A DNA stretch of 64,000 nucleotides, from positions 7,238,322 to 7,302,321 of the forward strand of contig NZ_CP036273.1 in NCBI RefSeq assembly GCF_007747215.1, written 5' to 3'. Under the pieces are notes generated by a model. The model did no database searches. It was not told the origin of the DNA and saw only the letters and a list, made by a program, of their open reading frames with translations. A program made the position numbers and the translations under genes. The stretch is from Urbifossiella limnaea (lineage in GTDB: Bacteria > Planctomycetota > Planctomycetia > Gemmatales > Gemmataceae). Numbering within the stretch: the first letter of the stretch is position 1; each line of letters opens with the position of its first letter. Positions 1 through 64,000 of this stretch are shown piece after piece.

Positions 1-309
1 GCGCTCACGTCGGTGAGCGAGGCCGCGTCGCTGACGCTGCTGGAGGCGATGGCGACGGGGCTGCCCTCGGTGGCGACGGCCGTGGGCGGCAACCCCGAGC
101 TGGTGCGGCACGAGCGCGAGGGGCTGCTGTTCCCGCGCGGCGACGCCGCCGGCTGCGCCGCCGCGTTCCGTCGGCTGTTCGCCGACGCGGCGCTCGCGGC
201 CCGCCTCGGCGCCGCGGCCCGGCAGCGGGCGCGGCAGCGCTACCAGCTCGACCGCACCGTGGACGAATACTTCCGCCTGTACTGCCGCCTCGCCGGACGC
301 ACGCCGTGA
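1..309 (+). CDS. Glycosyltransferase family 4/1, C-terminal fragment (gene begins before the window)
   Basis: This is the last 102 codons of a GT-B glycosyltransferase whose start lies upstream of the window; the reading frame is open from base 1. The segment SEAASLTLLEAMATGLPSVA followed by GGNPELV is the classic family 1/4 donor-nucleotide-binding signature, in which the second Glu contacts the sugar nucleotide. The remaining residues are the usual C-terminal helices that cross back to the N-terminal lobe. The stop overlaps the GTG start of the acyltransferase that follows, so the two are translationally coupled in a glycan-assembly operon. Sugar donor and acceptor cannot be told from this part. 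Confidence 0.9.
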   Translation, partial: ALTSVSEAASLTLLEAMATGLPSVATAVGGNPELVRHEREGLLFPRGDAAGCAAAFRRLFADAALAARLGAAARQRARQRYQLDRTVDEYFRLYCRLAGRTP

Positions 310-914
310 ATGCCACCCGCGAAACCGCGAAGCGCCTCGCCCGCGCCGCCGCGCTCGTCGCCGTACTGCCGGTGCTGCTGCACTACTGGTTCTGGTCGCT
401 CGTCGTCGGCCACCACGCCGCGTTCCGCGGCGCCGTGCAGTTCGTCTCGCTCCTCCCCGGCCTCCCCGGCATCTACATGCGCGGCGCCTTCCTGACCCAC
501 ACGCTCGCCGGGTGCCACCCGTCGGCGCGGGTCGAGTTCGGCGTGCTGTTCTCGGAGCCCGGCGCGGAACTCGGCGAAGGCGTGTACGTCGGCCCGCGCT
601 GCATCCTCGGTCTGGTCCGCGTCGGCAAGGACGCACTACTGGCGTCCGGCGTGCAGGTGCCGTCCGGCGGCAAGACGCACCGGTTCGACGACCCCGACGT
701 ACCGATCCGCGACCAGGGCGGCGAACTGACGCTCGTCACCATCGGCGAAGGAGCGTGGGTCGGCGCCGGGGCCATCGTTCTGGCCGATGTCGGCAAGGGC
801 ACCGTGGTCGCGGCCGGGTCGGTGGTGACGAAGCCGCTGCCGGACTACGTGGTGGCCGCCGGCGTTCCCGCGAAGGTGCTGCGGCCGCGGTTCGGGGGCG
901 CCCCCGATGCCTGA
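306..914 (+). CDS. Hexapeptide-repeat acyltransferase (serine acetyltransferase / WbbJ-like)
   Basis: 202 aa, starting at a GTG that overlaps the previous stop (GTGA). Residues 1-60 contain a hydrophobic segment (ALVAVLPVLLHYWFW) that may anchor the protein to the membrane. From about residue 75 the sequence turns into left-handed beta-helix hexapeptide repeats (e.g. IGEGAWVGAGAIVLADVGKG, then AAGSVVTKPLPDYVVAAGVP), the ending typical of O-acetyltransferases of polysaccharide and Nod-factor pathways. A His of the catalytic type occurs in GGKTHRFDDPD. Lying between glycosyltransferase genes, it probably O-acetylates a surface glycan or glycolipid. The stop overlaps the start of the next gene by 8 bp. 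Exact substrate unknown. Confidence 0.85.
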   Translation: MNATRETAKRLARAAALVAVLPVLLHYWFWSLVVGHHAAFRGAVQFVSLLPGLPGIYMRGAFLTHTLAGCHPSARVEFGVLFSEPGAELGEGVYVGPRCILGLVRVGKDALLASGVQVPSGGKTHRFDDPDVPIRDQGGELTLVTIGEGAWVGAGAIVLADVGKGTVVAAGSVVTKPLPDYVVAAGVPAKVLRPRFGGAPDA

Positions 915-2046
915 CCCGACGCCACTGGTGGTCTTCTCGGACGACTGGGGCCGGCACCCGTCGAGCTGCCAGCACCTGATCTCGCACCTGCTGCCGACGC
1001 GGCCGGTGGTGTGGGTGAACACGATCGGCACCCGCCCGCCGCGGCTCGACCGGGCGACGCTGGCGCGGGTCGTCGAGAAGCTCAAACAGTGGGGACGCCC
1101 GCCGAGCCCGGCGCAGGCGCCGGCGCCGCGCGTGCTGAACCCGCGCATGTGGCCGTCGTTCCGCGGCCGGTTTGCCCGCGGGCTGAACCGCCACGTCCTC
1201 GGCCGCGCCGTCCGTGCCGCACTCGCCGACCTGGCCGCTCCGCCGGTCGTCGTCACCACACTGCCGATCACCGCCGACCTCGTCGGCACGTTCCCCGCCG
1301 CGCGGTGGGTGTACTACTGCGTCGACGACTTCGCCGTGTGGCCCGGCCTCGACGGTCGCACCATGCGCGACATGGAGGCCGAGCTGGCGGCGAAGGTGGA
1401 CGCCGTGGTCGCCGTCAGCGAGACGCTCCAGCGGCACCTCGCGGCGCTCGGCCGGCCGTCGCACCTGCTGACACACGGCGTCGATTTGGACCACTTCCGC
1501 CGCACGCCCGAAGTGCTGCCCGAGTCGCTGCGCCGGCTCGACGCGCTGGCGGGGCCGCTGGTCGTGTTCTGGGGCGTGATCGACCGGCGGATGGACACCG
1601 AATTCGTGCGGGTACTCGCCGCCTCGCTCGATGCCGGGACCGTCTTGTTGGTCGGCCCACAGGACGACCCCGACCCGGCGCTGCTGGCGCTACCGCGGGT
1701 GGCGACACTGCCGCCGGTGCCCTACGCCGACCTGCCGGCGCTGGCGGCGCGGGCGGCGGTGCTGGTGATGCCCTACGCCGACCTGCCGGTGACGCGGGCC
1801 ATGCAGCCGCTGAAGCTCAAGGAGTACCTGGCGACGGGGAAGCCGGTCGTGGTCCGCGAGCTGCCGGCGACGCGCGAGTGGAGCGACTGCCTCGACGCGG
1901 CGGCGACGCCGGCGGCCTTCGCGGCCGCGGTACGCGAGCGGCTGGCGACGGGGGTGCCGGCGGCGCAGGCGGACGGGCGGAAGCGGCTCAACGCCGAGGG
2001 GTGGGCGGCGAAGGCCGCGCAGTTCGCGGCGTGGCTGAACGGGTAG
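907..2046 (+). CDS. Glycosyltransferase (GT-B fold)
   Basis: 379 aa; the ATG overlaps the end of the acyltransferase gene by 8 bp, so the three genes from base 1 form one operon. The N-terminal half begins LVVFSDDWGRHPSS and includes WVYYCVDDFAVWPG, a motif seen in family 1 transferases of exopolysaccharide clusters. The C-terminal half has the donor-site segment VLVMPYADLPVTRAMQPLKLKEYLATGKPVV, with the Glu of KEYLATGKP in the position of the conserved nucleotide-binding Glu. No membrane segments are evident, so it is probably cytosolic and membrane-associated through partners. It converges on the next glycosyltransferase with only 4 bp between stops. Sugar specificity cannot be read from the sequence. 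Confidence 0.85.
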   Translation: MPDPTPLVVFSDDWGRHPSSCQHLISHLLPTRPVVWVNTIGTRPPRLDRATLARVVEKLKQWGRPPSPAQAPAPRVLNPRMWPSFRGRFARGLNRHVLGRAVRAALADLAAPPVVVTTLPITADLVGTFPAARWVYYCVDDFAVWPGLDGRTMRDMEAELAAKVDAVVAVSETLQRHLAALGRPSHLLTHGVDLDHFRRTPEVLPESLRRLDALAGPLVVFWGVIDRRMDTEFVRVLAASLDAGTVLLVGPQDDPDPALLALPRVATLPPVPYADLPALAARAAVLVMPYADLPVTRAMQPLKLKEYLATGKPVVVRELPATREWSDCLDAAATPAAFAAAVRERLATGVPAAQADGRKRLNAEGWAAKAAQFAAWLNG

Positions 2047-2050
2047 GTCG

Positions 2051-3211
2051 CTACAGCACCCCGTGCCGCGCCAGCGCCGCGGCGAGCTGTTGCACCGTGG
2101 CTTCCCAGGTGAACCGCGCGGCCCGTGCCGCGGCGAGCGCACCCAACTCCGCGGCGCGGCCCGGGTCGGCCACGATCTCCCGCATCCGCCGCGCCACGTC
2201 ACCGTCGTCCACGTCGGCCCAGCGGCCGGCGTACACCGCGTTCCGCGCTACTACCAAGCGGTGCGGCAGTGCGTACCCCACCGACCCGTCGAAGAACGCG
2301 CCGACGCCGCCGAACGCCGCCGACACCAGCGGCCGGCCGCACGCCATCGCCTCCAGCAGGTGTAGGCCGAAGCCCTCGCCGTGCGACAGGTTCACGAACG
2401 CCGTGAGGCCGTGGTACCACGCCGCCAGCTCGGCCGCGCCGAGCGTGTGCCGCGTCACCTCGACGCGCGAGTCGCCGTGCGTGTCCACAGGCGGCGACGC
2501 GGGCGTGATCTTCACCCGCAGCCGCACGTCGGCGTGGGCCGGGAAGGCGCGGACGAACACGTCCACGACGCGTTGCACGTTCTTGCGCAGCCCGCCCTCG
2601 TCGAGCGCCCCCGCGGTGCCGAACACGACCGACCCGCCGGCCGGCGCCGGCGCGAACGCCGCCGGGTCGATGCCGAGCGGCACGACTTCGATCGGCACGC
2701 GCACGCCGTTCGCGCGGAAGCACGCGGCGCCCCACGCGCTCGGCACGACGACGAGCCGGCAGCGGTCGAGCGCCGCCACGGCCCCCGGCGGCAGCGTGTC
2801 GGTTTCCCACATCGTGTACGCGACGGACCGGCCGCACGGGGCGAAGCGGTGGAGCAGGTGCGGCGGCGCCGCGACGAGTCGCGGCGCGGCGGAATCGGCT
2901 TCGGGAAGCGCGAGCAGCGACACGACGGCGGTCGGGTCGCGGACGACGTTCACGCCGCGGGCGAGGAGGCCGCGGGCGACTTCGAGGACGACGTGGTCGT
3001 ACCCGCCGGGCTTCAGCGCGATGCCGGCGAGGGCCAGCGGCGGGCCGCTGCGCTGCGGCACGGCGGCGGGGCGTTCGCTGAGTAGCTTCGCCGTGAACTC
3101 GCGGACGCGGCCGCGGGCCAGGAGTCGGCCGCCGCGGACGAGCGCCGGCCACAGCGCCCCGACGGTCCGCACCGCCCGCCACTTCCGCCGCACCGCCCGT
3201 GCCACGCCCAT
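2051..3211 (-). CDS. Glycosyltransferase family 4/1
   Basis: 386 aa on the minus strand, converging with the preceding operon. The C-terminal lobe carries a full donor-site signature: LSHGEGFGLHLLEAMACGRPLVSA, an E-x7-E arrangement with the invariant glycine-rich loop. Upstream segments VVVPSAWGAACFRANGV and VPLGID are also typical of GT4. The N-terminus is rich in Arg and Val and could be a short amphipathic membrane-binding stretch. It probably belongs to the same surface-glycan locus although divergently organised. Substrate unknown. Confidence 0.88.
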   Translation of the reverse strand: MGVARAVRRKWRAVRTVGALWPALVRGGRLLARGRVREFTAKLLSERPAAVPQRSGPPLALAGIALKPGGYDHVVLEVARGLLARGVNVVRDPTAVVSLLALPEADSAAPRLVAAPPHLLHRFAPCGRSVAYTMWETDTLPPGAVAALDRCRLVVVPSAWGAACFRANGVRVPIEVVPLGIDPAAFAPAPAGGSVVFGTAGALDEGGLRKNVQRVVDVFVRAFPAHADVRLRVKITPASPPVDTHGDSRVEVTRHTLGAAELAAWYHGLTAFVNLSHGEGFGLHLLEAMACGRPLVSAAFGGVGAFFDGSVGYALPHRLVVARNAVYAGRWADVDDGDVARRMREIVADPGRAAELGALAAARAARFTWEATVQQLAAALARHGVL

Positions 3212-3259
3212 GCCCGCCCCCCGCGACGGCGCACAGGGTGCGGCAACCCGGCCGGGGTG

Positions 3260-3910
3260 TCAAGGCGAAGGCGCGTCCGGCTGGCCGAAGCCGTCGTCGG
3301 CGAGGAGCGCGAGCATCCCCCAGAAGCCGCACACGGCGCCGGGGATGCAGCACAGGTGCGGCACGTTCAGCGCCGCCGCGGCGCACCCGAGCTGCGCGAG
3401 CCGGTAGCCCTTCCGCCGGATCAGGCACACGCCGCCGGCCGCGCTCAGTGCCGCCAGCCCCATCGCCGCCGGCCACACCCACGTCAGCTTCGGCGCCAGT
3501 TCGGCCGCGGCGCGGTCGTCCTCCGCCTCGTCGCCGCCCTCCGCGGCGGGCGGCGCCAGCCCCATCTGGCGCACGCCCGGCAGCCGCTCCTTCAGCCACT
3601 CCTTGCCGCCGTCCGGGCCGCGCAGGAAGTCGGACAGCACCAGCGCGTTCGCCACGAACGACACCACGCCGACGAGGACGAGGCCGGCGCCGGCGAACCG
3701 GAGCATGACGCGGTTCCGCTTCGGCGACGGGCCGCGAACCCGCGGCGTCGCCGACAGCAGCACGGGCTCGGTGAGCCGGCCGCCTTCGCGGACGGGGGCG
3801 GTGAACGTGGCCTTGCACTCGGGGCACTGCACCGTCTGGCCGAGCCAGTCGGTCGGCACGCGGACGGTGTGCCGGCAGGCCGGGCAGGCGATGACTTCGG
3901 TCGGCGTCAT
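3260..3910 (-). CDS. Zinc-ribbon (MJ0042-type) membrane protein
   Basis: 216 aa. Residues 7-35 form a zinc ribbon: CPACRH, then about 20 residues later CPEC, a CxxC-x(n)-CxxC array of the MJ0042 type that is very common at the N-termini of Gemmata membrane proteins. Around residues 70-90 there is a hydrophobic segment (FAGAGLVLVGVVSFVANALVL), and two or three further membrane spans occur between residues 140 and 205. Function unknown; such proteins are often annotated only as hypothetical. An inverted repeat lies upstream, between it and the glucosidase gene. Confidence 0.75.
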   Translation of the reverse strand: MTPTEVIACPACRHTVRVPTDWLGQTVQCPECKATFTAPVREGGRLTEPVLLSATPRVRGPSPKRNRVMLRFAGAGLVLVGVVSFVANALVLSDFLRGPDGGKEWLKERLPGVRQMGLAPPAAEGGDEAEDDRAAAELAPKLTWVWPAAMGLAALSAAGGVCLIRRKGYRLAQLGCAAAALNVPHLCCIPGAVCGFWGMLALLADDGFGQPDAPSP

Positions 3911-3937
3911 TCCGGTGAAGGGGTCAGGAGGGGGGGG

Positions 3938-4001
3938 AAGTGTCGTTGCCGCTTGGAGCTCCGCGCCTCGCAGCGCGAAGCCCCGAGCGGCAACGACACT
4001 T
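3938..4001. repeat. Inverted repeat, 16-bp perfect arms
   Basis: Arms at 3938-3953 and 3986-4001 are perfect reverse complements separated by 32 bases that include a second small GC-rich stem. It sits in the 99-bp gap downstream of the glucosidase gene (stop at 4010) and upstream of the zinc-ribbon gene, both on the minus strand, so it probably folds as the terminator hairpin of the glucosidase transcript. Confidence 0.6.
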
Positions 4002-4009
4002 GAAGTCGG

Positions 4010-6703
4010 TTACCCGACGATGGTCGGTTTCGCCAGCGGCACCGTGCACAGGTGCTGCACCGGGTCGGGGCGGCGCGGCATCAGCAGCTTCGCGGCCAGC
4101 GCCGTCCACCCGGTCTGGTGGCTCGCCCCCAGGCCGCCGCCGTCGTCGCCGTGGAAGTACTCGTAGAACAGCACGTGGTCGCGCCAGTGCGGGTCGGCGT
4201 ACTTCGGGTGCCGGCCGAACGCCGGCCGCCGGCCGTCGGCGCCCTTCCGGAACAGCCCGCTCAGCCGGCCCGCCAGCTCGTCCGCCACGTCCTCCAGGTT
4301 CGCCGTCTTCCCCGAGCCGAACGGGTGCTCGACCTGGAAGTCCGGCCCGTAGTAGTGGTGGAACTTCTGCAAACTCTCGATCAGCAGGTAGTTCACCGGG
4401 AACCACACCGGGCCGCGCCAGTTCGAGTTGCCGCCGAACAGCCACGAGTCCGAGTCGCCCGGCACGTACTTCACACTCAGCGTCTCGCCGTTCAGCGTGA
4501 ACGTGTACGGGTGGTCCTCGTGGTACTTCGACAGCGCCCGCACCCCGTACGGCGACAGGAACTCGGCCGGGTCCAGCATCCGGCGCAACAGCTTCTTCAT
4601 GCGGCTGCCGCGGAGCAGGCTCAGCAACCGGCGCTCGCCGACGCCGGGTTCGTTCCACCGCGACACGAGCGCCGCCAGGTCCGGGCGCTGGTTCAGGAAC
4701 CAGTCCATGCGCCGCGTGAAGCCCGGGAGCCGCTTCATCGTGTCCGGTTCGAGCGTCTCGACCGCGAACAGCGGGATGAGGCCGACCATCGACCGCACCC
4801 GCAGCGTCACCGGCGCGTGGCCCTCGCAGCGGAGCTGGTCGTAGTAGAAGCCGTCGGCCTCGTCCCACAGCCCGCGGCCGGCGCCGCCGAAGTCGGCCAT
4901 CGCCTCGGCGATGTGGAGGAAGTGCTCGAAGAACTTGCTCGCCAGGTCCTCGTACACCTGGTTGTGCAGGGCCAGCTCCAGCGCCATCCGCAGCATGTTC
5001 AGCGAGAACATCGCCATCCACGCGGTGCCGTCGGCCTGGTTGATGTACCCGCCGGTCGGCAGCGGCTTGCTCCGGTCGAACACGCCGATGTTGTCCAGCC
5101 CCAGGAACCCGCCCTGGAACAGGTTCCGCCCCTGCGCGTCCTTGCGGTTCACCCACCACGTGAAGTTCAGCAGCAGCTTGTGAAACACCCGCTCCAGGAA
5201 GGCGACGTCGCCGCCGTCGCCGCGGCGCTTGCGGTCGATCTGGAAGACGCGCCACGTCGCCCAGGCGTGGACGGGCGGGTTCACGTCGGAGAAGTTCCAC
5301 TCGTAGGCCGGCAGCTGGCCGTTCGGGTGCATGTACCACTCGCGCGTCAGGAGCAGGAGCTGGCTCTTGGCGAACTCCGGGTCCACGAGCGCGAACGGGA
5401 CGCAGTGGAACGCCAGGTCCCACGCCGCGTACCACGGGTACTCCCACTTGTCCGGCATCGAGATGACGTCGTCGTTGTACAGGTGCTCCCAGTCGCCGTT
5501 GCGCACCTTTCCGCGGCCGGGCGGCGGCTTCGGCGGGAGCGCGTCGCCCCTCTCCCAGGTGGTCACGTCGTAGGCGTAGAACTGCTTCGTCCACAGCAGC
5601 CCCGCGAAGGCCTGCCGCTGCACCAGCTTCTCGTCCGGGTCGTCGATCCCGTCTTGCAGATCGGCGAAGTAGGCATCCGCCTCCTGCTTCCGCGCGGCGA
5701 CCACGGCGTCGAAGTCGGCGAACGGGTCGGCGATGGCCTGGCCCGGCATGTCGGGCGCGAGCAGCAGCCGGGCGCGGACGGTGACGGACTTGCCCGCCGG
5801 CACGGTGAAGCGGTACCACCCGCCGACCTTCGTCCCCTCGCCCATCGGGTTCACGGCCTTCACGTCCTGGTGGACGATCCGCTCGTGGAAGGCGTCCTTG
5901 AAGTGGCCGGTGTCGGCCGACCCGAACAGCAGCGGCGCGTTCGTCTCGTTCTCGGTGAACAGCAGGTCCGGCGCGCCGTCGAAGTGGAGGCGGAAGTCGA
6001 GCCAGGCCGGGTGGTCGAGGTGCGCCACGGCCGGGCCGCACCGGCTGACGTGCGGCTTCGCCGCGTCGGGCGTCCAGCTCCAGGTGTTGCGGTACCACGC
6101 CTGCGGAACGAGGTGCAGCTCGGCGGCGTCCGGCCCGCGGTTGTGGGCCGTCACCGTCATCAGCAGGTCCATCGGCGCCGCCTTCGCGTACTCGACCTCG
6201 ATGTCGAAGTAGCGGTCGTCGTCGAAGATGCCGGTATCGACGAGCTCGTACTCGGGTTCGAGCCGGGTGCGGCGGCGGGACTCGGACAGGAGGAGGCTGT
6301 AGGGAAACTCGCGCTGCGGGTACTTGTACAGGAACCGCATGTACGAGTGGGTGGGGGTGCTGTCGAGGTAGTAGTACTGTTCCTTCACGTCCTCGCCGTG
6401 GTTCCCCTGCTCGTTGGTCAGGCCGAACAGCCGCTCCTTGAGGAACGGGTCGGCGCCGTTCCACAGCGCCAGCGACAGGCACAGCCGCTGGCGGTCGTCG
6501 GACACGCCGGCGAGGCCGTCCTCGCCCCACCGGTAGGCCCGGCTGCGCGCCTGGTCGTGGGGGAAATAGTCCCAGGCGTCGCCGCGCGGGGAGTAGTCCT
6601 CGCGGACGGTGCCCCACTGCCGCTCGGACAGGTACGGCCCCCACTTCTTCCACCACGCCGTCTTCGACTCGGCCTCGGCCAGGCGGGCGCGCTCGGGATT
6701 CAT
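4010..6703 (-). CDS. GH63-like (MGH1-type) glucosidase
   Basis: 897 aa. I chose the ATG at 6703 ([13 protein letters not shown]) because residues upstream in the open frame are low-complexity Pro/Arg sequence. The protein resembles bacterial GH63 / mannosyl-oligosaccharide-glucosidase-like enzymes: the early motif [29 protein letters not shown], the mid-segment [30 protein letters not shown] with acidic residues of an (alpha/alpha)6 barrel active site, and the late motif [16 protein letters not shown]. No signal peptide is seen, so it is likely cytosolic and acts on alpha-glucosides or glucosylglycerate-type compatible solutes. It appears to stand alone. The exact substrate is an inference. 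Confidence 0.85.
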
Positions 6704-6800
6704 CCGGTCCTCTCGGCTCGGCGGTGTGTCCAAGATGGTAGGCCGCCGGGGGGATGTGCCAAGTTCCGGCGGGCGGATTCGGGGCGGGTGACGCGACCGG

Positions 6801-7061
6801 CTACCGGCGCCGTGCGGGGCCGACGGAGAGCACCTCGACGCGCATGGCGGCGTCGTCCACATAGTACCGGACCCCGAGTACGTCCTCGTACCAGAGCCGG
6901 TAGCCCTTCTCCCGGGATTCGCCCATGTCGTGCGGGGTGCGGCGCAGCGCGAAGTCGATCCGATTCGCCGCGGCGGCCACCCGCGCGGCGTCGGCCTCCG
7001 CCGCCTGAATGCGGGCGAGTTCCTGAACCGTTGCGACGGTCCAGACGACGGCGTAGGTCAT
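6801..7061 (-). CDS. RelE/ParE-family toxin, separated from its antitoxin by an IS4 element
   Basis: 86 aa from the ATG at 7061 (MTYAVVWTVATVQELARI). The pattern beta-strand, then VQELARIQAAEADAARVAAA helices, then PHDMGESREKGYRLWYEDVLGVRYYVDDAAMRVEVLSV matches small RelE/ParE-type toxins, with the GESR segment I know from planctomycete members. The native start is inside the 13-bp repeat that flanks the IS element. Before insertion this ATG overlapped the antitoxin stop as ATGA. The gene now lacks its normal upstream ribosome-binding and promoter context. The IS left end offers an alternative in-frame ATG at 7127 that would add 22 residues. The frame is intact; activity is unknown. Confidence 0.75.
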   Translation of the reverse strand: MTYAVVWTVATVQELARIQAAEADAARVAAAANRIDFALRRTPHDMGESREKGYRLWYEDVLGVRYYVDDAAMRVEVLSVGPARRR

Positions 7062-7068
7062 TCCCAGC
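7056..7068. repeat. Left 13-bp target-site duplication of the IS4 element
   Basis: The 13 bases at 7056-7068 are identical to 8564-8576 on the other side of the element. On the minus strand the repeat contains the sequence GAATGACC, which holds the toxin start codon ATG. Confidence 0.9.
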
Positions 7069-8563
7069 AGGCCATTCACGGTGACGCATCCCGGTCGTAA
7101 GCCGTCCGCTGGCAGGGACTTGGCCAAGCCAGGGAGAGGGCGCGCCCATGCTGTTCGGTGGGGTCTTCGAGCGGTTCCTAGAGGAGAGCCCGCTCAGCGT
7201 GATGTCCCGGGCGACCATCGAGCACGCCCTCTCGGCCTCGGCCCTCGACGCGCTGTTCGACCGGACCGCCGAGCGCGGGTACACCCGGGAGTTGCTGTTC
7301 TCCACGACGGTCGATCTGATGACCCTGGTGGTCGGCGGCAAGGCCCTCCACGTCCAGGCCGCCTACCGGCACCTGCGGGACCGCGTCCCGGTCACCCTCA
7401 AGTGCGTCTACGACAAGCTCCGGAACATCGAGACGGGCGTGTCCGCGGGGCTGGTCGCGCACGTGTCGGGCCGGTGCGAGGGGCTGATCACCGCGCTGGG
7501 CGGGGGGTGCAAGAGCCTGCTGCCGGGCTACCGGGTGCGGGTCCTCGACGGCAACCACCTGGCCGCCACCCAGCGGCGGCTGGGCGTCACCCGGGGGCAC
7601 ACCGCCGGCCCCTTGCCCGGGCAGAGTTTGGTCGTGCTCGACCCGGCCCTGATGCTGGTCACCGACATCGTCCCGTGCGAGGACGCCCACACCCAGGAGC
7701 GGGCGCTGATCGACCAGATTGTGCCGCTGGTGCGGGAGCGGGACGTGTGGGTCGCGGACCGCAACTTCTGCACGGCGGAGTTCCTGTGTGAGGTGGCCGC
7801 CCGGCGGGCCTACGTCGTCATCCGACGCCACGGGAACCTGAGCGTCGAGGCCGAAGCCGGGTACGGGGCCGAGGTCGCGACGGACCGGGGCTGGGTGGGC
7901 GAGCGGCGGGTCTGGGTCTGCTGGGGTGGGGCGCGGTTGGTGCGCCTGCGGCAGGTGCGGGTGCGGCTGCGGGCGCCGACCGCGGACGGGGACGCGGAGG
8001 TGGAGATCCTGACCAACCTGCCGGCGAAGGTGCCGGCCAAGAAGGTGGCCGAGATCTACCTCAAGCGGTGGAAGATCGAGGGGGCCTTCCACGAGTTGAC
8101 AGTCGCCTTGAACTGTGAGGTGAACACCCTGGGGTACCCCAGGGCCGCGCTGTTCGGGTTCTGCGTGGCGGTGGCCGCGTACAACGTGCTGGCCGTACTG
8201 AAGGCGGCCCTGCGGGCGGTGCATGGTGAGAAGAAGGTGCAGGAGGAGGTGTCGGGGTATTACCTGGCGCTGGAGTGGGCGATGGTGTACGCGGGGATGA
8301 TGATCGCCCTGCCCGCGTCGGAATGGGAGGCGTTCGGTCCGATGCCCAGCCCGGAGTTGGCCGGCCACCTCCGCGAGTGGGCGGGCAAGGTCGACCTTGG
8401 GAGGATCAAGAAAGCGCCGCCCCGGAAGCCGACGAGGACGGCGACCCGACGGATCAAGGACAAGAGCCCACATGTTTCCACGGCCCGGTTGCTCGACGAG
8501 GGGAAGAAGACCCGTCAGGCGAAAGTCAGCCGGAATCCGTGAGTCTCACACCGTGAATGGCCT
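7069..8563 (+). mobile_element. IS4-family insertion sequence, complete (1495 bp)
   Basis: The element is bounded by perfect 15-bp terminal inverted repeats (AGGCCATTCACGGTG at 7069-7083 and its complement at 8549-8563). It is flanked by 13-bp direct repeats, a length in the 10-13 bp range known for IS4-family target duplications. One transposase gene fills it. It inserted exactly at the overlap of a toxin and antitoxin gene. Ends, duplication and transposase frame all look intact, suggesting a recent and possibly still mobile insertion. Confidence 0.93.
7148..8542 (+). CDS. IS4-family DDE transposase
   Basis: 464 aa, starting 79 bp inside the left end of the element and stopping 21 bp before its right end. 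The DDE triad can be placed at Asp134 (RVLDGNHLA), Asp204 (WVADRNFC) and Glu311 within YLKRWKIEGAFHEL, which is the Y-(2)-R-(3)-E signature of IS4 transposases. The long spacing between the second Asp and the Glu, filled with beta-strands, is also usual for IS4. The C-terminus is strongly basic. No frameshift or stop is seen, so the enzyme should be functional. Confidence 0.95.
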   Translation: MLFGGVFERFLEESPLSVMSRATIEHALSASALDALFDRTAERGYTRELLFSTTVDLMTLVVGGKALHVQAAYRHLRDRVPVTLKCVYDKLRNIETGVSAGLVAHVSGRCEGLITALGGGCKSLLPGYRVRVLDGNHLAATQRRLGVTRGHTAGPLPGQSLVVLDPALMLVTDIVPCEDAHTQERALIDQIVPLVRERDVWVADRNFCTAEFLCEVAARRAYVVIRRHGNLSVEAEAGYGAEVATDRGWVGERRVWVCWGGARLVRLRQVRVRLRAPTADGDAEVEILTNLPAKVPAKKVAEIYLKRWKIEGAFHELTVALNCEVNTLGYPRAALFGFCVAVAAYNVLAVLKAALRAVHGEKKVQEEVSGYYLALEWAMVYAGMMIALPASEWEAFGPMPSPELAGHLREWAGKVDLGRIKKAPPRKPTRTATRRIKDKSPHVSTARLLDEGKKTRQAKVSRNP

Positions 8564-8576
8564 GGTCATTCCCAGC
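8564..8576. repeat. Right 13-bp target-site duplication of the IS4 element
   Basis: Identical to 7056-7068. In this copy, read on the minus strand, GGGAATGACC supplies the TGA stop of the antitoxin gene. Because the duplication holds both the stop and the start of the overlapping pair, neither frame was broken. Confidence 0.9.
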
Positions 8577-8838
8577 CCAGCCGCGTCTTGAGTTCCTCGA
8601 ACGTCAGCATCTCGCCCTGTCGGCGGCGCTCGATATCCTCCCACGTGAGCGACGGCTCCCACGGGCACGGCGGCTCGCTGAACGGGGCCGGCACAGTGAT
8701 CGGGGTAAATACGCCGAAGACGCTGCCGTCCGCCTCACGGTACTCGACCGGCTGGCGACTCGCCGCCGCCTCGCGCATCACCCGAAGTGCGTCGTCCATC
8801 GTGCCGGCCAGTCGGCCGGCGATGTACAGCTTGACCAT
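8566..8838 (-). CDS. Antitoxin-like protein, partner of the RelE/ParE toxin across the IS
   Basis: 90 aa, MVKLYIAGRLAGTMDDALRV at the start. It shares the organisation of small planctomycete antitoxins paired with RelE/ParE toxins: a short N-terminal beta/helix part, a middle Pro-rich segment, and a C-terminal helix (TFEELKTRLGWE) of the type that wraps the toxin. A good Shine-Dalgarno AGGAGG lies 8 bases before the ATG, and a TATAAT box lies further upstream. Its TGA stop lies within the right target duplication of the IS4 element. Assignment as antitoxin rests on position and length rather than on a strong motif. Confidence 0.65.
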   Translation of the reverse strand: MVKLYIAGRLAGTMDDALRVMREAAASRQPVEYREADGSVFGVFTPITVPAPFSEPPCPWEPSLTWEDIERRRQGEMLTFEELKTRLGWE

Positions 8839-8845
8839 CGGCGTA

Positions 8846-8865
8846 CCCTCCTCACCGCGATTATA
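8846..8865 (-). promoter_or_regulatory. TATAAT -10 box and Shine-Dalgarno of the antitoxin-toxin operon
   Basis: On the minus strand a perfect TATAAT (8865-8860) is followed by GAGGAGG (about 8853-8847) and then the antitoxin ATG at 8838. The box touches the last codon of pgi. No good -35 hexamer is seen at 16-18 bp. Such AT-rich boxes are rare in this window, which supports function. Confidence 0.45.
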
Positions 8866-10491
8866 TCACGCCCCTCGCCCCGCCCGGTAGCGGCGGATCA
8901 GCGCGTTCGTAGACGAGTCGTGCTTCAACTCGCCGGCGCCGCTCAGCTCGGGCACGATCCGCTGGGCCAGCACCTTCCCCAGCTCCACGCCCCACTGGTC
9001 GAACGAGCCGACGTCCCACACCACGCCCTGCGTGAACACGCTGTGCTCGTACAGGGCGATCAGCGAGCCCAGCGCGAACGGCGTCAGCTTCTCCACCACC
9101 AGCACGTTCGACGGCCGGTTGCCGGGGAACGTCTTGTGCGGCACGAGCGCCTCCGCCACGCCCTCGGCCCGCACCTCGGCGGCCGTCTTGCCGAACGCCA
9201 GCGCCTCGGCCTGCGCCAGCACGTTCGCCGTCAGCAGGTCGTGGTGCCGGCCGACCGGGTTGAGGCTCTTCCCGAACATCAGGAAGTCGCACGGGATCAG
9301 GTTCGTCCCCTGGTGGATGAGCTGGTAGAAGCTGTGCTGCCCGTTCGTGCCCGGCTCGCCCCAGTACACCGGGCTGGTGGCGTAGTCCACCTCCGCGCCG
9401 GCGAGCGTGACGCACTTGCCGTTGCTCTCCATCGTCAGCTGCTGGAGGTACGCCGGGAACCGCTTCAGGTACTGGTCGTACGGCAGCACCGCCACCGACC
9501 GCGCGTCGAAGAAGTCCACGTACCACACGGTGAGCAGCCCGAGCAGCACCGGCAGGTTCTGCGCGAACGGAGCGGTGCGGAAGTGCTCGTCCATCGCGCG
9601 GAACCCGGCCAGCATCTCGCGGAAGCCATCGGGCCCGGCGGCGAGCATCGTGCTCAGGCCGATCGCCGAGTCCATCGAGTAGCGGCCGCCGACCCAGTCC
9701 CAGAAGCCGAACATGTTCGCCGTGTCGATGCCGAACTTCGACACCTCCGCGGCGTTCGTGCTGACCGCGACGAAGTGCTTCGCCACCGCCGCGTCGTCCT
9801 TCAGGGTGGCGAGCAGCCACGCCCGCGCGGTGGCGGCGTTGGTCATCGTCTCCTGCGTCGTGAACGTCTTGGAGGAGACGATGAACAGCGTCTCGGCCGG
9901 GTCCAGGTCGCGGACGGCCTCGGCGAAGTCGGTGCCGTCCACGTTCGACACGAAGCGGAAGGTGCGGGTGCGGTCCGTGTAGTGCCGCAGCGCCTCGTAG
10001 GCCATGACCGGCCCGAGGTCGCTGCCGCCGATGCCGATGTTCACGACGCTGCGGATGACCTTGCCGGTGTGCCCCTTCCAGTCGCCGGAGCGGACCCGGT
10101 CGCAGAACGCGGCCATGCGGTCGAGCGTGTCGTGGACGTCGGGCACGACGTTCCTGCCGTCGAAGTTGACGGTGCTGCCGCGCGCCGCCCGCAGCGCCGT
10201 GTGCAGGACGGCGCGGTTCTCGGTGACGTTGATCTTCTCGCCGCCGAACATCGCCTCGACGCGGTCGCGCAGCTGGCACTCCTCGGCGAGTTGCAGGAGC
10301 AGCTTCAGCGTCTCGTCGGTGACGCGGTTCTTGGAGTAGTCGAGGAAGACGCCGGCGGCCTCGGCGGTGAGGCGCTCGCCGCGCGTCGGGTCGGCCTCGA
10401 AAAGCTCGCGGAGGTGGGTGGTCTGGACGGCGGCGTGGTGCGCCCGGAGGGCGGCCCACGCCGGGAGGCGGGTCAGGCGGGCGGCGGTCAT
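8866..10491 (-). CDS. pgi: Glucose-6-phosphate isomerase
   Basis: 541 aa, the usual length. The enzyme interconverts glucose 6-phosphate and fructose 6-phosphate in glycolysis and gluconeogenesis in the cytosol. Family signatures are clear: [14 protein letters not shown] (phosphate-binding loop), [15 protein letters not shown], and near the C-terminus [15 protein letters not shown]. The catalytic Glu lies in the [19 protein letters not shown] segment, which is also characteristic. It starts at ATG 10491, 21 bp after the stop of the upstream zinc-ribbon gene on the same strand, so the two may be co-transcribed. Nothing unusual in the frame. Confidence 0.97.
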
Positions 10492-10512
10492 GACGACTCC
10501 GGGTGTGAGGTG

Positions 10513-11409
10513 TTACCGCATCTGCTGCTGCTGCTGGGCCATCGCCAGCAGCGGGAGGAGAAACACGAACGCGCCAATCAGGTACTGCACCAGCCCGATC
10601 AGGTAGAGCGTTACCGGGTGCTTCACGTTGTCCCAGCGGCTGATGGCGTAGTACAGCGAGTAGAACGGGATGAACAGGTTCAGCAGCAGCTGGTCGACAC
10701 CCTCCTTCGCCGACAGCACCAGGAACCAGATCGACCCGCCCATCATGAGGACGAAGCCCCACGCGGTCAGGAGGCCACCGCCGAGGCCCGGCACGGCCAG
10801 CGCCAGCAGGCCCAGCAGCACCGTGATGACGGCGTTCTCGGCCAGCCGGCCGAGCGGGCCGCGGTACCAGTCCGGCAGCCCACCGCCGCCGCCGCGCGAC
10901 TTCCGCCGCTTCTTCGGCTTCGACCGCGACCGCCGCGACGGGCGGTCGTCCTCGTCGTCCTCGTCGTCGTCACGCGGCCGGCGGCTGCGGCTCACCGGCT
11001 CGTCGTCGTCCTCGTCGTCGTCGCGCGACCGGCGGCGGGCCGGGCGGCGGTCGTCGTCCTCGTCGTCGTCGCGCGGCCGGCGGCGGGCCGGGCCGTCGTC
11101 CTCGTCGTCGTCACGACCCCGCCGGGAGCGCGGCGCCGGCGCGGGTTCCGGCTCGGCGTCGGCGGGGACCAGGAACTTGAGCGAGCACGACGGGCAGACG
11201 CACGGCTTGCCGGCGGCCGCGGCGGGGACGCCGAGCGTCTTGTCGCACCCGGGGCAGACCAGCCGCAGCAGGCCCGCCGGCTTGGCCGCGGCGCGCGGCG
11301 AGGGGATGTCGAAGATCTCGCGGCAGTGCGGGCACCGGCCGGTCTCGCCGGCGGTCGAGTCGGGCGAGGTCAGCGGCTCGCCGCAGCTCTGACACTTGAA
11401 GCGAATCAT
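10513..11409 (-). CDS. Zinc-ribbon membrane protein with acidic/basic low-complexity linker
   Basis: 298 aa from ATG 11409. Residues 1-75 hold two zinc ribbons (CQSCGEPL..CPHC and CPGCDKTLG..CPSC). Residues about 90-170 form a highly charged linker built from repeats of the type RDDDEDD alternating with RRPARRR. The C-terminal 120 residues contain three or four membrane spans (e.g. AVITVLLGLLALAVPGLGGG, WGFVLMMGGSIWFLVLS) and end in a Gln/Met run. The charged linker is encoded by repetitive GTCGTC-type DNA at about 10945-11118. The architecture is frequent in Gemmataceae; function unknown. It is followed closely by pgi. Confidence 0.75.
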   Translation of the reverse strand: MIRFKCQSCGEPLTSPDSTAGETGRCPHCREIFDIPSPRAAAKPAGLLRLVCPGCDKTLGVPAAAAGKPCVCPSCSLKFLVPADAEPEPAPAPRSRRGRDDDEDDGPARRRPRDDDEDDDRRPARRRSRDDDEDDDEPVSRSRRPRDDDEDDEDDRPSRRSRSKPKKRRKSRGGGGGLPDWYRGPLGRLAENAVITVLLGLLALAVPGLGGGLLTAWGFVLMMGGSIWFLVLSAKEGVDQLLLNLFIPFYSLYYAISRWDNVKHPVTLYLIGLVQYLIGAFVFLLPLLAMAQQQQQMR

Positions 11410-11441
11410 GGCGCGCCTGCGGGGGGAGGACGCTTCCCGTT

Positions 11442-13229
11442 CTATCGGACCGGCCGCAGCACGACCTGTCGCAGGTCCATCACGGCGACGCCGGGCTTCG
11501 TGCGGGCGCGGACGGTGAGCTCGTGCCGGCCCGAACCCGGGAGCCGCAGCACGCCGACGTCGCGGGCCTCGAACGCCTGGAAGCCGCCGGTGTCCTTCAC
11601 CGTGAACGTCAGCTTCGAGTCGCCGACGGCCAGCTCCACCTCCGCACCGCCGCTCCCCTTGCCGCAACCCTGCAACACCTCGACGCGGTACTCGCCGGCC
11701 GCGCCCGCCGTGAACGGGAACGCCGCGTGGTCGTCCTGCCGCACCCAGAACCCGAGCGTCTCCTTGTGCGGCAGCGGCTCGTACCGCAGCATCGTGCCGA
11801 ACACCTGCGCCGTGCGGGCATGAAGCGTGTACACGCCGTTCCCGTTCGCGGGGTTCGGCCGGTAGTCGGGGTTCGGCGTCGGCATCTTCGCGCCCACGCC
11901 CTTGCGCCATGCGTCGAGCTTCGCGGCTAGCTCCGTCACCACCTCGGGCCGCGCGGCGGCGAGGTTGTTGCTCTCAGACGGGTCCCGCGACAGGTCGAAC
12001 AGCTCGCGCCGGTTCGTCTCGTAGAACTCGACGAACTTCCACGGCCCGCTGCGGACGGCGCCGCCGGGCCGCGAGCCCTGGTTGGCGTAGTGCGGGTAGT
12101 GCCAGAACAGGTCGCGCGCCGCCGGCGCCTCGCCGCGGAACAGCGGCAGCAGCGAGATGCCGTCGGGGCGCGGGTCCGGTGTAACGCCGGAAGCGGCGAC
12201 GATGGTGGGGGTGAGGTCGATGCTGTTCACCGGCAGCCCGGACGTGGTGCCGGGCTTCACCCGGGCCGGCCACTTCACCAGCAGCGGGACGCGCAGCCCG
12301 CCCTCGTACAGGTAGCCCTTCCCCTCGCGGAACGGGCCGTTGAACGTCGGCGCGAACGGCATCCCCTCCAGGGTGGCGAGGCCGCCATTGTCCGACGTGA
12401 AGATGACGAGCGTGTTGTCGCTCAGCTTCAGTTCGTCGAGCAGGGCGACGACGCGGCCGACGCTGGCGTCGAGGCGCTCGACCATGGCCGCGTAAACGGC
12501 GTGGCTCTGCCGACCGTGCACGGGCGGCGACGGGTAGCGGGCGGCCACGTCGTCCGGGGCGCGGAGCGGCGTGTGCGGGGCGTAGTGCGCCAGGTGCAGG
12601 AAGAACGGCCGCTCCTTGTTGCGCGTGATGAACTTCTCCACTTCGGCGGTGAGGCGGTCGGTCAGGTACTCGCCGGCGGGGGCGGTTTCGAGCCCGCGCA
12701 TGACGGACTTCTTGTTCTGGAACGGGGCGAAGTAGCTGAGCGGCGTGCCGGTGTGGTCGCCGGCGACGTTCAGGTCGAAGCCTTGTGTTTCGGGGCCGAA
12801 GCCCTCGCCGCCGAGGTGCCACTTGCCGACGTGCGCGGTGGCGTAGCCGGCGGCGCGGAGCCGCTCCGCGAGGGTGACGGCGTCGTGCGCCAGCTGCATC
12901 GTCGGCACCGGCCGGCGGAGCATCTGCCCCGGCTGGTCGGGCCGGCCGGGGAGCCAGTCGGTGATGCCGAACCGCTGCGGGTACATGCCGGTGAGGATGC
13001 TGGCGCGGGTCGGTGAGCAGACGGGGCACGACGAGGTGCAGTCGGTGAAGCGGGCGCCGGCTTTCGCCAGCGAGTCGAGGTGCGGGGTGCGGTGGAACGT
13101 GCTGCCGTAGCAGCCGAGGTCGCGCTGGCCGAGGTCGTCGGCGACGATCAGCACGACGTTCGGGGCACGCATCTGCGCGGCGGCGGGGGCGGTGGCCGCG
13201 AAGAGGACGGCGACGGCGGCGAGGCGCAT
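11442..13229 (-). CDS. Secreted sulfatase (arylsulfatase A-like)
   Basis: 595 aa. An N-terminal signal peptide (MRLAAVAVLFAATAPAAAQ) precedes NVVLIVADDLGQRDLGCYG, the metal-binding start of S1 sulfatases (Asp31/Asp32). The formylglycine site is Cys71 in CSPTRASILTG, the canonical CxPxR sequence modified by the sulfatase-maturing enzyme. GKWHLGG and the TSDNGG segment supply further active-site residues. After the catalytic domain (to about residue 450) there is a C-terminal beta-sandwich-like region. It probably removes sulfate esters from polysaccharides outside the cytoplasm, an activity greatly expanded in planctomycetes. Substrate unknown. Confidence 0.93.
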   Translation of the reverse strand: MRLAAVAVLFAATAPAAAQMRAPNVVLIVADDLGQRDLGCYGSTFHRTPHLDSLAKAGARFTDCTSSCPVCSPTRASILTGMYPQRFGITDWLPGRPDQPGQMLRRPVPTMQLAHDAVTLAERLRAAGYATAHVGKWHLGGEGFGPETQGFDLNVAGDHTGTPLSYFAPFQNKKSVMRGLETAPAGEYLTDRLTAEVEKFITRNKERPFFLHLAHYAPHTPLRAPDDVAARYPSPPVHGRQSHAVYAAMVERLDASVGRVVALLDELKLSDNTLVIFTSDNGGLATLEGMPFAPTFNGPFREGKGYLYEGGLRVPLLVKWPARVKPGTTSGLPVNSIDLTPTIVAASGVTPDPRPDGISLLPLFRGEAPAARDLFWHYPHYANQGSRPGGAVRSGPWKFVEFYETNRRELFDLSRDPSESNNLAAARPEVVTELAAKLDAWRKGVGAKMPTPNPDYRPNPANGNGVYTLHARTAQVFGTMLRYEPLPHKETLGFWVRQDDHAAFPFTAGAAGEYRVEVLQGCGKGSGGAEVELAVGDSKLTFTVKDTGGFQAFEARDVGVLRLPGSGRHELTVRARTKPGVAVMDLRQVVLRPVR

Positions 13230-13295
13230 CGGGCGCTCCCGTGGGGAGGGTGGAGGTGAAGGGTAGCCGAGGAGCGCGGGAGGTGCAACGGGCGG

Positions 13296-13307
13296 GGGCC
13301 GGCGAGC
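13296..13307. repeat. Left flanking direct repeat of the ISAs1 element (up to 12 bp)
   Basis: GGGCCGGCGAGC at 13296-13307 recurs directly after the right end at 14541-14552. Duplications of 8-10 bp are usual for this family, so two of the twelve bases may match by chance. Confidence 0.75.
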
Positions 13308-14540
13308 AGGACGATTGCAAAGTCCAGAATTCCGGTTAACGTGTTGACGGGTTGCGAGTTACTCACCTCGGGATGGAGCCCCGATGTCACCCACTTCCGA
13401 CTCACTGGTCGCCGCGTTCCGCCAACTCACGGACCCTCGCCACCGCCGTGGTGTCCGCCACCCGTTCGCGGGGTTACTGTCCGTCGTCTTCCTGGGGCTG
13501 CTGAGCCGGCACCCCGACTTCGCCTCCCTCGCCCGGTGGGCCAAGCGGCACTGGCCGGCCCTCCGGGAGGCGTTCGGGCTGACCCGCCCGTACGCCCCGC
13601 ACGCGACGACCTACAGCCGCGCGGCCGCCGCCTTCTCGATCGACGAGTTCCGCGGCGCCCTGGCCGGGTGGCTCGCCCGGGTGATGGCCGACGCCCCGAC
13701 CGCGGCCGCGGTGGACGGGAAGACGAGCAAGCAGGCCCACGACGCCGACGGCGACCCGATCCACGTCCTCAACGTGTTCGCCCACGACGCCCGGGTGTGC
13801 CTGGCCGACTGGCCGATCGGGGACGGGAAGGAGACCGAGCCCGAGGTCCTCAAGGCCCACCTGGACGAGTTGTTCGCCGCCTGGCCGTCGCTCCGGGTGC
13901 TGACCGGGGACGCCCTGTTCTGCCAGCGCCCGCTGGCCCGGGCGATCGTCGAGGCCGGGCGGGACTACGTGCTGGCGGTCAAGGACAACCAGCCCGACCT
14001 GCACGAGACGATCCGGGCCGCGTTCGCCGACGCCACCCCGGCGTCGGCGAGCGCGACGGCGCGGGGAAAAAACGCGGGGCGGTCGAGACCCGGCGGGTCT
14101 GGTGCGACGCGGCGACGGCGGACTACGCCCGCGAGGCGCTGAACGTCCCCGGCCTGCGGGCGGTCGTGCGGGTGGACCGGGAGACCCGAGGGGCCGACGG
14201 CGCCCGGACGTGCGAGACGCGGTACTTCGCCACCAGTCTCGACCCGGCCGTGGTGACCGCCGCCGCGTTGCTCCGGCTCGTTCGCGGGCACTGGTCGGTG
14301 GAGAACAGCCTGCACTTCGAGAAGGACCGGTGGTGGGACGAGGACCGGCACGTGTGCCGCCGGCCGGGGTTGGCCGAGCGCTTCACGACCCTGCTGAGCG
14401 CGGCCGTGAGCGTGTTGCGGGTACTCAACCCCGGGGGTAAGGGCGAGCCGCTCAAGGCGCAAGCCGACGCCCTCAACTGGGACATCGAACGCGCCATCAA
14501 CCTCATGACCCGCTGATACCTGCGACTTTGCAATCGTCCT
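13308..14540 (+). mobile_element. ISAs1-family insertion sequence (1233 bp)
   Basis: Perfect 17-bp terminal inverted repeats (13308-13324, AGGACGATTGCAAAGTC, and its complement 14524-14540) and flanking direct repeats of up to 12 bp define the element. It holds one transposase coding region in two overlapping frames. It inserted in the short gap between the sulfatase start and the downstream end of a lipoprotein gene, breaking no gene. Confidence 0.92.
13384..14516 (+). CDS. ISAs1-family transposase, read through a -1 frameshift
   Basis: The first frame runs from ATG 13384 to a stop at 14142 (252 aa). The homologous C-terminal part lies in the -1 frame and ends at 14516. The shift point is the heptamer A AAA AAC at 14067-14073, in zero-frame register GGA AAA AAC, a textbook -1 slippery site. 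A slip gives KKRGAVETRRVW, restoring the family sequence and a 377-aa product of normal ISAs1 length. Catalytic residues are Asp111 (AAVDGKTSK), Asp176 (LTGDALFC) and, after the shift, Glu307 (HWSVENSLH). Either this is programmed frameshifting, or a 1-base change in the A6 run has inactivated the gene. Confidence 0.88.
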
Positions 14541-14552
14541 GGGCCGGCGAGC
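14541..14552. repeat. Right flanking direct repeat of the ISAs1 element
   Basis: Same 12 bases as 13296-13307, immediately after the right inverted repeat. It lies just downstream of the stop of the lipoprotein gene. Confidence 0.75.
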
Positions 14553-14555
14553 GCC

Positions 14556-15113
14556 CTACTGCGGCGGCGGGCTCACGGGAACCGGCAGGTCGGCGGGGTA
14601 GTCGGGGATGATCAGCGTCAACTTCCGGCGGTCACCATTAACGCCGTTGGCGTCGACGAACCGCCACGCCCGGCCGCCGTCCCCGGACTCGCCGATGTGG
14701 TACGACCGGAGCGTCGTCCGCGCCCCGCCGGGGCCGGTCATCTCCACCTCGGTCGGCACGACGCCGAACCACTTACGGGCGGTCTCGGCCAGCGCGGACG
14801 GTCGCGCCGGGGTGATCGCCGCCATCCGGAACCCGCCGGCCTTCATCTGGGCCGCGATCTCGCCGAGGCGCTGGACGTACCTGTCCCGGCCGCCGAGCTT
14901 CTTGACCAGTTCCGGGTGCGTGAGCCCGGCCACCCGCTCGTGGTCCTCGGCGACGACGGCCCGCCCCAACTCACCGGCCTGCGCCTGGAGGTTCTGCTCG
15001 ACCTCTTCCCGCGACAGTGGGGCGGCGTCGGGCGCGGCGGGCGGTCGGCCACAGCCCGCGGCGACAAGCACGAGCAGCAGGGCGACGATCGCCGCGGGAT
15101 GGGAGGGGGTCAT
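14556..15113 (-). CDS. Hypothetical lipoprotein
   Basis: 185 aa. A lipobox (LVLVAAGC, Cys21) follows a hydrophobic signal of 20 residues, so it should be lipid-anchored after processing by signal peptidase II. The mature part begins with a Pro/Ala linker and then a helical stretch (LSREEVEQNLQAQAGELGRA) followed by alternating strands ending in KLTLIIPDYP. The layout suggests an NTF2-like fold but no motif proves this. It follows the TlpA-like lipoprotein gene after 37 bp on the same strand, so they are probably an operon. Confidence 0.7.
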   Translation of the reverse strand: MTPSHPAAIVALLLVLVAAGCGRPPAAPDAAPLSREEVEQNLQAQAGELGRAVVAEDHERVAGLTHPELVKKLGGRDRYVQRLGEIAAQMKAGGFRMAAITPARPSALAETARKWFGVVPTEVEMTGPGGARTTLRSYHIGESGDGGRAWRFVDANGVNGDRRKLTLIIPDYPADLPVPVSPPPQ

Positions 15114-15150
15114 GGGGGAAGCGTAGCCGGGGTGCGGGCGAGGTGCAACG

Positions 15151-16512
15151 CTAGCGGCGGAGGTTCCGCTGGATCACGCTTTCGAGCTGGCCGCTGCGGT
15201 CGTTCGGGTTCCCCTTGTACAGCACCGAGCCGTCGGACCCCAGCAGCACCACCGTGGGGTACACCTCGACGCCGAACCGGTCGCGCACGGCGCCGGCGTC
15301 CTGGCCCGGCTCGGTGTAGAGCACGTAGTTCAGCCGCTGCTCGCGGCCGTAGCGCGCGGCCCGCTCCGTCCGCTCGCGCGGCGAGGCGTCGTCGCACACC
15401 ACGCCGATCAGTTCGAGGCCGTTGCCCGCGTACTTCGCCTGCAGCTCGTTCAGCGTCGGCATGGCGCGCTTGCACGGCACGCACGTCGTGGTCATGAAGT
15501 CGAGCAGCACGAGGCTGCCGTGCTTGTGCGTGGCGAAGTCCCACGGCCGGTCCAGCGGGTCGAGCAGCGTGAAGCTCGCCGCGTTTCGCGGCCGCGACAT
15601 GAGTTGACCCGTCGGGCCGGCGGGCGGCGCCACCACCGGCGGTGTCACGGCCGGCGGCACCGGCAGCGGCGGGAACGGCGGCGGCCCCGGCAGGTTCGCC
15701 GCCGGCGGCCGACCGGGCACCGTCGGGCCTTCCGCGGTGCGGTCGGGTGCGGGCAGCGCCGGCGGCACGGCCGCGGGCGCGGCGGGTGGCCCGCCGAGCG
15801 TCGGCGGCACGCCCGCCGCGCCCGGCCGTGCCGAGCCGCTCGGCGACCAGCTCCCGTCCGCGGGCCGCGGCGGCACGGCGACCGGCGGCAGCTGGTCCGA
15901 CGGCGGCGGAAGCCCGGTGCTCGGCGCCGGCGGCGGAAGGACCGTCGTGCCCGGGGGCACCGGTGCGGCCGTTGACGGAGCGGCGCCCGGGGCGAGGTCG
16001 TCGCGCAGGGCCAGCACCAGCGCCGCCTGCGGGGGGCGCGTCTGCACGGTGGCGAACAGCGGCCTGCCGTCGGCGGACGCGTTGACGGTGAGTGTGTACG
16101 CCTGACCGGCGCGGAGGCCGTTCGCCAGGAAGTAGCCGTTACCGTCGGCGTAGACGCCGGCGGCGGCCTTCTCGCCGGGCCGGGCGTCGGCCGCCTCGAT
16201 GCGGACGAACACGTTCTTGGCCGGCTGGTTGTACGGGTCGAGCACCCGCCCCGCGAGCACGCCGCGGTTCTCGGCCGTCGGGTTGAAGTTGCCGTCCTTC
16301 GGGTGCGCCCACGAGCCGGCCTTCGGCACGCCGGTGTCGCCGCCCGGCAGCTTGCCGAGCGCCTCGTCGAGCCACGGCACCTCGCCGCCCTTCGGCCGGC
16401 TGGCGGCGGCGGCGGGCAGTTCCTTGTCCTTGTCGGCGGGGCGCGTGCCGGCCCACTTGCACCCCGAGAGTGCGAGGACCGCCGCGATGAGAACGCCCCC
16501 GCCGCGCCGCAT
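15151..16512 (-). CDS. TlpA/thioredoxin-like lipoprotein with carboxypeptidase-regulatory-like domain
   Basis: 453 aa with lipobox LALSGC (Cys18). Three parts: a beta-sandwich of the carboxypeptidase-regulatory type (about residues 75-145, GRVLDPYNQPAKNVFVRIEA), a long Pro/Ala-rich linker (about 150-305), and a C-terminal thioredoxin fold with redox motif CVPC (Cys344/Cys347) and cis-Pro in YPTVVLLG. It probably acts as an exported, membrane-tethered thiol-disulfide oxidoreductase; the linker could span the cell-envelope layers. The downstream lipoprotein gene is 37 bp away. The lspA gene, needed to mature both lipoproteins, lies just upstream on the other strand. Confidence 0.85.
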   Translation of the reverse strand: MRRGGGVLIAAVLALSGCKWAGTRPADKDKELPAAAASRPKGGEVPWLDEALGKLPGGDTGVPKAGSWAHPKDGNFNPTAENRGVLAGRVLDPYNQPAKNVFVRIEAADARPGEKAAAGVYADGNGYFLANGLRAGQAYTLTVNASADGRPLFATVQTRPPQAALVLALRDDLAPGAAPSTAAPVPPGTTVLPPPAPSTGLPPPSDQLPPVAVPPRPADGSWSPSGSARPGAAGVPPTLGGPPAAPAAVPPALPAPDRTAEGPTVPGRPPAANLPGPPPFPPLPVPPAVTPPVVAPPAGPTGQLMSRPRNAASFTLLDPLDRPWDFATHKHGSLVLLDFMTTTCVPCKRAMPTLNELQAKYAGNGLELIGVVCDDASPRERTERAARYGREQRLNYVLYTEPGQDAGAVRDRFGVEVYPTVVLLGSDGSVLYKGNPNDRSGQLESVIQRNLRR

Positions 16513-16698
16513 GGCTTCCCCCGATTGAGCCGACCGCCGGGCTCAGCGCATCTTTCCGGCGAGGGGCGTCGCGGTCAAGCCCACCCGCGGGGCCGCTGCG
16601 ACCGGGCAACCGGGGCGGGCCGGGGAACCGGGGCGACCCGCACAGCTTCGCGCCAACCGCTCTCGCACCCCGCCCGCGCCGCCGGTATACCCCGTCGC

Positions 16699-16727
16699 TT
16701 GACGCGCCCCGCGGGGGCGTCTAGCGT
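16699..16727 (+). promoter_or_regulatory. Candidate sigma70 promoter of lspA with GC-palindromic spacer
   Basis: TTGACG (16699-16704), a 17-bp spacer and TAGCGT (16722-16727) precede the lspA ATG at 16761. The spacer and -35 edge form an imperfect GC palindrome (CGCCCCGCGGGGGCG). The -10 is weak, so the call is tentative. Confidence 0.4.
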
Positions 16728-16760
16728 GACGGTTGGTTCGCTTGCTCCACCGAGGCCGAC

Positions 16761-17351
16761 ATGACCGGACGTTCCTACCGGTGGCTCCTGCTCGGGCTGG
16801 CCGCGTTCGCCCTCACGACCGACCTCGGCTCCAAGTACTATTCGTTCCGCGAGCTGTACCACCGCGGCGAGCACGACCTCGTGCCCGGGTGGTTCAAGTT
16901 CATCGCCCAGTACGACTCGTCCGCGCCGGTCAGCGACGGCGCCCTGCGGGCGCTGCAAACCTGGAGCACGGGCGGCGACGAGGTGATGCCGCGGGTGAAC
17001 CACGGGGCGCTGTTCGGAATGGGCGGGGCGGGGCGCGGGTTCGCCAACGGGTTCTTCGCCGTGGTCAGCTTGGCGGCGGCGGTGGCGATTCTGACGTGGG
17101 GCCTGCGCGGCCAGCCGAGCCGGGAGCGGTGGCTGAGCATCGCCCTCGGCCTGATCCTCGGCGGCACGCTCGGCAACTTCTACGACCGCGTGGTCTTCGG
17201 CGGCGTCCGCGACTTCATGTACTTCTACCGCATCGAGTGGCCGGTGTTCAACTTCGCCGACTGCTGCCTGGTGGTCGGGGCGGGGCTGCTGCTGGTGCAG
17301 GCGGTGTTCGCCCCGCCGCCGGCGAGCCCCGCCGAGGCCCCGACCGCGTGA
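16761..17351 (+). CDS. lspA: Signal peptidase II (lipoprotein signal peptidase)
   Basis: 196 aa, four predicted membrane spans (about 8-20, 97-115, 127-140, 165-183). This inner-membrane aspartyl protease cleaves prolipoproteins at the lipobox. The conserved regions are present: NHGALFGMG (residues 80-88), GGTLGNFYDRVVFGGVRDF with catalytic Asp151, and PVFNFADCCL with catalytic Asp167. A somewhat enlarged loop (residues 25-75) separates the first and second spans compared with E. coli LspA. The stop overlaps the GTG of the Uma2 gene (GTGA). Confidence 0.92.
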   Translation: MTGRSYRWLLLGLAAFALTTDLGSKYYSFRELYHRGEHDLVPGWFKFIAQYDSSAPVSDGALRALQTWSTGGDEVMPRVNHGALFGMGGAGRGFANGFFAVVSLAAAVAILTWGLRGQPSRERWLSIALGLILGGTLGNFYDRVVFGGVRDFMYFYRIEWPVFNFADCCLVVGAGLLLVQAVFAPPPASPAEAPTA

Positions 17352-17992
17352 GGACTCCGATCACCGCCGCCACGCTCCCCGCACCCGCCGCCACGCCCCC
17401 GCCGTCGATCCCGGCGACCCCGGTGACGTACGGAAGCGTCGCGTCGATCGCCCGGTTCAGCGTGGCGCAGTACGAGCGGATGGTGGACGAGGGGATCATC
17501 GACGACACGGACCGGGTGGAGTTACTCGAAGGCTACGTGGTGCTGAAGCTGCCCGGTAACCCGGAACACGACGGGGCGGTGCAGGGGGTGGCCGACGCCT
17601 TCTACGCCCGCCGCCCAGCCGGGTGGTGCTACCGCATCCCGTCGGCGCTCCGGCTGTCGGACAGCGAGCCGCAGCCGGACTTCGCGGTGGTCCGGGGGCC
17701 GGCGGCAGCGTACCGGCAGCGGCACCCCGAACCGGCGGACGTCGGGCTGCTGGTCGAGGTGTCGAACACGTCGCTGGTGCGCGACACGCAGGACAAGGCG
17801 CGGATGTACGGGCCGGCCGGCGTACCCGCGGACTGGGTGGTGGACGTGACGAACCGGCTGGTGATCGTGTACCGGCAGCCCGCCGCCGGCGGGTACGCGG
17901 CCCGCGACCAGTACGGCCCGGCCGACGCGGTGCCGTTCGAACTCGACGGCCGCCGCGTCGCCGACATCCCGGCCGCCGAACTGCTCGGCTGA
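17348..17992 (+). CDS. Uma2-family (DUF820) putative endonuclease
   Basis: 214 aa from a GTG that overlaps the lspA stop. The PD-(D/E)XK-like core is visible: FSVAQYERMVDEGIIDDTDRVELLEGYVV (with the conserved Glu pair), PQPDFAVVRG, GLLVEVSNTSLVRDTQDKARMYGPAGVPADWVVD. This family is greatly expanded in planctomycetes and cyanobacteria. Nuclease activity is inferred from the fold, and cellular function is unknown. The first 35 residues are Pro/Ala/Thr-rich. A second Uma2 gene occurs at 37837. Confidence 0.88.
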   Translation: MRTPITAATLPAPAATPPPSIPATPVTYGSVASIARFSVAQYERMVDEGIIDDTDRVELLEGYVVLKLPGNPEHDGAVQGVADAFYARRPAGWCYRIPSALRLSDSEPQPDFAVVRGPAAAYRQRHPEPADVGLLVEVSNTSLVRDTQDKARMYGPAGVPADWVVDVTNRLVIVYRQPAAGGYAARDQYGPADAVPFELDGRRVADIPAAELLG

Positions 17993-17996
17993 TCGC

Positions 17997-18686
17997 TCAG
18001 CGCAGCTTCAAACTCTTCAAGTGGTCGTCCAGCCAGGCACGTTGGGCGTCCGCCAGCGGCACGTCGGGCGGCGGCGCGGCCCTGTAGTCCACCTGCGCCC
18101 CGAAGTTCCCCAGGTCGTAGGCGCGGGCGAACGCCGCCTGCAGGTCCAGCAGCGCGTCGCGGTCGTCGGCGGCCAGCGGCACCTTGAACTTCGGCAGCCG
18201 CTTCGCCAGCGTCGTCGTGTAAATCTCGTACCGGTCCGGGGCGGCGCCGCGCGTCACCGTCACCGCGTAGTCGTACTCCGGCAGGCCGTCGCGGTTGAAC
18301 GTCAGCGTCGGCGTCCCCTGCAACACCAGGTCGATCTCCACGACGCCGGCGCGCTGGGCCAGCGCGTCGCGGCGGCGCTCCAGGTACGCGGCCCGGCCGG
18401 CGGCGGCGGTGCGGTTCGTCGGGCTCACCACCTCCACGAGCGTGACGAGCCGGCCGTCGGTGCGGTTGCGCACCTCGATGTACTCCTCGCTGTGGTCCTC
18501 CTTCACGACGGACGTGAACAGGGCCATCTCGGTGGTGTAGGCGCGGGTGCCGACGCGGGCCCGGTAGCGGTCCACGAGGCCGGGCAGGAGCACCTGGTAC
18601 AGGCACGCCAGCAGCTGGTGCTGGAACGCCGGCCACAGCTTCGGGTGCTCCAAATACGGGTCCATTCCGGGCAACGGACTGGGCAT
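17997..18686 (-). CDS. DUF4058 family protein
   Basis: 229 aa, beginning with the family hallmark MPSPLPGMDPYLE. The middle part VEVVSPTNRTAAAGRAAYLERRRDALAQRAGVVEIDLV carries an (E/D)-x-S-P and Lys/Arg pattern reminiscent of restriction-endonuclease-like folds, a relation suggested for related DUFs. The C-terminus ends with a short helix (WLDDHLKSLKLR). It converges on the Uma2 gene with 4 bp between the stops. Function unknown. Confidence 0.88.
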   Translation of the reverse strand: MPSPLPGMDPYLEHPKLWPAFQHQLLACLYQVLLPGLVDRYRARVGTRAYTTEMALFTSVVKEDHSEEYIEVRNRTDGRLVTLVEVVSPTNRTAAAGRAAYLERRRDALAQRAGVVEIDLVLQGTPTLTFNRDGLPEYDYAVTVTRGAAPDRYEIYTTTLAKRLPKFKVPLAADDRDALLDLQAAFARAYDLGNFGAQVDYRAAPPPDVPLADAQRAWLDDHLKSLKLR

Positions 18687-18756
18687 GGGAAAACCCTTGC
18701 GGGGGAATGCGTGCGCATTGTAGCCGACGACTCAGGCCGCGGTGAAGGGGCGGCGG

Positions 18757-18855
18757 GAATGCCGAATGCCGAATGCCGAATGCCGAACGACCGCGGCGGC
18801 GCTCACGCGGCCCGCCGGCTCGCGTTCTGTCATTCGGCATTCGTCATTCGTCATT
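18757..18855. repeat. Heptamer tandem repeats in inverted orientation (GAATGCC / GAATGAC family)
   Basis: Four GAATGCC units (18757-18784) are followed about 46 bases later by the reverse-complement type CATTCGGCATTCGTCATTCG (18831-18850). The two blocks can pair imperfectly. The same 7-bp theme forms a perfect hairpin at 40839-40916. It lies in the gap between divergent genes. Confidence 0.75.
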
Positions 18856-18912
18856 GGCGCCCCGCCCCCGCCCGGGGACAATGAACCCGAGTCGCCCCGC
18901 CGAGGTCCGCCG

Positions 18913-21432
18913 ATGCCCCGCACCCCGCTCCTCGCCGGCCTCGCCCTCGCCGTGTTCGCCGGCGCCGCGCCGGGCGACGTCGTCATCCTCAAGGACGGCT
19001 TCGTCGTCCAGGGGAAGGTCGGCAAGGAGATGGAGACGATCCGCGACCCGGCCACCGGGCAGGCGTTCGTCGTCGCCAAGGGGAACGGGTTCGACTTCCT
19101 CGACGACGGCGCCCGCGTCGTCATCTTCTCGTCGCACCACAAGCAGCTCGGCGAGGTCGGCAAGGACGTGAAGGTCCGCCCCGACTACCGCGCCTACCGC
19201 AACCTGTTCAAGGTCCGCACCAACAACTACCCCCCGCCCGTCGCCTGGTCGCCGCGCAAGACGCCCGACTTCGACGCCGCCTGGCGCCGCACGCTCGAAC
19301 TCAACGTCCCCGCCGGGTTCGAGCGCGTGGACCAGCAGGTCACGTACCTCGACCCGTACTGCTGCTTCGTGTCGTCGCGGTCGCACCAGTGGACGCTCAC
19401 GTACCGCACGTCCGAGATGGACCCCAAGATGGTCCGCAAGCTCCTCAGCACGCACCCCGACCTCGTGGAAGCCGACGGCAAGGCCGACCCGCTCAAGCGC
19501 GCCGCCATCGCCCGCTTCCAGAAGGACGCCGGCTGGCTGAAGGACGCCCGCGACGAGCTGGCAGCGCTGGCGAAGGCCAACCCCGGCCCCTACGCGAAGG
19601 AGGCGCAGGAGGAGGTGGACAAGGTCACCCGCGAGCTCGACCACGCGGAGGCCGAGTACGTCGCCGTCGAGGCCGAGGTCGCGGTCGCGGCCGGGCGGTA
19701 CGAGCGGGCCGGGCTGCTATTCCGCGCCTTCCCCGAGAAGACCGCCGACCCCAAGAGCCTCGACCGGCTCACGACCGCGAAGGCCAGGTGGGAGACGGCC
19801 CGCGACCAGTACGCCCTCGGCAAGCGGCTGCTCACGGCCATCACCGACGACCTGACCGGCGCGGGGAAGGCGGCGCCGTTCGTCGCCGCCGGCGGCGGGC
19901 TGGCGCGCTTCGCCCTGCCGACGAAGATCGACGCGAAGACGGCGGCGCTCGCGGCCGCGGCCGAGACGGTCGCCGCGGAGTTGCACCCCGACTCGGCCGG
20001 GCGGATCGAGTTCTTCGTGAACCTCGCCGCGCAGGCCGAGAAGGAGCGCGCCGCCGGCAAGCCACCGACGCGCAACCCGGCCGAGCTGCTGGCGACGGCG
20101 ATCAGCGGGTGGGCGAAGGGGAAGACGGGCGCGACGCCGGACCCGGTGCGGGCGCAGAAGGTGTGGAACGCCCGCGAGGCGGCGCTGGAGTACCAGCGCG
20201 GGGCGAACGTGAACGCCCGCAACGCCGCGCTCACGAAGTACCAGCAGGCCAGCACCGTCGGCCTCGACGAGCTGGCGCAGGTGATCGCGCTGCTGCCGCC
20301 GGCCGAGCCCGAGAACCTGAGCGCCCGCACGGGCGAGGCGGTGAAGGCCGGCCCGAACGTGCCCGACAACGTGTACCGCCGCACCAGCGCCCCTCACGGG
20401 CAGCGGCCCGTCGGCGTCGGCTACTGCGTCCGGCTCCCCGCCGAGTACCACCACGGCCGGGCGTACCCGGTCGTCGTCATGTGTACCTACCCGGGCGTGA
20501 AGCCCGAGGAGTTCCTGGGCTCGGCGGCCGCCGACGCCGACCGCCACGGCTACATCCTGGTCGCCCCCGACTGGGCCGCCGCGTTCGGCAACCGCAACCA
20601 GTGGGAGTGGAAGGGCGAGGACCACGACCTCGTCACCGAGGTGCTGCGCGACACGATCCGCCACTTCACCGTGGACACGGACCGCGTGTTCCTGATGGGC
20701 GCCGGCGAGGGCGCCGACATGGCGATGGACGTGGGCGCATCGCACCCGGACCTGTTCGCCGGGGTAGTGGCCGTGTGCCCGAACCCGAAGTGGCAGGGGC
20801 TGTTCATCAACTACTGGAAGAACGCCCAGAAGCTGCCGTTCTACGTGGTCAGCGGCCAGCTCGCCGGCGACGCCAACCAGAACCTCCGCTACCTCTACGA
20901 GCGGTGGACGGCGAACGGCTTCCCGGCAATTCAGGTGGTGTACAAGGGCCGCGGCATCGAGTGGTACCCGGCGGAGGTGCCGGTGATGTTCGACTGGATG
21001 GGGCGGAAGCGGCGGGCCAACGGCACCGCGACGCTCCAGTTCGGCGGCGGCGCCCGGTACGGCTGGCAGACGAACCGCGAGACGGACAACCGCTTCTACT
21101 GGCTGGGCGCCGACCGGATCGCGGCGGCGAACCTGACCAACCGCGAGGCGCCGAACCGCAACGTGACGCCGGCCGAGTTGATGGGCGACATCAAGGGGAA
21201 CAACCTGCTGGAGCTGCGCGGCCGGGGCGTGCGGACGATCTCGGTGTGGCTGGGCCGCGACATGATCGACTGGTCGAAGCCGGTGCGGGTGAACCTGAAC
21301 GGCAGCCCGGCGGTGGGCTGGCGGCCGCGGGTGCTGGAGCCGGACGCGGCGGTGATGCTGGAGGACTACTACCAGCGCGGCGACCGGCGGATGCTGTACC
21401 TGGCGCGGCTGGAGTTCCAGAGCCCGTATTGA
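18913..21432 (+). CDS. Secreted protein with C-terminal alpha/beta-hydrolase fold lacking the nucleophile Ser
   Basis: 839 aa from ATG 18913; the upstream open frame is repeat sequence. A signal peptide (LLAGLALAVFAGAAPG) leads into a beta-rich start (VVILKDGFVVQGKVGKEMET), then a long helical region (about residues 180-480), then from residue 500 an esterase/hydrolase-like domain (VGYCVRLPAEYHHGRAYPVV, VAPDW, DHDLVTEVLRDTIRHFTVDTDRVFLMG). At the nucleophile elbow the sequence is G-A-G-E-G (residues 596-600), so the usual Ser of GxSxG is Gly598. It is therefore probably a non-catalytic, binding version, unless another residue serves. No operon partner is evident. Confidence 0.8.
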   Translation: MPRTPLLAGLALAVFAGAAPGDVVILKDGFVVQGKVGKEMETIRDPATGQAFVVAKGNGFDFLDDGARVVIFSSHHKQLGEVGKDVKVRPDYRAYRNLFKVRTNNYPPPVAWSPRKTPDFDAAWRRTLELNVPAGFERVDQQVTYLDPYCCFVSSRSHQWTLTYRTSEMDPKMVRKLLSTHPDLVEADGKADPLKRAAIARFQKDAGWLKDARDELAALAKANPGPYAKEAQEEVDKVTRELDHAEAEYVAVEAEVAVAAGRYERAGLLFRAFPEKTADPKSLDRLTTAKARWETARDQYALGKRLLTAITDDLTGAGKAAPFVAAGGGLARFALPTKIDAKTAALAAAAETVAAELHPDSAGRIEFFVNLAAQAEKERAAGKPPTRNPAELLATAISGWAKGKTGATPDPVRAQKVWNAREAALEYQRGANVNARNAALTKYQQASTVGLDELAQVIALLPPAEPENLSARTGEAVKAGPNVPDNVYRRTSAPHGQRPVGVGYCVRLPAEYHHGRAYPVVVMCTYPGVKPEEFLGSAAADADRHGYILVAPDWAAAFGNRNQWEWKGEDHDLVTEVLRDTIRHFTVDTDRVFLMGAGEGADMAMDVGASHPDLFAGVVAVCPNPKWQGLFINYWKNAQKLPFYVVSGQLAGDANQNLRYLYERWTANGFPAIQVVYKGRGIEWYPAEVPVMFDWMGRKRRANGTATLQFGGGARYGWQTNRETDNRFYWLGADRIAAANLTNREAPNRNVTPAELMGDIKGNNLLELRGRGVRTISVWLGRDMIDWSKPVRVNLNGSPAVGWRPRVLEPDAAVMLEDYYQRGDRRMLYLARLEFQSPY

Positions 21433-21451
21433 GAGATGGCTTGGTCTGGTA

Positions 21452-21588
21452 GGTCGGGTCGAGGCTCTGCGAGGCCCGACGCGGGGCGTAAAGGAGTTAG
21501 GGAGGTAGCCCGGAGGCGCTATCGCCGCGGTTCTTCATCCAACGCACGTCGTGCCCCGCGTCGGGCCTCGCAGAGCCTCGACCCGACC
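21452..21588. repeat. Inverted repeat, 36-bp perfect arms (family A)
   Basis: Arms at 21452-21487 and 21553-21588 are perfect reverse complements, containing GGTCGGGTCGAGGCTCTGCG. A close relative with one mismatch is at 42245-42384, so this is a dispersed intergenic repeat. It lies 20 bp after the stop of the preceding gene. Confidence 0.92.
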
Positions 21589-21591
21589 GAC

Positions 21592-21740
21592 TAGTCCGTC
21601 TACCGATCGACGTCGGGCTTCGTCGCTGGGAGGACCGGCGAGCCGTTAGGCCGGGGCGCAAGCCCCGTCGGGGTTCTGGACCGCAACGGGGCTTGCGCCC
21701 CGGCCTAACACGCACCCGACATCGATCGGTAGCCGGACTA
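21592..21740. repeat. Nested inverted repeats (outer 26 bp, inner 24 bp arms)
   Basis: Outer arms 21592-21617 and 21715-21740 pair with two mismatches. Inside them lies a perfect 24-bp pair at 21645-21668 and 21686-21709, containing GGCCGGGGCGCAAGCCCC. Together with family A these structures fill the 328-bp gap 21433-21760, which shows no other feature. Confidence 0.88.
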
Positions 21741-21760
21741 CTACGGAAGGCACCGCCCCG

Positions 21761-22339
21761 TCAGAACCGCAGCCCGCCGAACACGCTGATGAGCGGCGTC
21801 ACTTGCCCGGCGGCGGCCTTGTCGTCGCGGCCGCTGTACCGGCCGCTCAGCCCCACGCCGACGCCCGCCTGGATGCCCAGCGAGCAGCCGACGCGGTCGC
21901 CGAAGTCGCGCCGCCACGCCACGTCCACCGTCGGCGCGAAGATCACCGCCTGCCCGTCGCGGAAGTTGAACAGCACGTCGACCCCCGGCCCCACCGTCAC
22001 GCCGTCGCGGTTGCCGCGGCTGACGTTGTACCGCAGCCCCGCCCCGGCGCCTTCCGAGGTGCCGAGCTTCGTCAGGATGCCGCCGTAGAAGGCTTCCACC
22101 ACGAGGGCCGTGCGGTCGCCGCGGTGGATGGCGATGCTCGGCCGGATGCCGGACAGCTGGCCGAGCATCAGGTCGAGGCCCAGCACCGGCTCGCCGGGGT
22201 CGGGGGCCGGGGCGGCGATGACCACCGTCTGGTTCACGTTCACCGGCGCGGCGGGCGGCAGCGCGGCGGGCGGCGCGTCCTGCGCCCGCGCGGCGGCCGC
22301 CGCGGCGGCGAGCGTCAGCAACACGAGCGGCAGGCGCAT
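21761..22339 (-). CDS. Outer-membrane/beta-barrel-like exported protein, hypothetical
   Basis: 192 aa from ATG 22339. A signal peptide (LPLVLLTLAAAAAAARAQ) and a Pro/Ala linker precede a domain of alternating beta-strands (GLRYNVSRGNRDGVTVGPGVDVLFNFRDGQAVIFAP..., ISVFGGLRF) ending in an aromatic residue, as outer-membrane beta-barrels do. It could be a small porin-like or surface barrel, but no specific family is recognised. It is transcribed toward the inverted repeats at 21452-21740. Confidence 0.65.
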   Translation of the reverse strand: MRLPLVLLTLAAAAAAARAQDAPPAALPPAAPVNVNQTVVIAAPAPDPGEPVLGLDLMLGQLSGIRPSIAIHRGDRTALVVEAFYGGILTKLGTSEGAGAGLRYNVSRGNRDGVTVGPGVDVLFNFRDGQAVIFAPTVDVAWRRDFGDRVGCSLGIQAGVGVGLSGRYSGRDDKAAAGQVTPLISVFGGLRF

Positions 22340-22454
22340 GGCGGTCCCCCAGGGCAGTGGGGGCGCGGCATAACTTGTCGCCGGATACGCATCAATCCCG
22401 ACTTTCGGCCGAACGTGCCGGCGGCGGTCGGTCTGATACTCTGTCGTGCCGCCG

Positions 22455-23526
22455 ACGCAATAGAGGCGCGCCGTAATAGTGGCGGTCACGACCGTCCCCC
22501 TCCCCGAGAACGGGTCAGTCCGCCGGCCGGGCGTCGATCATCCGGTTGACCAGCCCGGCCACCGCCCGCACCCGGACCTCGTGCCTCTTCCGCCCGTGCC
22601 GGTTCACCTGGGTCAGCGACTGGAACACCCGCAGCCGCCGGATCGTGTGCTCGACCACGATCCGGCGCCGGGACACCGCCCGGTTGTACCGCACGTCCGC
22701 CGCCGGCCGCGGCTTCCCCCGCGGCTTCCGCCGCGGGGTCGTACACACCACCCCGGGCCGCAACTCGCCCGCCCCGATGTACGCCTTGTCCCCGATCAAC
22801 CCGACCCCCTTCGGCAGCCGCCCCAGGAGCCGCGACCGCCCCAACAGCTTGAGGTCGGCCGTCGGCCCCGGCACGCTCGGCGGGACGTGGACGACCCGCC
22901 CGGTCTCCTCGTCCACCCCGACCTGACTCTTGACCGTGTGCCGCTTCTTCTTCCCCGAGTAGTCGGCCCGCTGCCGCCGCTTCGGCCGGTGCGTCGGCTG
23001 CTCGAACGTGTCCACCAGGACGGCCAGCCCGGGGGTGTGCCGGAGCACGGCCGGGAGGTCGCGGCGGTGGTGCTTGCCCGGGTCGGGCATTCGCATGGTG
23101 TCCTTCCCGGCCGCGGCGAGGACCGGGACGGACCACCCGGCGAGGCGGCGGGCGGCCGACTCGGAAACCCCGAACAGGTACCCGAGGACGGCGTAGGTCG
23201 GGTACACCCGGAGCCAGACGACGGCGAGCAGGATGCGGTCGGGGTGTTCGAGCCCGGTGGTGCGGCCGCCGCCGACGGCGCGGCTCCGGTCGGGTCGGTC
23301 GTGGCGGGCGAAGTCGGCGTCGGCCAGGGCCGGGAGGACGTCGGCGAGGAGGGCGTCGAACACGTCCGGGGTGACCCCGGTGAGGGACCGGAAGACGGCC
23401 GGGTTCTTCCGGAGGCGGTCGAGACGTGCGATCATGGGCGAGTGTTGGTGTGGGGTCGGAGCCGTGAGCTCAGCCAGGTTAGAACCCCACCCCTTACCCG
23501 GCTATTGCGGCGCCCCTCTAATGCGT
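22455..23526 (-). mobile_element. IS5-family insertion sequence (about 1.07 kb)
   Basis: Imperfect terminal inverted repeats: ACGCAATAGAGGCGCGCCG from 22455 pairs with the right end ending at 23526, roughly 21 of 25 positions matching. Flanked by CCG on both sides (22452-22454 and 23527-23529), a possible 3-bp duplication. Alternatively the element starts at 22463 with a TA duplication; both are in the range for IS5 subgroups. It encodes one transposase on the minus strand. Confidence 0.8.
22515..23435 (-). CDS. IS5-family transposase (DDE_Tnp_4 type with helix-turn-helix)
   Basis: 306 aa. An N-terminal helix-turn-helix region (YPTYAVLGYLFGVSESAARRL, about 79-99) is followed by an RNase H-like DDE domain: Asp142 (AVLVDTFEQP), Asp216 (LIGDKAYIGAGE) and Glu262 (IVVEHTIRRLRVF). 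The frame is intact and spans nearly the whole element, so it should be active. Confidence 0.93.
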   Translation of the reverse strand: MIARLDRLRKNPAVFRSLTGVTPDVFDALLADVLPALADADFARHDRPDRSRAVGGGRTTGLEHPDRILLAVVWLRVYPTYAVLGYLFGVSESAARRLAGWSVPVLAAAGKDTMRMPDPGKHHRRDLPAVLRHTPGLAVLVDTFEQPTHRPKRRQRADYSGKKKRHTVKSQVGVDEETGRVVHVPPSVPGPTADLKLLGRSRLLGRLPKGVGLIGDKAYIGAGELRPGVVCTTPRRKPRGKPRPAADVRYNRAVSRRRIVVEHTIRRLRVFQSLTQVNRHGRKRHEVRVRAVAGLVNRMIDARPAD

Positions 23527-23644
23527 CCGGGGAACCCCACCCCCTCTCCCGTGTACACACCGCACTCGGGCTGAGCTTTGATTGTCCGCGGGGTCGCACG
23601 CCCGGCGTCGTATACTGAGCCGTACCGCCCGCGCCGGAGCCGCC

Positions 23645-24460
23645 ATGTCCGCGTCGTCCCCGTACGGCCCCGCGATGGAGCGGGAAATCTGGAAGATCTA
23701 CCAGGAGTTCTTCGACCTCGCCGAGCGGCGGCGGCGCTGGAACATGCGCCTCGACATCCCCTGGGACCAGTGCAACCCGAACACCAGCCACGCCATCGCC
23801 GACGTGGTGGAGTCGTTCTGTGCCGTCGAGCTGTTCCTCCCGGACTACGTGGGGAAGTTCCTGCCACTGGTCCGCGGCACCCGCGGCCGGGCCTGGTTCG
23901 CGGCGAACTGGGGCTACGAGGAGTCGAAGCACTCGATGGTGATGCAGGAGTGGCTCGTGAAGAGCGGCCACCGCACCGAGGAGCAGATCGAGGAGGTGCA
24001 GAGCTGGGCCGTCATCGGCGAGTGGGAGCTGCCGACCGACGACGTGCGCGGGCTGGCGTGCTACACCATGTCGCAGGAGCTGGCGACGTGGCTCCACTAC
24101 CGCAACCTGCGGCTGCTCGTCGGCGAGTCCGACCCGGCGCTGTCGAAGCTGCTGATGCTGGTGGCGACCGACGAGCGGGCGCATTACGACTTCTACGTCA
24201 AGATCCTGAAGCTCCACCTGGCCGACGACCGGGCCGGCACGATCGAGCAACTGAAGCGCGTGCTGAACGGCTTCGCCATGCCGGCGACGCACCTGCTGGC
24301 CGACAGCCGCCGGCGGGTGGCCGCGGTGAAGTCGCTGAACATCTTCAACGAGGACAACTTCTACGCCGAGGTGTACCAGCCGATCCTGCTGGCGCTCGGC
24401 ATCGACAAGCAGGAGATGCGCAACCGGGCCGCGGTGCGCAAGAGCATCGTGACCCCCTGA
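23645..24460 (+). CDS. Acyl-ACP desaturase-like diiron protein
   Basis: 271 aa from ATG 23645. The ferritin-like diiron motif set of the type 2 fatty acid desaturases is visible: Glu62 in VVESFCAVE, E93-S-K-H96 in EESKHSM, Glu145 in MSQELATWLHYR, and E177-R-A-H180 in ATDERAHYDFY. It likely introduces a double bond into an acyl chain carried on ACP, tuning membrane lipids in the cytosol. A TATACT box about 25 bp before the ATG is a plausible -10. A hairpin with a T run follows the stop. It may also be an N-oxygenase of the same superfamily. Confidence 0.85.
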   Translation: MSASSPYGPAMEREIWKIYQEFFDLAERRRRWNMRLDIPWDQCNPNTSHAIADVVESFCAVELFLPDYVGKFLPLVRGTRGRAWFAANWGYEESKHSMVMQEWLVKSGHRTEEQIEEVQSWAVIGEWELPTDDVRGLACYTMSQELATWLHYRNLRLLVGESDPALSKLLMLVATDERAHYDFYVKILKLHLADDRAGTIEQLKRVLNGFAMPATHLLADSRRRVAAVKSLNIFNEDNFYAEVYQPILLALGIDKQEMRNRAAVRKSIVTP

Positions 24461-24463
24461 GTT

Positions 24464-24486
24464 CCGCCGCGAGCGGCGGCGCTTTT
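24464..24486 (+). terminator. Rho-independent-like terminator of the desaturase gene
   Basis: CCGCCGC (24464-24470) pairs with GCGGCGG (24473-24479) and is followed by CGCTTTT, ending at 24486. It starts 4 bp after the stop. The leading GTTCCGCCGC matches the hairpin at 44796. Confidence 0.65.
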
Positions 24487-24658
24487 CCGATTCCCCCGAC
24501 TGTAGCGGTTTTGCCACGTCTGCCGGCGGCGCGCGGCCCCGGCTTCGGGAGCTCGCTCACTTTGACTCACGTTCGCGCTGCGGGCGCGGTAGGGACCATT
24601 AGCCTGAATCAGACAGGCACCCCGCTCCCGCACCGGAGCCCCGTCAAGGGCACCCCCC

Positions 24659-25366
24659 GTGGTCACCACCCAGCCGAAGCAAACCGCGTCCGAAACTGTG
24701 CTCCTCGCCGCCGACGACCTGGCCTCGGCCGGCAAGGACGAGTTCACCGAATTCGACCTCACCGTCGCCGCGTGGTCGCTGGACCGCTTCCGGTTCGGCC
24801 TCCGCGGGTACGCCCAGTCGTACCCCGACCACAAGCGCGTGATGATGGAGATCATGGGCCAGAAGCCCAGCAGCCCCGTCGTGAACAAGTACCTGGAGAA
24901 GATCCGCCCCAACGTCTACAAGCTGACGCCGGCCGGGAAGACCGCGGCCGCGAAGCTCCGGGGCGGGGCGAAGGTGAAGCCGGTGCGGCGCGCCGTGACG
25001 GTGCGCGAGCTGTACGACACCGTGGCGGTGTACGCCGGCAAGCCCGAGTTCCGCCGCTGGCAGGACAACCCGGAGGAGCCGCGCGACTGGGCCGGCGCCG
25101 CGACGTTCCTCGGCCTGTCCGGCAAGAGCGGCCACGAAGACCCGGTGGCCCGGCTGGAGGAGGTGCGCGGCGCGATGAAGGCGGCGCTCGACTGGTGCCG
25201 CGTGGAGGAGGTGGCGTTCCTGACGAAGGGCTCGGGCGCCGGCGGCGCCCCGATCCACGTCCGCGACGTGTCCGACCTGCTCGACTTCCTGACGGCACTG
25301 ACGTACCGCTTCCCCGAGCACCTCGACGTGGAAGCGGGGGCGAAGCCGAAGAAGCGGTTTAGCTAA
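24659..25366 (+). CDS. Hypothetical protein with winged-helix-like N-terminus, facing a DNA methyltransferase
   Basis: 235 aa from a GTG at 24659 (VTTQPKQTASETVLLAADDL). Residues 10-100 read like a winged helix: DEFTEFDLTVAAWSLDRFRFGLRGY helices, YLEKIRPNVYKLTPAGKTAAAKL with the wing and a terminal Lys. The middle contains a conserved-looking YAGKPEFRRWQDNPEEPRDW and the C-terminus has two helices. I do not recognise a named family. It converges on the DNA methyltransferase gene at 25426, separated only by a 44-bp palindrome. A role linked to that methyltransferase (regulator or restriction-type partner) is possible but not shown. Confidence 0.65.
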   Translation: MVTTQPKQTASETVLLAADDLASAGKDEFTEFDLTVAAWSLDRFRFGLRGYAQSYPDHKRVMMEIMGQKPSSPVVNKYLEKIRPNVYKLTPAGKTAAAKLRGGAKVKPVRRAVTVRELYDTVAVYAGKPEFRRWQDNPEEPRDWAGAATFLGLSGKSGHEDPVARLEEVRGAMKAALDWCRVEEVAFLTKGSGAGGAPIHVRDVSDLLDFLTALTYRFPEHLDVEAGAKPKKRFS

Positions 25367-25375
25367 CGGGTTTTG

Positions 25376-25419
25376 CCGCTTGCGGCGTAGCGGCGTACAC
25401 GCCGCTACGCCGCAAGCGG
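25376..25419. terminator. Bidirectional terminator palindrome, 21-bp perfect arms
   Basis: 25376-25396 and 25399-25419 are perfect complements with a 2-base gap (CCGCTTGCGGCG core). It lies between two convergent stops and is preceded by TTTTG on one side. It belongs to the same CCGCTTGCGGCG family as 44796-44835. Confidence 0.75.
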
Positions 25420-25425
25420 TGGAAA

Positions 25426-26379
25426 TCAGGCCGCAAATCTCACCTGCGACGCCGCTGCGTACTCCGCGTCCGCCTCGAAGCCCACCCACTCGCGCCCCAG
25501 GTTCTCGGCCACAGCCCCGGTCGTGTTGCTGCCGGCGAACGGGTCGAGCACCAGCTCGCCGGGGTCGGTCAGGAACTTCACGAAGAACTCGACCAGCGGC
25601 TCCGGCATCGCCGCCGGGTGGCGCGGCACGTTCCCCTTGCGGCACTTCTCGTGGTACCCGCCGCGGCTCGCCGTGTTCGGGATCGGCAGCACCGCCTGCG
25701 GCTCCTCGGCCGGCGCCACCAGCACGTTCGGCGGGATGGCCCCGCCGTTGTCCGCCAGGAACGACCGCCGCCCCACCTTGTGCTCGCTCGGCCGCCGGCC
25801 CGACGAGTACGTGCCGCGGCTCAGCAGCTTCCGCATCGCGTCGCTGTACTCGGTCAGCACGCGGCGGTTGTCGGCCTTCGGCGTCGGCGTCGGGCTCAGC
25901 CACCACACCCGCGTGAAGGCGTCCTTCACCCGCTCGCGGCGCACGGCCACCCACTCGGCCGGCGTCGGCAGCCGGGCCGGGTTGTAGCAGATGAACTCCT
26001 GGCACAGGTGGAGCCCGGCCTCCTCCTGGAACGCCAGGAGCGCCTTGATGCCGACGGTGCTCACGGTCGGCGTGCCGGGGTTCCAGCCGTTGCCGAGCTC
26101 CATGACGATCGAGCCGGTCGGCGTGAGGAACTTCGTGAGCGGGATGGCCAGCGACGCGAGCCAGGCGGCGTACTCGTCGCCCTGGCGGTTGCCGTACTTC
26201 TTCGGCCGCAGCAGCGGGAACGGCGGCGACGTGAAGACGAGCTGCACGCGGCCGCGCAGGTCGTCGAGCGCCGGGTCGGCGAGGAGGTCTTCGGCCTTGC
26301 CGACGAGGAGTCGGCCGCGGTCGGTGGTGTAGGCGGCGGCCGGCGGGGCGGCGCGGCGGGCGGGCGCGAGGTGGGGCAC
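25426..26379 (-). CDS. Site-specific DNA methyltransferase (N4-cytosine type, class beta)
   Basis: 317 aa. Motif IV is TSPPF (residues 50-54), the (S/T)SPP form associated with N4-cytosine methylation, and it precedes motif I, DPFAGSNTTG (279-288), which binds S-adenosylmethionine; this order defines the beta group. The region between (about 160-250) should contain target-recognition elements. It is about the size of M.PvuII-type enzymes. No restriction endonuclease is recognised nearby, although the convergent gene at 24659 is uncharacterised. Target sequence unknown. Confidence 0.88.
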   Translation of the reverse strand: MPHLAPARRAAPPAAAYTTDRGRLLVGKAEDLLADPALDDLRGRVQLVFTSPPFPLLRPKKYGNRQGDEYAAWLASLAIPLTKFLTPTGSIVMELGNGWNPGTPTVSTVGIKALLAFQEEAGLHLCQEFICYNPARLPTPAEWVAVRRERVKDAFTRVWWLSPTPTPKADNRRVLTEYSDAMRKLLSRGTYSSGRRPSEHKVGRRSFLADNGGAIPPNVLVAPAEEPQAVLPIPNTASRGGYHEKCRKGNVPRHPAAMPEPLVEFFVKFLTDPGELVLDPFAGSNTTGAVAENLGREWVGFEADAEYAAASQVRFAA

Positions 26380-26467
26380 GGCGACTCACTTCCGTGTGGT
26401 CGCGGGCCGAACGCGGCCCGGGGGGCGGGAGTATCCGCCGCCCGCGCCGCGGGTGTCAAGCCCGGTG

Positions 26468-27835
26468 TCACGGCTTCGGAATCTGGATGGGCACGATGCT
26501 CTCGTGCAGGTAGTGGCTGGCGTTCTCCGCGGCCCGCGGGTCGGCCGCCTGGAAGCGCATCCCCATGAGCAACCGCCGCGTCGTGTGCAGGGCCGGGTCG
26601 GTCGGGCCGTCGAACTGGCCGACCGTCACCATGCTGCCGTTGCGGTGGTGCAGCACGAACGCCTCCAGCCCGAGCGGCGTCCCGTCCTGCCGCTTCATCT
26701 CGCGCAGCCCCTTCGCCATCTGCTCGGCGGCCTCGGCCCCGGCGGCCATCGCGTCGCCGCCCTTCGGCGTGGCGAACAGCCGGATGCCGACACTTTCTTC
26801 GTCGCGGGTCTGCACCCGCACCGGCGCGTTGAACGCCTTCACGCCGAGCGTCCACGTCTTCGTGGCCCGCAGCAGGTTGTACGGCCGGCCCTCGTTCAGC
26901 CGCACGATGAACGGGTCGAGCTGCGACACCGTGCCCGGCGCCGGCAGCTGCCGCGGGATCGTCGGGTTGGCGACCACCATGGCCTGCCCGTAGGGGCTGA
27001 GGAACGTCTTCTCGATCGTGGCCTTGCCGTCCGAGCCCTGCTTGGCAATGGCCCCGCCGTCGAGCAGCCGCGTGTCCGACGGCATCGGCCAGGCCTTCAC
27101 CTTGGCCAGCGCCCGCACGGCCTCGTCCTCGGTGCGGTACCCGCCGACCACGACGCCGATCTGGTCGCGGTAGTTGAACGACTTGTACCGCAGCGTGTGC
27201 TCGGGGTCGAGGAACGTCATGCTGTTCAGCTCGGCCTTCTGGCGGAAGTCGTTGACGCGGGTGGCGAACTCGGCGGCCTTGCGGCGGGCGTCGGCGAGCG
27301 CCTGCGCCTCGGCCTTGCGCTCCTCCGAGATGTGCTCGTACAGGTAGACGCCGAGCCCCTTGGTCTGCGGCAGGCGGCGGATCTCGTCGGCCAGCCCCTC
27401 GGCCAGCTGGCGGGCGGTGAGGCCGGGGTCGGCGGCGCTCGGCCGGGCGGGTCGGCTGTAGCTGCGAACGAGGATGACGAACGGCCCGTGCTCCGGTCGC
27501 AGCAGCCACGGGTGGTCGGCCGGCAGCGCGGTGGGAATGTTCAGCGGCTCGGCCGGCGCCGCGGTCGGCGTGGGGGTGAGGATCGGCGGCGCCCCGGGGG
27601 GCGTCGTCGGGGCGAGCTTGGGGGCCGGGGTAAAGCCGGGGGGCGCGGGGGCGGGGGTAAAGCCGGGGGGCGCGGGGGCGGGGGTAAAGCCGCCGACCGG
27701 GGGGACGTAGCCGCCGACGGGCGGGGCCGCCTTCGGGGCGGCGGGCGTGCCGACGCGGTCGGCGGCGAACTGCGCGACGGCCGCGGAGCCGAACAGCCCG
27801 GCGGCGCCGAGCCCGAGCACGAGCTTGCGGAGCAT
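26468..27835 (-). CDS. Exported hypothetical protein with Pro-rich repeats
   Basis: 455 aa from ATG 27835. A signal peptide (MLRKLVLGLGAAGLFGSAAVAQ) is followed by a Pro/Ala/Gly-rich region with two copies of PGFTPAPAP (27-bp DNA repeats at 27627-27692). The main domain runs from about residue 115: FVILVRSYSRPA, LADEIRRLPQTKGLGVYLYEH and VVVGGYRTEDEAVRALAKVKAWPMP suggest SPOR-like alpha/beta repeats that bind or sense envelope components, and the last part is uncharacterised. It is downstream of the ceramidase gene on the same strand after 107 bp. Function unknown. Confidence 0.65.
   Translation of the reverse strand: MLRKLVLGLGAAGLFGSAAVAQFAADRVGTPAAPKAAPPVGGYVPPVGGFTPAPAPPGFTPAPAPPGFTPAPKLAPTTPPGAPPILTPTPTAAPAEPLNIPTALPADHPWLLRPEHGPFVILVRSYSRPARPSAADPGLTARQLAEGLADEIRRLPQTKGLGVYLYEHISEERKAEAQALADARRKAAEFATRVNDFRQKAELNSMTFLDPEHTLRYKSFNYRDQIGVVVGGYRTEDEAVRALAKVKAWPMPSDTRLLDGGAIAKQGSDGKATIEKTFLSPYGQAMVVANPTIPRQLPAPGTVSQLDPFIVRLNEGRPYNLLRATKTWTLGVKAFNAPVRVQTRDEESVGIRLFATPKGGDAMAAGAEAAEQMAKGLREMKRQDGTPLGLEAFVLHHRNGSMVTVGQFDGPTDPALHTTRRLLMGMRFQAADPRAAENASHYLHESIVPIQIPKP
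27627..27692. repeat. 27-bp tandem repeat within a coding region
   Basis: Two perfect 27-bp units (27627-27653, 27654-27680) and a 12-bp partial unit. They encode the 9-residue repeat PGFTPAPAP of the exported protein, keeping the frame. Length polymorphism between strains is likely. Confidence 0.85.
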
Positions 27836-27942
27836 CTTCCGCCCCCCTTCTGCGACGAACGGTTCCCCGAGAGGGCGTCGGCCATACCCGCGCCGGCCGG
27901 CAGGTGCCAGGGGAAAATTGGGAAACCGCTCAAGTCCCGCCG

Positions 27943-29280
27943 TCACTTCGCCCCGACCTGCCGGCGTACCTCCGCCACCACCCGCTCCTCGACCTCCGGC
28001 CCCCACACCGACGGCAGCCCGTAGTACACCATCGACGTGGCCCCCTCGTACCCGCCCTCTCGCAGCACCCGCGCCGACGGGACGTACGCCATCACGTCGT
28101 TCGCGTACCCCGCCACCCACAGCCCGGCGCCCAGCTCGCGCTTCAGCCGCAGCGAATAATCCACCACCACCTCGCCGCCCAGCAGCACCCAGGTCACGCG
28201 GCCGAGCTTCCAGGTTTGAACGGGGTACGGGTAGTCGGCCGGGATGCCGCGCGGGGTGTCGAGTTGCTTCAGCAGGTGCCGCGCCCGCGCCGCCTCGTAC
28301 TTGTTCGGGTTCTCGGCCTGCTTCAGCAGCGCCTCGCGGGACGGGATTTCGTGCAGGGGGAGCGGCACCTCGCGGTAGGCCGCCGCCGCCCCGGCGCCGA
28401 CCGCCGGCATCGGCTTCGCCAGCACCGCGTCCACGGCGTCGGCCAGCTGCTTGCCGTAGCCGCGGGCCAGTTCCACCGTGCGCCGCGGCAGCGGGTTCTG
28501 GTCGGCGCCGCACCCGGCCCAGAACAACGCCACCGCCCCGGGGTGCGCCTTCTCCAGCTCCAGCTGCGCGAACCCGGGGTAGTCGGCGCACCACTTCTGC
28601 GCGCTCAGCACGGTGGCGTGGCAGGCGTAGCCGAAGACGACGCCCTTGAGCTTCCCCTGCGCGTCGCGGGCGGCCAGGACGGGCACGTCGTGGTCGGTCG
28701 GCCCCTTCAGCTTGCCCGCCTCGCGGAGCGCGGGCACGTCGGCCTCCTTGTTCTCGCGCCGGTTCACCGCGAACGTCGCGCTGCCGACGCCGGCCGACAG
28801 CGTGACCGGGCCGAGCGCGGCGACGGCGCCGTCGACGGCCTTCAACACCTTGCCGGGAAGGGCGTCGGTGTAGGCGTCCACGAGGCGGGCGTGGTGGTCG
28901 TCGAGGAAGTACATGGAGCGAAGGTTCTTGCCGACGACCGGCCCGCAGTGCGTGTGCGACACGGCCAGCGCCACGGCCTCGCGCGGCAGCCGGTGCTTGT
29001 CCGTGATCGCGGTCACGACTTGCCGTGAGGTGTCGCGGTCGATGCCGACGAGGTCGAGGGTGACCAAGCAGAACGTCTTGCCGTCCGGGGCGCGGAGGAC
29101 GGCGGCCTTGGCGAACAGGTCGGTCTCGGTGCCGTCGGCGGGGGCGGTGCGGCTGGCGTACCCGGACATCCACATCGGTTCGGCGGGCGTGATCCGCTGG
29201 GCGGCGAACCCGGCGTGCCAGCCGTCTTGTGCGGATGCGGGGGCGGCGAGCACGAGGAGTGCCAGAAGAGCGCGAGTCAT
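27943..29280 (-). CDS. Neutral/alkaline non-lysosomal ceramidase-like secreted protein
   Basis: 445 aa, signal peptide (LLALLVLAAPASAQ). Features of the neutral ceramidase N-terminal domain: AGFAAQRITPAEPMWMSGYASR, LDLVGI, SHTHCGPVVG (zinc-binding His pair), FGYACHATVLS and FWAGCGADQNP. It is shorter than full ceramidases (about 670 aa), lacking their C-terminal Ig-like domain, as is usual for planctomycete members. Probably a secreted amidase or hydrolase with zinc; the true substrate is unknown. It lies 106 bp after panE on the same strand. Confidence 0.85.
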   Translation of the reverse strand: MTRALLALLVLAAPASAQDGWHAGFAAQRITPAEPMWMSGYASRTAPADGTETDLFAKAAVLRAPDGKTFCLVTLDLVGIDRDTSRQVVTAITDKHRLPREAVALAVSHTHCGPVVGKNLRSMYFLDDHHARLVDAYTDALPGKVLKAVDGAVAALGPVTLSAGVGSATFAVNRRENKEADVPALREAGKLKGPTDHDVPVLAARDAQGKLKGVVFGYACHATVLSAQKWCADYPGFAQLELEKAHPGAVALFWAGCGADQNPLPRRTVELARGYGKQLADAVDAVLAKPMPAVGAGAAAAYREVPLPLHEIPSREALLKQAENPNKYEAARARHLLKQLDTPRGIPADYPYPVQTWKLGRVTWVLLGGEVVVDYSLRLKRELGAGLWVAGYANDVMAYVPSARVLREGGYEGATSMVYYGLPSVWGPEVEERVVAEVRRQVGAK

Positions 29281-29386
29281 GGCGACCTGTGGGGCTGGCG
29301 GGCGTGGGGAACCGGCGGCTATCGTACACGATCCGACGCGCGGCGCGAACCGGCCCGACCGACCCGACCCGACCGGTAGCGGGCCG

Positions 29387-30316
29387 TCACCCCGCCTCGC
29401 GGGCGGCCCGCGCCGCCGCCGCCTTCACCGCGGTGTACGCCAGGCGCAGCAGCGACCGGTCGCCCTCGACCGGGCCGCGGCGCCGCAGCAGGTCGCCGAG
29501 TACGTGGTCGGCCTCCGTCGGGCCGCGCCGCTCCACGTCGCCGAGCATCGAGGCCGTCACCGTCGATTTCGGGTGCGTCAGCCGCTTCACGGCCGCCTCC
29601 CACGGGCCCGGCCGCGGCGCGTGACCCGCCGCCGCCGCGACCGCCCGGCATTCGTCGAGCAGCGCCAGCGTCAGGTCGGCGCCGCCGGCCGCGACCACGT
29701 CGCCGACGGCCGCACGGGTCAGGCACGTCACCGCGGCGAGCGCCGCCAGGAACGTCCACTTCTCCCACAGCTCCTGCACGATGTCGTCGCTGGCGTCGGC
29801 CTCGAACTTCGCCCCCGTCATCGCGGCAAGAATGGCATCGACGCGCGCCGACCGGCCGCCGCCGCGCTCGCCGAAGACGAGCCGGTGCGGGTCGCTGACG
29901 TGGGCGATGCGGCCGGCGTCGTCGCGCTTCGCCGAGATGAAGCACGACCCGCCGAGGACGCGGGCCGGGCCGAAGCGGCCGTCGAGGGCGTCGAGGTGGC
30001 GCAGGCCGTTGAGCAGCGGGATGATCGCCGTGGTCGGCCCGACTGCCGGCGCGAACGCGGTCATGGCGTCGTCCAGGTCGTAGGCCTTGCACGACAGCAG
30101 CACCACGTCGAACGGCGCCCGCAACTCGGCGGCGACGACCGTCGGCGGGGCCGGGATGGCGACGTCGCCGGCGGGGCTGGTGATGACGAGGCCGGTGGCG
30201 GCGAGCGCCTCGGCGCGTGCCGGTCGCACAAGAAAGGTCACATCGCGGCCGGCTTCGAGGAGCCGCCCGCCGAAGTAGCCGCCGACCGCCCCCGCGCCGA
30301 CCACCAGGAATCGCAT
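29387..30316 (-). CDS. panE: 2-dehydropantoate 2-reductase (ketopantoate reductase)
   Basis: 309 aa. The N-terminal Rossmann motif GAGAVGGYFGG (residues 8-18) binds NADPH. LLSCKAYDLDDAM holds the conserved Lys of the family, and PLLNGLRHLDAL and WEKWTFLAALAAVTCL are further signatures. The enzyme makes pantoate for vitamin B5 and coenzyme A. The window also has two later CoA genes at 61633-63031. Members of this family can act on other 2-keto acids. Divergent from the sulfatase gene at 30377 with only 60 bp between. Confidence 0.88.
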   Translation of the reverse strand: MRFLVVGAGAVGGYFGGRLLEAGRDVTFLVRPARAEALAATGLVITSPAGDVAIPAPPTVVAAELRAPFDVVLLSCKAYDLDDAMTAFAPAVGPTTAIIPLLNGLRHLDALDGRFGPARVLGGSCFISAKRDDAGRIAHVSDPHRLVFGERGGGRSARVDAILAAMTGAKFEADASDDIVQELWEKWTFLAALAAVTCLTRAAVGDVVAAGGADLTLALLDECRAVAAAAGHAPRPGPWEAAVKRLTHPKSTVTASMLGDVERRGPTEADHVLGDLLRRRGPVEGDRSLLRLAYTAVKAAAARAAREAG

Positions 30317-30376
30317 CGCGCCGCCCTCCGGAGTCTTCGTTGGTGTAGCGGCTCAACTGGTTCGTAGGCTAGCGAC

Positions 30377-31840
30377 ATGCGCCCTCTCCTTGCCGCCGCC
30401 GCGCTCGCGCTCCTCGCGGGCCCCGCGGCCGCCGCGCCGAACGTACTGTTCGTCGCAATCGACGACCTGAACGACTGGGTGGGCCACTTGCACGGCCACC
30501 CGCAGGCGAGCACCCCGAACCTCGACCGCCTCGCCGCCCGCGGCACCGCGTTCACCAACGCCCACTGCCAGGCGCCGCTGTGCAACCCGTCGCGGACCAG
30601 CCTCCTCACCGGCCGCCGCCCCACCGCCACCGGCGTGTACGGCCTCGCCCCCGGCTTTCGCGCCGCGCCCGCCGCCCGCGGCTGCGTCACGCTGCCGCAG
30701 TCGTTCCTGCGCGCCGGGTACAGCACGTACACCTGCGGGAAAATCTTCCACGACGGCTCCGTCGCCGCGAAGGACCGCCCGGCCGAGTTCGCCGAGTGGG
30801 GGCCGGCTCCCGGCATGGGTCGGCCCAAGGAACGGTTCGCCAAACTGCCCGGCACGCCGCACCCGCTCATGGACTGGGGGCCGTTCCCGGAGCGGGACGC
30901 GGACGCCGCCGACCACCAGATCGCCGACGCGGCGATTGCGGCGCTGAACCGGGCGCCGAAGGACAAACCGTTCTTCGTGGCGTGCGGGTTCCGCCTGCCG
31001 CACGTGCCGTGCTTCGCCCCGCCGGCGTGGTTCGCCAAGTTCCCCGCCGACCGCGTGCAGCTGCCGCCGGTCCGCGCCGACGACCGCGCCGACACGCCGC
31101 GCTTCTCGTGGTACTTGCACTGGAAGCTGCCGGAGCCGCGGCTGGCGACGCTGGAAGCTGCAAACGAGTGGCGGCCGCTCGTGCGCGGGTACCTGGCTTC
31201 GACCGCGTTCATGGATCACCAGCTCGGTCGCGTGCTGGACGCGCTGGAGAAAACGGGCCGGGCGAACGACACGGTCGTGGTGGTGTGGAGCGACCACGGC
31301 TATCACCTCGGCGAGAAGGGGATCACGGGGAAGAACTCGCTGTGGGAGCGCTCGACGCGGGTGCCGCTGGTGTTCGCCGGCCCCGGGGTGAACCGCGGCC
31401 GCTGCGGCCGGCCCGCCGAGCTGCTGGACGTGTACCCGACGCTGCTGGAGCTCGCGGGCCTGCCTGCCCGGACGGACCTGGACGGGTTGTCGCTGGTGCC
31501 GCAGTTGCGGGACGCGGTGGCGCCGCGGGACCGGCCGGCGCTGACGACGCACAACCCCGGAAACCACACGGTGCGCTCCGAGCGCTGGCGCTACATCCGC
31601 TACGCCGACGGCAGCGAGGAGCTGTACGACGCCGTCACCGACCCGAACGAGTGGACGAACCGCGCCGCCGACCCTTCCCTGATCGGCGTGAAGCGCGAGC
31701 TGGCGAAGTGGCTGCCGGCGAAGGAGGAGCCGCACGCCCCCGGCAGCGCCCAGCGGGTGCTCACCTACGACGCCCGCACCGGCGCCGTGACGTGGGAGGG
31801 CACCCCGGTCGGCCGCGACGACCCGGTGCCGACGCCGTGA
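30377..31840 (+). CDS. Secreted sulfatase (iduronate-2-sulfatase-like)
   Basis: 487 aa. A signal peptide (MRPLLAAAALALLAGPAAA) precedes NVLFVAIDDLNDW (metal ligands Asp29/Asp30). The formylglycine site is Cys69 in CNPSRTSLLTGR, a CxPSR signature. SDHGYHLGEKG and the overall layout resemble iduronate-2-sulfatases, many of which occur in planctomycetes. It probably hydrolyses sulfated glycans outside the cytoplasm. It is followed after 55 bp by an HpcH/HpaI aldolase gene on the same strand, a common pairing with sugar-acid catabolism. Confidence 0.92.
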   Translation: MRPLLAAAALALLAGPAAAAPNVLFVAIDDLNDWVGHLHGHPQASTPNLDRLAARGTAFTNAHCQAPLCNPSRTSLLTGRRPTATGVYGLAPGFRAAPAARGCVTLPQSFLRAGYSTYTCGKIFHDGSVAAKDRPAEFAEWGPAPGMGRPKERFAKLPGTPHPLMDWGPFPERDADAADHQIADAAIAALNRAPKDKPFFVACGFRLPHVPCFAPPAWFAKFPADRVQLPPVRADDRADTPRFSWYLHWKLPEPRLATLEAANEWRPLVRGYLASTAFMDHQLGRVLDALEKTGRANDTVVVVWSDHGYHLGEKGITGKNSLWERSTRVPLVFAGPGVNRGRCGRPAELLDVYPTLLELAGLPARTDLDGLSLVPQLRDAVAPRDRPALTTHNPGNHTVRSERWRYIRYADGSEELYDAVTDPNEWTNRAADPSLIGVKRELAKWLPAKEEPHAPGSAQRVLTYDARTGAVTWEGTPVGRDDPVPTP

Positions 31841-31895
31841 GCGGACGGCGGCCGTACCCTATTCACACCCGCCCGCATTCTCCGAGAGCGTTCCC

Positions 31896-32693
31896 ATGCG
31901 CCCGAACTCCGCCAAGCGGCTCCTCCGCGCCGGCCGCCCGGCCGTCGGCACCTGGCTGTCCCTCGGCAGCCCCGTCGCCGCCCGCTTCCTCGCCCGCAGC
32001 GGCTGGGACTACCTGACCGTGGACACCGAGCACAACGCCATCGGCATCGAAGCCACCGCCGCCTGCTTCGCGGCCGTCGCCGACGCCGGCGGCGTGTGCC
32101 TGGCCCGCGTGCCGTCGAACCGCCACGACCACATCAAGCGCGTCCTCGACACCGGCGCCCACGGCGTCGTCGTGCCGATGGTAAACACCCGCGCGGAGGC
32201 CGAGGCCGCCGTGTCCGCGTGCCTGTACCCGCCGAAGGGCACCCGCAGTGTCGGCGGCGCCACCCACGCCCTGAACTTCGCCGCCACCCCCGCCGACTAC
32301 TACGCCAAGGCCGACGACGAAATCCTGGTCGTGCTCCAGTGCGAGCACATCGACGCCGTCCGCAACTTCCGCGACGTGTACAGCGTGCCGGGCGTGGACG
32401 CCGTGTTCGTGGGGCCGAACGACCTGATGGCGAGCATGCGCGCCGCCGACGGCACGCCGCCGACGCCCGAGGTGTTCAAGCAAGCGCTGGCCGAGATCCT
32501 CGCCGGCTGCAAGGAGCTGGGCATCCCGGCGGGGATTCACACGTTCTCGGTGGAGGAGGCGAAGCAGCGGATCGCGGACGGCTGGCAGTTCATCGCCGTC
32601 GGCAGCGAGCTGAAGCTGATGCTGGACGCGGCGAAGAAGGTGACCGACGGCCTCGGCCTGGGCAAGGCGGCGGGCGAGCTGGCGAAGTACTGA
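31896..32693 (+). CDS. HpcH/HpaI-family aldolase
   Basis: 265 aa. The TIM-barrel class II aldolase signatures are present: PAVGTWLSLGSPVAARFLARSG, LTVDTEHN (metal or base residues), HGVVVPMVNT, QCEHIDAV with the Mg-binding Glu, VFVGPNDL with a metal-binding Asp, and GIHTFSVEEA. The reaction is a reversible aldol cleavage of 2-keto-3-deoxy acids such as 2-dehydro-3-deoxyglucarate, giving pyruvate and a semialdehyde. The position after a sulfatase gene suggests breakdown of sugar acids. The exact substrate is not deducible. Confidence 0.88.
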   Translation: MRPNSAKRLLRAGRPAVGTWLSLGSPVAARFLARSGWDYLTVDTEHNAIGIEATAACFAAVADAGGVCLARVPSNRHDHIKRVLDTGAHGVVVPMVNTRAEAEAAVSACLYPPKGTRSVGGATHALNFAATPADYYAKADDEILVVLQCEHIDAVRNFRDVYSVPGVDAVFVGPNDLMASMRAADGTPPTPEVFKQALAEILAGCKELGIPAGIHTFSVEEAKQRIADGWQFIAVGSELKLMLDAAKKVTDGLGLGKAAGELAKY

Positions 32694-32710
32694 TGCACGC
32701 GCGGAGAACG

Positions 32711-32809
32711 AAGAGTTTTGACAGGATAACAGGATGAAGCAGGATGCCGAACCAAAGCCTTGTCTTGGATCGGCATCCTGCTTCATCCTGTTATCCTGTC
32801 AAAACTCTT
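32711..32809. repeat. Perfect 40-bp inverted repeat
   Basis: Arms 32711-32750 and 32770-32809 are perfect reverse complements with a 19-base loop; the core is CAGGATAACAGGATGAAGC. AT content is much higher than in the surrounding DNA. It lies 18 bp after the aldolase stop and before the end of the small-gene operon, and can terminate both transcripts. Its composition suggests an imported repeat. Confidence 0.93.
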
Positions 32810-32895
32810 CTCCTCACCAAACGCACGGGGCCGGGCCGCTCGCACGGCCCGGCCCCGGAGGGCGGGAGGCGCTTCCTCCCCCGCGCCCTCGCGTC

Positions 32896-33021
32896 TCACT
32901 CGCCGGGCCAGCCCAGCGCCGCCCCGAGCGTCAGCACCGCCGTCAGGATTGGCTCGCCCGTCGCGGTCGCGGCGGCGATCACCCGCACGGCGTCCAGGTA
33001 CATCTCGGTTGCTGCGATCAT
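32896..33021 (-). CDS. Small hypothetical protein (41 aa)
   Basis: ATG at 33021 (MIAATEMYLDAVRV) preceded by a strong Shine-Dalgarno GAGGAGG about 7 bases upstream, which is unusual in this window and supports translation. The peptide is mostly one amphipathic/hydrophobic helix (ATGEPILTAVLTLGAALGW) and ends in GE. It starts 11 bp after the stop of the 108-aa gene, so it is the last gene of a three-gene operon. Function unknown; size and hydrophobicity would suit a membrane-associated small protein. Confidence 0.6.
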   Translation of the reverse strand: MIAATEMYLDAVRVIAAATATGEPILTAVLTLGAALGWPGE

Positions 33022-33032
33022 CGGAAGCCTCC

Positions 33033-33359
33033 TCACACGCCGAGCGGGGCGAACGTGCCGCGCAGGAACTCCAGCGGTCGCTGGTCGCCGACGAACGTGG
33101 CGTCGGCCGGGTGGAACAGCGCCTGCTTCAGCTTCGCCCGCTGCTCCAGCACCGCCAGCTTCTCCGGGCTGCCGGGGGCGGCGCTGGTCGGGGCGTCGGG
33201 GAGCGGGGCGTTGCCGGTGAAGTTGCCGACGCCGCGGCGGGCGTACTTGCTGGTGGACGGGTACTGCTCCTTCACGCCCGGGGTGTAGTAGCAGCTCCAG
33301 CACAGCCCGCGCGGGCGGTTCACCTTCGACTTCGAGCAGTGGCGGCAGCAGGCGGTCAT
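33033..33359 (-). CDS. Small treble-clef/zinc-ribbon protein (Gemmata-type)
   Basis: 108 aa. The N-terminus CCRHCSKSKVNRPRGLCWSC holds Cys pairs typical of a treble-clef zinc finger, followed by YYTPGVKEQYPSTSKYARRG. This start is familiar to me from small genes scattered in Gemmata-like genomes, where it is often found next to the 141-aa family that also precedes it here. Possibly nucleic-acid binding. Second gene of a three-gene operon. Function unknown. Confidence 0.72.
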   Translation of the reverse strand: MTACCRHCSKSKVNRPRGLCWSCYYTPGVKEQYPSTSKYARRGVGNFTGNAPLPDAPTSAAPGSPEKLAVLEQRAKLKQALFHPADATFVGDQRPLEFLRGTFAPLGV

Positions 33360-33416
33360 GGGCGGGCTCCGGCACGGGTTCGGGGGGAATTCGGTTGCGA
33401 CGCAGGTGTACGGGTG

Positions 33417-33842
33417 TTAAGCTGCCACGGCGTCCAGTTCGGCGAGCTCCTCGACCGGGTTGCGCTCGGCGAGGGCGAGTTCGACCTCGGCCAGAAGTTC
33501 GCGGCGCATCTGGGCGCGGGGCGTGTCGTCGAACCAGTTGAGGAACCACCGGCAGGCGGCGGGCTCGCCGAGCCGCTGGTCGGCCTCGAAGCAGACGCGG
33601 GCGAAGAACTCTTCGACCTGCCCGACGGTGTCGAGCGTGTCGCCCTGCCAGCCGCAGTAGCCGAGCGCGCAGGCGGCCTCGACGGGCCAGTCCTGGACGC
33701 ACATGAGCGGGGGCGGGGTGGTAGTGCTCCCCTGGGTGAGTCGCGGGTCGTCGAGCAGGAGTGCGTCGCGGAGGGCTTCGAGGCCGGTGGTGGAGAGGAC
33801 CGGAGCGAACCCATCCCGCCACACGAGACGCCAGCTTTCCAT
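33417..33842 (-). CDS. Hypothetical protein of a Gemmata-type accessory family (141 aa)
   Basis: 141 aa, first gene of the small operon. Characteristic stretches are WRLVWRDGFAPVLS, GSTTTPPPLMCVQDWPVEAACA, GYCGWQGD and AACRWFLNWFDDTPRAQMRREL, conserved as I recall in planctomycetes only. It is probably a soluble all-alpha protein. A strong sigma70-like promoter with an operator-like palindrome is about 75 bp upstream. Neighbours suggest an accessory gene cassette. Function unknown. Confidence 0.72.
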   Translation of the reverse strand: MESWRLVWRDGFAPVLSTTGLEALRDALLLDDPRLTQGSTTTPPPLMCVQDWPVEAACALGYCGWQGDTLDTVGQVEEFFARVCFEADQRLGEPAACRWFLNWFDDTPRAQMRRELLAEVELALAERNPVEELAELDAVAA

Positions 33843-33919
33843 GGTCGTTCCTCGGTCGAAGGGCGTGCGTCATGCTCCGCGGTGAGGGTTGAAACTCCTC
33901 AGTAGCGGCCGACACACAA

Positions 33920-33948
33920 GTTATACGCATGTTCAGTATGCGTGTCAA
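33920..33948 (-). promoter_or_regulatory. Consensus sigma70 promoter with palindromic operator in the spacer
   Basis: Read on the minus strand: TTGACA (33948-33943), a 17-bp spacer, TATAAC (33925-33920). The spacer is CGCATACTGAACATGCG, whose ends, with flanking bases, form the palindrome ACGCAT-7-ATGCGT. A repressor bound here would block RNA polymerase directly. The start of transcription should lie near 33913, about 70 bases before the ATG at 33842. This AT-rich, near-perfect promoter stands out in the window. Confidence 0.75.
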
Positions 33949-34134
33949 ACGGAATTCCGGCGACTTTTTCGAGTTCGAGGCGGATTTCGCCTTTTGGTGG
34001 CGGGCGAGACGGGATTAGTAGCCGATTGTGGGCGGCATAAGAGCAGTTAAATAGACATTGTTAGACGTGACGAGATTTTGCTCCGCTGTCGGTGCTTGGT
34101 TTGGCGCCAGATCAACCCGCGACCGGGAGGGAGA

Positions 34135-34575
34135 ATGGCAGACGACGTGCGGGTTAACGAGAACGATTTGGAGCTGGACGAGGACATGCTGCTCTTGGCC
34201 GGGGTGCCGTTCTCGGGAGTCGGCTTCGACCTGTACGAGGACGGATCACTTCGCAGTGAGTCGCCGTTCCGCGACGGGTTTAGAGACGGGCTGTGCCGGG
34301 AGTGGCACCCGAATGGTCGGCTCCGGTGTGAGTGGATTGCCGCCCAGGGCACCATAACGGGGGTGAAGACGGAGTGGCACCCGGGGGGCGCGCTCAAGGC
34401 CGTCGGGCAGTACGAGTACGGGGTCGAGATTGAGTCCCGGGAGTGGGACGACGCTGGCGACCTGATCTCCTACTGGCAGATCGATGAAAAAAGCGCGATC
34501 TACGCCTACGTGGTGGGGTTGCGGGAGAGAGGCGGCCTCCGCTACCCCTGGATCACGCCCCCGGAAACCGAATGA
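34135..34575 (+). CDS. MORN/YwqK-like repeat protein
   Basis: 146 aa from ATG 34135, with GGGAGGGAG just upstream as ribosome-binding site. The middle shows MORN-like repeats (GLCREWHPNGRLRCEWIAAQG, TEWHPGGALKAVGQYEYG) as in YwqK-type proteins, which are often annotated as antitoxins, though without proof of function. Rich in acidic residues at the N-terminus (ENDLELDEDMLLLAG). It stands alone on the plus strand and diverges from the small operon to the left. It may be an immunity or accessory gene of the same island. Confidence 0.65.
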   Translation: MADDVRVNENDLELDEDMLLLAGVPFSGVGFDLYEDGSLRSESPFRDGFRDGLCREWHPNGRLRCEWIAAQGTITGVKTEWHPGGALKAVGQYEYGVEIESREWDDAGDLISYWQIDEKSAIYAYVVGLRERGGLRYPWITPPETE

Positions 34576-34622
34576 GCCACGGCGCGTCGCCGCTGTCCGG
34601 TTCGTCCCGCTTCACCCCGCCG

Positions 34623-34757
34623 AACCCCCACGTCGATCCGCAACTCGTGGTCCGCGTGGATACAGCACACGACGTTGTGACAGACCACCTTCGCCAGCAC
34701 CTCGTTCGCCATCGCGGTACTCGTCTTCCATCGCGGGCAAAGCACATCCGGCTCGTT
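34623..34757 (-). pseudogene. Transposase C-terminal remnant
   Basis: On the minus strand the frame reads KTSTAMANEVLAKVVCHNVV followed by CCIHADHELRID, the typical C-terminal segment of a DDE transposase of the type with NEVL-x-K-x2-CHN. Nothing upstream resembles the catalytic part, and the frame continues into unrelated sequence. It is a decayed fragment of an insertion sequence. It accounts for the only recognisable content of the 317-bp gap 34576-34892; the rest shows no feature. Confidence 0.5.
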
Positions 34758-34892
34758 TGACTACCCAAAGGCGTACCTTACACTTGTTCACCATCGCCCC
34801 GTCCGCCCCGTCCCGCGGCCCCGCCCGGCCCCTACAATCCCTCCGACCCGCACCCCGGCCGCCCCTCACCCCGGCCCCCACGGAGCCACCCC

Positions 34893-37055
34893 ATGCGCAC
34901 CGCCCGACGGGCGACCGTCGCCCTCGTCGCCGCCGTTCTGCTCGCCGTCCCGGCGACGTCCCAGGAGAGGAAGTTGAGTTACCCGGATACCAAGAAGGGC
35001 AGCACCACCGACACCTACCACGGCACCACCGTCGGCGACCCCTACCGCTGGCTCGAAGACGACGTCCGCAAGTCGCCGGAGGTCGCCAGTTGGGTCGAGG
35101 CCGAGAACAAGGTGTCCGACGCCTTCCTCAAGGACATTCCGCAGCGCGAGGCCATCCGCAAGCGCATCACCGACCTGTGGAACTACGAGAAGATCTCGGC
35201 CCCGTCGAAGGTCGGCGGCCGGTACTTCTTCAGCAAGAACGACGGCCTTCAGAACCAGAGCGTCTTCTACACCCAGGACACGCTCGACGGCCCCGCGCGG
35301 ATGCTCCTCGACCCCAACACCTGGAGCAAGGACGGCACCGTCGCCCTCTCCGGCATGGCGATCAGCGACGACGCCAAGTACCTCGCCTTCGGCAAGGCCG
35401 CGGCCGGCTCCGACTGGAACACGTGGCACGTCCTTGAAGTCGCCACCGGCAAGCTCCTCGACGACAAACTGGAGTGGGTGAAGTTCAGCGGCGCGGCGTG
35501 GACCCTCGACGGCAAGGGCTTCTACTACAGCCGCTTCCCCGAGCCGCAGAAGGACGCCGCGTTCCAGGCGCTCAACGAGAACCAGACCCTCTACTACCAC
35601 CGCCTCGGCACGCCCCAGAGCGACGACGTGATGGTGTACCGCACGCCCGAGCACCCGCGCTGGACCGTCGGCGGCACCGTGTCCGAGGACGGCAAGTACC
35701 TCGTCATCAGCGTCGGCGACGGCACCACCAGCCGCAAGTCGCGCGTCGTCTACCGCGACCTCACGGACGCGAAGGCGCAGCCGGTCGAGCTCGTCGCCAA
35801 CCACAAGAACAAGTTCTCGTTCCTCGGCAACGACGGCGGGCTGTTCTACTTCCTCACCGACTACAACGCGCCGAAGTACCAGGTGGTGGCGATCGACACC
35901 AAGAGCCCGGACCCGAAGGGGTGGAAGACGATCGTCGCCGAGGCCGCGGAGGTGCTCGAAGGGGCGGACCTGTTCGGCAACCAGTTCGTGTGCAGCTACC
36001 TGAAGGACGCCCGGACCGTCGTGAAGGTGATCGACATGGCCGGGAAGCTCGTCCGCGAGGTGGACCTGCCGGGCATCGGCACCGCCGGCGGGTTCAACGG
36101 CAAGCGGACCGACACCGAGACGTTCTACTCGTTCAGCAGCTTCGCCACGCCGCCGAGCACCTACAAGTACGACCTGGCCACGGGCAAGAGCACGCTGCTG
36201 CGGCAGGCGCAGGTGAAGTTCGACCCGAGCGCCTACGAGGTGAAGCAGGTGTTCGTGCCGAGCAAGGACGGCACGAAGGTGCCGATGTTCGTGGCCCACA
36301 AGAAGGGGCTGAAGCTCGACGGCACGAACCCGACGCTGCTGTACGGCTACGGCGGCTTCAACATCTCGCTGACGCCCGGCTTCTCGGTGAGCCGGCTGAT
36401 GTGGATGGAGATGGGCGGCGTGTTCGCGGTGGCGAACCTGCGCGGCGGCGGCGAGTACGGCGACGACTGGCACCGCGCCGGCACGAAGACGAAGAAGCAG
36501 AACGTGTTCGACGACTTCATCGCGGCCGGCGAGTGGCTCGTCAAGGAGAAGTACACGAGCCCGAAGAAGCTGGCGATCCAGGGCGGCAGCAACGGCGGGC
36601 TACTGGTGGGGGCGTGCATGACGCAGCGGCCGGACCTGTACGGCGCGTGCCTGCCGGCGGTGGGGGTGATGGACATGCTGCGGTTCCAGAAGTTCACCGC
36701 CGGCCGCTTCTGGACCGACGACTACGGCAGCAGCGAGAGCGAGAACCCGGAGGAGTTCAAGGCGCTGCTGGCGTACAGCCCGTACCACACGCTGCTGCGG
36801 AGCGGCCCGCGCGACTACCCGGCGACGCTGGTGACGACGGCCGACACCGACGACCGGGTGGTGCCGGGTCACAGCTTCAAGTTCGCGGCGGCCTTGCAGG
36901 CGATGCAGAAGGGCTCGGCGCCGGTGCTGATCCGCATCGAGACGAAGGCCGGCCACGGGGCCGGGAAGCCGACGGCCAAAGTGATCGAGGAGGTGGCCGA
37001 CCAGTGGGCGTTCCTGGTGCGCACGCTCGACTTCCGCCCGACGATCCGGGAGTGA
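34893..37055 (+). CDS. Prolyl oligopeptidase (family S9A)
   Basis: 720 aa. A signal peptide (VALVAAVLLAVPATSQ) precedes the N-terminal seven-bladed propeller (starting YHGTTVGDPYRWLEDD) and a C-terminal alpha/beta-hydrolase. Catalytic residues: Ser566 in GGSNGGLLVG, an Asp at 653-654 in TDDRVVPGH, and His688 in AGHGAGKP. The enzyme cleaves short peptides after Pro; the signal peptide implies export to the periplasm-like space. It is isolated, with no operon partner, and followed by a 35-bp-arm inverted repeat. Confidence 0.93.
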   Translation: MRTARRATVALVAAVLLAVPATSQERKLSYPDTKKGSTTDTYHGTTVGDPYRWLEDDVRKSPEVASWVEAENKVSDAFLKDIPQREAIRKRITDLWNYEKISAPSKVGGRYFFSKNDGLQNQSVFYTQDTLDGPARMLLDPNTWSKDGTVALSGMAISDDAKYLAFGKAAAGSDWNTWHVLEVATGKLLDDKLEWVKFSGAAWTLDGKGFYYSRFPEPQKDAAFQALNENQTLYYHRLGTPQSDDVMVYRTPEHPRWTVGGTVSEDGKYLVISVGDGTTSRKSRVVYRDLTDAKAQPVELVANHKNKFSFLGNDGGLFYFLTDYNAPKYQVVAIDTKSPDPKGWKTIVAEAAEVLEGADLFGNQFVCSYLKDARTVVKVIDMAGKLVREVDLPGIGTAGGFNGKRTDTETFYSFSSFATPPSTYKYDLATGKSTLLRQAQVKFDPSAYEVKQVFVPSKDGTKVPMFVAHKKGLKLDGTNPTLLYGYGGFNISLTPGFSVSRLMWMEMGGVFAVANLRGGGEYGDDWHRAGTKTKKQNVFDDFIAAGEWLVKEKYTSPKKLAIQGGSNGGLLVGACMTQRPDLYGACLPAVGVMDMLRFQKFTAGRFWTDDYGSSESENPEEFKALLAYSPYHTLLRSGPRDYPATLVTTADTDDRVVPGHSFKFAAALQAMQKGSAPVLIRIETKAGHGAGKPTAKVIEEVADQWAFLVRTLDFRPTIRE

Positions 37056-37065
37056 GGTAACGCCA

Positions 37066-37150
37066 CCGAGCGGGGTCGCGTCAGCGCCCCGTGCGAACCC
37101 ATAACTTCGAGTTGCGGGTTCGCACGGGGCGCTGACGCGACCCCGCTCGG
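37066..37150. repeat. Perfect 35-bp inverted repeat
   Basis: Arms 37066-37100 and 37116-37150 are perfect complements with a 15-base loop. It begins 10 bp after the prolyl oligopeptidase stop. Its right edge abuts GGAGGTGAT (about 37150-37158), an excellent ribosome-binding site of the next gene. It could end the first transcript or fold upstream of the second start. Confidence 0.92.
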
Positions 37151-37163
37151 GAGGTGATCCGCC

Positions 37164-37808
37164 ATGAATGAAGCCGACTGGATGGTGGCGACCAATCCGA
37201 CCCCGATGCTCACGTTTCTTCGAGGCAAGTTAGGCGATCGGAAGTTGCGGCTGCTGGGAGTAGCGATCGCCCGCGCATCCTGGGACCGCATCGAGGACGA
37301 TCGCACCCGCAGAGCCGTTCTGACGGCAGAAGCGTTCGCCGACGGGCACGTAGACGCCTCGGCACTGGAGGCCGTCGTGAACGACGCGTGGGACGTGCGA
37401 GACGAGTTGTGGGACGCCGGGCCCGCGGACCACGATGACCGGGTGTGGTTGGCTGAGGCGGCAGCCTTGACCGCCTCGGTGTACGAGTGGCGAAACACGT
37501 TTACCGGGTCCGGTCCGTTCGACGGGTATCCTTTCCGGCTCCCCTCACCTGCCCACTGCGACCTGATCCGCGACGTCTTCGGCAACCCGTTCGCTCCCGT
37601 CGTGTTCGATGCGAGTTGGCGGACGGAGGCGGTCGTCGGCCTGGCGCGCGGGATGTACGAGAGCCGCGACTTCGCCACGATGCCGGTCCTGGCCGACGCG
37701 CTGGAGGACGCCGGCTGCGCGAACGCGGACGTGCTCGCCCACTGCCGCGACGGCGGCCCGCACGTCCGCGGCTGCTGGGTGGTCGATCTGGTGCTCGGAA
37801 AAGCCTGA
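37164..37808 (+). CDS. Hypothetical protein, Gemmata-type family with conserved C-terminal LHGPG-like motif region
   Basis: 214 aa from ATG 37164 with a strong GGAGGTGAT ribosome site 7 bases before it. Blocks I recognise from many Gemmata proteins: FLRGKLGDRKLRLLGVAIARASWDRIEDDRTR, CDLIRDVFGNPFAPV, ASWRTEAVVGLARGMYESRDFATMPVLADALEDAGC and HVRGCWVVDLVLGKA. Some relatives carry an additional repeat domain. The family is expanded in Gemmataceae; biochemical function unknown. The stop is 28 bp before the Uma2 start, so they may be co-transcribed. Confidence 0.8.
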   Translation: MNEADWMVATNPTPMLTFLRGKLGDRKLRLLGVAIARASWDRIEDDRTRRAVLTAEAFADGHVDASALEAVVNDAWDVRDELWDAGPADHDDRVWLAEAAALTASVYEWRNTFTGSGPFDGYPFRLPSPAHCDLIRDVFGNPFAPVVFDASWRTEAVVGLARGMYESRDFATMPVLADALEDAGCANADVLAHCRDGGPHVRGCWVVDLVLGKA

Positions 37809-37836
37809 CGCTACCCTGACCGACGGAGGACACCCG

Positions 37837-38457
37837 ATGACCGCGTCCGTCGCGACCCCGCCGCCCGCCCCACTCCGCCCTGGCCCCTCCCCGGCCCACG
37901 GCCCGGCCGCGAAGGTGTGGACCGTGGACCAGTTCCACTACCTCGGCGACCTCGGGATGTTCGAGGGCCGGCGGGCGATGCTCATCCACGGGGAGATCAT
38001 CGAGGAGGGGCCGATGAACCCGCCGCACGCCATTGCCGGTGAGAAGGCCGAGGACGCCGTCCGCGCGGCGTTCGGCCCCGGGTGGCGGGTGCGGGTGCAC
38101 AAGCCGCTCGTCTTCGGGCTGACGATCGACCCCGGGCCCGACGTGTCCGTCGTCCGTGGGGCGCCGACCCTCGGGCCGCACCCGACCACGGCCGAGCTGG
38201 TGGTCGAGATCAGCGACTCGTCACTCGGGTACGACCTCACGACGAAGGCGGAACTGTACGCGACCGCCGGGATCGCCGACTACTGGGTGCTCGACGTGGC
38301 CGGCGGCCGGCTCCACGTCCTCCGTGACCCGGCCCCACTGCCGACCGGCCTCGGCGGCACCGCGTACCGCACCCACCTCGACCTCGGCTCCGCGGATGTC
38401 GTGACCCCCCTCGCCGCGCCGGGTGCCGCCGTTCGCGTCGCGGACCTGCTGCCGTAG
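37837..38457 (+). CDS. Uma2-family (DUF820) putative endonuclease
   Basis: 206 aa from ATG 37837, preceded by GGAGGA. Uma2 core: VDQFHYLGDLGMFEGRRAMLIHGEIIEEGPM, DPGPDVSVVRGAP, TTAELVVEISDSSLGYDLTTKAELYATAGIADYWVLDV, with the PD-(D/E)XK-like Asp and Glu residues. First 30 residues are Pro/Ala-rich. It abuts the stop of proB on the other strand (no gap). Function unknown; see also the copy at 17348. Confidence 0.88.
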   Translation: MTASVATPPPAPLRPGPSPAHGPAAKVWTVDQFHYLGDLGMFEGRRAMLIHGEIIEEGPMNPPHAIAGEKAEDAVRAAFGPGWRVRVHKPLVFGLTIDPGPDVSVVRGAPTLGPHPTTAELVVEISDSSLGYDLTTKAELYATAGIADYWVLDVAGGRLHVLRDPAPLPTGLGGTAYRTHLDLGSADVVTPLAAPGAAVRVADLLP

Positions 38458-39573
38458 TCAGCCCGGCGCCGTCACCACCAGGTTGTCGCGGTGAATCAAC
38501 TCGGCGTAGGGTGCGCCGGCCTTGCCGCGGAGTCGCAGCGCGTCGGCCGCAGCGTAGTTCGTCAGCCCGCGGGCCACCTCCCGGCCGGCCGCGTCGCACA
38601 CCGACACCACGTCCCCCTTGCGGAACTCGCCGCCCACCCCCACCACCCCCACCGGCAACAAGCTCTTCCCCAACTCCACCACCGCCCGCACGGCGCCGGC
38701 GTCGATCGTGAGCGTGCCCACCGGCCGGGCCGTGTAGCCGACCCAGCGCTTCCACGCGGGGATGTCGTCGCGGTGCGGCAGGAACAGCGTCCCCACCGGC
38801 TCCGCCGCGAACACGCGGTCGAGGATGCCGTCGAGCGAGCCGTTCGCCATCACCACCGCCACGCCGGCGTCGGTCGCCACCCGGGCCGCCTTCAGCTTGC
38901 TCCGCATCCCGCCGGTGCCGAGGTCGCTCTTGCTGGCGCCGGCCATGTCCGTCACCGCGTGGTCGATGTGCGGCACCGTCGCCACCAGTTCCGCCGCCGG
39001 GTCGGTGCGCGGGTCGGCGGAGTAGAGGCCGTCCACGTTCGTCAGCAGCACCAGCAGCGGGGCGCGGAGCAGGTTCGACACCATCGCCGCGAGGTGGTCG
39101 TTGTCGCCGAACTTGATCTCGGCGACGGACACGGTGTCGTTCTCGTTGATGATCGGCAGCGCGCCGTACTCGAACAGCGTGCGGACGGTGTTGCGGGCGT
39201 TCAGGTAGCGGGCGCGGCTGTCGAAGTCGCCGGCGGTGAGAAGGATCTGTGCGGTGTGGACGCCGTGGGGGGCGAAGCTCTCCTGGTACAGCTGCATCAG
39301 CGCCGACTGGCCGACGGCGGCGCAGGCTTGGAGTTGCGCGAGGTCGGTGGGGCGCTTGCCGAGGCCGAGCTTGCCGACGCCGGCGCCGATGGCCCCGGAC
39401 GTGACCAGCACGACGCGCCGGCCGGCGGTGCGGACGCGGTGCAGCTGGTCGGCGAGGGCGCGGATGCGGCCGGCGTCGAGCCGACCGGCGGGGTCGGCGA
39501 GGACGTTGGTGCCGACCTTCACGACGACCGTGTGCGCCCGCTCAATGACATCCTGTCGGACCGGATCGGCCAT
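38458..39573 (-). CDS. proB: Glutamate 5-kinase with PUA domain
   Basis: 371 aa from ATG 39573; the open frame extends upstream but the homologous start is MADPVRQDVIERAHTVVVKVGTNVL. Amino-acid-kinase domain with KVGTNVL, VTSGAIGAGVGKLG, INENDTVSV and FGDNDHLAAMVS (substrate and nucleotide loops), GTGGMRSKLKAA, and a C-terminal PUA domain (about residues 285-371, GTLTIDAGAVRAVVEL). It phosphorylates glutamate in the first step of proline synthesis and is normally feedback-inhibited by proline. proA is not in the window. Confidence 0.95.
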   Translation of the reverse strand: MADPVRQDVIERAHTVVVKVGTNVLADPAGRLDAGRIRALADQLHRVRTAGRRVVLVTSGAIGAGVGKLGLGKRPTDLAQLQACAAVGQSALMQLYQESFAPHGVHTAQILLTAGDFDSRARYLNARNTVRTLFEYGALPIINENDTVSVAEIKFGDNDHLAAMVSNLLRAPLLVLLTNVDGLYSADPRTDPAAELVATVPHIDHAVTDMAGASKSDLGTGGMRSKLKAARVATDAGVAVVMANGSLDGILDRVFAAEPVGTLFLPHRDDIPAWKRWVGYTARPVGTLTIDAGAVRAVVELGKSLLPVGVVGVGGEFRKGDVVSVCDAAGREVARGLTNYAAADALRLRGKAGAPYAELIHRDNLVVTAPG

Positions 39574-39630
39574 GCCCGCGAACCCCCGTGGAGACGGGGG
39601 TAGCTTATCGCGGCGGGCGGAAAATGACGC

Positions 39631-39857
39631 GACCCCGCGGGCACAGGGCACCCGCGGGATCGCTTCTATCTGGGTAGCCGGCTTAACGGACAACCCGTTA
39701 CGTAGCCGCTAAGCTAGCCGGCCCTTCTGAACCTGGTCGCAACAACTCACAGGACCACCCCCTTTGTGAAAGGCCACGCCAGGGGCGACCCGCGTACCAG
39801 TGCGGACCGCCCGAGGCCTTTTGCCCGTCCCGCCACGGCCGCGGGACATCCGACCGA
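39631..39857 (-). ncRNA. Candidate structured non-coding RNA upstream of proB
   Basis: The 453-bp gap 39574-40026 has no convincing frame but several stems on the minus strand: a hairpin GUCCCGC/GCGGGAC near the 5' end, AAAGGCC/GGCCUUU (39815-39821 with 39769-39775), a bipartite hairpin at 39677-39722 with inner stem UAACGG/CCGUUA, and a terminator-like stem at 39631-39661 followed by a short U run. A TATAGT box at 39869-39864 could be its -10. I checked by eye for tmRNA, SRP, RNase P and common riboswitch signatures and found none. It could be an independent RNA or the proB leader. Confidence 0.28.
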
Positions 39858-40026
39858 CACCCCACTATAGACACACACCCGCCCCGCGGGGAACAGAAAA
39901 TCGCGCCCTCCAACCAAGTCGCAAACGTCCGCGGCGGTTCCACTGGTCGGCACCGCCAACGCCGGCAACAATAGCGCGGTTCCGTCTGACGGGCGCCGCC
40001 GCCCGCCACCCCGCCGAGGACAATCG

Positions 40027-40833
40027 ATGTTCACCACCCTCGCCCTGGCCGCGGCCACGCTCGCCCCGGCCCAGCCGCCGGCCGGCAGCCTCCAGCTCAA
40101 CAACGTCCGCCTCACCACCGGCGAGCTCGGCCCGGCCCGCAAGGACGCCAAGCTCCTCCCCGGCGACGTGCTGTTCATCGCCTTCGACATCGAGGGCCTC
40201 ACCATCGCGCCGGACGGCCAGACCGTCTACACGGTCGGCATGGAGGTGACCGACGCGGCCAACAAGCTGCTGTTCAAGCAGGACCCGCGCGAGAGCCGCG
40301 ACACCGTGCCGCTCCGCGGCGGCAAGATGCCGGCGCGGGCGTTCGTCACCATCGGCAACGACACCCCCGCCGGGGCGTACACCTGCAAGCTCACCGTCAC
40401 CGACCCGAAGGCGAAGGCGACGAACAGCTTCACCGTGAAGTTCGAGGTGCTGAAGGCGGACTTCGGCCTGGTGGCGATCAACCCGACGCGGGACGTGCGC
40501 GGCACGATCGTGGCGCCGGCGGCCGGCTCGGTGGGCGAGACGCTGTGGGTGCAGTTCACCGTCGTCGGGTTCGGCCGCGACGCCCAGAAGAAGCAGCCGA
40601 ACGTGGAGTTCACGCTGGAGTTCTTCGACGAGAAGGGGGTGGCGACGCTCGGCCAGCCGATCCGCGACGCGCAGACCGGCGGGGTGGACGAGAAGGACGC
40701 GGTGTTCGGCCAGCACGTGCCGGTGTTCCTGAGCCGGCCGGGGCGGTTCACGGTGCGGGTGTCGGCGCTCGACAAGGTGACCAACAAGCGGGCGCAGTTC
40801 GAGCTGCCGATCCGCGTCGACCCGCCGCAGTGA
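40027..40833 (+). CDS. Exported beta-sandwich protein, hypothetical
   Basis: 268 aa. A short signal peptide (MFTTLALAAATLAPAQ) is followed by two beta-sandwich-like domains: LQLNNVRLTTGELGPARKDAKLLPGDVLFIAFDIEGL (about 20-150), then VAINPTRDVRGTIVAPAAGSVGETLWVQF to the end. Alternating hydrophobic strands and lack of Cys suggest an envelope adhesion or structural protein. No family recognised with certainty. The repeat hairpin 40839-40916 follows directly. Confidence 0.65.
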   Translation: MFTTLALAAATLAPAQPPAGSLQLNNVRLTTGELGPARKDAKLLPGDVLFIAFDIEGLTIAPDGQTVYTVGMEVTDAANKLLFKQDPRESRDTVPLRGGKMPARAFVTIGNDTPAGAYTCKLTVTDPKAKATNSFTVKFEVLKADFGLVAINPTRDVRGTIVAPAAGSVGETLWVQFTVVGFGRDAQKKQPNVEFTLEFFDEKGVATLGQPIRDAQTGGVDEKDAVFGQHVPVFLSRPGRFTVRVSALDKVTNKRAQFELPIRVDPPQ

Positions 40834-40838
40834 CTTGT

Positions 40839-40916
40839 CGTCATTCGTCATTCGTCATTCGTCATTCGGGACGCGCCCAGTGCCCCCGAATGACGAATGA
40901 CGAATGACGAATGACG
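40839..40916. repeat. Perfect 32-bp hairpin made of GTCATTC heptamers
   Basis: Arms 40839-40870 and 40885-40916 are perfect complements, each a run of four ATTCGTC/GAATGAC heptamers. Loop of 14 bases. The same heptamer occurs at 18831-18855. It follows the exported protein gene by 5 bp and may be its terminator. Both arms are tandem arrays, so they could change length by slippage. Confidence 0.93.
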
Positions 40917-40963
40917 CCCCACCGGGTGCCTACAATTCCCCCACCCACCCCCAGGTGCCCGAA

Positions 40964-41590
40964 ATGAGTCAGCTCGCCGAGCGGATCGCCCAGTTCCGGA
41001 AGATGGCCACCGACGACCCGGAAAACGAACTCGGGCACTTCCGCCTCGGCCAGTTACTCCTGGAGGACGGCCAGCCCGCCGAGGCCGCCAAGTCGTTCGA
41101 GCGCACCCTGGAACTGAGCCCGCAGTTCTCCAAGGTGTACCAGCTGCTCGGCGAGTGCCTCATCAAGCTCGACCAGAAGCCGCGCGCCGCCGAGGTGCTG
41201 ACCACCGGCTGGACCACCGCCGACGAGCGCGGCGACAAGATGCCGCGCGACGCGATGGCGAAGCTGCTGACGCAGATCGGCGCCCCCGTGCCGAAGGCCG
41301 CGGCGCCGACCGCGGTCGCCGACGACGACGGCCCCGACACCGGGTTCCGCTGCCAGCGGCCCGGGTGCATGGAGGGGAAGCGGGCCAAGCAGCTGCCCGC
41401 GCCGCCGGTGCCCGACGCCATCGGCGAGCGCATCCACCAGAACGTCTGCGCCGGCTGCTGGAACCTGTGGTTCAAGGACCTCAGCATCAAGGTCATCAAC
41501 GAGATGCGGCTCGACCTGAGCTCGGAGTTCGGGCACAACGAGTACGACAAGCACATGCGCGAGTTCTTCGGCTTCGAGGAGGCGCCGTGA
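40964..41590 (+). CDS. TPR domain fused to a Fe(2+)-trafficking (YggX-like) domain
   Basis: 208 aa from ATG 40964. Residues 1-85 hold two TPR-like helices (NELGHFRLGQLLLEDGQPAEAAKSFERTLELSPQFSKVYQLLGECL). A Cys cluster C-x-RPGC and CAGCWN follows, and then a segment typical of YggX (about 150-205, INEMRLDLSSEFGHNEYDKHMREFFGF). YggX protects iron-sulfur proteins from oxidative damage. The TPR fusion probably docks it to a partner. The stop overlaps the GTG of the PSP1 gene (GTGA), so the two are coupled. Confidence 0.8.
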   Translation: MSQLAERIAQFRKMATDDPENELGHFRLGQLLLEDGQPAEAAKSFERTLELSPQFSKVYQLLGECLIKLDQKPRAAEVLTTGWTTADERGDKMPRDAMAKLLTQIGAPVPKAAAPTAVADDDGPDTGFRCQRPGCMEGKRAKQLPAPPVPDAIGERIHQNVCAGCWNLWFKDLSIKVINEMRLDLSSEFGHNEYDKHMREFFGFEEAP

Positions 41591-42222
41591 CGGCCGCCCT
41601 GCTGGTGCAGTACGGCCGGCCCGGCTACGTCGGCCGCTTCCGCGCGAGTGTGGAAGCGGTGCGCGGCGCCTGTGTCGTGCTGCGCGGGCCGCGCGGGCTG
41701 GAACTCGGCACGGTGCTGTGCGCGGCCGTCGCGGGCGTCAGCGGCATCGACGACGAAGGCGAACTGCTGAGGGCCGCGACCGCCGCCGATGAAGCGGCCG
41801 CCGATCGTTCCGCGGCGCTGGCCCGCGACCTGCTCGCCGCCGCGGACGAGCTCGCCGCCGGATTGCCCGTCGCGTTCCCGGACGCCGAGGTAGCGCTCGA
41901 CGGCACCGCGGCGGTGCTGCACGCGCTGCCGTGGGCCGGGTGCGACCTCGACGCGGTTCTCGTGGCCCTGTCCGAGCGGTTCGGCCTACCCGTAAGATTG
42001 CTCGACCTCTCCCGCACGCCTGCGAACCCCGACCCGCCCGAACCCGCGACGAGCTGCGGCAAGCCCGACTGCGGCTCCGGCGCCGGCGGGTGCGGCACCG
42101 GCGGCGGCTGCTCGACCGGCTCGTGCTCCCGCGGCGCGGTGAAGTCGGCGACGGAGCTGACGGCGTACTTCGCCGACCTGCGCGGCCAGATGGAAGCCGC
42201 GGCGCGGGTGCCGCTGCACTGA
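41587..42222 (+). CDS. PSP1-domain-like protein with C-terminal Cys cluster
   Basis: 211 aa from a GTG overlapping the previous stop. The start VQYGRPGYVGRF and VVLRGPRGLELGTVL match the beginning of PSP1 (YaaT/RicT-like) domains. In the C-terminal part there is a striking Cys-rich segment, Cys157, Cys162, Cys169, Cys175 and Cys180 (SCGKPDCGSGAGGCGTGGGC), which could hold a metal or iron-sulfur cluster. In Bacillus, RicT works with partners that bind iron-sulfur clusters in RNA processing. Coupling to the YggX-like gene supports a redox or metal link. Function here is an inference. Confidence 0.75.
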   Translation: MTAALLVQYGRPGYVGRFRASVEAVRGACVVLRGPRGLELGTVLCAAVAGVSGIDDEGELLRAATAADEAAADRSAALARDLLAAADELAAGLPVAFPDAEVALDGTAAVLHALPWAGCDLDAVLVALSERFGLPVRLLDLSRTPANPDPPEPATSCGKPDCGSGAGGCGTGGGCSTGSCSRGAVKSATELTAYFADLRGQMEAAARVPLH

Positions 42223-42244
42223 CTCGCCACCCGGCTCGGGGCTT

Positions 42245-42384
42245 GTAGGTCGGGTCGAGTCTGCGAGACCCGACGCGGGGCGCGAGTGAGCTCGGACCAC
42301 AACCCAGCCACGCCAACGTCACGGGTGTTTCTCCGTGCGTCGTTCGCACCCCGCGTCGGGCCTCGCAGACTCGACCCGACCTAC
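42245..42384. repeat. Inverted repeat, 36-bp arms (family A), one mismatch
   Basis: Arms 42245-42280 and 42349-42384. It shares the core GTCGGGTCGAG and GACGCGGGGC with 21452-21588, lacking three bases (GCT) of its arms. It is in the gap after the PSP1 gene. A second copy 20 kb away shows that the sequence is a dispersed repeat family and not just a terminator. Confidence 0.9.
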
Positions 42385-42423
42385 GAAACTCGAACCGATC
42401 GTTCCTTGTAGGAGACCCCTCGT

Positions 42424-43590
42424 ATGCTCCGACGGTTCCGGCCCGGGTGGGCCGCGGCGGTGGTGCTGGCGCTGCTCGCGGCGCCCGCCCCCGCCCAGCC
42501 CGACGACCTGGTGAAGGCGCTCGCCACGCTCAAGGGCGTCACCAAGGAGGGCGCCAGCAACGACGCCGCCGGCCCCGCGTGGAAGGCCGTCGTGGACGCC
42601 GGCGCGCCCGCGTTCTTCCCGGCGCTCGCGGCCGTGGACGACGCCAACCCCACGGCCGCGAACTGGCTCCGCAGCGCCGCCGAGGCCATCACCGAGAAGG
42701 AGAAGACGGCCCGGAAGCGGATCGACGAGGCGGCGCTGGAGGCGTTCGTCCTCGACACCAAGTACGCCCCGTCGGCCCGGCGGCTGGCGTACGAGGTGCT
42801 GTCGGCCCAGGACCGGACGGCGGCCCGCCTCCTGCCGAAGCTCCTCGACGACCCGCACCCCGACCTCCGCCGCGAGGCCATCGCCGACGGCCTCACCCGG
42901 CTCACGGGGATGGGCCAGGCGCTCACCCTCGACAAGCTGTTCGACTACACCCGCGACAAGGAGCAGGCCGAGGCGATCGCCAAGGAACTGGAGAAGGCCG
43001 GCAAGACGGTCAGCGTCACCGAGCACTTCGCGTTCCTCACGCACTTCCGCGTCGTCGGCCCGTTCTTCAGCGAGAAGGGGAAGGCGCTCACGCTCAACTA
43101 CCCGCCCGAGACTACGCCCGCGGCCGCCGAGTACGACGGCAAGGACGGCAAGGTGGCGTGGCAGCCGCAGAGCACCGCCCACAAGTACGGCCAGCTCGAC
43201 CTGAACGACAAGGTCGGCCGGCTGAAGAACGCCTGTATCTACGCCCGCGCCACGGTCCACGCCGACAAGGCCACGCCGGCGGAGATCCGCGTCGGCAGCC
43301 CGAACGCGGTGGCGATCTACCTCAACGGCAAGAAGCTGTTCGGCCGCGAGGAGTACCACCACGGCGACCAGATGGACTACCACGTCGGCAAGGGCGTGCT
43401 GGCCGCCGGCGAGAACACGGTGGTGGTGAAGGTGTGTCAGAACAACCAGACCGACAGCTGGGCGCAGCGGTGGCAGTTCCAGGCCCGCGTGTGCGATTCC
43501 ACCGGCGGCCCGATCGCGGGGCTGACGCAGGTGGTGGACGGCCGCAAGCTGCCCCTCGGGGCGACCCCCCAACCGGAGACGAAGAAGTGA
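42424..43590 (+). CDS. Exported HEAT-like / ligand-binding beta-sandwich protein
   Basis: 388 aa, signal peptide (AAAVVLALLAAPAPAQ). Residues 30-180 form helical HEAT-like repeats (LPKLLDDPHPDLRREAIADGLTRL). From about 200 a beta-sandwich follows (FLTHFRVVGPFFSEKGKALTLNYPPE ... AVAIYLNGKKLFGREEYHHG ... ENTVVVKVCQNN), typical of planctomycete carbohydrate- or ligand-binding modules. The stop overlaps the GTG of the propeller gene, so they are co-translated. Function unknown. Confidence 0.7.
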   Translation: MLRRFRPGWAAAVVLALLAAPAPAQPDDLVKALATLKGVTKEGASNDAAGPAWKAVVDAGAPAFFPALAAVDDANPTAANWLRSAAEAITEKEKTARKRIDEAALEAFVLDTKYAPSARRLAYEVLSAQDRTAARLLPKLLDDPHPDLRREAIADGLTRLTGMGQALTLDKLFDYTRDKEQAEAIAKELEKAGKTVSVTEHFAFLTHFRVVGPFFSEKGKALTLNYPPETTPAAAEYDGKDGKVAWQPQSTAHKYGQLDLNDKVGRLKNACIYARATVHADKATPAEIRVGSPNAVAIYLNGKKLFGREEYHHGDQMDYHVGKGVLAAGENTVVVKVCQNNQTDSWAQRWQFQARVCDSTGGPIAGLTQVVDGRKLPLGATPQPETKK

Positions 43591-44789
43591 CCCGCACCCT
43601 CATCGGCTCCGCGTTCGTGCTCGCGCTCGCCGTCACCGCCGGCGCCGCCGACTGGCCGCAGTTCAAAGGCCCCGGCGCGTCCGGCGTGTCGGAGGAAACC
43701 GCCCTCCCGACCGAGTGGTCGAAGGACAAGGGCGTGAAGTGGCAGGCCAAGCTGCCGGCGCGCGGCGTGTCGTCGCCGGTGGTCGCCGCCGGCAAGGCCT
43801 ACGTCACCTGCTCGTCGGGCAAGAAGGACGACCGGCTCCACGTCCTGTGCTTCGACGCGGCCACCGGCAAGGAGCTGTGGCACCGCCAGCTCAACGCCAC
43901 CGGCCCGACCGCGTGCCACCCGATGACGTGCATGGCCGCCCCCACCCCGGCCGCCGACGCCACCGGCGTGTACGCCCTGTTCGCCACCGGCGACCTGGCC
44001 GCGTTCGACCCCGACGGCAACCTGCGGTGGTACCGGTCGCTCGTGGGCGACTACCCGGCGATCACCAACCAGGTCGGCATGGCGGCGTCGCCGGTGCTGG
44101 CGAAGGACAAGCTGATCGTGCCGATGGACAACGACGGCGACTCGTTCCTCGCCGCGGTGGACGTGAAGTACGGCAAGAACGTGTGGAAGGTGGACCGGCC
44201 GCGGTCGATCAACTGGGTGACGCCGCTGGTCCGCGACACGGGCGGCAAGACGGAGGTGCTGTTCGCCGGCCCGAACGGCCTGACCGCCTACGACGCCGAC
44301 AACGGCGGCAAGCGCTGGCTCTACAAGGAGGGCGGCGGCGCCATCCCGACCGGGAGCCTGATCGGCGACACGCTGTTCCTGCCGACCGGCGGCGTGAGCG
44401 CGGTGAAGCTCGGCCCCGACGGCGTGACGGGCGAGCCGCTGATGAAGGCGAAGGAGATGGCGTCGCGGCACGGCTCGCCACTGGTGTACAAGGGGCGCGT
44501 GTACGCGGTGGACGGGAACGGCTTCATCGCCGCGGCCGACGCCAAGACCGGCAAGACGCTGTTCAAGGAGCGGAAGAAGGCGCCGTTCTCGGCGTCGCCG
44601 GTGGGCGGCGACGGGAAGGTGTACTGCGTGAACGAGAAGGGCGTGACGACGGTGCTGCGGGCGGGCACCGACGAGTTCGACGTGCTGGCCGACAACGACC
44701 TGGGCGAGGAGGTGCTGGGCACGCCGGCGATCAGCGGCGGGTGCCTGTTCATCCGCACCGACAAGACACTGTTCTGCGTCGGGCGGTGA
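43587..44789 (+). CDS. Exported PQQ-type beta-propeller (BamB-like)
   Basis: 400 aa from GTG 43587, in the overlap GTGA with the previous gene. A signal peptide (TLIGSAFVLALAVTAGA) is followed by ADWPQFKGPGASGVSEETALPTEWSKDKGVKW, the standard N-terminus of planctomycete PQQ-repeat proteins. Repeats such as CFDAATGKELWHRQLN, AAVDVKYGKNVWKVDRP, AYDADNGGKRWLY and AADAKTGKTLF mark seven or eight blades. Most such proteins bind no PQQ; a scaffolding or sensing role with the co-translated partner is likely. Confidence 0.85.
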   Translation: MTRTLIGSAFVLALAVTAGAADWPQFKGPGASGVSEETALPTEWSKDKGVKWQAKLPARGVSSPVVAAGKAYVTCSSGKKDDRLHVLCFDAATGKELWHRQLNATGPTACHPMTCMAAPTPAADATGVYALFATGDLAAFDPDGNLRWYRSLVGDYPAITNQVGMAASPVLAKDKLIVPMDNDGDSFLAAVDVKYGKNVWKVDRPRSINWVTPLVRDTGGKTEVLFAGPNGLTAYDADNGGKRWLYKEGGGAIPTGSLIGDTLFLPTGGVSAVKLGPDGVTGEPLMKAKEMASRHGSPLVYKGRVYAVDGNGFIAAADAKTGKTLFKERKKAPFSASPVGGDGKVYCVNEKGVTTVLRAGTDEFDVLADNDLGEEVLGTPAISGGCLFIRTDKTLFCVGR

Positions 44790-44795
44790 GTTCCG

Positions 44796-44835
44796 CCGCT
44801 TGCGGCGTTGCACCGCGGTGCAACGCCGCAAGCGG
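44796..44835. terminator. Perfect 40-bp palindrome between convergent genes
   Basis: 20-bp arms without a spacer at 44796-44815 and 44816-44835. It fills the 49-bp gap between the stops of the propeller gene and the nuclease gene, and can end both transcripts. Core CCGCTTGCGGCGTTGC is shared with 25376. Confidence 0.85.
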
Positions 44836-44838
44836 TCG

Positions 44839-45738
44839 TCAGGGCGTGGCGAGCAGGTCCGACCAGTCGGCGGCCGCGAGGACGCGCAACGCCATCCGTT
44901 CGAGGCGCTCGGTATCGGTGATCCCGCCGAGCGCCGCGTCCGCCACCGGCGAGGCGCCGAACTTCTGCCGGGCGACGAGTTGAAGAATCCGCCGGGCCTC
45001 CTCGGCCTTGCCCGCAGCCAAGCCCTCGGCCCGGCCGACCGCCAAGCCTTGCCGTTTGATCCATTCGTACCCGGCGGTTCCCTCGAAGGTCATGCTCATC
45101 CTCCGCAGCAGCGGCACAACGTCGTCCGGCTCGTGAACCAAGCCCGCGAGCACGAGCCCGTAGCCGGCCAACTCATCCCTCACGTTACCGGGTACGTCCG
45201 GGCGCCGCAACCGCTCGGCGAAGCGCGCCACCGCGTCGGGCAGGTCGGCCTTCGACTCGGCGGTCGCCAGCGCCAGCGGCGCCAGAGTTGGGCCGCCCGC
45301 CAGCAGCCCGGCCATCGACTCCTCCCACAGCCGGATCACGGTGTAGCGGAACTCCAGGTACGGCACACCGTCGGCCCCGGCGCGGGTGTAGACGCTGGTC
45401 AGGTCGGCCACGTTCGCCTCGCGCCGCAGCAGTACCACGACCGTGTGAACCGGCTCCTCCGCGGCGCCCGGCCGCGGGTGGCCGAGCAGCACGTTATAGC
45501 GCAGCAGCCGGGCCGGCACGCCGGCGTGCGCGCTCGACTCCACTTCGAGGTGAATCACCGCCGGCGGCGGGCCGGCCAGGCGGAACGCCTTGTCCGACTG
45601 CGCCGTCACTGACAGGTCGGTGTCCAGGAGCGTCGCCGGCCCCGGCGGCAGGCCGAGGCGCGCCGCAAGGAAGGCCGCCCAGTCGTCCGGCCGGGCGTCG
45701 ATGAGCGCGTTCAGCGTCGCGTCGTAGGGCTTGCTCAC
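44839..45738 (-). CDS. PD-(D/E)XK-like nuclease (Rpn/DUF4351-type)
   Basis: 299 aa from a GTG at 45738, which overlaps the ParA stop (GTGA). [26 protein letters not shown] holds the (D/E)-x-K-like core of recombination-promoting Rpn nucleases, though here the Lys is replaced (EVESS). The C-terminus [31 protein letters not shown] and [11 protein letters not shown] resembles DUF4351. Such proteins are frequent in planctomycetes and cyanobacteria, and nuclease activity is an inference. It is translationally coupled to ParA. Confidence 0.72.
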
Positions 45739-46595
45739 GCCACCGCCGCCCCCGCCATCCGCGCCTCGACCGGGTCGGTCACCTTCAGCGGCCCCAGCAC
45801 TACCGGCGGCGCCACGCCCAGCACCTCGTTCGCCAGAGCCGCGTAGTCGGCGGCGCCCGGGCTCCGCGGCGCGTAGGCGAAGATCGACTTGCCGTGGCTC
45901 GGGCACTCGGCCAGCTTCACGTTCCGCCGCACCTTCGTGTCGAACACCTTGGCCGCCGCCCACGGCACGTTCGCGGCGCGGCTCTGGTCGAGGAACGCCG
46001 CCAGGTCGCCCACCACCTCCTGCGCCAGCTTCGTCGCCGCGTCGTACAGGCAGATGACGACGCCGCTCACCTTCACGGCGGGGTTGATGCGGCGGGCGAC
46101 GAGCGCGGTCGTTTCGAGGAGCTTGCTCAGGCCGTGCAGGGCGAAGAAGTGCGGCTGCAGGGGGATGAACACCTCGTCGGCCGCGGCCAGGGCGTTGAGC
46201 GTCAGCACGCCGAGCGACGGGCCGCAGTCCATCAGCAGGTAGTCGAAGGCGGCGCCGTCCGCGGCCAGCGCCTCGCGCAGCAGCACCTCGCGGCCGACGA
46301 CGCCGGCCAACTCCACCTCCGCCGCCGCCAGGTTGATGTCCGACGGGCACAGGGTCAAATTCGGCTCGACCTCCCGACGCACCGCCGACAGCGGCGTGTT
46401 GGCGACCAGCACGTCGTACAACGACGGCGCCTTGCCGTCGGGCTCGAACCCGAGGTGCGTACTGGCGTGGGCCTGCGGGTCCAGGTCGAGGACGCACACC
46501 CGCTTGCCGGCGGCCGCGAGCGCGGCGGCGAGGTTCACGGTGGTCGTCGTCTTGCCGACGCCGCCCTTCTGGTTGATGACGGCGATCCGTCGCAT
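45735..46595 (-). CDS. ParA-family ATPase
   Basis: 286 aa from ATG 46595. The deviant Walker A motif is complete ([10 protein letters not shown], residues 10-19), with [17 protein letters not shown] and [18 protein letters not shown] for Walker A' and B. It matches ParA/Soj-type partition ATPases, but no ParB gene or parS-like site is seen next to it. Instead a nuclease-like gene follows with a 4-bp overlap. Could act in chromosome or cargo positioning, or be an orphan Soj-like regulator. Confidence 0.88.
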
Positions 46596-46621
46596 GTCGT
46601 GGCCTCCGTTGCGGTTTCTCC

Positions 46622-46649
46622 TTGCCGCCGATCGGCCGGCCGTTATAAC
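46622..46649 (+). promoter_or_regulatory. Candidate promoter of glnN
   Basis: TTGCCG (46622-46627), 16 bp, TATAAC (46644-46649) on the plus strand. The -10 lies in the palindrome GTTATAAC, so it could also serve the divergent ParA gene. About 115 bases separate it from the glnN ATG. The spacer is GC-rich and palindromic (CGGCCGGCCG). Confidence 0.35.
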
Positions 46650-46765
46650 GACAGGAACCTCTCCCCCACCAGCCCAACCGGCGCCACCGCGCCGCGGGCC
46701 GGTACACCCCCCCGGGCTTCGTTCCACACCCCCGCCCCGCTCTCGCGCCGAGGAGTCTCCGACCG

Positions 46766-48949
46766 ATGGGAACCGCTCGCCAGAAGGCCATCGACGCGAT
46801 CGCCAACACCGAGTACGACCTCAACCAACTCGACTTCCGCACCAACCAGCTGAAGGACCTGTTCGGCGTCAACGTGTTCAGCGAGGAGGTGCAGAAGGCC
46901 CGGCTGCCGAAGCCGGTCTTCAAGGCGCTCCAGAACACCATCAAGAAGGGCGCCCAGCTCACCGACCCGGCGGTCGCCGACGCCGTCGCCAGCGCCATGA
47001 AGGACTGGGCGCTGGAGCACGGCGCCACCCACTACACCCACCTGTTCCAGCCGATGACCGGCCTCACGGCCGAGAAGCACGACAGCTTCCTCAGCCCGAC
47101 CGGCACCGGCAGCGCCCTGGCCGAGTTCAGCGGGAAGGAGCTCGTCAAGGGCGAGCCCGACGCCAGCTCGTTCCCGAGCGGCGGCATCCGCGCCACGTTC
47201 GAGGCGCGCGGGTACACCGGCTGGGACCCCACCAGCCCGGCGTACATCCGCGAGAACCCGAACGGCGCCACGCTGGTCATCCCGACCGTGTTCGTGTCGT
47301 GGACGGGCGAGGCGCTCGACAAGAAGACGCCCCTGCTGCGGTCGATGGAGGCGCTGAGCATCCAGGCGCTGCGCATCCTGAAGCTGTTCGGGAACACCGA
47401 GGTCAAGAAGGTGTTCACGACCGTCGGCCCGGAGCAGGAGTACTTCCTGATCGACAAGAACTTCCTGTACTCCCGCCCCGACCTGCTCAACTGCGGCCGC
47501 ACCGTGTTCGGCGCCAAGCCGCCGAAGGGGCAGGAGCTGGAGGACCAGTACTTCGGCACCATCCCGGAGCGGGTGCTGGCGTGCATGGCCGACTGTGAAG
47601 CCGAGATGTTCAAGCTCGGCATCCCGGTCAAGACCCGGCACAACGAGGTGGCCCCGAGCCAGTACGAGATCGCCCCGATCTTCGAGGACTCGAACCTCGC
47701 CACCGACCACAACCAGCTGACGATGGACGTGATCCGCCGCACGGCGGAGAAGTACGGGCTGGCGTGCCTGCTCCACGAGAAGCCGTTCGCCGGGATCAAC
47801 GGCAGCGGCAAGCACAACAACTGGAGCATGTCCACCGACACCGGCGAGAACTTGCTGAACCCCGGCGACAACCCCCACGACAACGCGCAGTTCCTCGTCT
47901 ACTGCGTCGCCGTGATCCGCGCCGTGGCCAAGTACCCGGAGCTGCTCCGCGTCAGCGTGGCGAGCGCCGGCAACGACCACCGCCTCGGGGCGAACGAGGC
48001 CCCGCCGGCGATCATCAGCATCTTCCTGGGCGACCAGCTCCAGGACGTCATGGACCAGCTCGAGCGCTCGGACCTGAAGAGCACGAAGCAGGGCGGGTTC
48101 ATGGAGGTGGGGGTCAGCATCCTGCCGAAGCTGCCGCGCGACGCCGGCGACCGCAACCGCACCAGCCCGTTCGCGTTCACCGGCAACAAGTTCGAGTTCC
48201 GGGCCGTCGGCTCGTTCTTCTCGATCGGCGGGCCGAACGTGGTGCTGAACACGATCGTGGCCGAGTCGCTGGACTACATCGCCACCGAGCTGGAGAAGGC
48301 CACGAAGGGCGGCAAGGACCTGAACAAGGCGATCCAGGAGCTGCTGCCGCCGATCCTGAAGGAGAGCAAGAAGGTCGTCTTCAACGGCGACGGGTACTCG
48401 GAGGAGTGGCACAAGGAGGCCGAGAAGCGCGGCCTGCCGAACCTCAAGAGCTCGACCGACGCCTTCCCGGTGCTCATCCGCAAGGACTCGGTGGAGCTGT
48501 TCGGGAAGTACAAGGTGCTGACCGAGCGGGAGCTGCAGAGCCGGTACTTCATCTACGCCGAGAAGTACGTGAAGGAAGTCGCCATCGAGGCCAACATGAT
48601 GGTGATGATGGCCAAGACGATGATCCTGCCGGCGGCGCTGCGGTACCAGGCGGAGGTGGCGGCGGCGGTGAACGCGACGAAGGCGGCCGGCGTGGACAAC
48701 GCCGCTCAGCTGGAGCACCTGAAGGACCTGACGGGGGTGCTGTCGAAGTTCCAGGCGGCGACGAAGGCGCTGGACGACGCGGCCGGCCACCACGCCGAGG
48801 GCGACGCCTACGCCCACGCGAAGTACATGAAGGACAGCGTGATCCCGAAGATGGCCGAGCTCCGCACCTTCGGCGACAAGCTGGAGACGATGGTGGCCGA
48901 CGACCTGTGGCCGCTGCCGACCTACCGCGAGATGCTGTTCATCAAGTGA
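46766..48949 (+). CDS. glnN: Glutamine synthetase type III
   Basis: 727 aa, the length of the GSIII family (about 700-730) rather than GSI/II. It makes glutamine from glutamate, ammonia and ATP in the cytosol. Signatures: [15 protein letters not shown] (metal-ligand Glu), [33 protein letters not shown] (glycine-rich nucleotide loop) and [20 protein letters not shown]. The N-terminal 100 residues ([22 protein letters not shown]) are GSIII-specific. A strong hairpin at 48976 follows. Possibly the main ammonium-assimilation enzyme; no other glutamine synthetase is in the window. Confidence 0.95.
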
Positions 48950-48975
48950 CGCCGGCTCGGTGAGCTGACGCAGAG

Positions 48976-49013
48976 CGAGGGCCCGGTGGGACACCTGTCC
49001 CACCGGGCCCTCG
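48976..49013. terminator. Perfect hairpin terminator downstream of glnN
   Basis: 18-bp arms (48976-48993, 48996-49013) with a 2-base gap, made of CGAGGGCCCGGTGGGACA and its complement. It lies 26 bp after the glnN stop. No clear T run on the plus strand; likely a stable bidirectional stem. The convergent DUF4279-like gene stops 102 bp further on. Confidence 0.7.
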
Positions 49014-49115
49014 GTCCGTTCGGTCAGGGCCCAAGCCCGGCTTCACATCTCGACAAGTGTTGCGACCCGGCCGAACGAGAATCCCGGCGGCTGCAGCCGT
49101 GACCGTTGTCTGATA

Positions 49116-49610
49116 CTACACGGTATCCGGGCCGTGGTCAGCCACTGCACGGCGTTCGGCCTCTGGCTCGTCTACCTGGTAGATGTCGAAACCCATTCCA
49201 CCGCCTAACGCGGCAACGCCGGCCAAGCACTCCGCGTCGATCAACGGTCCGGTACCGGCATAGAGGTAGGTGGACTTCCACAGCACGTTAAAGAACACCT
49301 CCCCACCGCGGGCGAGCTCCAGGACCGCCTCCTTGTGCGGGAGCAGTCGGCCGAGCACCCACCGGAAGTGGTCGTTGACATCTTTCGAGTCCACACGCGG
49401 CAGGCTACCCAGCGCCCACAGCCCCTCGTGGAACAATCCGAGGACCGCACCCGAGCGCTGGTGCCGACGCTCGTCACCGCGGCGTTCGGCTTGGTCCGGT
49501 GTTAGCCCGAGCCTGGTGGTCACGACTTCCGGATCGAGGTCTGGCCCGATCAGGCAGAACGAGACCTCCACTTTTCGGATGTGCGATGCGTGCAATTCGC
49601 TGATCGCCAC
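49116..49610 (-). CDS. DUF4279-like protein
   Basis: 164 aa from a GTG at 49610 (VAISELHASHIRKVEVSFCL); the frame is open further upstream but has no homologous-looking sequence. The core EVVTTRLGLTPDQAERRGDERRH matches the beginning of DUF4279 (GLTPDEA-RRGD), and later LWALGSLPRVDSKDVNDHFRWVLGRLLPHKEAVLELA fits too. The family is found in scattered bacteria, sometimes next to polymorphic-toxin immunity genes; function unknown. Start codon choice moderately sure. Confidence 0.65.
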   Translation of the reverse strand: MAISELHASHIRKVEVSFCLIGPDLDPEVVTTRLGLTPDQAERRGDERRHQRSGAVLGLFHEGLWALGSLPRVDSKDVNDHFRWVLGRLLPHKEAVLELARGGEVFFNVLWKSTYLYAGTGPLIDAECLAGVAALGGGMGFDIYQVDEPEAERRAVADHGPDTV

Positions 49611-49816
49611 TCCAGACCCTCGGAGACCGAATCGTGGTTTGGGCTTACTCGCCGGTCGCGATACAGACTTCGCCCGACCAACTCCAGGAGCGTATCGACC
49701 TCCACGGGAGGTCGCCACCGGATTCCGTCGGATCGGCTCGGCGGCGGGCGGCGGCTCGATCTTGCCCCGGCCGCCGTGCCGTGCTATTCCCCCGCCGCAC
49801 CGGCAGGGGGTACGGC

Positions 49817-50728
49817 ATGGTTCGCGTCGCACTGCTCGGGGTCGTCCTCGCCGCGGGGGCCGCGGTCGCGCAACCGCCGCCTGCGGCCACCGTCGCCACC
49901 GTCAACGGCGAGAAGGTCACGCTCGAACAGGTGGACACGTTCATCCGCGCCCGCTTCCCCGGGGCGCCGCTCACCGCGTCGCAGCTCAAGGCGCTCCGCA
50001 CCGAAGTCACCAACGACCTCGTGGACGACCTCCTCGTCCGCCAGTTCCTCCGCGCCAACGGCCCGAAGGTCGATCCCGCCGAGGTGGACCGTCAGCTCGG
50101 CGCGTTCGCCGACAGCCTCAAGGCGAAGGGCCAAACGCTCGCCGGCTACGCCCGCCAGACCGGCCAGACCGAAGCCGCCCTCCGCGACACCTGGGCCGAC
50201 CTGATCGCCATGCAGGCCTACGTCCGCCAGCACGTCCCGCCGACGGAGTTGCAGAAGTACTTCGAGACGAACCGCGAGCACTTCGACGGCGTGGAGGTGC
50301 AGGCGGCGCACATCGTGCTGCGGCCGCAGGGGTCGCCGGTGGAGCGGGCGCGGACCCGCGAGCGGCTCGAAGCGATTCGCGCCGAGATCGCGGCCGGCCG
50401 GCTCGACTTCGCGGCGGCAGCGCGGAAGCACTCGCAGTGCCCCAGCGCCGCCCGCGGCGGCGACCTGGGGCCGGTGCCGCGCAAGGGCGGCCTCCAGGAC
50501 GAGGCGTTCGCCAGGGCGGCGTTCGCGCTCAAGGTGGGCGAGCTGAGCCCGGTCGTCGAGACGCCGGTGGGCTTCCACCTGATCCGCGTGTCGGCGCGCA
50601 CGCCGGGCACCCCGGCGGCGTTCGACCGGTGCGTCGAGGACGTGCGCGACGCCTACGCCGACGACTTCCGCGCCGGCCTGCTGCCGCGGTTGCGGCGCGA
50701 GGGGCAGGTGACGATCACCGTCCCGTGA
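49817..50728 (+). CDS. Exported parvulin-type peptidyl-prolyl isomerase (PrsA/SurA-like)
   Basis: 303 aa from ATG 49817 with CAGGGGG upstream. Signal peptide (VALLGVVLAAGAAVAQ), then an N-terminal SurA-like helical domain (VNGEKVTLEQVDTFIRARF ... NDLVDDLLVRQFLRANG), then a parvulin domain at about 165-265 (VQAAHIVLRPQGSP ... GGDLGPVPRKGGLQDEAFARAAFALKVGELSPVVETPVGFHLIRV). It assists folding of exported proteins in the cell envelope. The catalytic His pair, the first in AAHIV and the second in GFHLI, is present. Not in an obvious operon. Confidence 0.9.
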   Translation: MVRVALLGVVLAAGAAVAQPPPAATVATVNGEKVTLEQVDTFIRARFPGAPLTASQLKALRTEVTNDLVDDLLVRQFLRANGPKVDPAEVDRQLGAFADSLKAKGQTLAGYARQTGQTEAALRDTWADLIAMQAYVRQHVPPTELQKYFETNREHFDGVEVQAAHIVLRPQGSPVERARTRERLEAIRAEIAAGRLDFAAAARKHSQCPSAARGGDLGPVPRKGGLQDEAFARAAFALKVGELSPVVETPVGFHLIRVSARTPGTPAAFDRCVEDVRDAYADDFRAGLLPRLRREGQVTITVP

Positions 50729-50813
50729 CGGAGTTCGTGAAATTTTTCACTTGCACCCCTCCGCGGCCCGCGGCAAGATTACGGAATCCCCCGTGAGTCG
50801 GAGCCCTCTCCCA

Positions 50814-51578
50814 ATGCCGGTCGGCCTTTACGATCTGACCGGCCGCGTCGCCCTGGTCACCGGCGGCAACAAGGGTCTGGGCAAGGCCATGGCCCGCGGC
50901 TTCGCCGAGGCCGGGGCCGACGTCGTCATCGCCAGCCGGCACGAGGACGAACTCCGGGCCGCGCTCGACGAGATTCTCGCCGGCACCAACCAAAAGGGTG
51001 CCTACTTCGTCGCTGATATGTCCGTCCGCGGCGACGCCGACACCCTGGCGAAGGCGGCGCTGGCGAAGTTCGGCCGGGTGGACATCCTGGTCAACAACGC
51101 CGGGATGAACGCCCCCCAGGCCATCGACGCCATCGACGACGCCACCTGGGACCGCGTCGTCGAGGTGAACCTGTCGTCCGTCATGGCGATGACGCGAGCC
51201 CTTGTCCCGCAGATGAAGGAACGGCGTTGGGGCCGCGTGGTTCACGTGTCGAGCATCATGGGGCAGGTGTCGAAGGAGCGGCGGAACGTCTACTCGGCGA
51301 CGAAGGCGGCGCTGATCGGCATGGCCAAGGCCAGCGCCCTGGACCTGGGGCCGTTCGGCGTGACGGTGAACTGCGTGGCCCCGGGGCCGTTCCTGACCGA
51401 CATGCCGATGTCGGTGCTGTCGGACGCCGAGAAACAGGCGTTCGCCGACCGCACGGCGCTGGGCCGGTGGGGCGCCCCGCGCGAGTTGGTCGGCCCGGTG
51501 CTGATGCTGTGCAGCGAGGCCGGCAGCTACGTCACCGGCCAGACGCTGTTCGTGGACGGGGGCTATTTGGCCCGCTAG
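50814..51578 (+). CDS. Short-chain dehydrogenase/reductase
   Basis: 254 aa from ATG 50814. Classical SDR: coenzyme loop TGGNKGLG (residues 16-23), NNAG (94-97), catalytic Ser147, Tyr160 and Lys164 (in YSATK), and VNCVAPGPFLTDMP. It uses NAD(P)H; the pattern resembles gluconate/glucose dehydrogenases and FabG-like reductases. An Asp-free turn after strand 2 (VVIASRHED) has Arg, suggesting NADPH. Substrate unknown. It lies 85 bp after the PPIase gene. Confidence 0.9.
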   Translation: MPVGLYDLTGRVALVTGGNKGLGKAMARGFAEAGADVVIASRHEDELRAALDEILAGTNQKGAYFVADMSVRGDADTLAKAALAKFGRVDILVNNAGMNAPQAIDAIDDATWDRVVEVNLSSVMAMTRALVPQMKERRWGRVVHVSSIMGQVSKERRNVYSATKAALIGMAKASALDLGPFGVTVNCVAPGPFLTDMPMSVLSDAEKQAFADRTALGRWGAPRELVGPVLMLCSEAGSYVTGQTLFVDGGYLAR

Positions 51579-51777
51579 GCGGTCGGGGCACGCCGGACGC
51601 TCTGCCCGATGTTGCACGCACGGACGCCGGCGCCGTAGAATTGGTCAGTCCACCCGCGCCGCGGCTCCCGCCGGCGGCGAGGCCCGCTCTCCCCGGTCCG
51701 AGGTGTGGAACATGGTGGCGTGCTGCGTCAGCCCGACCGAGGCCGACCCCGCAAACCTCTCCCCGGGGGTTCCGCTC

Positions 51778-52173
51778 ATGCAACGCAGCGTCTACTCGGA
51801 CTGTCTGGAAGAAGCCAACCGGTACAAGTGGATCGCCAGCGAGAAGGCCGGGTACGACCTCGGCGAGGCGGCCATCCGGCAGTGGGTGCGCGAGCACTGG
51901 AACGGCTACCTGCGGGCGCGGTGGGTCGAGCACCTGCAGGGCTCGTGCTTCTGGCTCGAACTCGACCGCGGCGACTACGGCCTCCTCCAGCGCGCGTTCC
52001 GCGACCGCCAGCCGCTGCTGAACCAAATCCTCGGCTGGCTCAAGGGCGGGAAGGAAAACCTGGACGTGATCCACTGGGCGTGCGCCCAAGACATCGACCT
52101 CAACACCGTTGTTGAGATCCTCGAAGCGCTCGACGTCAACTCCCGCCGCCTGGCCCACCAGTTCGACCGCTGA
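51778..52173 (+). CDS. Hypothetical planctomycete protein
   Basis: 131 aa from ATG 51778 (MQRSVYSDCLEEANRYKWIASEK); an ATG at 51703 would add 25 unlikely residues. It is mainly helical: GYDLGEAAIRQWVREHWNGYLRARWVEHLQG, then CFWLELDRGDYGLL, then a C-terminal helix pair. WVREHWNGYLRARWVEHLQG is reminiscent of small conserved planctomycete proteins without known role. It converges with the gene at 52174 (adjacent stops). Confidence 0.6.
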   Translation: MQRSVYSDCLEEANRYKWIASEKAGYDLGEAAIRQWVREHWNGYLRARWVEHLQGSCFWLELDRGDYGLLQRAFRDRQPLLNQILGWLKGGKENLDVIHWACAQDIDLNTVVEILEALDVNSRRLAHQFDR

Positions 52174-52452
52174 CTACCGCCGGAACGGGTTGAACAACCC
52201 CGCGTCGTACTCGAGCACCTCGCCGGTCGTGAGCGTGTACCGCACCGCGGCCGGGTCGCACTCGCAGCCCGCGACCATCTCGTCGTAACTCACTTCCCCC
52301 AGCACGTGCGACAGCGACAGCGCCAGCCGCGCCGGGTCGGCGCCGGCGCGGACGGCGGCGTTCCACACGTCTTCGGGCGTGACCGGGCGACCGGGCGACT
52401 CGACCCGGCTCACCTGCCACGCCCCGCCCGCGCCGCCGTACTCGCCCGCCAT
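52174..52452 (-). CDS. Small hypothetical protein (92 aa)
   Basis: 92 aa from ATG 52452. The N-terminus is Gly/Ala-rich (MAGEYGGAGGAWQVSRV). The rest looks like a compact fold: PVTPEDVWNAAVRAGADPARLALSLSHVLGEVSYDEMVAGCECDPAAVRYTLTTGEVLEYDAGLFNPFRR. The DVWNAAVRAG start and VRYTLTTGEV ending seem conserved in style, but I recognise no family. Its stop abuts that of the plus-strand gene. Confidence 0.5.
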   Translation of the reverse strand: MAGEYGGAGGAWQVSRVESPGRPVTPEDVWNAAVRAGADPARLALSLSHVLGEVSYDEMVAGCECDPAAVRYTLTTGEVLEYDAGLFNPFRR

Positions 52453-52535
52453 GCCTGCCCTCCGGTAGTCCCCCCCGGGTGCATGAGAATCCCGTGCCGA
52501 CCCGTAAGCTGGTCTCGCCCGAGCCGGAGGCCCCC

Positions 52536-52967
52536 ATGTCCGACCCGTTCGACCTCGCCCGGTTCGTCCGCGCCCAGGCGCACGACTACTCCGCCGCGCT
52601 GGCTGAGGTCCGTGCCGGGCGGAAGGAGTCGCACTGGATGTGGTACGTGTTCCCGCAGTTGGCCGGACTCGGCTCCAGCCCCACGGCCCGGAAGTACGGC
52701 GTGTCCGGCCGCGCCGAAGCCGAGGCGTACCTCGCCCACCCTGTTCTCGGCCCGCGGCTGCTGGAGATCGCCGCCGCCGCGCTCGCCGTCGAGGGGCGCA
52801 CGGCGTTCGACGTGTTCGGTACGCCGGACGACCTGAAGCTGCGGTCGTTCGCCACGCTGTTCGCGCGGGTGGCGCCGCCGGGGTCGGTGTTCGAGCAGCT
52901 GCTGGCGAAGTATTTCGACGGCGAGCTCGACACGCGCACCCTGCGGCTGCTCGGGGAAGGGCGGTAG
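52536..52967 (+). CDS. DUF1810-family protein
   Basis: 143 aa from ATG 52536. It has the hallmarks of DUF1810: FDLARFVRAQAHDYSAALAEVRAGRKESHWMWYVFPQLAGLG and SPTARKYGVSGRAEAEAYLAHPVLGPRL. This is a single-domain helical family of unknown role, sometimes linked to NADAR-like proteins. Free-standing. Confidence 0.9.
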   Translation: MSDPFDLARFVRAQAHDYSAALAEVRAGRKESHWMWYVFPQLAGLGSSPTARKYGVSGRAEAEAYLAHPVLGPRLLEIAAAALAVEGRTAFDVFGTPDDLKLRSFATLFARVAPPGSVFEQLLAKYFDGELDTRTLRLLGEGR

Positions 52968-52988
52968 GCGGGATGTCCGCCCGCGAGG

Positions 52989-53711
52989 TCAGGGCGACGG
53001 CAGCCCGCGGCGGGCGGCGGTGAGGTTTGCTTCGAGCTGATCCAGCACGCGCTTCCACTTCTGCGGGTCGGCGGTGATCGCGGCCGACAGTCGCCGCGCC
53101 TCGGCGGCTTCCGGCGCCGCCGCGTGCACCCCGCTGATCCGGTCGCACCGCTCGACGCACGCCAGGTACCGCTCGGCGGCGAAGTCGGCCCGCGCCGCGG
53201 CGAGCAGTTCGGAGGCGGCGCTCGGCACCACGGCCGCGGCCGGCTGCACCGCCGGGGGCGCCACCGCCGCCGGCTGGAACGCGACCGCCGGCTGTACTAC
53301 CGCCGCGGGCCGCGCGGCCGGCGCCTGGCGGAGGAACTCGGTCACCTGGGCGGCGTCGGCGAAGCCCTCGCGGCGGGCGATCACCTTCCCCTCGGGCGTG
53401 AGGAGGATGAGCGTCGGGAAGGCCTGGATGCCGGCGGCCTTGACGAGCCACGCGTCCTTGTCGGCGTCCACCCGCACGGGCACGACGGCGGCACTGACGG
53501 CGGCGACGACGGCGGGGGTGCGGAAGGTGGTGGCTTCCATCCGCTTGCACGGGCCGCACCACTCGGCGGCGAAGTCCAGCAGCAGCGGCTTGCCGGCGGC
53601 GGCGGCGTCCTTGCGGGCGGCGGCGTAGTCGGTCCGCCAGCGGACCTCTTGAGCCGCGGCGGGGGCGGCGGCCGCGAGCAAGCCGGCGACCACGAGCGTG
53701 GTGCGAATCAT
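52989..53711 (-). CDS. Exported thioredoxin-like protein
   Basis: 240 aa from ATG 53711. Signal peptide (TTLVVAGLLAAAAPAAAQ), then a thioredoxin fold with the WCGPCK motif (Cys52/Cys55) and cis-Pro in AFPTLILL. An Ala/Pro/Val-rich spacer (about 130-170) joins a short C-terminal helical domain (ELLAAARADFAAERYLACVERCDRISG), TPR-like in style. A role in oxidative folding or redox of exported proteins is likely. It is downstream, on the same strand, of the WD40 gene (87 bp). Confidence 0.88.
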   Translation of the reverse strand: MIRTTLVVAGLLAAAAPAAAQEVRWRTDYAAARKDAAAAGKPLLLDFAAEWCGPCKRMEATTFRTPAVVAAVSAAVVPVRVDADKDAWLVKAAGIQAFPTLILLTPEGKVIARREGFADAAQVTEFLRQAPAARPAAVVQPAVAFQPAAVAPPAVQPAAAVVPSAASELLAAARADFAAERYLACVERCDRISGVHAAAPEAAEARRLSAAITADPQKWKRVLDQLEANLTAARRGLPSP

Positions 53712-53798
53712 GACGCGCCTCCGTGCGCTGAACCCCGCATCATGCGGGGGCGGAGGCATACCGCGGGGGTGGCGGTGCCGCAACCCGAACGCGGGCGG

Positions 53799-55142
53799 CT
53801 ACGGCAGGGTGCCGCCGGTCGTGCGGATGTCGCCGGCCGGCGGCGGCGCCCCGAGTCGCGCCAGCGCCCGCGCCGCCGACCGCGTGCCCGCCGCCGACAG
53901 TTCGCGCAGCAGCGCCCGCGCCTCGGTCGTGTCCAGCGTTTCCAGCAGCTCCACCGCCCGCGCCTCGGTCAGCGCGTCGGCCGCGCCGCCGACCCGCAGC
54001 CGGGCCATCTTCGCCGCCGCGGTCGGTTCCAGCGCCAGCCGCGCGATCGCGCCGTACGCGACCGCCGCGTCCGGCGAGCCGAGGCGGTCCCACAACCTCG
54101 CCGCGCTCGTCTCGCGCTTCAGCTCGGCCGTCAGCGGCAGGTCGCGGATCCGCACCGGCCACACCAGCACGCCGGCGCCGGGGCCGGCCGTCAGCAGCCG
54201 CGAGCCGTCGGGCGTGAAGGCCGCGTCGCGGCACGGCGCCCCCGGCCCGGCCAGCCGCCGGCGCACGCCGAGCGTCGCCGTCTCGATCAGGTCGAGTTCG
54301 CCCCCGGGCCGGCCGACGGCGACCACCCGCGCGTCCGGCGACAGCGCCAGCGCCGCCGGCGTGACCGCGCGGAGCGGCGTCAGCGGGTCCACGGTCGGCA
54401 CGTCGGTGCGGACCGTTTCCAGCCCGGTGAGGATGTCGCGGGTGAGGACGCGCTCGGCGGTGCGCACCTTCAGCCCGGCGCCGTCCGGGGTGAACGTCGC
54501 GGCGCCGCCCTCGTCGAGCGCGAACACGCGGACCTCGCGGCCGGTGCCGATGTCCCACACGCGGGCGCTGCGGTCGGTGCCGACGGTCAGCGCCAGCCGG
54601 CCGTCGGGCGACACCTCCACCGTGCGGACCGGGCCGAGGTGGCCGACCGGCGCCGACAGCGGGCGGAACGTCCGCGCGTCCCAGGTGCGGATGAGGCCGT
54701 CGGCGGAGCCCGTGGCGAGGCGCTTGCCGTCGGGCGACGCGGCGACGGCGGTGACGCGGGCGGCGTGGCCGGCGAGCCGGGCGCGGTCCTGCTTGGCGGC
54801 GAAGTCGCGGACCACGGCGGTGCCGTCGGGGCCGATGACGACACCCAGGTCGGTGCCGGGGATGCTGCTGGCGCCCCAGCGGACGCGCGCCCCGGCGGTG
54901 CGCGGCGGCACGCCGGTGCGGAGCCGCTCGCCGGTGGTCGCGTCCCACACCGTCACGCGGTCGCCGGCGGCGGCGGCGACGTGCGAGACGAGTTCGGTTC
55001 CGTCGGCGGAGAAGACGAGTTCGGCGACGGGCCCGCCGGCGCGGAAGTGGGCGTCGCCGAGGCGGCGGGCGGCGCCGGGCGGCAGGTCGGCGGCGCGGGC
55101 CGGGGCGGCGAGGAGGAGCGCGAGAAGGCAGAGGCGGCGCAT
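53799..55142 (-). CDS. Exported WD40-repeat protein
   Basis: 447 aa, signal peptide (LCLLALLLAAPARAA). Six or seven WD40-like repeats can be followed: ELVFSADGTELVSH...VTVWDATTG, AVAASPDGKRLATGSADGLIRTWDARTF, TVEVSPDGRLALTVGTDRSARVWDIGTG, ALSPDARVVAVG, AAFTPDGSRLLTAG. The last 110 residues are helical (LWDRLGSPDAAVAYGAIARLALEP), as often seen in planctomycete WD40 proteins. Likely a scaffold in the cell envelope; partner unknown. Confidence 0.85.
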   Translation of the reverse strand: MRRLCLLALLLAAPARAADLPPGAARRLGDAHFRAGGPVAELVFSADGTELVSHVAAAAGDRVTVWDATTGERLRTGVPPRTAGARVRWGASSIPGTDLGVVIGPDGTAVVRDFAAKQDRARLAGHAARVTAVAASPDGKRLATGSADGLIRTWDARTFRPLSAPVGHLGPVRTVEVSPDGRLALTVGTDRSARVWDIGTGREVRVFALDEGGAATFTPDGAGLKVRTAERVLTRDILTGLETVRTDVPTVDPLTPLRAVTPAALALSPDARVVAVGRPGGELDLIETATLGVRRRLAGPGAPCRDAAFTPDGSRLLTAGPGAGVLVWPVRIRDLPLTAELKRETSAARLWDRLGSPDAAVAYGAIARLALEPTAAAKMARLRVGGAADALTEARAVELLETLDTTEARALLRELSAAGTRSAARALARLGAPPPAGDIRTTGGTLP

Positions 55143-55276
55143 GGCGACCCATCCGTGGGTGGCGACCGGCGGCGATGCTACACCGGCGCGGCGGGCGGGG
55201 GGAAGGGCGCCTTCCCGCCCGGCACGCCCCGCCGCGATATACTGGCAGGCAACACACCTTCCCCGAGGGCCGCGCC

Positions 55277-57304
55277 GTGCGCCCGCTCGCCGTGCTCGCC
55301 GTCGTCGCCGCCGTGTCCCTCGCCCAGTCGCCGGACGACGTGGAGAAGGCGCTCGCCCGCGCCGGGGCCAACCGCGCGCAGCTCGAGAAGGCCCTCGCCG
55401 CCGCGCCCGCCGACGAGCGGCCCGGCGTCGCCTTCCTCGTCGCCCACATGCCGGATCGCGATTTGAAGACGCTCACGGCCGAGTTCCTCCTCACGAACAC
55501 CAAGCTCGCCTACCGCGCCCGCCGCGAACTGCCGTGGGGCAAGGACGTGCCCGAAGAGCTGTTCCTCAACGACGTGCTGCCGTACTGCCACGTCGACGAG
55601 ACCCGCGACGCCTGGCGGCAGCAGCTGTTCGACCGCTGCGTGCCGCTCGTCAAGGACTGCAAGACGCCCGCCGAGGCCGTGCAGAAGCTGAACACCGCCC
55701 TGTTCCCGCAGCTGAAGGTCGGCTACTCCACGGGCCGGCGGGCGCCCAACCAGGGGCCGTTCGAGACGATCGAATCGGGCAAGGCGTCCTGCACCGGGCT
55801 GTCGATCCTGCTCGCCGACGCGTGCCGGGCGGTCGGCATCCCGGCCCGGCTCGCCGGCACCGCCAACTGGTCCGACAAGCGCGGCAACCACACGTGGGTC
55901 GAGGTGTGGGACGGCCGGTGGCGGTTCACCGGGGCGTGCGAGCCCGACCCGAACGGCCTCGACCGCGGGTGGTTCGTCGCCGACGCCGCCCGCGCCCAGA
56001 AGGACGTGCCCGAGCACGCCATCTTCGCCACCAGCTTCAAGGCCACCGGCACCGCCTTCCCGCTGGTGTGGGACCGCAAGAGCCGCGCCGTGCCCGGCGT
56101 GAACGTCACCGACCGCTACACGACGGCCGCCGCCACCGACGCGACGCGCTCCGCGGCGGCGCTCGCGGCGCTGAAGGCGGCGATCGCCGACCCCGCGGCC
56201 CTGACCGGCCTGGAGAAGCGCGACATCGCCGCCGTGCCGCTCACGAAGGCCGACGCCGAATCGGCCCGCGACCTCATCTGGAAGGCGCACGTCGCCAAGC
56301 TCAAGGTCGAGCGCGCCGCCGAGATGAAGGAGCGCGTCCTGAAGCACGGCGAGTTGCAGATGCCGTTCGACGTGAAGACGTTCGGCACGGCCCCCGCCGG
56401 CGGGCACAGCCTGTGGATTTCCCTCCACGGCGGCGGCGGCGCCCCGAAGAAGGTGAACGACCAGCAGTGGGAGAACCAGAAGCGCCTCTACACCCTCGAC
56501 GAGGGCGTGTACGTCGCCCCGCGGGCGCCCACGAACACGTGGAACCTGTGGCACGAAGGGCACATGGACGCCCTGTACTCGCGGCTGATCGAAAACATGG
56601 TGGCACTGGAGGGCGTGAACCCCGACAAGGTCTACATCCTGGGCTACTCCGCCGGCGGCGACGGCGTCTACCAGATGGCCCCGCGGATGGCCGACCGGTG
56701 GGCCGCGGCGGCGATGATGGCCGGGCACCCGAACGGCGTGTCGCCGCTGTCGCTGCGGAACGTGCCGTTCGCCCTCCAGGTGGGCGAGAACGACACGGCC
56801 TACAACCGCAGCAAGGTCGGCCGCGAGTTCGGCGAGCACCTCGACAAGCTGCGGCTGGCCGACCCCGGCGGGTACGAGCACCTGGTAAAGATTCACCCCG
56901 GCAAGGGCCACTGGATGGACCGCGAGGACAAGCTGGCCCTGCCGTGGATGGCGAAGTTCACGCGGACGCCGGTGCCGGACCGCGTGGTGTGGCACCAGTC
57001 GGGCAACCTGCACGACCGCTCGTACTGGCTCGCGGTGCCGCAGCTCGGCGGCCTGCACACGGTGGTGACGGCGAAGCGGGCCGGGCAGACGATCGAGGTG
57101 GCGAGCGTCGGCGTGAAGCGGGTGCTGGTGCGGCTCGACGACCGGGTGGCGGACCTGGACCGGCCGGTGCGGGTCGTGAGCGACGGCAAGGAGCTCTACG
57201 CCGGCTCGCCGCCGCGGACCGCGGCGGTGCTGGCGAAGACGCTGGCCGGCCGCGGCGACCCGCGGCTGATGTTCAGCGCCGAGGTGGCGGTGGAGCTGCC
57301 GTAG
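55277..57304 (+). CDS. Exported transglutaminase-like / alpha-beta hydrolase fusion
   Basis: 675 aa from GTG 55277. Signal peptide (PLAVLAVVAAVSLAQ). A transglutaminase-like domain (about 100-235) has Cys172 (GKASCTGLS), His205 (GNHTWVEVW) and Asp224 (CEPDPNG), the expected triad. After a helical linker an alpha/beta-hydrolase domain (about 365-600) has Ser458 in GYSAGGDGVY, an intact nucleophile elbow, and a His in PGKGHWMD. A beta-domain closes the protein. It could cross-link or hydrolyse peptide or ester bonds in the envelope. The two active sites in one chain are notable. Confidence 0.85.
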   Translation: MRPLAVLAVVAAVSLAQSPDDVEKALARAGANRAQLEKALAAAPADERPGVAFLVAHMPDRDLKTLTAEFLLTNTKLAYRARRELPWGKDVPEELFLNDVLPYCHVDETRDAWRQQLFDRCVPLVKDCKTPAEAVQKLNTALFPQLKVGYSTGRRAPNQGPFETIESGKASCTGLSILLADACRAVGIPARLAGTANWSDKRGNHTWVEVWDGRWRFTGACEPDPNGLDRGWFVADAARAQKDVPEHAIFATSFKATGTAFPLVWDRKSRAVPGVNVTDRYTTAAATDATRSAAALAALKAAIADPAALTGLEKRDIAAVPLTKADAESARDLIWKAHVAKLKVERAAEMKERVLKHGELQMPFDVKTFGTAPAGGHSLWISLHGGGGAPKKVNDQQWENQKRLYTLDEGVYVAPRAPTNTWNLWHEGHMDALYSRLIENMVALEGVNPDKVYILGYSAGGDGVYQMAPRMADRWAAAAMMAGHPNGVSPLSLRNVPFALQVGENDTAYNRSKVGREFGEHLDKLRLADPGGYEHLVKIHPGKGHWMDREDKLALPWMAKFTRTPVPDRVVWHQSGNLHDRSYWLAVPQLGGLHTVVTAKRAGQTIEVASVGVKRVLVRLDDRVADLDRPVRVVSDGKELYAGSPPRTAAVLAKTLAGRGDPRLMFSAEVAVELP

Positions 57305-57373
57305 GGGCTGTGAGACGTTGGGACCGGGCCGTGGCTTCGACCGACCGTCACTCGGCACGACCGGAGACCGCCG

Positions 57374-58396
57374 ATGGCCGACAGCCGACAACTCCCCAGC
57401 TCGATGGTCGCCGCCGAGTTCGGCGAGGTGAACGTCCGCCCCGCCGGCGGCGCCGTCGAGGTCACCTTCACCGTGGCGATGGAGCCGCAGGGCGTCGACG
57501 CCGAGGGCTGGCAGACCGGCGTGGCCCTCGACGCCAGCGCGTCCATGCGGAAGGCCTACGGCCGGCAGCTCACCGGCACCATACCCGTCGCCGTGCAGGC
57601 CGAGTACCGGGCGCGCGGGTGGATGGCCGAGCGCGTCGAAGACGGCAAGTCCACGCTGAAGCTGAAGGCCGCCGGGCACGACGACGCCGTCCGCCGCGGC
57701 TACCTCCGGTTCGGCGAGAACGTCGTCGAGCCACGGGCCCGGGAGTTCATCTCGTACCTCGCCGGCAACCTCGACGCCGACGGCGGCACCACCGTCGTGT
57801 ACTGGGCGTGCGACGACGGCCGCGGCGTCGAGGTGCTCGGCGACTTCACCGCCGACCAGTGCCGCACGCTGGCCCTCGGCGGCCCCGCCGCGGCGCGCTT
57901 CGGCACCGGCACCTACCTGCTGCCGGCGCTCGACTACTTCCTGACGCGGTTCGCGGACGCCGCCCGCGGCATGTACCTGTTCGTGACCGACGGCCGGCTC
58001 GACGACCTGGACGCCGTCAAGCGCGCGACCACGCAGCTGGCGAAGCGCATCGCCGCGGGCCAGCGGAACCCGGTGAAGTGCGTCCTGATCGGCGTCGGCG
58101 AAGCGATCGACGAGGGGCAGATGGAGGAACTCGACGACCTCGACACCGGCACCGACGTGGACATCTGGGACCACAAGATCGCGGCCGAGATGCGGGCGCT
58201 GACGGAGATCTTCGCCGAGGTGGTGGACGAGAACCAGATCGTGGCGCCGCGGGCGGCACTGTACGACTCGGCCGGCCGACTGGCGCGCGAGTTCACCGAC
58301 GGGATGCCGGCGAAGGTGACGTTCCGGGTGCCGGCCGGGAGCGACTGGTTCGAGCTGGAGATCGAGGGGCAGCGGGTCCGGCAGCGGCTGCGGTGA
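57374..58396 (+). CDS. von Willebrand factor A domain protein (TerF/TerY-like)
   Basis: 340 aa from ATG 57374. vWA fold with a MIDAS motif D53-x-S55-x-S57 (GVALDASASMRKAYG), a following conserved Thr region (FGTGTYLLPALDYFL), and the acidic VTDGRLDD. Near the C-terminus LDTGTDVDIWDHKIAAEMRALTEIFAEVVDENQ is characteristic of a subfamily also found in cyanobacteria and related to tellurium-resistance TerF-type proteins. It probably binds Mg2+ and a partner protein. No export signal. A 150-bp inverted-repeat region separates it from the coiled-coil gene. Confidence 0.8.
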   Translation: MADSRQLPSSMVAAEFGEVNVRPAGGAVEVTFTVAMEPQGVDAEGWQTGVALDASASMRKAYGRQLTGTIPVAVQAEYRARGWMAERVEDGKSTLKLKAAGHDDAVRRGYLRFGENVVEPRAREFISYLAGNLDADGGTTVVYWACDDGRGVEVLGDFTADQCRTLALGGPAAARFGTGTYLLPALDYFLTRFADAARGMYLFVTDGRLDDLDAVKRATTQLAKRIAAGQRNPVKCVLIGVGEAIDEGQMEELDDLDTGTDVDIWDHKIAAEMRALTEIFAEVVDENQIVAPRAALYDSAGRLAREFTDGMPAKVTFRVPAGSDWFELEIEGQRVRQRLR

Positions 58397-58417
58397 GGGG
58401 GTCTGGCTTTTGTCCGC

Positions 58418-58564
58418 AGCCCCGGAGGGGCGGCAGCCAATAGCCCAGGGCGTCAGCCCCGGGTGGCGTAGGCGTGGTCCAAGGGGCGTGGCTCCCACGA
58501 ACTCCGCCGTAGGCTACCCAGGGTTTATACACCCTGGGCTATTGACTGCCGCCCCTCCGGGGCT
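58418..58564. repeat. Inverted repeat, 33-bp arms with one mismatch
   Basis: Arms 58418-58450 and 58532-58564. The interior includes another stem (ACCCAGGGT near 58516 with ACCCTGGG near 58531). The arm consensus CCCCGGAGGGGCGGCAG is a familiar type of dispersed planctomycete repeat. It lies between the vWA and coiled-coil genes, 38 bp before the latter's ATG. Confidence 0.88.
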
Positions 58565-58601
58565 CCGAACACAAGCCTGGCGGTACGAGCGGGAGCGTCC
58601 C

Positions 58602-59834
58602 ATGCGCGTGTTGTTCCAGGTGTCGGCGCTGGCGCTGCGGCAGGTGCTCGGCCCCGGGTCCGACTCGGCGCTCATGGCCGTCGGCAGCCGCTTCCAGGAC
58701 CGCAGCGCGCGCCTGCTCGAAACCCTGAAGGGGGCCAACGCCCAGGCGTGGCGCGCCATCGAGATCGCCCTCGCCGGCGCGTCGTGGTGGGACAAGTGCA
58801 AGCTGGCCGTGTCCAGCGGCGAGCAGGCCGCCTTCCGCACGCAAGTGGCCGCGTTCCTGCAGGCCACCCCGTGCGACGACCTGCCCGACGCCGGCCCGGA
58901 GTTCCGCAAGCGCTGCCTCGCCGAGCTGAAGGCCGCCCGCAAGGCCCGGCTCCTCCCCGGGGACCAGCTCGGCGACCCCGCCGCGCTCGACGCCGCCGCC
59001 AAGTCGCTGGCCCGGTTCGACGACCCGAAGGCCGTCCTCGACGCCGAACTCGCCGCCGTCCGCCGCACGAGCCAGGAGCTCCAGCAGGCCGGGTTCGCCG
59101 AGCTCGGCCGGTTCGTGGCGCTGAAGCCGCCGCAGGGGCAGCCGCTGCTCGTCGTCGCGGTGCAGTACTTCTTCCGCAAGGACGTACAGGCCGACACCGA
59201 GCTCGCGGCCGAGTTCCAGTTCCAGGAAGTGGAGAAGCTGTCGCAGCGGCAGGAGGCCGGGTTCGCCGGGTTGCAGCAGGCCGTGGCCGCGCAGGGCGCC
59301 CGGCTCGACCAGCTGCTCGCCGACGCGATGACGCTCCTGGAGGACACGCACGCCCTGGCCGCGGAGACGCGCGACGTGGGGCTGGCGGTGCAGACGGACG
59401 TGCAGGCCCTGAAGGCGGAGATGGCGCAGCAGAACGAGCAGCTGCGGCAGATGTACCAGGCGATGCTCGACCTGATGGCCCGGCAGGCGGCGCCCGCTCC
59501 GGTCGCGGCCGCGGCGCCGGTCACGGCGCCGCCCGAGCCGTCGGAGGCGGTGGTGGCGGAGATGCGGACGCTGGTGGACGAGTGCGCGACGATGCCGGCG
59601 GAGGAGAAGCGGCGGCACAAGGCGCTATTCCGGGCGGTGGGGCGGATGAAGGCGGCGGTGCGGACGCACGACGCGAAGCGGCAGATGCGCAAGGGCGTGC
59701 TGCCGTCGGCGCTGTTCACCGGCTCGCCGCCGCCGCCGGCACCTGTGGTGAAGCCCGCCGCGCCGCCGCCGAGCGGCGAGTCGGTGTTCGGGGCGCTGCC
59801 GAAGTCGCGGCGCCTCCGGCCGCCGCAGAAGTGA
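58602..59834 (+). CDS. Coiled-coil protein, possible conflict/signalling component
   Basis: 410 aa from ATG 58602. N-terminal domain (about 1-190) begins MRVLFQVSALALRQVLGPG and continues with helices (WRAIEIALAGASWWDKCKLAV, FRKRCLAELKAARKARLLPG) and a segment VAVQYFFRKDVQADTELAAEFQFQEVEKL that I associate with N-terminal regions of large planctomycete signalling ATPases. Residues 215-300 form a long coiled coil with heptads (RQEAGFAGLQQAVAAQGARLDQLL ... AEMAQQNEQLRQMYQAMLDLM). The C-terminus is Pro-rich. I know no function. Neighbouring vWA and propeller proteins suggest a multi-component assembly. Confidence 0.65.
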   Translation: MRVLFQVSALALRQVLGPGSDSALMAVGSRFQDRSARLLETLKGANAQAWRAIEIALAGASWWDKCKLAVSSGEQAAFRTQVAAFLQATPCDDLPDAGPEFRKRCLAELKAARKARLLPGDQLGDPAALDAAAKSLARFDDPKAVLDAELAAVRRTSQELQQAGFAELGRFVALKPPQGQPLLVVAVQYFFRKDVQADTELAAEFQFQEVEKLSQRQEAGFAGLQQAVAAQGARLDQLLADAMTLLEDTHALAAETRDVGLAVQTDVQALKAEMAQQNEQLRQMYQAMLDLMARQAAPAPVAAAAPVTAPPEPSEAVVAEMRTLVDECATMPAEEKRRHKALFRAVGRMKAAVRTHDAKRQMRKGVLPSALFTGSPPPPAPVVKPAAPPPSGESVFGALPKSRRLRPPQK

Positions 59835-59894
59835 CGCTGGCGTCCGCCCGTGAGGCTGGTAGAATCCACGCCCCCCCACCGCCCGGGTGACGCG

Positions 59895-61430
59895 ATGCCG
59901 CCCCGCCCCCGCCCCGAGCATGACGACCGCCCGCGCCGCCGCCGCGACCTGCCCGGCGGCAACGAGGCGTGGCTCGTGTTCGGCATCGTCGGCGTGCTCA
60001 TGCTGGTGTCGCTCGCGGCCGTCGGCGTCATCGTCGCCGGCTTCGTGTTCGTGGCGGTGACGCGCGACCGGGACGAGCCGCCGGAGCAGCCGCCCGAGGT
60101 CGCCGCGCTGCCGCCGCCGCGCCAGCCCGAGCGACCCGCGCCGATGCCGGCACCGCCGGCGCAGGTCGTGCCCCGGATCGACCTGGAGCCACCGCCGCCG
60201 GACCTGACCAAACTCGATCCGGGGTTCGACCCGTCCGCGACCGTGCCGCCGATGCCGGTCACGCCCCCGCCGTTCGTGCCACCGCCGGCGTTCACGCCCC
60301 CGCCGTTTGTACGGCCGCCGACGGGCTTCCCCGTGCCGCCCGCCGCGGCGCCGCGCGACTGGTCGCGCCCGCTCGCCGACGTGAAGCCGGCCGCGGGCGT
60401 GTCCACGGCCGTCAAGCTGTTCGGTCCGATGCAGTCGGACGGCATCCTCCGCTTCACCAGGCTCGCCCTCGACCCGCCGCCGCCGCCCCAGAACCGGGCG
60501 TTCGAGACGGTCGGCTACCCCGGAGTGTGCTGGTCGCCGAAGGGCGACGCCGGGTTCGTGCTGACGGGCCGCGGCAAGCTGACGCGGTTCCGCCACCCCG
60601 GCGGCGCCGCCGAGCGCGTCGCCGACTGGGACCAGGACGCCGGCTCGCTCGGGTGGTCGGCGGCCGGGCTCGTCGCGTGCCTGCCGCAGCTGCACGAGGT
60701 GTGGGTGGTGAACCCGGACACCCTCGCCGTCACCCGGCGGGTCGGCGTGTCCGGGCTGTACCGGGTGCTCACCGGGCCGGGCCTGACGGACGCCTTCGCC
60801 CTGTGCCGCGAGAACGGCACCGATGCGGTCGTCCGCGTCGGGCTGGCCGACGGCAAACTCGCCGAACTGCTCCCCGAGCGCGGCGACCGCAAGAACGTGA
60901 TGCTGCAGCCGTCCCGCCGGCTCTCGGGCGCCGCGCTGGCCCCGGACGGCAAGTACCTGTACGCCGAGGTCGGCATCTCGTCGCTCGGCCGCTACCGCAT
61001 CGAGCCGAACAAGCTGGTGCTGGAAACGGCCACCGACCGGATCATCTCGGGGGCGCAGGTGGGGGCGTGCGTCAGCCCGGACGGGAAGCTCGTGGCGTAC
61101 CCGTCCGGCGGCGGCAACTCGAACGCCGACGGGCCGTACTCCACGTTCGTGTACCGCGCCGACGACCTCTCCCGGCCGCACGCCACGGTGAAGTCCGGGG
61201 CGTACCCGAACGTGATGGGGTTCGACCCGGTCGGGAAGCGCGTCTACGCGCACAACTACGACCTGCCGCTGCGGGTGTACGACGAGAACGGCACCCACCG
61301 CGGCGACTCGAAGCTCGGCGGCGACGACCGCGGCGTGAACAACGGCGTCGGCTACGTCCCGCACCCGAACGGCCGCGCCCTGCTGGTGCGGACGAACGGG
61401 TGGGTCGCCTACGTCGAATTCAACCCCTGA
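59895..61430 (+). CDS. Membrane-anchored beta-propeller-like protein with Pro-rich linker
   Basis: 511 aa from ATG 59895, 60 bp after the coiled-coil gene. Residues 1-25 are Arg/Pro-rich, one membrane span follows (WLVFGIVGVLMLVSLAAVGVIVAGFVFVAV, about 26-56), then a Pro-rich linker to about residue 160. From 185 to 511 there are propeller-like repeats (VCWSPKGDAGFVLTG, GSLGWSAAGLVACL, AALAPDGKYLYAEVG, ACVSPDGKLVAYPS). The propeller is probably outside the cytoplasm. Co-transcription with the coiled-coil gene is likely. Function unknown. Confidence 0.75.
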   Translation: MPPRPRPEHDDRPRRRRDLPGGNEAWLVFGIVGVLMLVSLAAVGVIVAGFVFVAVTRDRDEPPEQPPEVAALPPPRQPERPAPMPAPPAQVVPRIDLEPPPPDLTKLDPGFDPSATVPPMPVTPPPFVPPPAFTPPPFVRPPTGFPVPPAAAPRDWSRPLADVKPAAGVSTAVKLFGPMQSDGILRFTRLALDPPPPPQNRAFETVGYPGVCWSPKGDAGFVLTGRGKLTRFRHPGGAAERVADWDQDAGSLGWSAAGLVACLPQLHEVWVVNPDTLAVTRRVGVSGLYRVLTGPGLTDAFALCRENGTDAVVRVGLADGKLAELLPERGDRKNVMLQPSRRLSGAALAPDGKYLYAEVGISSLGRYRIEPNKLVLETATDRIISGAQVGACVSPDGKLVAYPSGGGNSNADGPYSTFVYRADDLSRPHATVKSGAYPNVMGFDPVGKRVYAHNYDLPLRVYDENGTHRGDSKLGGDDRGVNNGVGYVPHPNGRALLVRTNGWVAYVEFNP

Positions 61431-61632
61431 CCGACACCCCCGACGCGGGCCGCACCTGTACCGGGGGCACCCGCCGACCGTCTCGCCTTCGGCTCCTCCG
61501 CCGCCCCCGACTCCTTCCCCACCTCCGCCCGCTCCGGGGAGCCGGCCGACCGCTTCCGCGGGCACGGGGACGGCGCCGGCCCGCGGGCGTATCCTGACCC
61601 CCGGACCACTCGCCCACGGACGGCGCCCGCGA

Positions 61633-62385
61633 ATGAACTTCCTCGTCACCGCCGGGAACACGCAGTCGCCGATCGACCGGGTGCGGTGCGTCACGAACGT
61701 GTTCACCGGCCGCACCGGGGCCGCCGTCGCCCGCACCGCCTGGGGCCGCGGCCACACCGTCACCCTCGCCACGTCCAACCCCGAAAGCCTGCCCGAGTTC
61801 GGCGTCAACCCGAAGGACCCCGGCGAGCGGTTCACCGTGCTGCCGTACCGCACGTTCGACGACCTGGCCCGGATCCTCCAGCAGCAGCTCCGCGGCGTAC
61901 CGTTCGACGCCGTCTGCCACGCCGCCGCCGTCAGCGACTACCTCCCCGCCGGCACGTTCGCCCCGGAGCCGGGTACGTTCTTCAACGCCCGCCTCGGCGA
62001 GTGGGAGGCGATGATCGGGCCGCCGCGGCTGGCCGAGCAGACGGCGCCTAAGATCAAGAGCAGCGAGCCCGAGCTGTGGGTGCGGCTGGTGCGGGCGCCG
62101 AAGCTCGTGGACCGCTTCCGGGAGCCGTGGGGCTTCGCCGGCGTGCTCGTAAAATTCAAGCTGGAGGTCGGCCTCGGCGACGAGGAGCTGGTGGCGGTGG
62201 CGGACGAGTCCCGGCTGGCGAGCGGGGCCGACCTGATGGTGGCGAACACGCTGGAGGGCGCGGCGCACTTCGCGTACCTCGGGCCGCTGAACGACCGCTA
62301 CGACCGGGTGCCGCGGCGCGACCTGCCGGACCGGCTGATCCTGGCGGTCGAGGAGCTGTACCAGAAGCGGGTGGCGAATGGCTAA
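61633..62385 (+). CDS. coaB: Phosphopantothenate-cysteine ligase (CoaB) domain protein
   Basis: 250 aa. It resembles the CTP- or ATP-dependent ligase half of Dfp/CoaBC: start FLVTAGNTQSPIDRVRCVTN (VTAGGT-E-ID-VR pattern), SGxxG-like NVFTGRTGAAVA, HAAAVSDYLP and LKFKLEV, and late LMVANTLEG. It joins phosphopantothenate and cysteine in coenzyme A synthesis. In most bacteria it is fused behind CoaC; here it is a separate gene placed before coaC, with an 8-bp overlap. The symbol is an inference from this pairing. A ribosome site is not obvious. Confidence 0.8.
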   Translation: MNFLVTAGNTQSPIDRVRCVTNVFTGRTGAAVARTAWGRGHTVTLATSNPESLPEFGVNPKDPGERFTVLPYRTFDDLARILQQQLRGVPFDAVCHAAAVSDYLPAGTFAPEPGTFFNARLGEWEAMIGPPRLAEQTAPKIKSSEPELWVRLVRAPKLVDRFREPWGFAGVLVKFKLEVGLGDEELVAVADESRLASGADLMVANTLEGAAHFAYLGPLNDRYDRVPRRDLPDRLILAVEELYQKRVANG

Positions 62386-63031
62386 CGTGCTGCTGGGGGC
62401 GACGGGGAGCGTGGCCGCGGTGCGGGTGCCGGCGCTGGCGGCGGCGCTGGCGGCCGCCGGCCACGACGTGAAGGTCGTCGCCACCGACGCCGCCGCGTAC
62501 TTCTTCGACCCGGCCGACCCCGCGCTCGCCGGCCGGCTGTACCGCGACGCCGACGAGTGGCCCGGCGAGCGCTACGGGCGCGGCGACTCGGTGCTGCACG
62601 TCGAGCTGCGGAAGTGGGCCGACCTGTTCCTGATCGCGCCGCTGGACGCGAACACGCTCGCCAAGCTGGCCGTCGGCCTGTGCGACAACTGCCTCACGTG
62701 CGTGTGGCGGGCGTGGGACCAGACGCGGCCGGTGGTGCTGGCCCCGGCGATGAACACGCTGATGTGGGAGCACCCGTTCACGCGGCGGCACCTCCGGTCG
62801 CTCGCCGCCGACTTCGGCGCGGGCCACATCCCCGCCCACCTCGACGGCGCCGCGCTGCTGGCGCAGATCAACGACCGCAGCCCGACGCTGCGGGTGGTGT
62901 CGCCGATCACGAAGCTGTTGGCGTGCGGCGACGTGGGCGTCGGGGCGATGGCCGAGGTGGCGGACGTGGTGGCAGCCGTTGTGAACCGCCGAGACGCCAA
63001 GACGCCAAGCAAGACACCGATCCAAATTTAA
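62378..63031 (+). CDS. coaC: Phosphopantothenoylcysteine decarboxylase (CoaC), flavoprotein
   Basis: 217 aa, overlapping coaB by 8 bp. Flavoprotein signatures: NVLLGATGSVAAVRVPALAAAL (FMN phosphate loop), a His-containing VLHVELRKWADLFLIAPLDANTLAKLAVGLCDNC, and PAMNTLMWEHP (PXMNXXMW, binds the substrate). It decarboxylates phosphopantothenoylcysteine to phosphopantetheine. The C-terminal tail NRRDAKTPSKTPIQI is encoded by the left arm and loop of the inverted repeat at 62982, so the repeat has replaced or extended the native end. Confidence 0.88.
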   Translation: MANVLLGATGSVAAVRVPALAAALAAAGHDVKVVATDAAAYFFDPADPALAGRLYRDADEWPGERYGRGDSVLHVELRKWADLFLIAPLDANTLAKLAVGLCDNCLTCVWRAWDQTRPVVLAPAMNTLMWEHPFTRRHLRSLAADFGAGHIPAHLDGAALLAQINDRSPTLRVVSPITKLLACGDVGVGAMAEVADVVAAVVNRRDAKTPSKTPIQI

Positions 63032-63071
63032 GTCTGTTGTCTGCTTGGCGACTTGGCGTCTCGGCGGTTCA
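62982..63071. repeat. Inverted repeat, 30-bp arms, invading the coaC 3' end
   Basis: Arms 62982-63011 and 63042-63071 with one mismatch, core CGCCGAGACGCCAAG. The left arm encodes the last residues of CoaC, and the right arm ends with the stop codon of the convergent isomerase gene (63069-63071). CGCCAAG-type repeats recur in many bacterial genomes. Confidence 0.88.
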
Positions 63072-63899
63072 ACTCCGCATACCCGCGTCGCGCAGCAGCG
63101 CCGCCGTCGCCGCGTACGCCTCCGTCACCCACTCCACGATCTTCTCGGGCTCCGGCGAGTATTCGAGCTCGATGCTCACCGCCCCGCCCGCGTCCTCCAC
63201 GCCCAGCGACGCGATCTCGCGCAGATACGGCGCGAAGTCCACCACCCCACGGCCCGGCGGCAGGTCGCCGTGCACCTTCCCGTCGCAGTCGCTGATGTGG
63301 ACGTGGAACGCCCGCCCCTTCAGCGACCGCAACTCCTCCGGCTTCGTCCCCGCGAGCTGGAGGTGGCTCACGTCGATGTTGGCGCCGACGGCGGGGTGGT
63401 TCACGTCGTCGAGGAAGCGGCGCATGTTCGGCACGTCGTTCAGCAGCGACAGCTTGAACGGTTCGAGCTCCAGCGCGATCTTCAGGCCGAGCCCGCCGGC
63501 GTAGGCGCCGAGGTCCTTCAGCGCGGTGACGCCGGCGGCCCACTGCTCCGCGGGCGGGATCACCTGCCGGTCCCAGATGTACTCGCCGAGCACCAGCAGC
63601 AGGTTCTTCGCCCCCAGCTCGTAGCAGAAGTCGAGGTACGCCTCGCACCGCTCCAGGTGAAACCGCCGCACGCTCGGGTTGAAGTCGATGAGCCCGACCG
63701 CGACGCACGCCACGCTGACGACCGGCAGCCCGGCGGCGGCGCACTCGGTGCGGATGAGGGCGCGCTCGCGGGCGTCGAGGTCGAGCGGGTCGGCGAAGAC
63801 GTCGATCGAGTCGAAGCCGATGGCCTTCGTCTGGCGGATGCCGTAGGCGGTACCCTTGCCGGCCTGGACCCAGGCCGAGTTGATGAGGCCGAGCTGCAT
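63069..63899 (-). CDS. Sugar phosphate isomerase/epimerase-like TIM barrel
   Basis: 276 aa from ATG 63899 (MQLGLINSAWVQAGKGTAYGI). AP endonuclease 2 / xylose-isomerase-like fold: LALELEPFKLSLLNDVPNMRRFLDDVNHPAVGANIDVSHLQLAG with metal-binding Glu, Asp and His, FHVHISDCDGKVHGDLPPGRGVVDF, and SIELEYSPEPEKIVEW with a final metal Glu. Related enzymes isomerise or epimerise sugars or inositols with a divalent metal. The substrate is unknown. The stop lies at the end of the inverted repeat. Bases 63900-64000 show no further feature. Confidence 0.88.
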   Translation of the reverse strand: MQLGLINSAWVQAGKGTAYGIRQTKAIGFDSIDVFADPLDLDARERALIRTECAAAGLPVVSVACVAVGLIDFNPSVRRFHLERCEAYLDFCYELGAKNLLLVLGEYIWDRQVIPPAEQWAAGVTALKDLGAYAGGLGLKIALELEPFKLSLLNDVPNMRRFLDDVNHPAVGANIDVSHLQLAGTKPEELRSLKGRAFHVHISDCDGKVHGDLPPGRGVVDFAPYLREIASLGVEDAGGAVSIELEYSPEPEKIVEWVTEAYAATAALLRDAGMRS

Positions 63900-64000
63900 G
63901 GGTCACCCGGGAGATAGGGGACACGGGACAGGGGACAGAATACGATTTTTGGGTACGCTCCCCGGGCGCCGCGGGCTAGGAACGGATGCGCCCCGGGGGT

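Follow-up and report, generated by a model that had tools for sequence, protein, structure and literature searches.

The stretch of the Urbifossiella limnaea chromosome that we analysed (64,000 nucleotides of NZ_CP036273.1, from position 7,238,322 to 7,302,321, hereafter the window) carries two small genes, encoding a 141-residue protein (P141) and a 108-residue zinc-ribbon-like protein (ZF108), that probably constitute a two-gene SOS-regulon operon repressed by LexA acting from elsewhere on the chromosome, a reading to which we give a probability of roughly 0.75. Regulation of this operon appears well supported by a box that is conserved over its promoter throughout the family Gemmataceae and that recurs upstream of lexA, recA and Y-family polymerase genes. 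What the two proteins do can be suggested with less confidence, from the neighbourhoods of their relatives in phages.

A near-consensus promoter and a coincidental palindrome

The operon is headed by a promoter, TTGACA-17-TATAAC on the minus strand, which the original prediction for this DNA had named and which is present exactly (Table 1). A search of the whole 7.8-Mb genome for TTGACA-N16-18-TATAAC returned this single copy, and the other sites found in a promoter scan of positions 25,000-44,000 were weaker, at 9-10 of 12. The AT-rich setting claimed for it was likewise confirmed, with a GC content of 59% in the promoter region versus approximately 68-73% in its surroundings. The gene for P141 starts about 80 bases past the promoter. 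Across 42 distinct homologous promoters that could be parsed, TTGACA, the spacer length (17 bp in 35 of them) and a -10 hexamer of the form TATAAG or TATAAA are maintained. A search of Rfam gave no match near the promoter. Elsewhere in the window, the divergent neighbour of the operon (34135-34575) encodes a MORN_2-like repeat protein that falls below the Pfam cut-off, an almost perfect inverted repeat of 46 bp (GAAGAGTTTTGACAGGATAACAGGATGAAGCAGGATGCCGA...), its loop 9 bp long, lies just 3' of the operon (32710-32810), and two matches to Acido-Lenti-1 RNA (RF01687; 58418-58463 and 58517-58564) are found one on each strand, with about 50 bp between them.

Table 1. Features of the P141-ZF108 operon and its promoter region (window coordinates)
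Feature	Position	Strand	Remarks
-35 hexamer TTGACA	33943..33948	minus	TTGACA in 32/42 homologous promoters
-10 hexamer TATAAC	33920..33925	minus	TATAAG or TATAAA in homologous promoters
Putative LexA-type box TACTGAACATGCGTA	33924..33938	minus	consensus TAGTGNAC-RNRY-GTA; reaches into the -10
Palindrome ACGCAT-N7-ATGCGT of the original prediction	33925..33943		judged a coincidence
Conserved 5'-leader element ACTGAGGAGTT	33893..33903	minus	(A/C)TGAGGAGTT in 30/41 leaders
P141, 141-aa protein, all-helical	33417..33842	minus	AF2 pLDDT 89.6; homologs in 73/95 Gemmataceae genomes
ZF108, 108-aa Cys4 (CxxC...CxxC) zinc-ribbon-like protein, second operon gene	33033..33359	minus	same-strand partner of P141
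41-aa ORF, poorly conserved, lineage-specific addition	32896..33021	minus	GAGGAGG upstream

The palindrome ACGCAT-N7-ATGCGT, which overlies the spacer, had been read as an operator belonging to an accessory cassette, a model in which the repressor would be local. Although the 6+6 palindrome is perfect in this strain, its arms pair at all six positions in this promoter only, while the other parsed homologous promoters pair at 1-5 positions and mostly at 1-3; such a lack of conservation was the prediction's own ground for refutation. Furthermore, the exact palindrome occurs once in the genome, for which reason it was also dropped as a means of finding a regulon, and the operon belongs to the family core rather than to an accessory cassette. 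We accordingly give that model almost no credence and judge the palindrome to be a coincidence of this strain. The broader idea fared better in that an operator does seem to lie in the promoter spacer, where a repressor very probably binds, but the wrong bases had been named.

A LexA-type box is conserved over the spacer and the -10 hexamer

Over the spacer and the -10 hexamer, the motif TAGTGNAC-RNRY-GTA is kept across Gemmataceae P141 promoters, in which we counted 35 distinct boxes. A matrix of 15 columns was derived from these 35 boxes, with P141 promoters as its only source; T and G are invariant at two of the columns (35/35), R/Y preferences mark the centre, and the invariant T, which precedes GNAC, falls outside the requirements of the search pattern. 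The window's own box, TACTGAACATGCGTA, scores 20 bits by this matrix, and 44 of 57 P141 host copies carry a box of at least 11 bits, the matrix having itself been trained on host copies. The symmetric form TAGTGNAC-N4-GTNCACTA was rejected as a regulon finder after it turned up in 2 of 95 genomes, in neither case beside a recognised SOS gene.

Because the box overlaps the -10 and because TATAAG and TTGACA are conserved along with it, one might take it for a mere part of the core promoter, reflecting a preference in the spacer and extended -10 that involves no repressor. We consider this very unlikely for several reasons. Conservation extends to the half-site TAGTGNAC, located upstream of the -10; the orientation of the box with respect to the -10 appears reversed in some divergent homologs (for example TATACTTTTGTACACTA at locus L168) and is also turned round in recA promoters, which fits a protein-binding dyad and not a core promoter element; and the box is rare upstream of control genes.

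The box recurs at many lexA, recA and Y-family polymerase genes of relatives

The likeliest repressor of the operon would be LexA, because the same box is found at lexA, recA and Y-family polymerase genes. When the P141 matrix was run on the regions upstream of these genes in relatives, with a cut-off of at least 11 bits, the box was detected at 11 of 20 lexA genes (Fisher p 1e-10), 6 of 14 recA genes (p 2e-6) and 7 of 24 Y-family polymerase genes (p 6e-6), as compared with 1 of 132 control regions upstream of other long ORFs and 0 of 40 AT-richer controls, though the three sets come from related genomes and the p values overstate independence. In Markov-1 shuffles of each region, 11 of 20 lexA and 7 of 14 recA regions beat all 60 shuffled versions.

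The picture within U. limnaea itself is mixed. Its LexA, which possesses HTH and S24 domains (PF01726, PF00717; G000:C1:2643525), is encoded at approximately 2.64 Mb and the operon lies at approximately 7.27 Mb, in agreement with the claim that a repressor gene is missing beside the operon; a LexA acting in trans would explain this absence. Two imperfect boxes, CTGTACAAGTGTG and ATGGACGCATGTTG, precede lexA and are weak by the P141 matrix, with 4 of 60 shuffles scoring as high, and both Y-family polymerase genes have upstream dyads that can be discerned by eye (TGAACACCCGTTCAC and TATGGACAGGAGTCCACTA); of these two polymerase regions, L153 beats all 60 shuffles and L140 is exceeded by 3 of 60. 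The box was not found upstream of recA, nor in the other three recA regions from the same genus that were tested.

Two more LexA_DNA_bind proteins are encoded in the genome (G000:C1:7590266 and 7684978, with reading frames 266 and 142 aa long). In addition, sites resembling GTGNACANNTGTA are seen in the promoters of several secreted or metabolic genes that appear to be unrelated, so that another regulator may use a site of this related kind. Within the window, the promoter of a prolyl-oligopeptidase-like gene (TTGACT-N16-TACACT, 34757-34792) bears the LexA-box-like GTGAACAAGTGTA on the other strand at 34779-34791, and elsewhere in the genome promoters of the form TTGACN...TACATTTGTNCAC stand ahead of several secreted or metabolic genes (L119-L124). 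Two related genes without an assigned family, L123 and L125 (G000:C1:5643068 and 6490429), have the upstream boxes GTGTACAGGTGTACC and TAGTGTACGCATGTACC and may belong to this regulon as well.

These paralogues, the sites at secreted and metabolic promoters (including that at 34779-34791) and the recA gene without a box are compatible with a scheme in which a different regulator, either a LexA paralogue or a factor with a similar site, recognises the conserved box and in which the operon responds independently of DNA damage. However, the box derived from P141 promoters alone shows enrichment at the lexA, recA and Y-family polymerase genes of relatives, and the metabolic-promoter sites mostly do not have the TAG extension. 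On balance, we regard control of the operon by a different regulator as rather unlikely and favour LexA.

P141 and ZF108 are a core gene pair of Gemmataceae

All three small ORFs that had been described downstream of the promoter are present, at 141, 108 and 41 aa, with the CxxC...CxxC pattern in the 108-aa protein and GAGGAGG ahead of the 41-aa frame. Homologs of P141, at 41-89% identity and usually in single copy, were detected in 73 of 95 Gemmataceae genomes and at 35 loci in further genome contigs. Outside its own genome, no match was obtained among 294 sampled Planctomycetota genomes, and the label 'planctomycete-specific' given to P141 is better narrowed to Gemmataceae-restricted. ZF108 was found in 79 of 95 Gemmataceae genomes, including every genome that bears P141 save one with a fragmentary P141 (G062), and strong ZF108 matches without P141 often lie at a contig edge. 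The two genes are on the same strand, separated by a gap of 1-350 nt, at 78 loci (duplicate records of the same genome counted). This distribution indicates that the pair is part of the Gemmataceae core, at odds with the view of it as an accessory operon. Beyond this genome, the 41-aa ORF was detected in the nearest relative alone (L038), at 73% identity and with 10 synonymous and 11 non-synonymous changes between the codons of the two copies, and the idea that the three genes form a unit was consequently dropped.

Neither protein could be matched to a characterised family. For P141, a Foldseek search of PDB and BFVD gave no match at E<=0.001, the best VIA-align Z score of 3.3 was not informative, and Pfam, NCBIfam, PHROG and PADLOC contained no match. 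Seven residues of ZF108 (C5, C8, C20, C23, H83, P84 and D86) are invariant. ZF108 has no match in Pfam, NCBIfam or PADLOC, with weak and unrelated Pfam matches in members of the family; in PHROG it weakly matches an HNH group (E 0.064) and a group of unknown function (E 0.0015). Its predicted fold is of low confidence (pTM 0.42) and has no PDB match, and profile searches against PDB sequences produced nothing credible.

A conserved element in the leader

Beyond the promoter, the 5' leader contains a conserved element (Table 1). As the 11-mer AMTGAGGAGTT it occurs once in the U. limnaea genome, at the P141 leader, and elsewhere in the genus it exhibits no clear enrichment. It possibly sits in a hairpin: when drawn, this hairpin has 85% of cells paired versus 81% in a shuffle control, with modest covariation, and RNAalifold predicted no hairpin in the leader.

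Relatives of both proteins are found in phages

Relatives of P141 at 49-83% identity are present on 25 IMG/VR contigs, including a pair whose proteins are identical; INPHARED phages gave no P141 match. Among 24 phage P141 copies, no box scores as high as 8 bits; none of the phage copies is directly followed by ZF108, and a ZF108-like match lies nearby in only two contigs. The ORFs nearest to phage P141 match helicase, primase, Prim-Pol, clamp loader, RecE, RecT and Erf families, as well as methyltransferase, UDG and integrase families, and other ORFs match DNA polymerase, thymidylate synthase and a processivity factor; these families are among the 25 most frequent per scan, with genes called by a simple script, and give a picture rather than a count. 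ZF108 relatives occupy 28 other IMG/VR contigs, none shared with P141, where they neighbour terminase, portal, ParB-like and methyltransferase genes. Two Gemmataceae genomes harbour second P141 copies (L276 and L277). These have no box, and an annealing protein of the Rad52 type is encoded a few genes downstream of them, L277 also having a phage integrase nearby; they are probably prophage genes. In a tree of 82 sequences, phage P141 proteins are mixed among host copies, with 19 changes between the two, at least 7 of them forced by well-supported branches, though many forks are unresolved and the tree does not settle the direction of transfer.

The likeness to a phage-type or toxin-like cassette that the original prediction had seen thus holds for the phage part, given that both proteins have relatives in phage contigs, and fails for the toxin-like accessory part, the pair being core to the family. 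A related proposal would make P141 and ZF108 a toxin-antitoxin or abortive-infection pair that DNA damage switches on, with the P141 that phages carry alone serving as an antidote. Two small adjacent genes would suit this scheme, as would phage P141 genes that are never directly followed by ZF108 and that scatter among host copies in the tree. Yet the pair is not patchy in its distribution; phage contigs carry relatives of ZF108 too, albeit never together with P141; the genes around phage P141 serve replication and recombination; searches of toxin and defence families gave no match, an outcome with which an unknown toxin is still compatible; and the small hydrophobic peptide is not kept with the operon. 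We therefore deem a damage-triggered toxin-antitoxin pair unlikely. Since their phage relatives sit among genes for DNA replication, recombination, modification and packaging, P141 and ZF108 may instead assist DNA repair or recombination, or perhaps replication, a role that we consider quite possible while holding more doubt than confidence in it.

Discussion

We propose that in undamaged cells LexA would occupy TACTGAACATGCGTA, which overlaps the -10, and so obstruct RNA polymerase. Once the DNA is damaged, RecA would become active and LexA would cleave itself, whereupon the near-consensus promoter would fire and P141 and ZF108 would be made. A more ambitious version, which we offer only tentatively and hold less probable than the repair or recombination role by itself, is that this core SOS operon of Gemmataceae encodes a new repair or recombination accessory factor from two undescribed families, that phages and hosts have repeatedly exchanged these genes into replication, recombination and packaging modules, and that the leader element (A/C)TGAGGAGTT provides a second, operon-specific level of control.

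LexA boxes of this general type are already known, and it is P141 and ZF108 that are undescribed in the libraries searched. The LexA (SOS) box has the consensus CGAACRNRYGTTCG in Gram-positive bacteria and RGTACNNNDGTWC in cyanobacteria. The Gemmataceae box resembles these in its GNAC-N4-GTNN core with an RNRY centre, in its placement over the core promoter and in being common to lexA, recA and error-prone polymerase genes. It differs in that its left half, TAGTGNAC, is strong while its right half, GTA, is weaker and merges with the -10, and in that the symmetric form is almost absent from the 95 Gemmataceae genomes.

SulA, YneA, SidA and TisB are small effectors under SOS control, and the operon shares with them short genes and a strong promoter with a repressing box, to which LexA would bind here. 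Unlike these effectors, P141 and ZF108 could be assigned to no characterised family from the libraries searched, form a core pair and have phage relatives in DNA metabolism regions. ZF108 is also reminiscent of phage zinc proteins of the HNH-endonuclease type, given its CxxC...RGLCxxC pattern, its weak PHROG match to HNH and the terminase and portal genes near its phage relatives, but no HNH family is significant for it and it has no Pfam match.

According to a 2011 paper (PMC3108266), the E. coli motif is not the one used by LexA in planctomycetes, and we found no LexA-type operator motif for Gemmataceae in the literature searched. The box described here would offer such a motif, as predicted from sequence comparison. 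It also allows two orphan protein families to be named as testable SOS effectors, and the occurrence of both proteins in phages provides a direct handle on their function. Planctomycetes are generally held to lack FtsZ, so the usual targets of SOS division blocks do not apply in these bacteria, and new damage-response proteins, for which P141 and ZF108 are candidates, are of interest for that reason.
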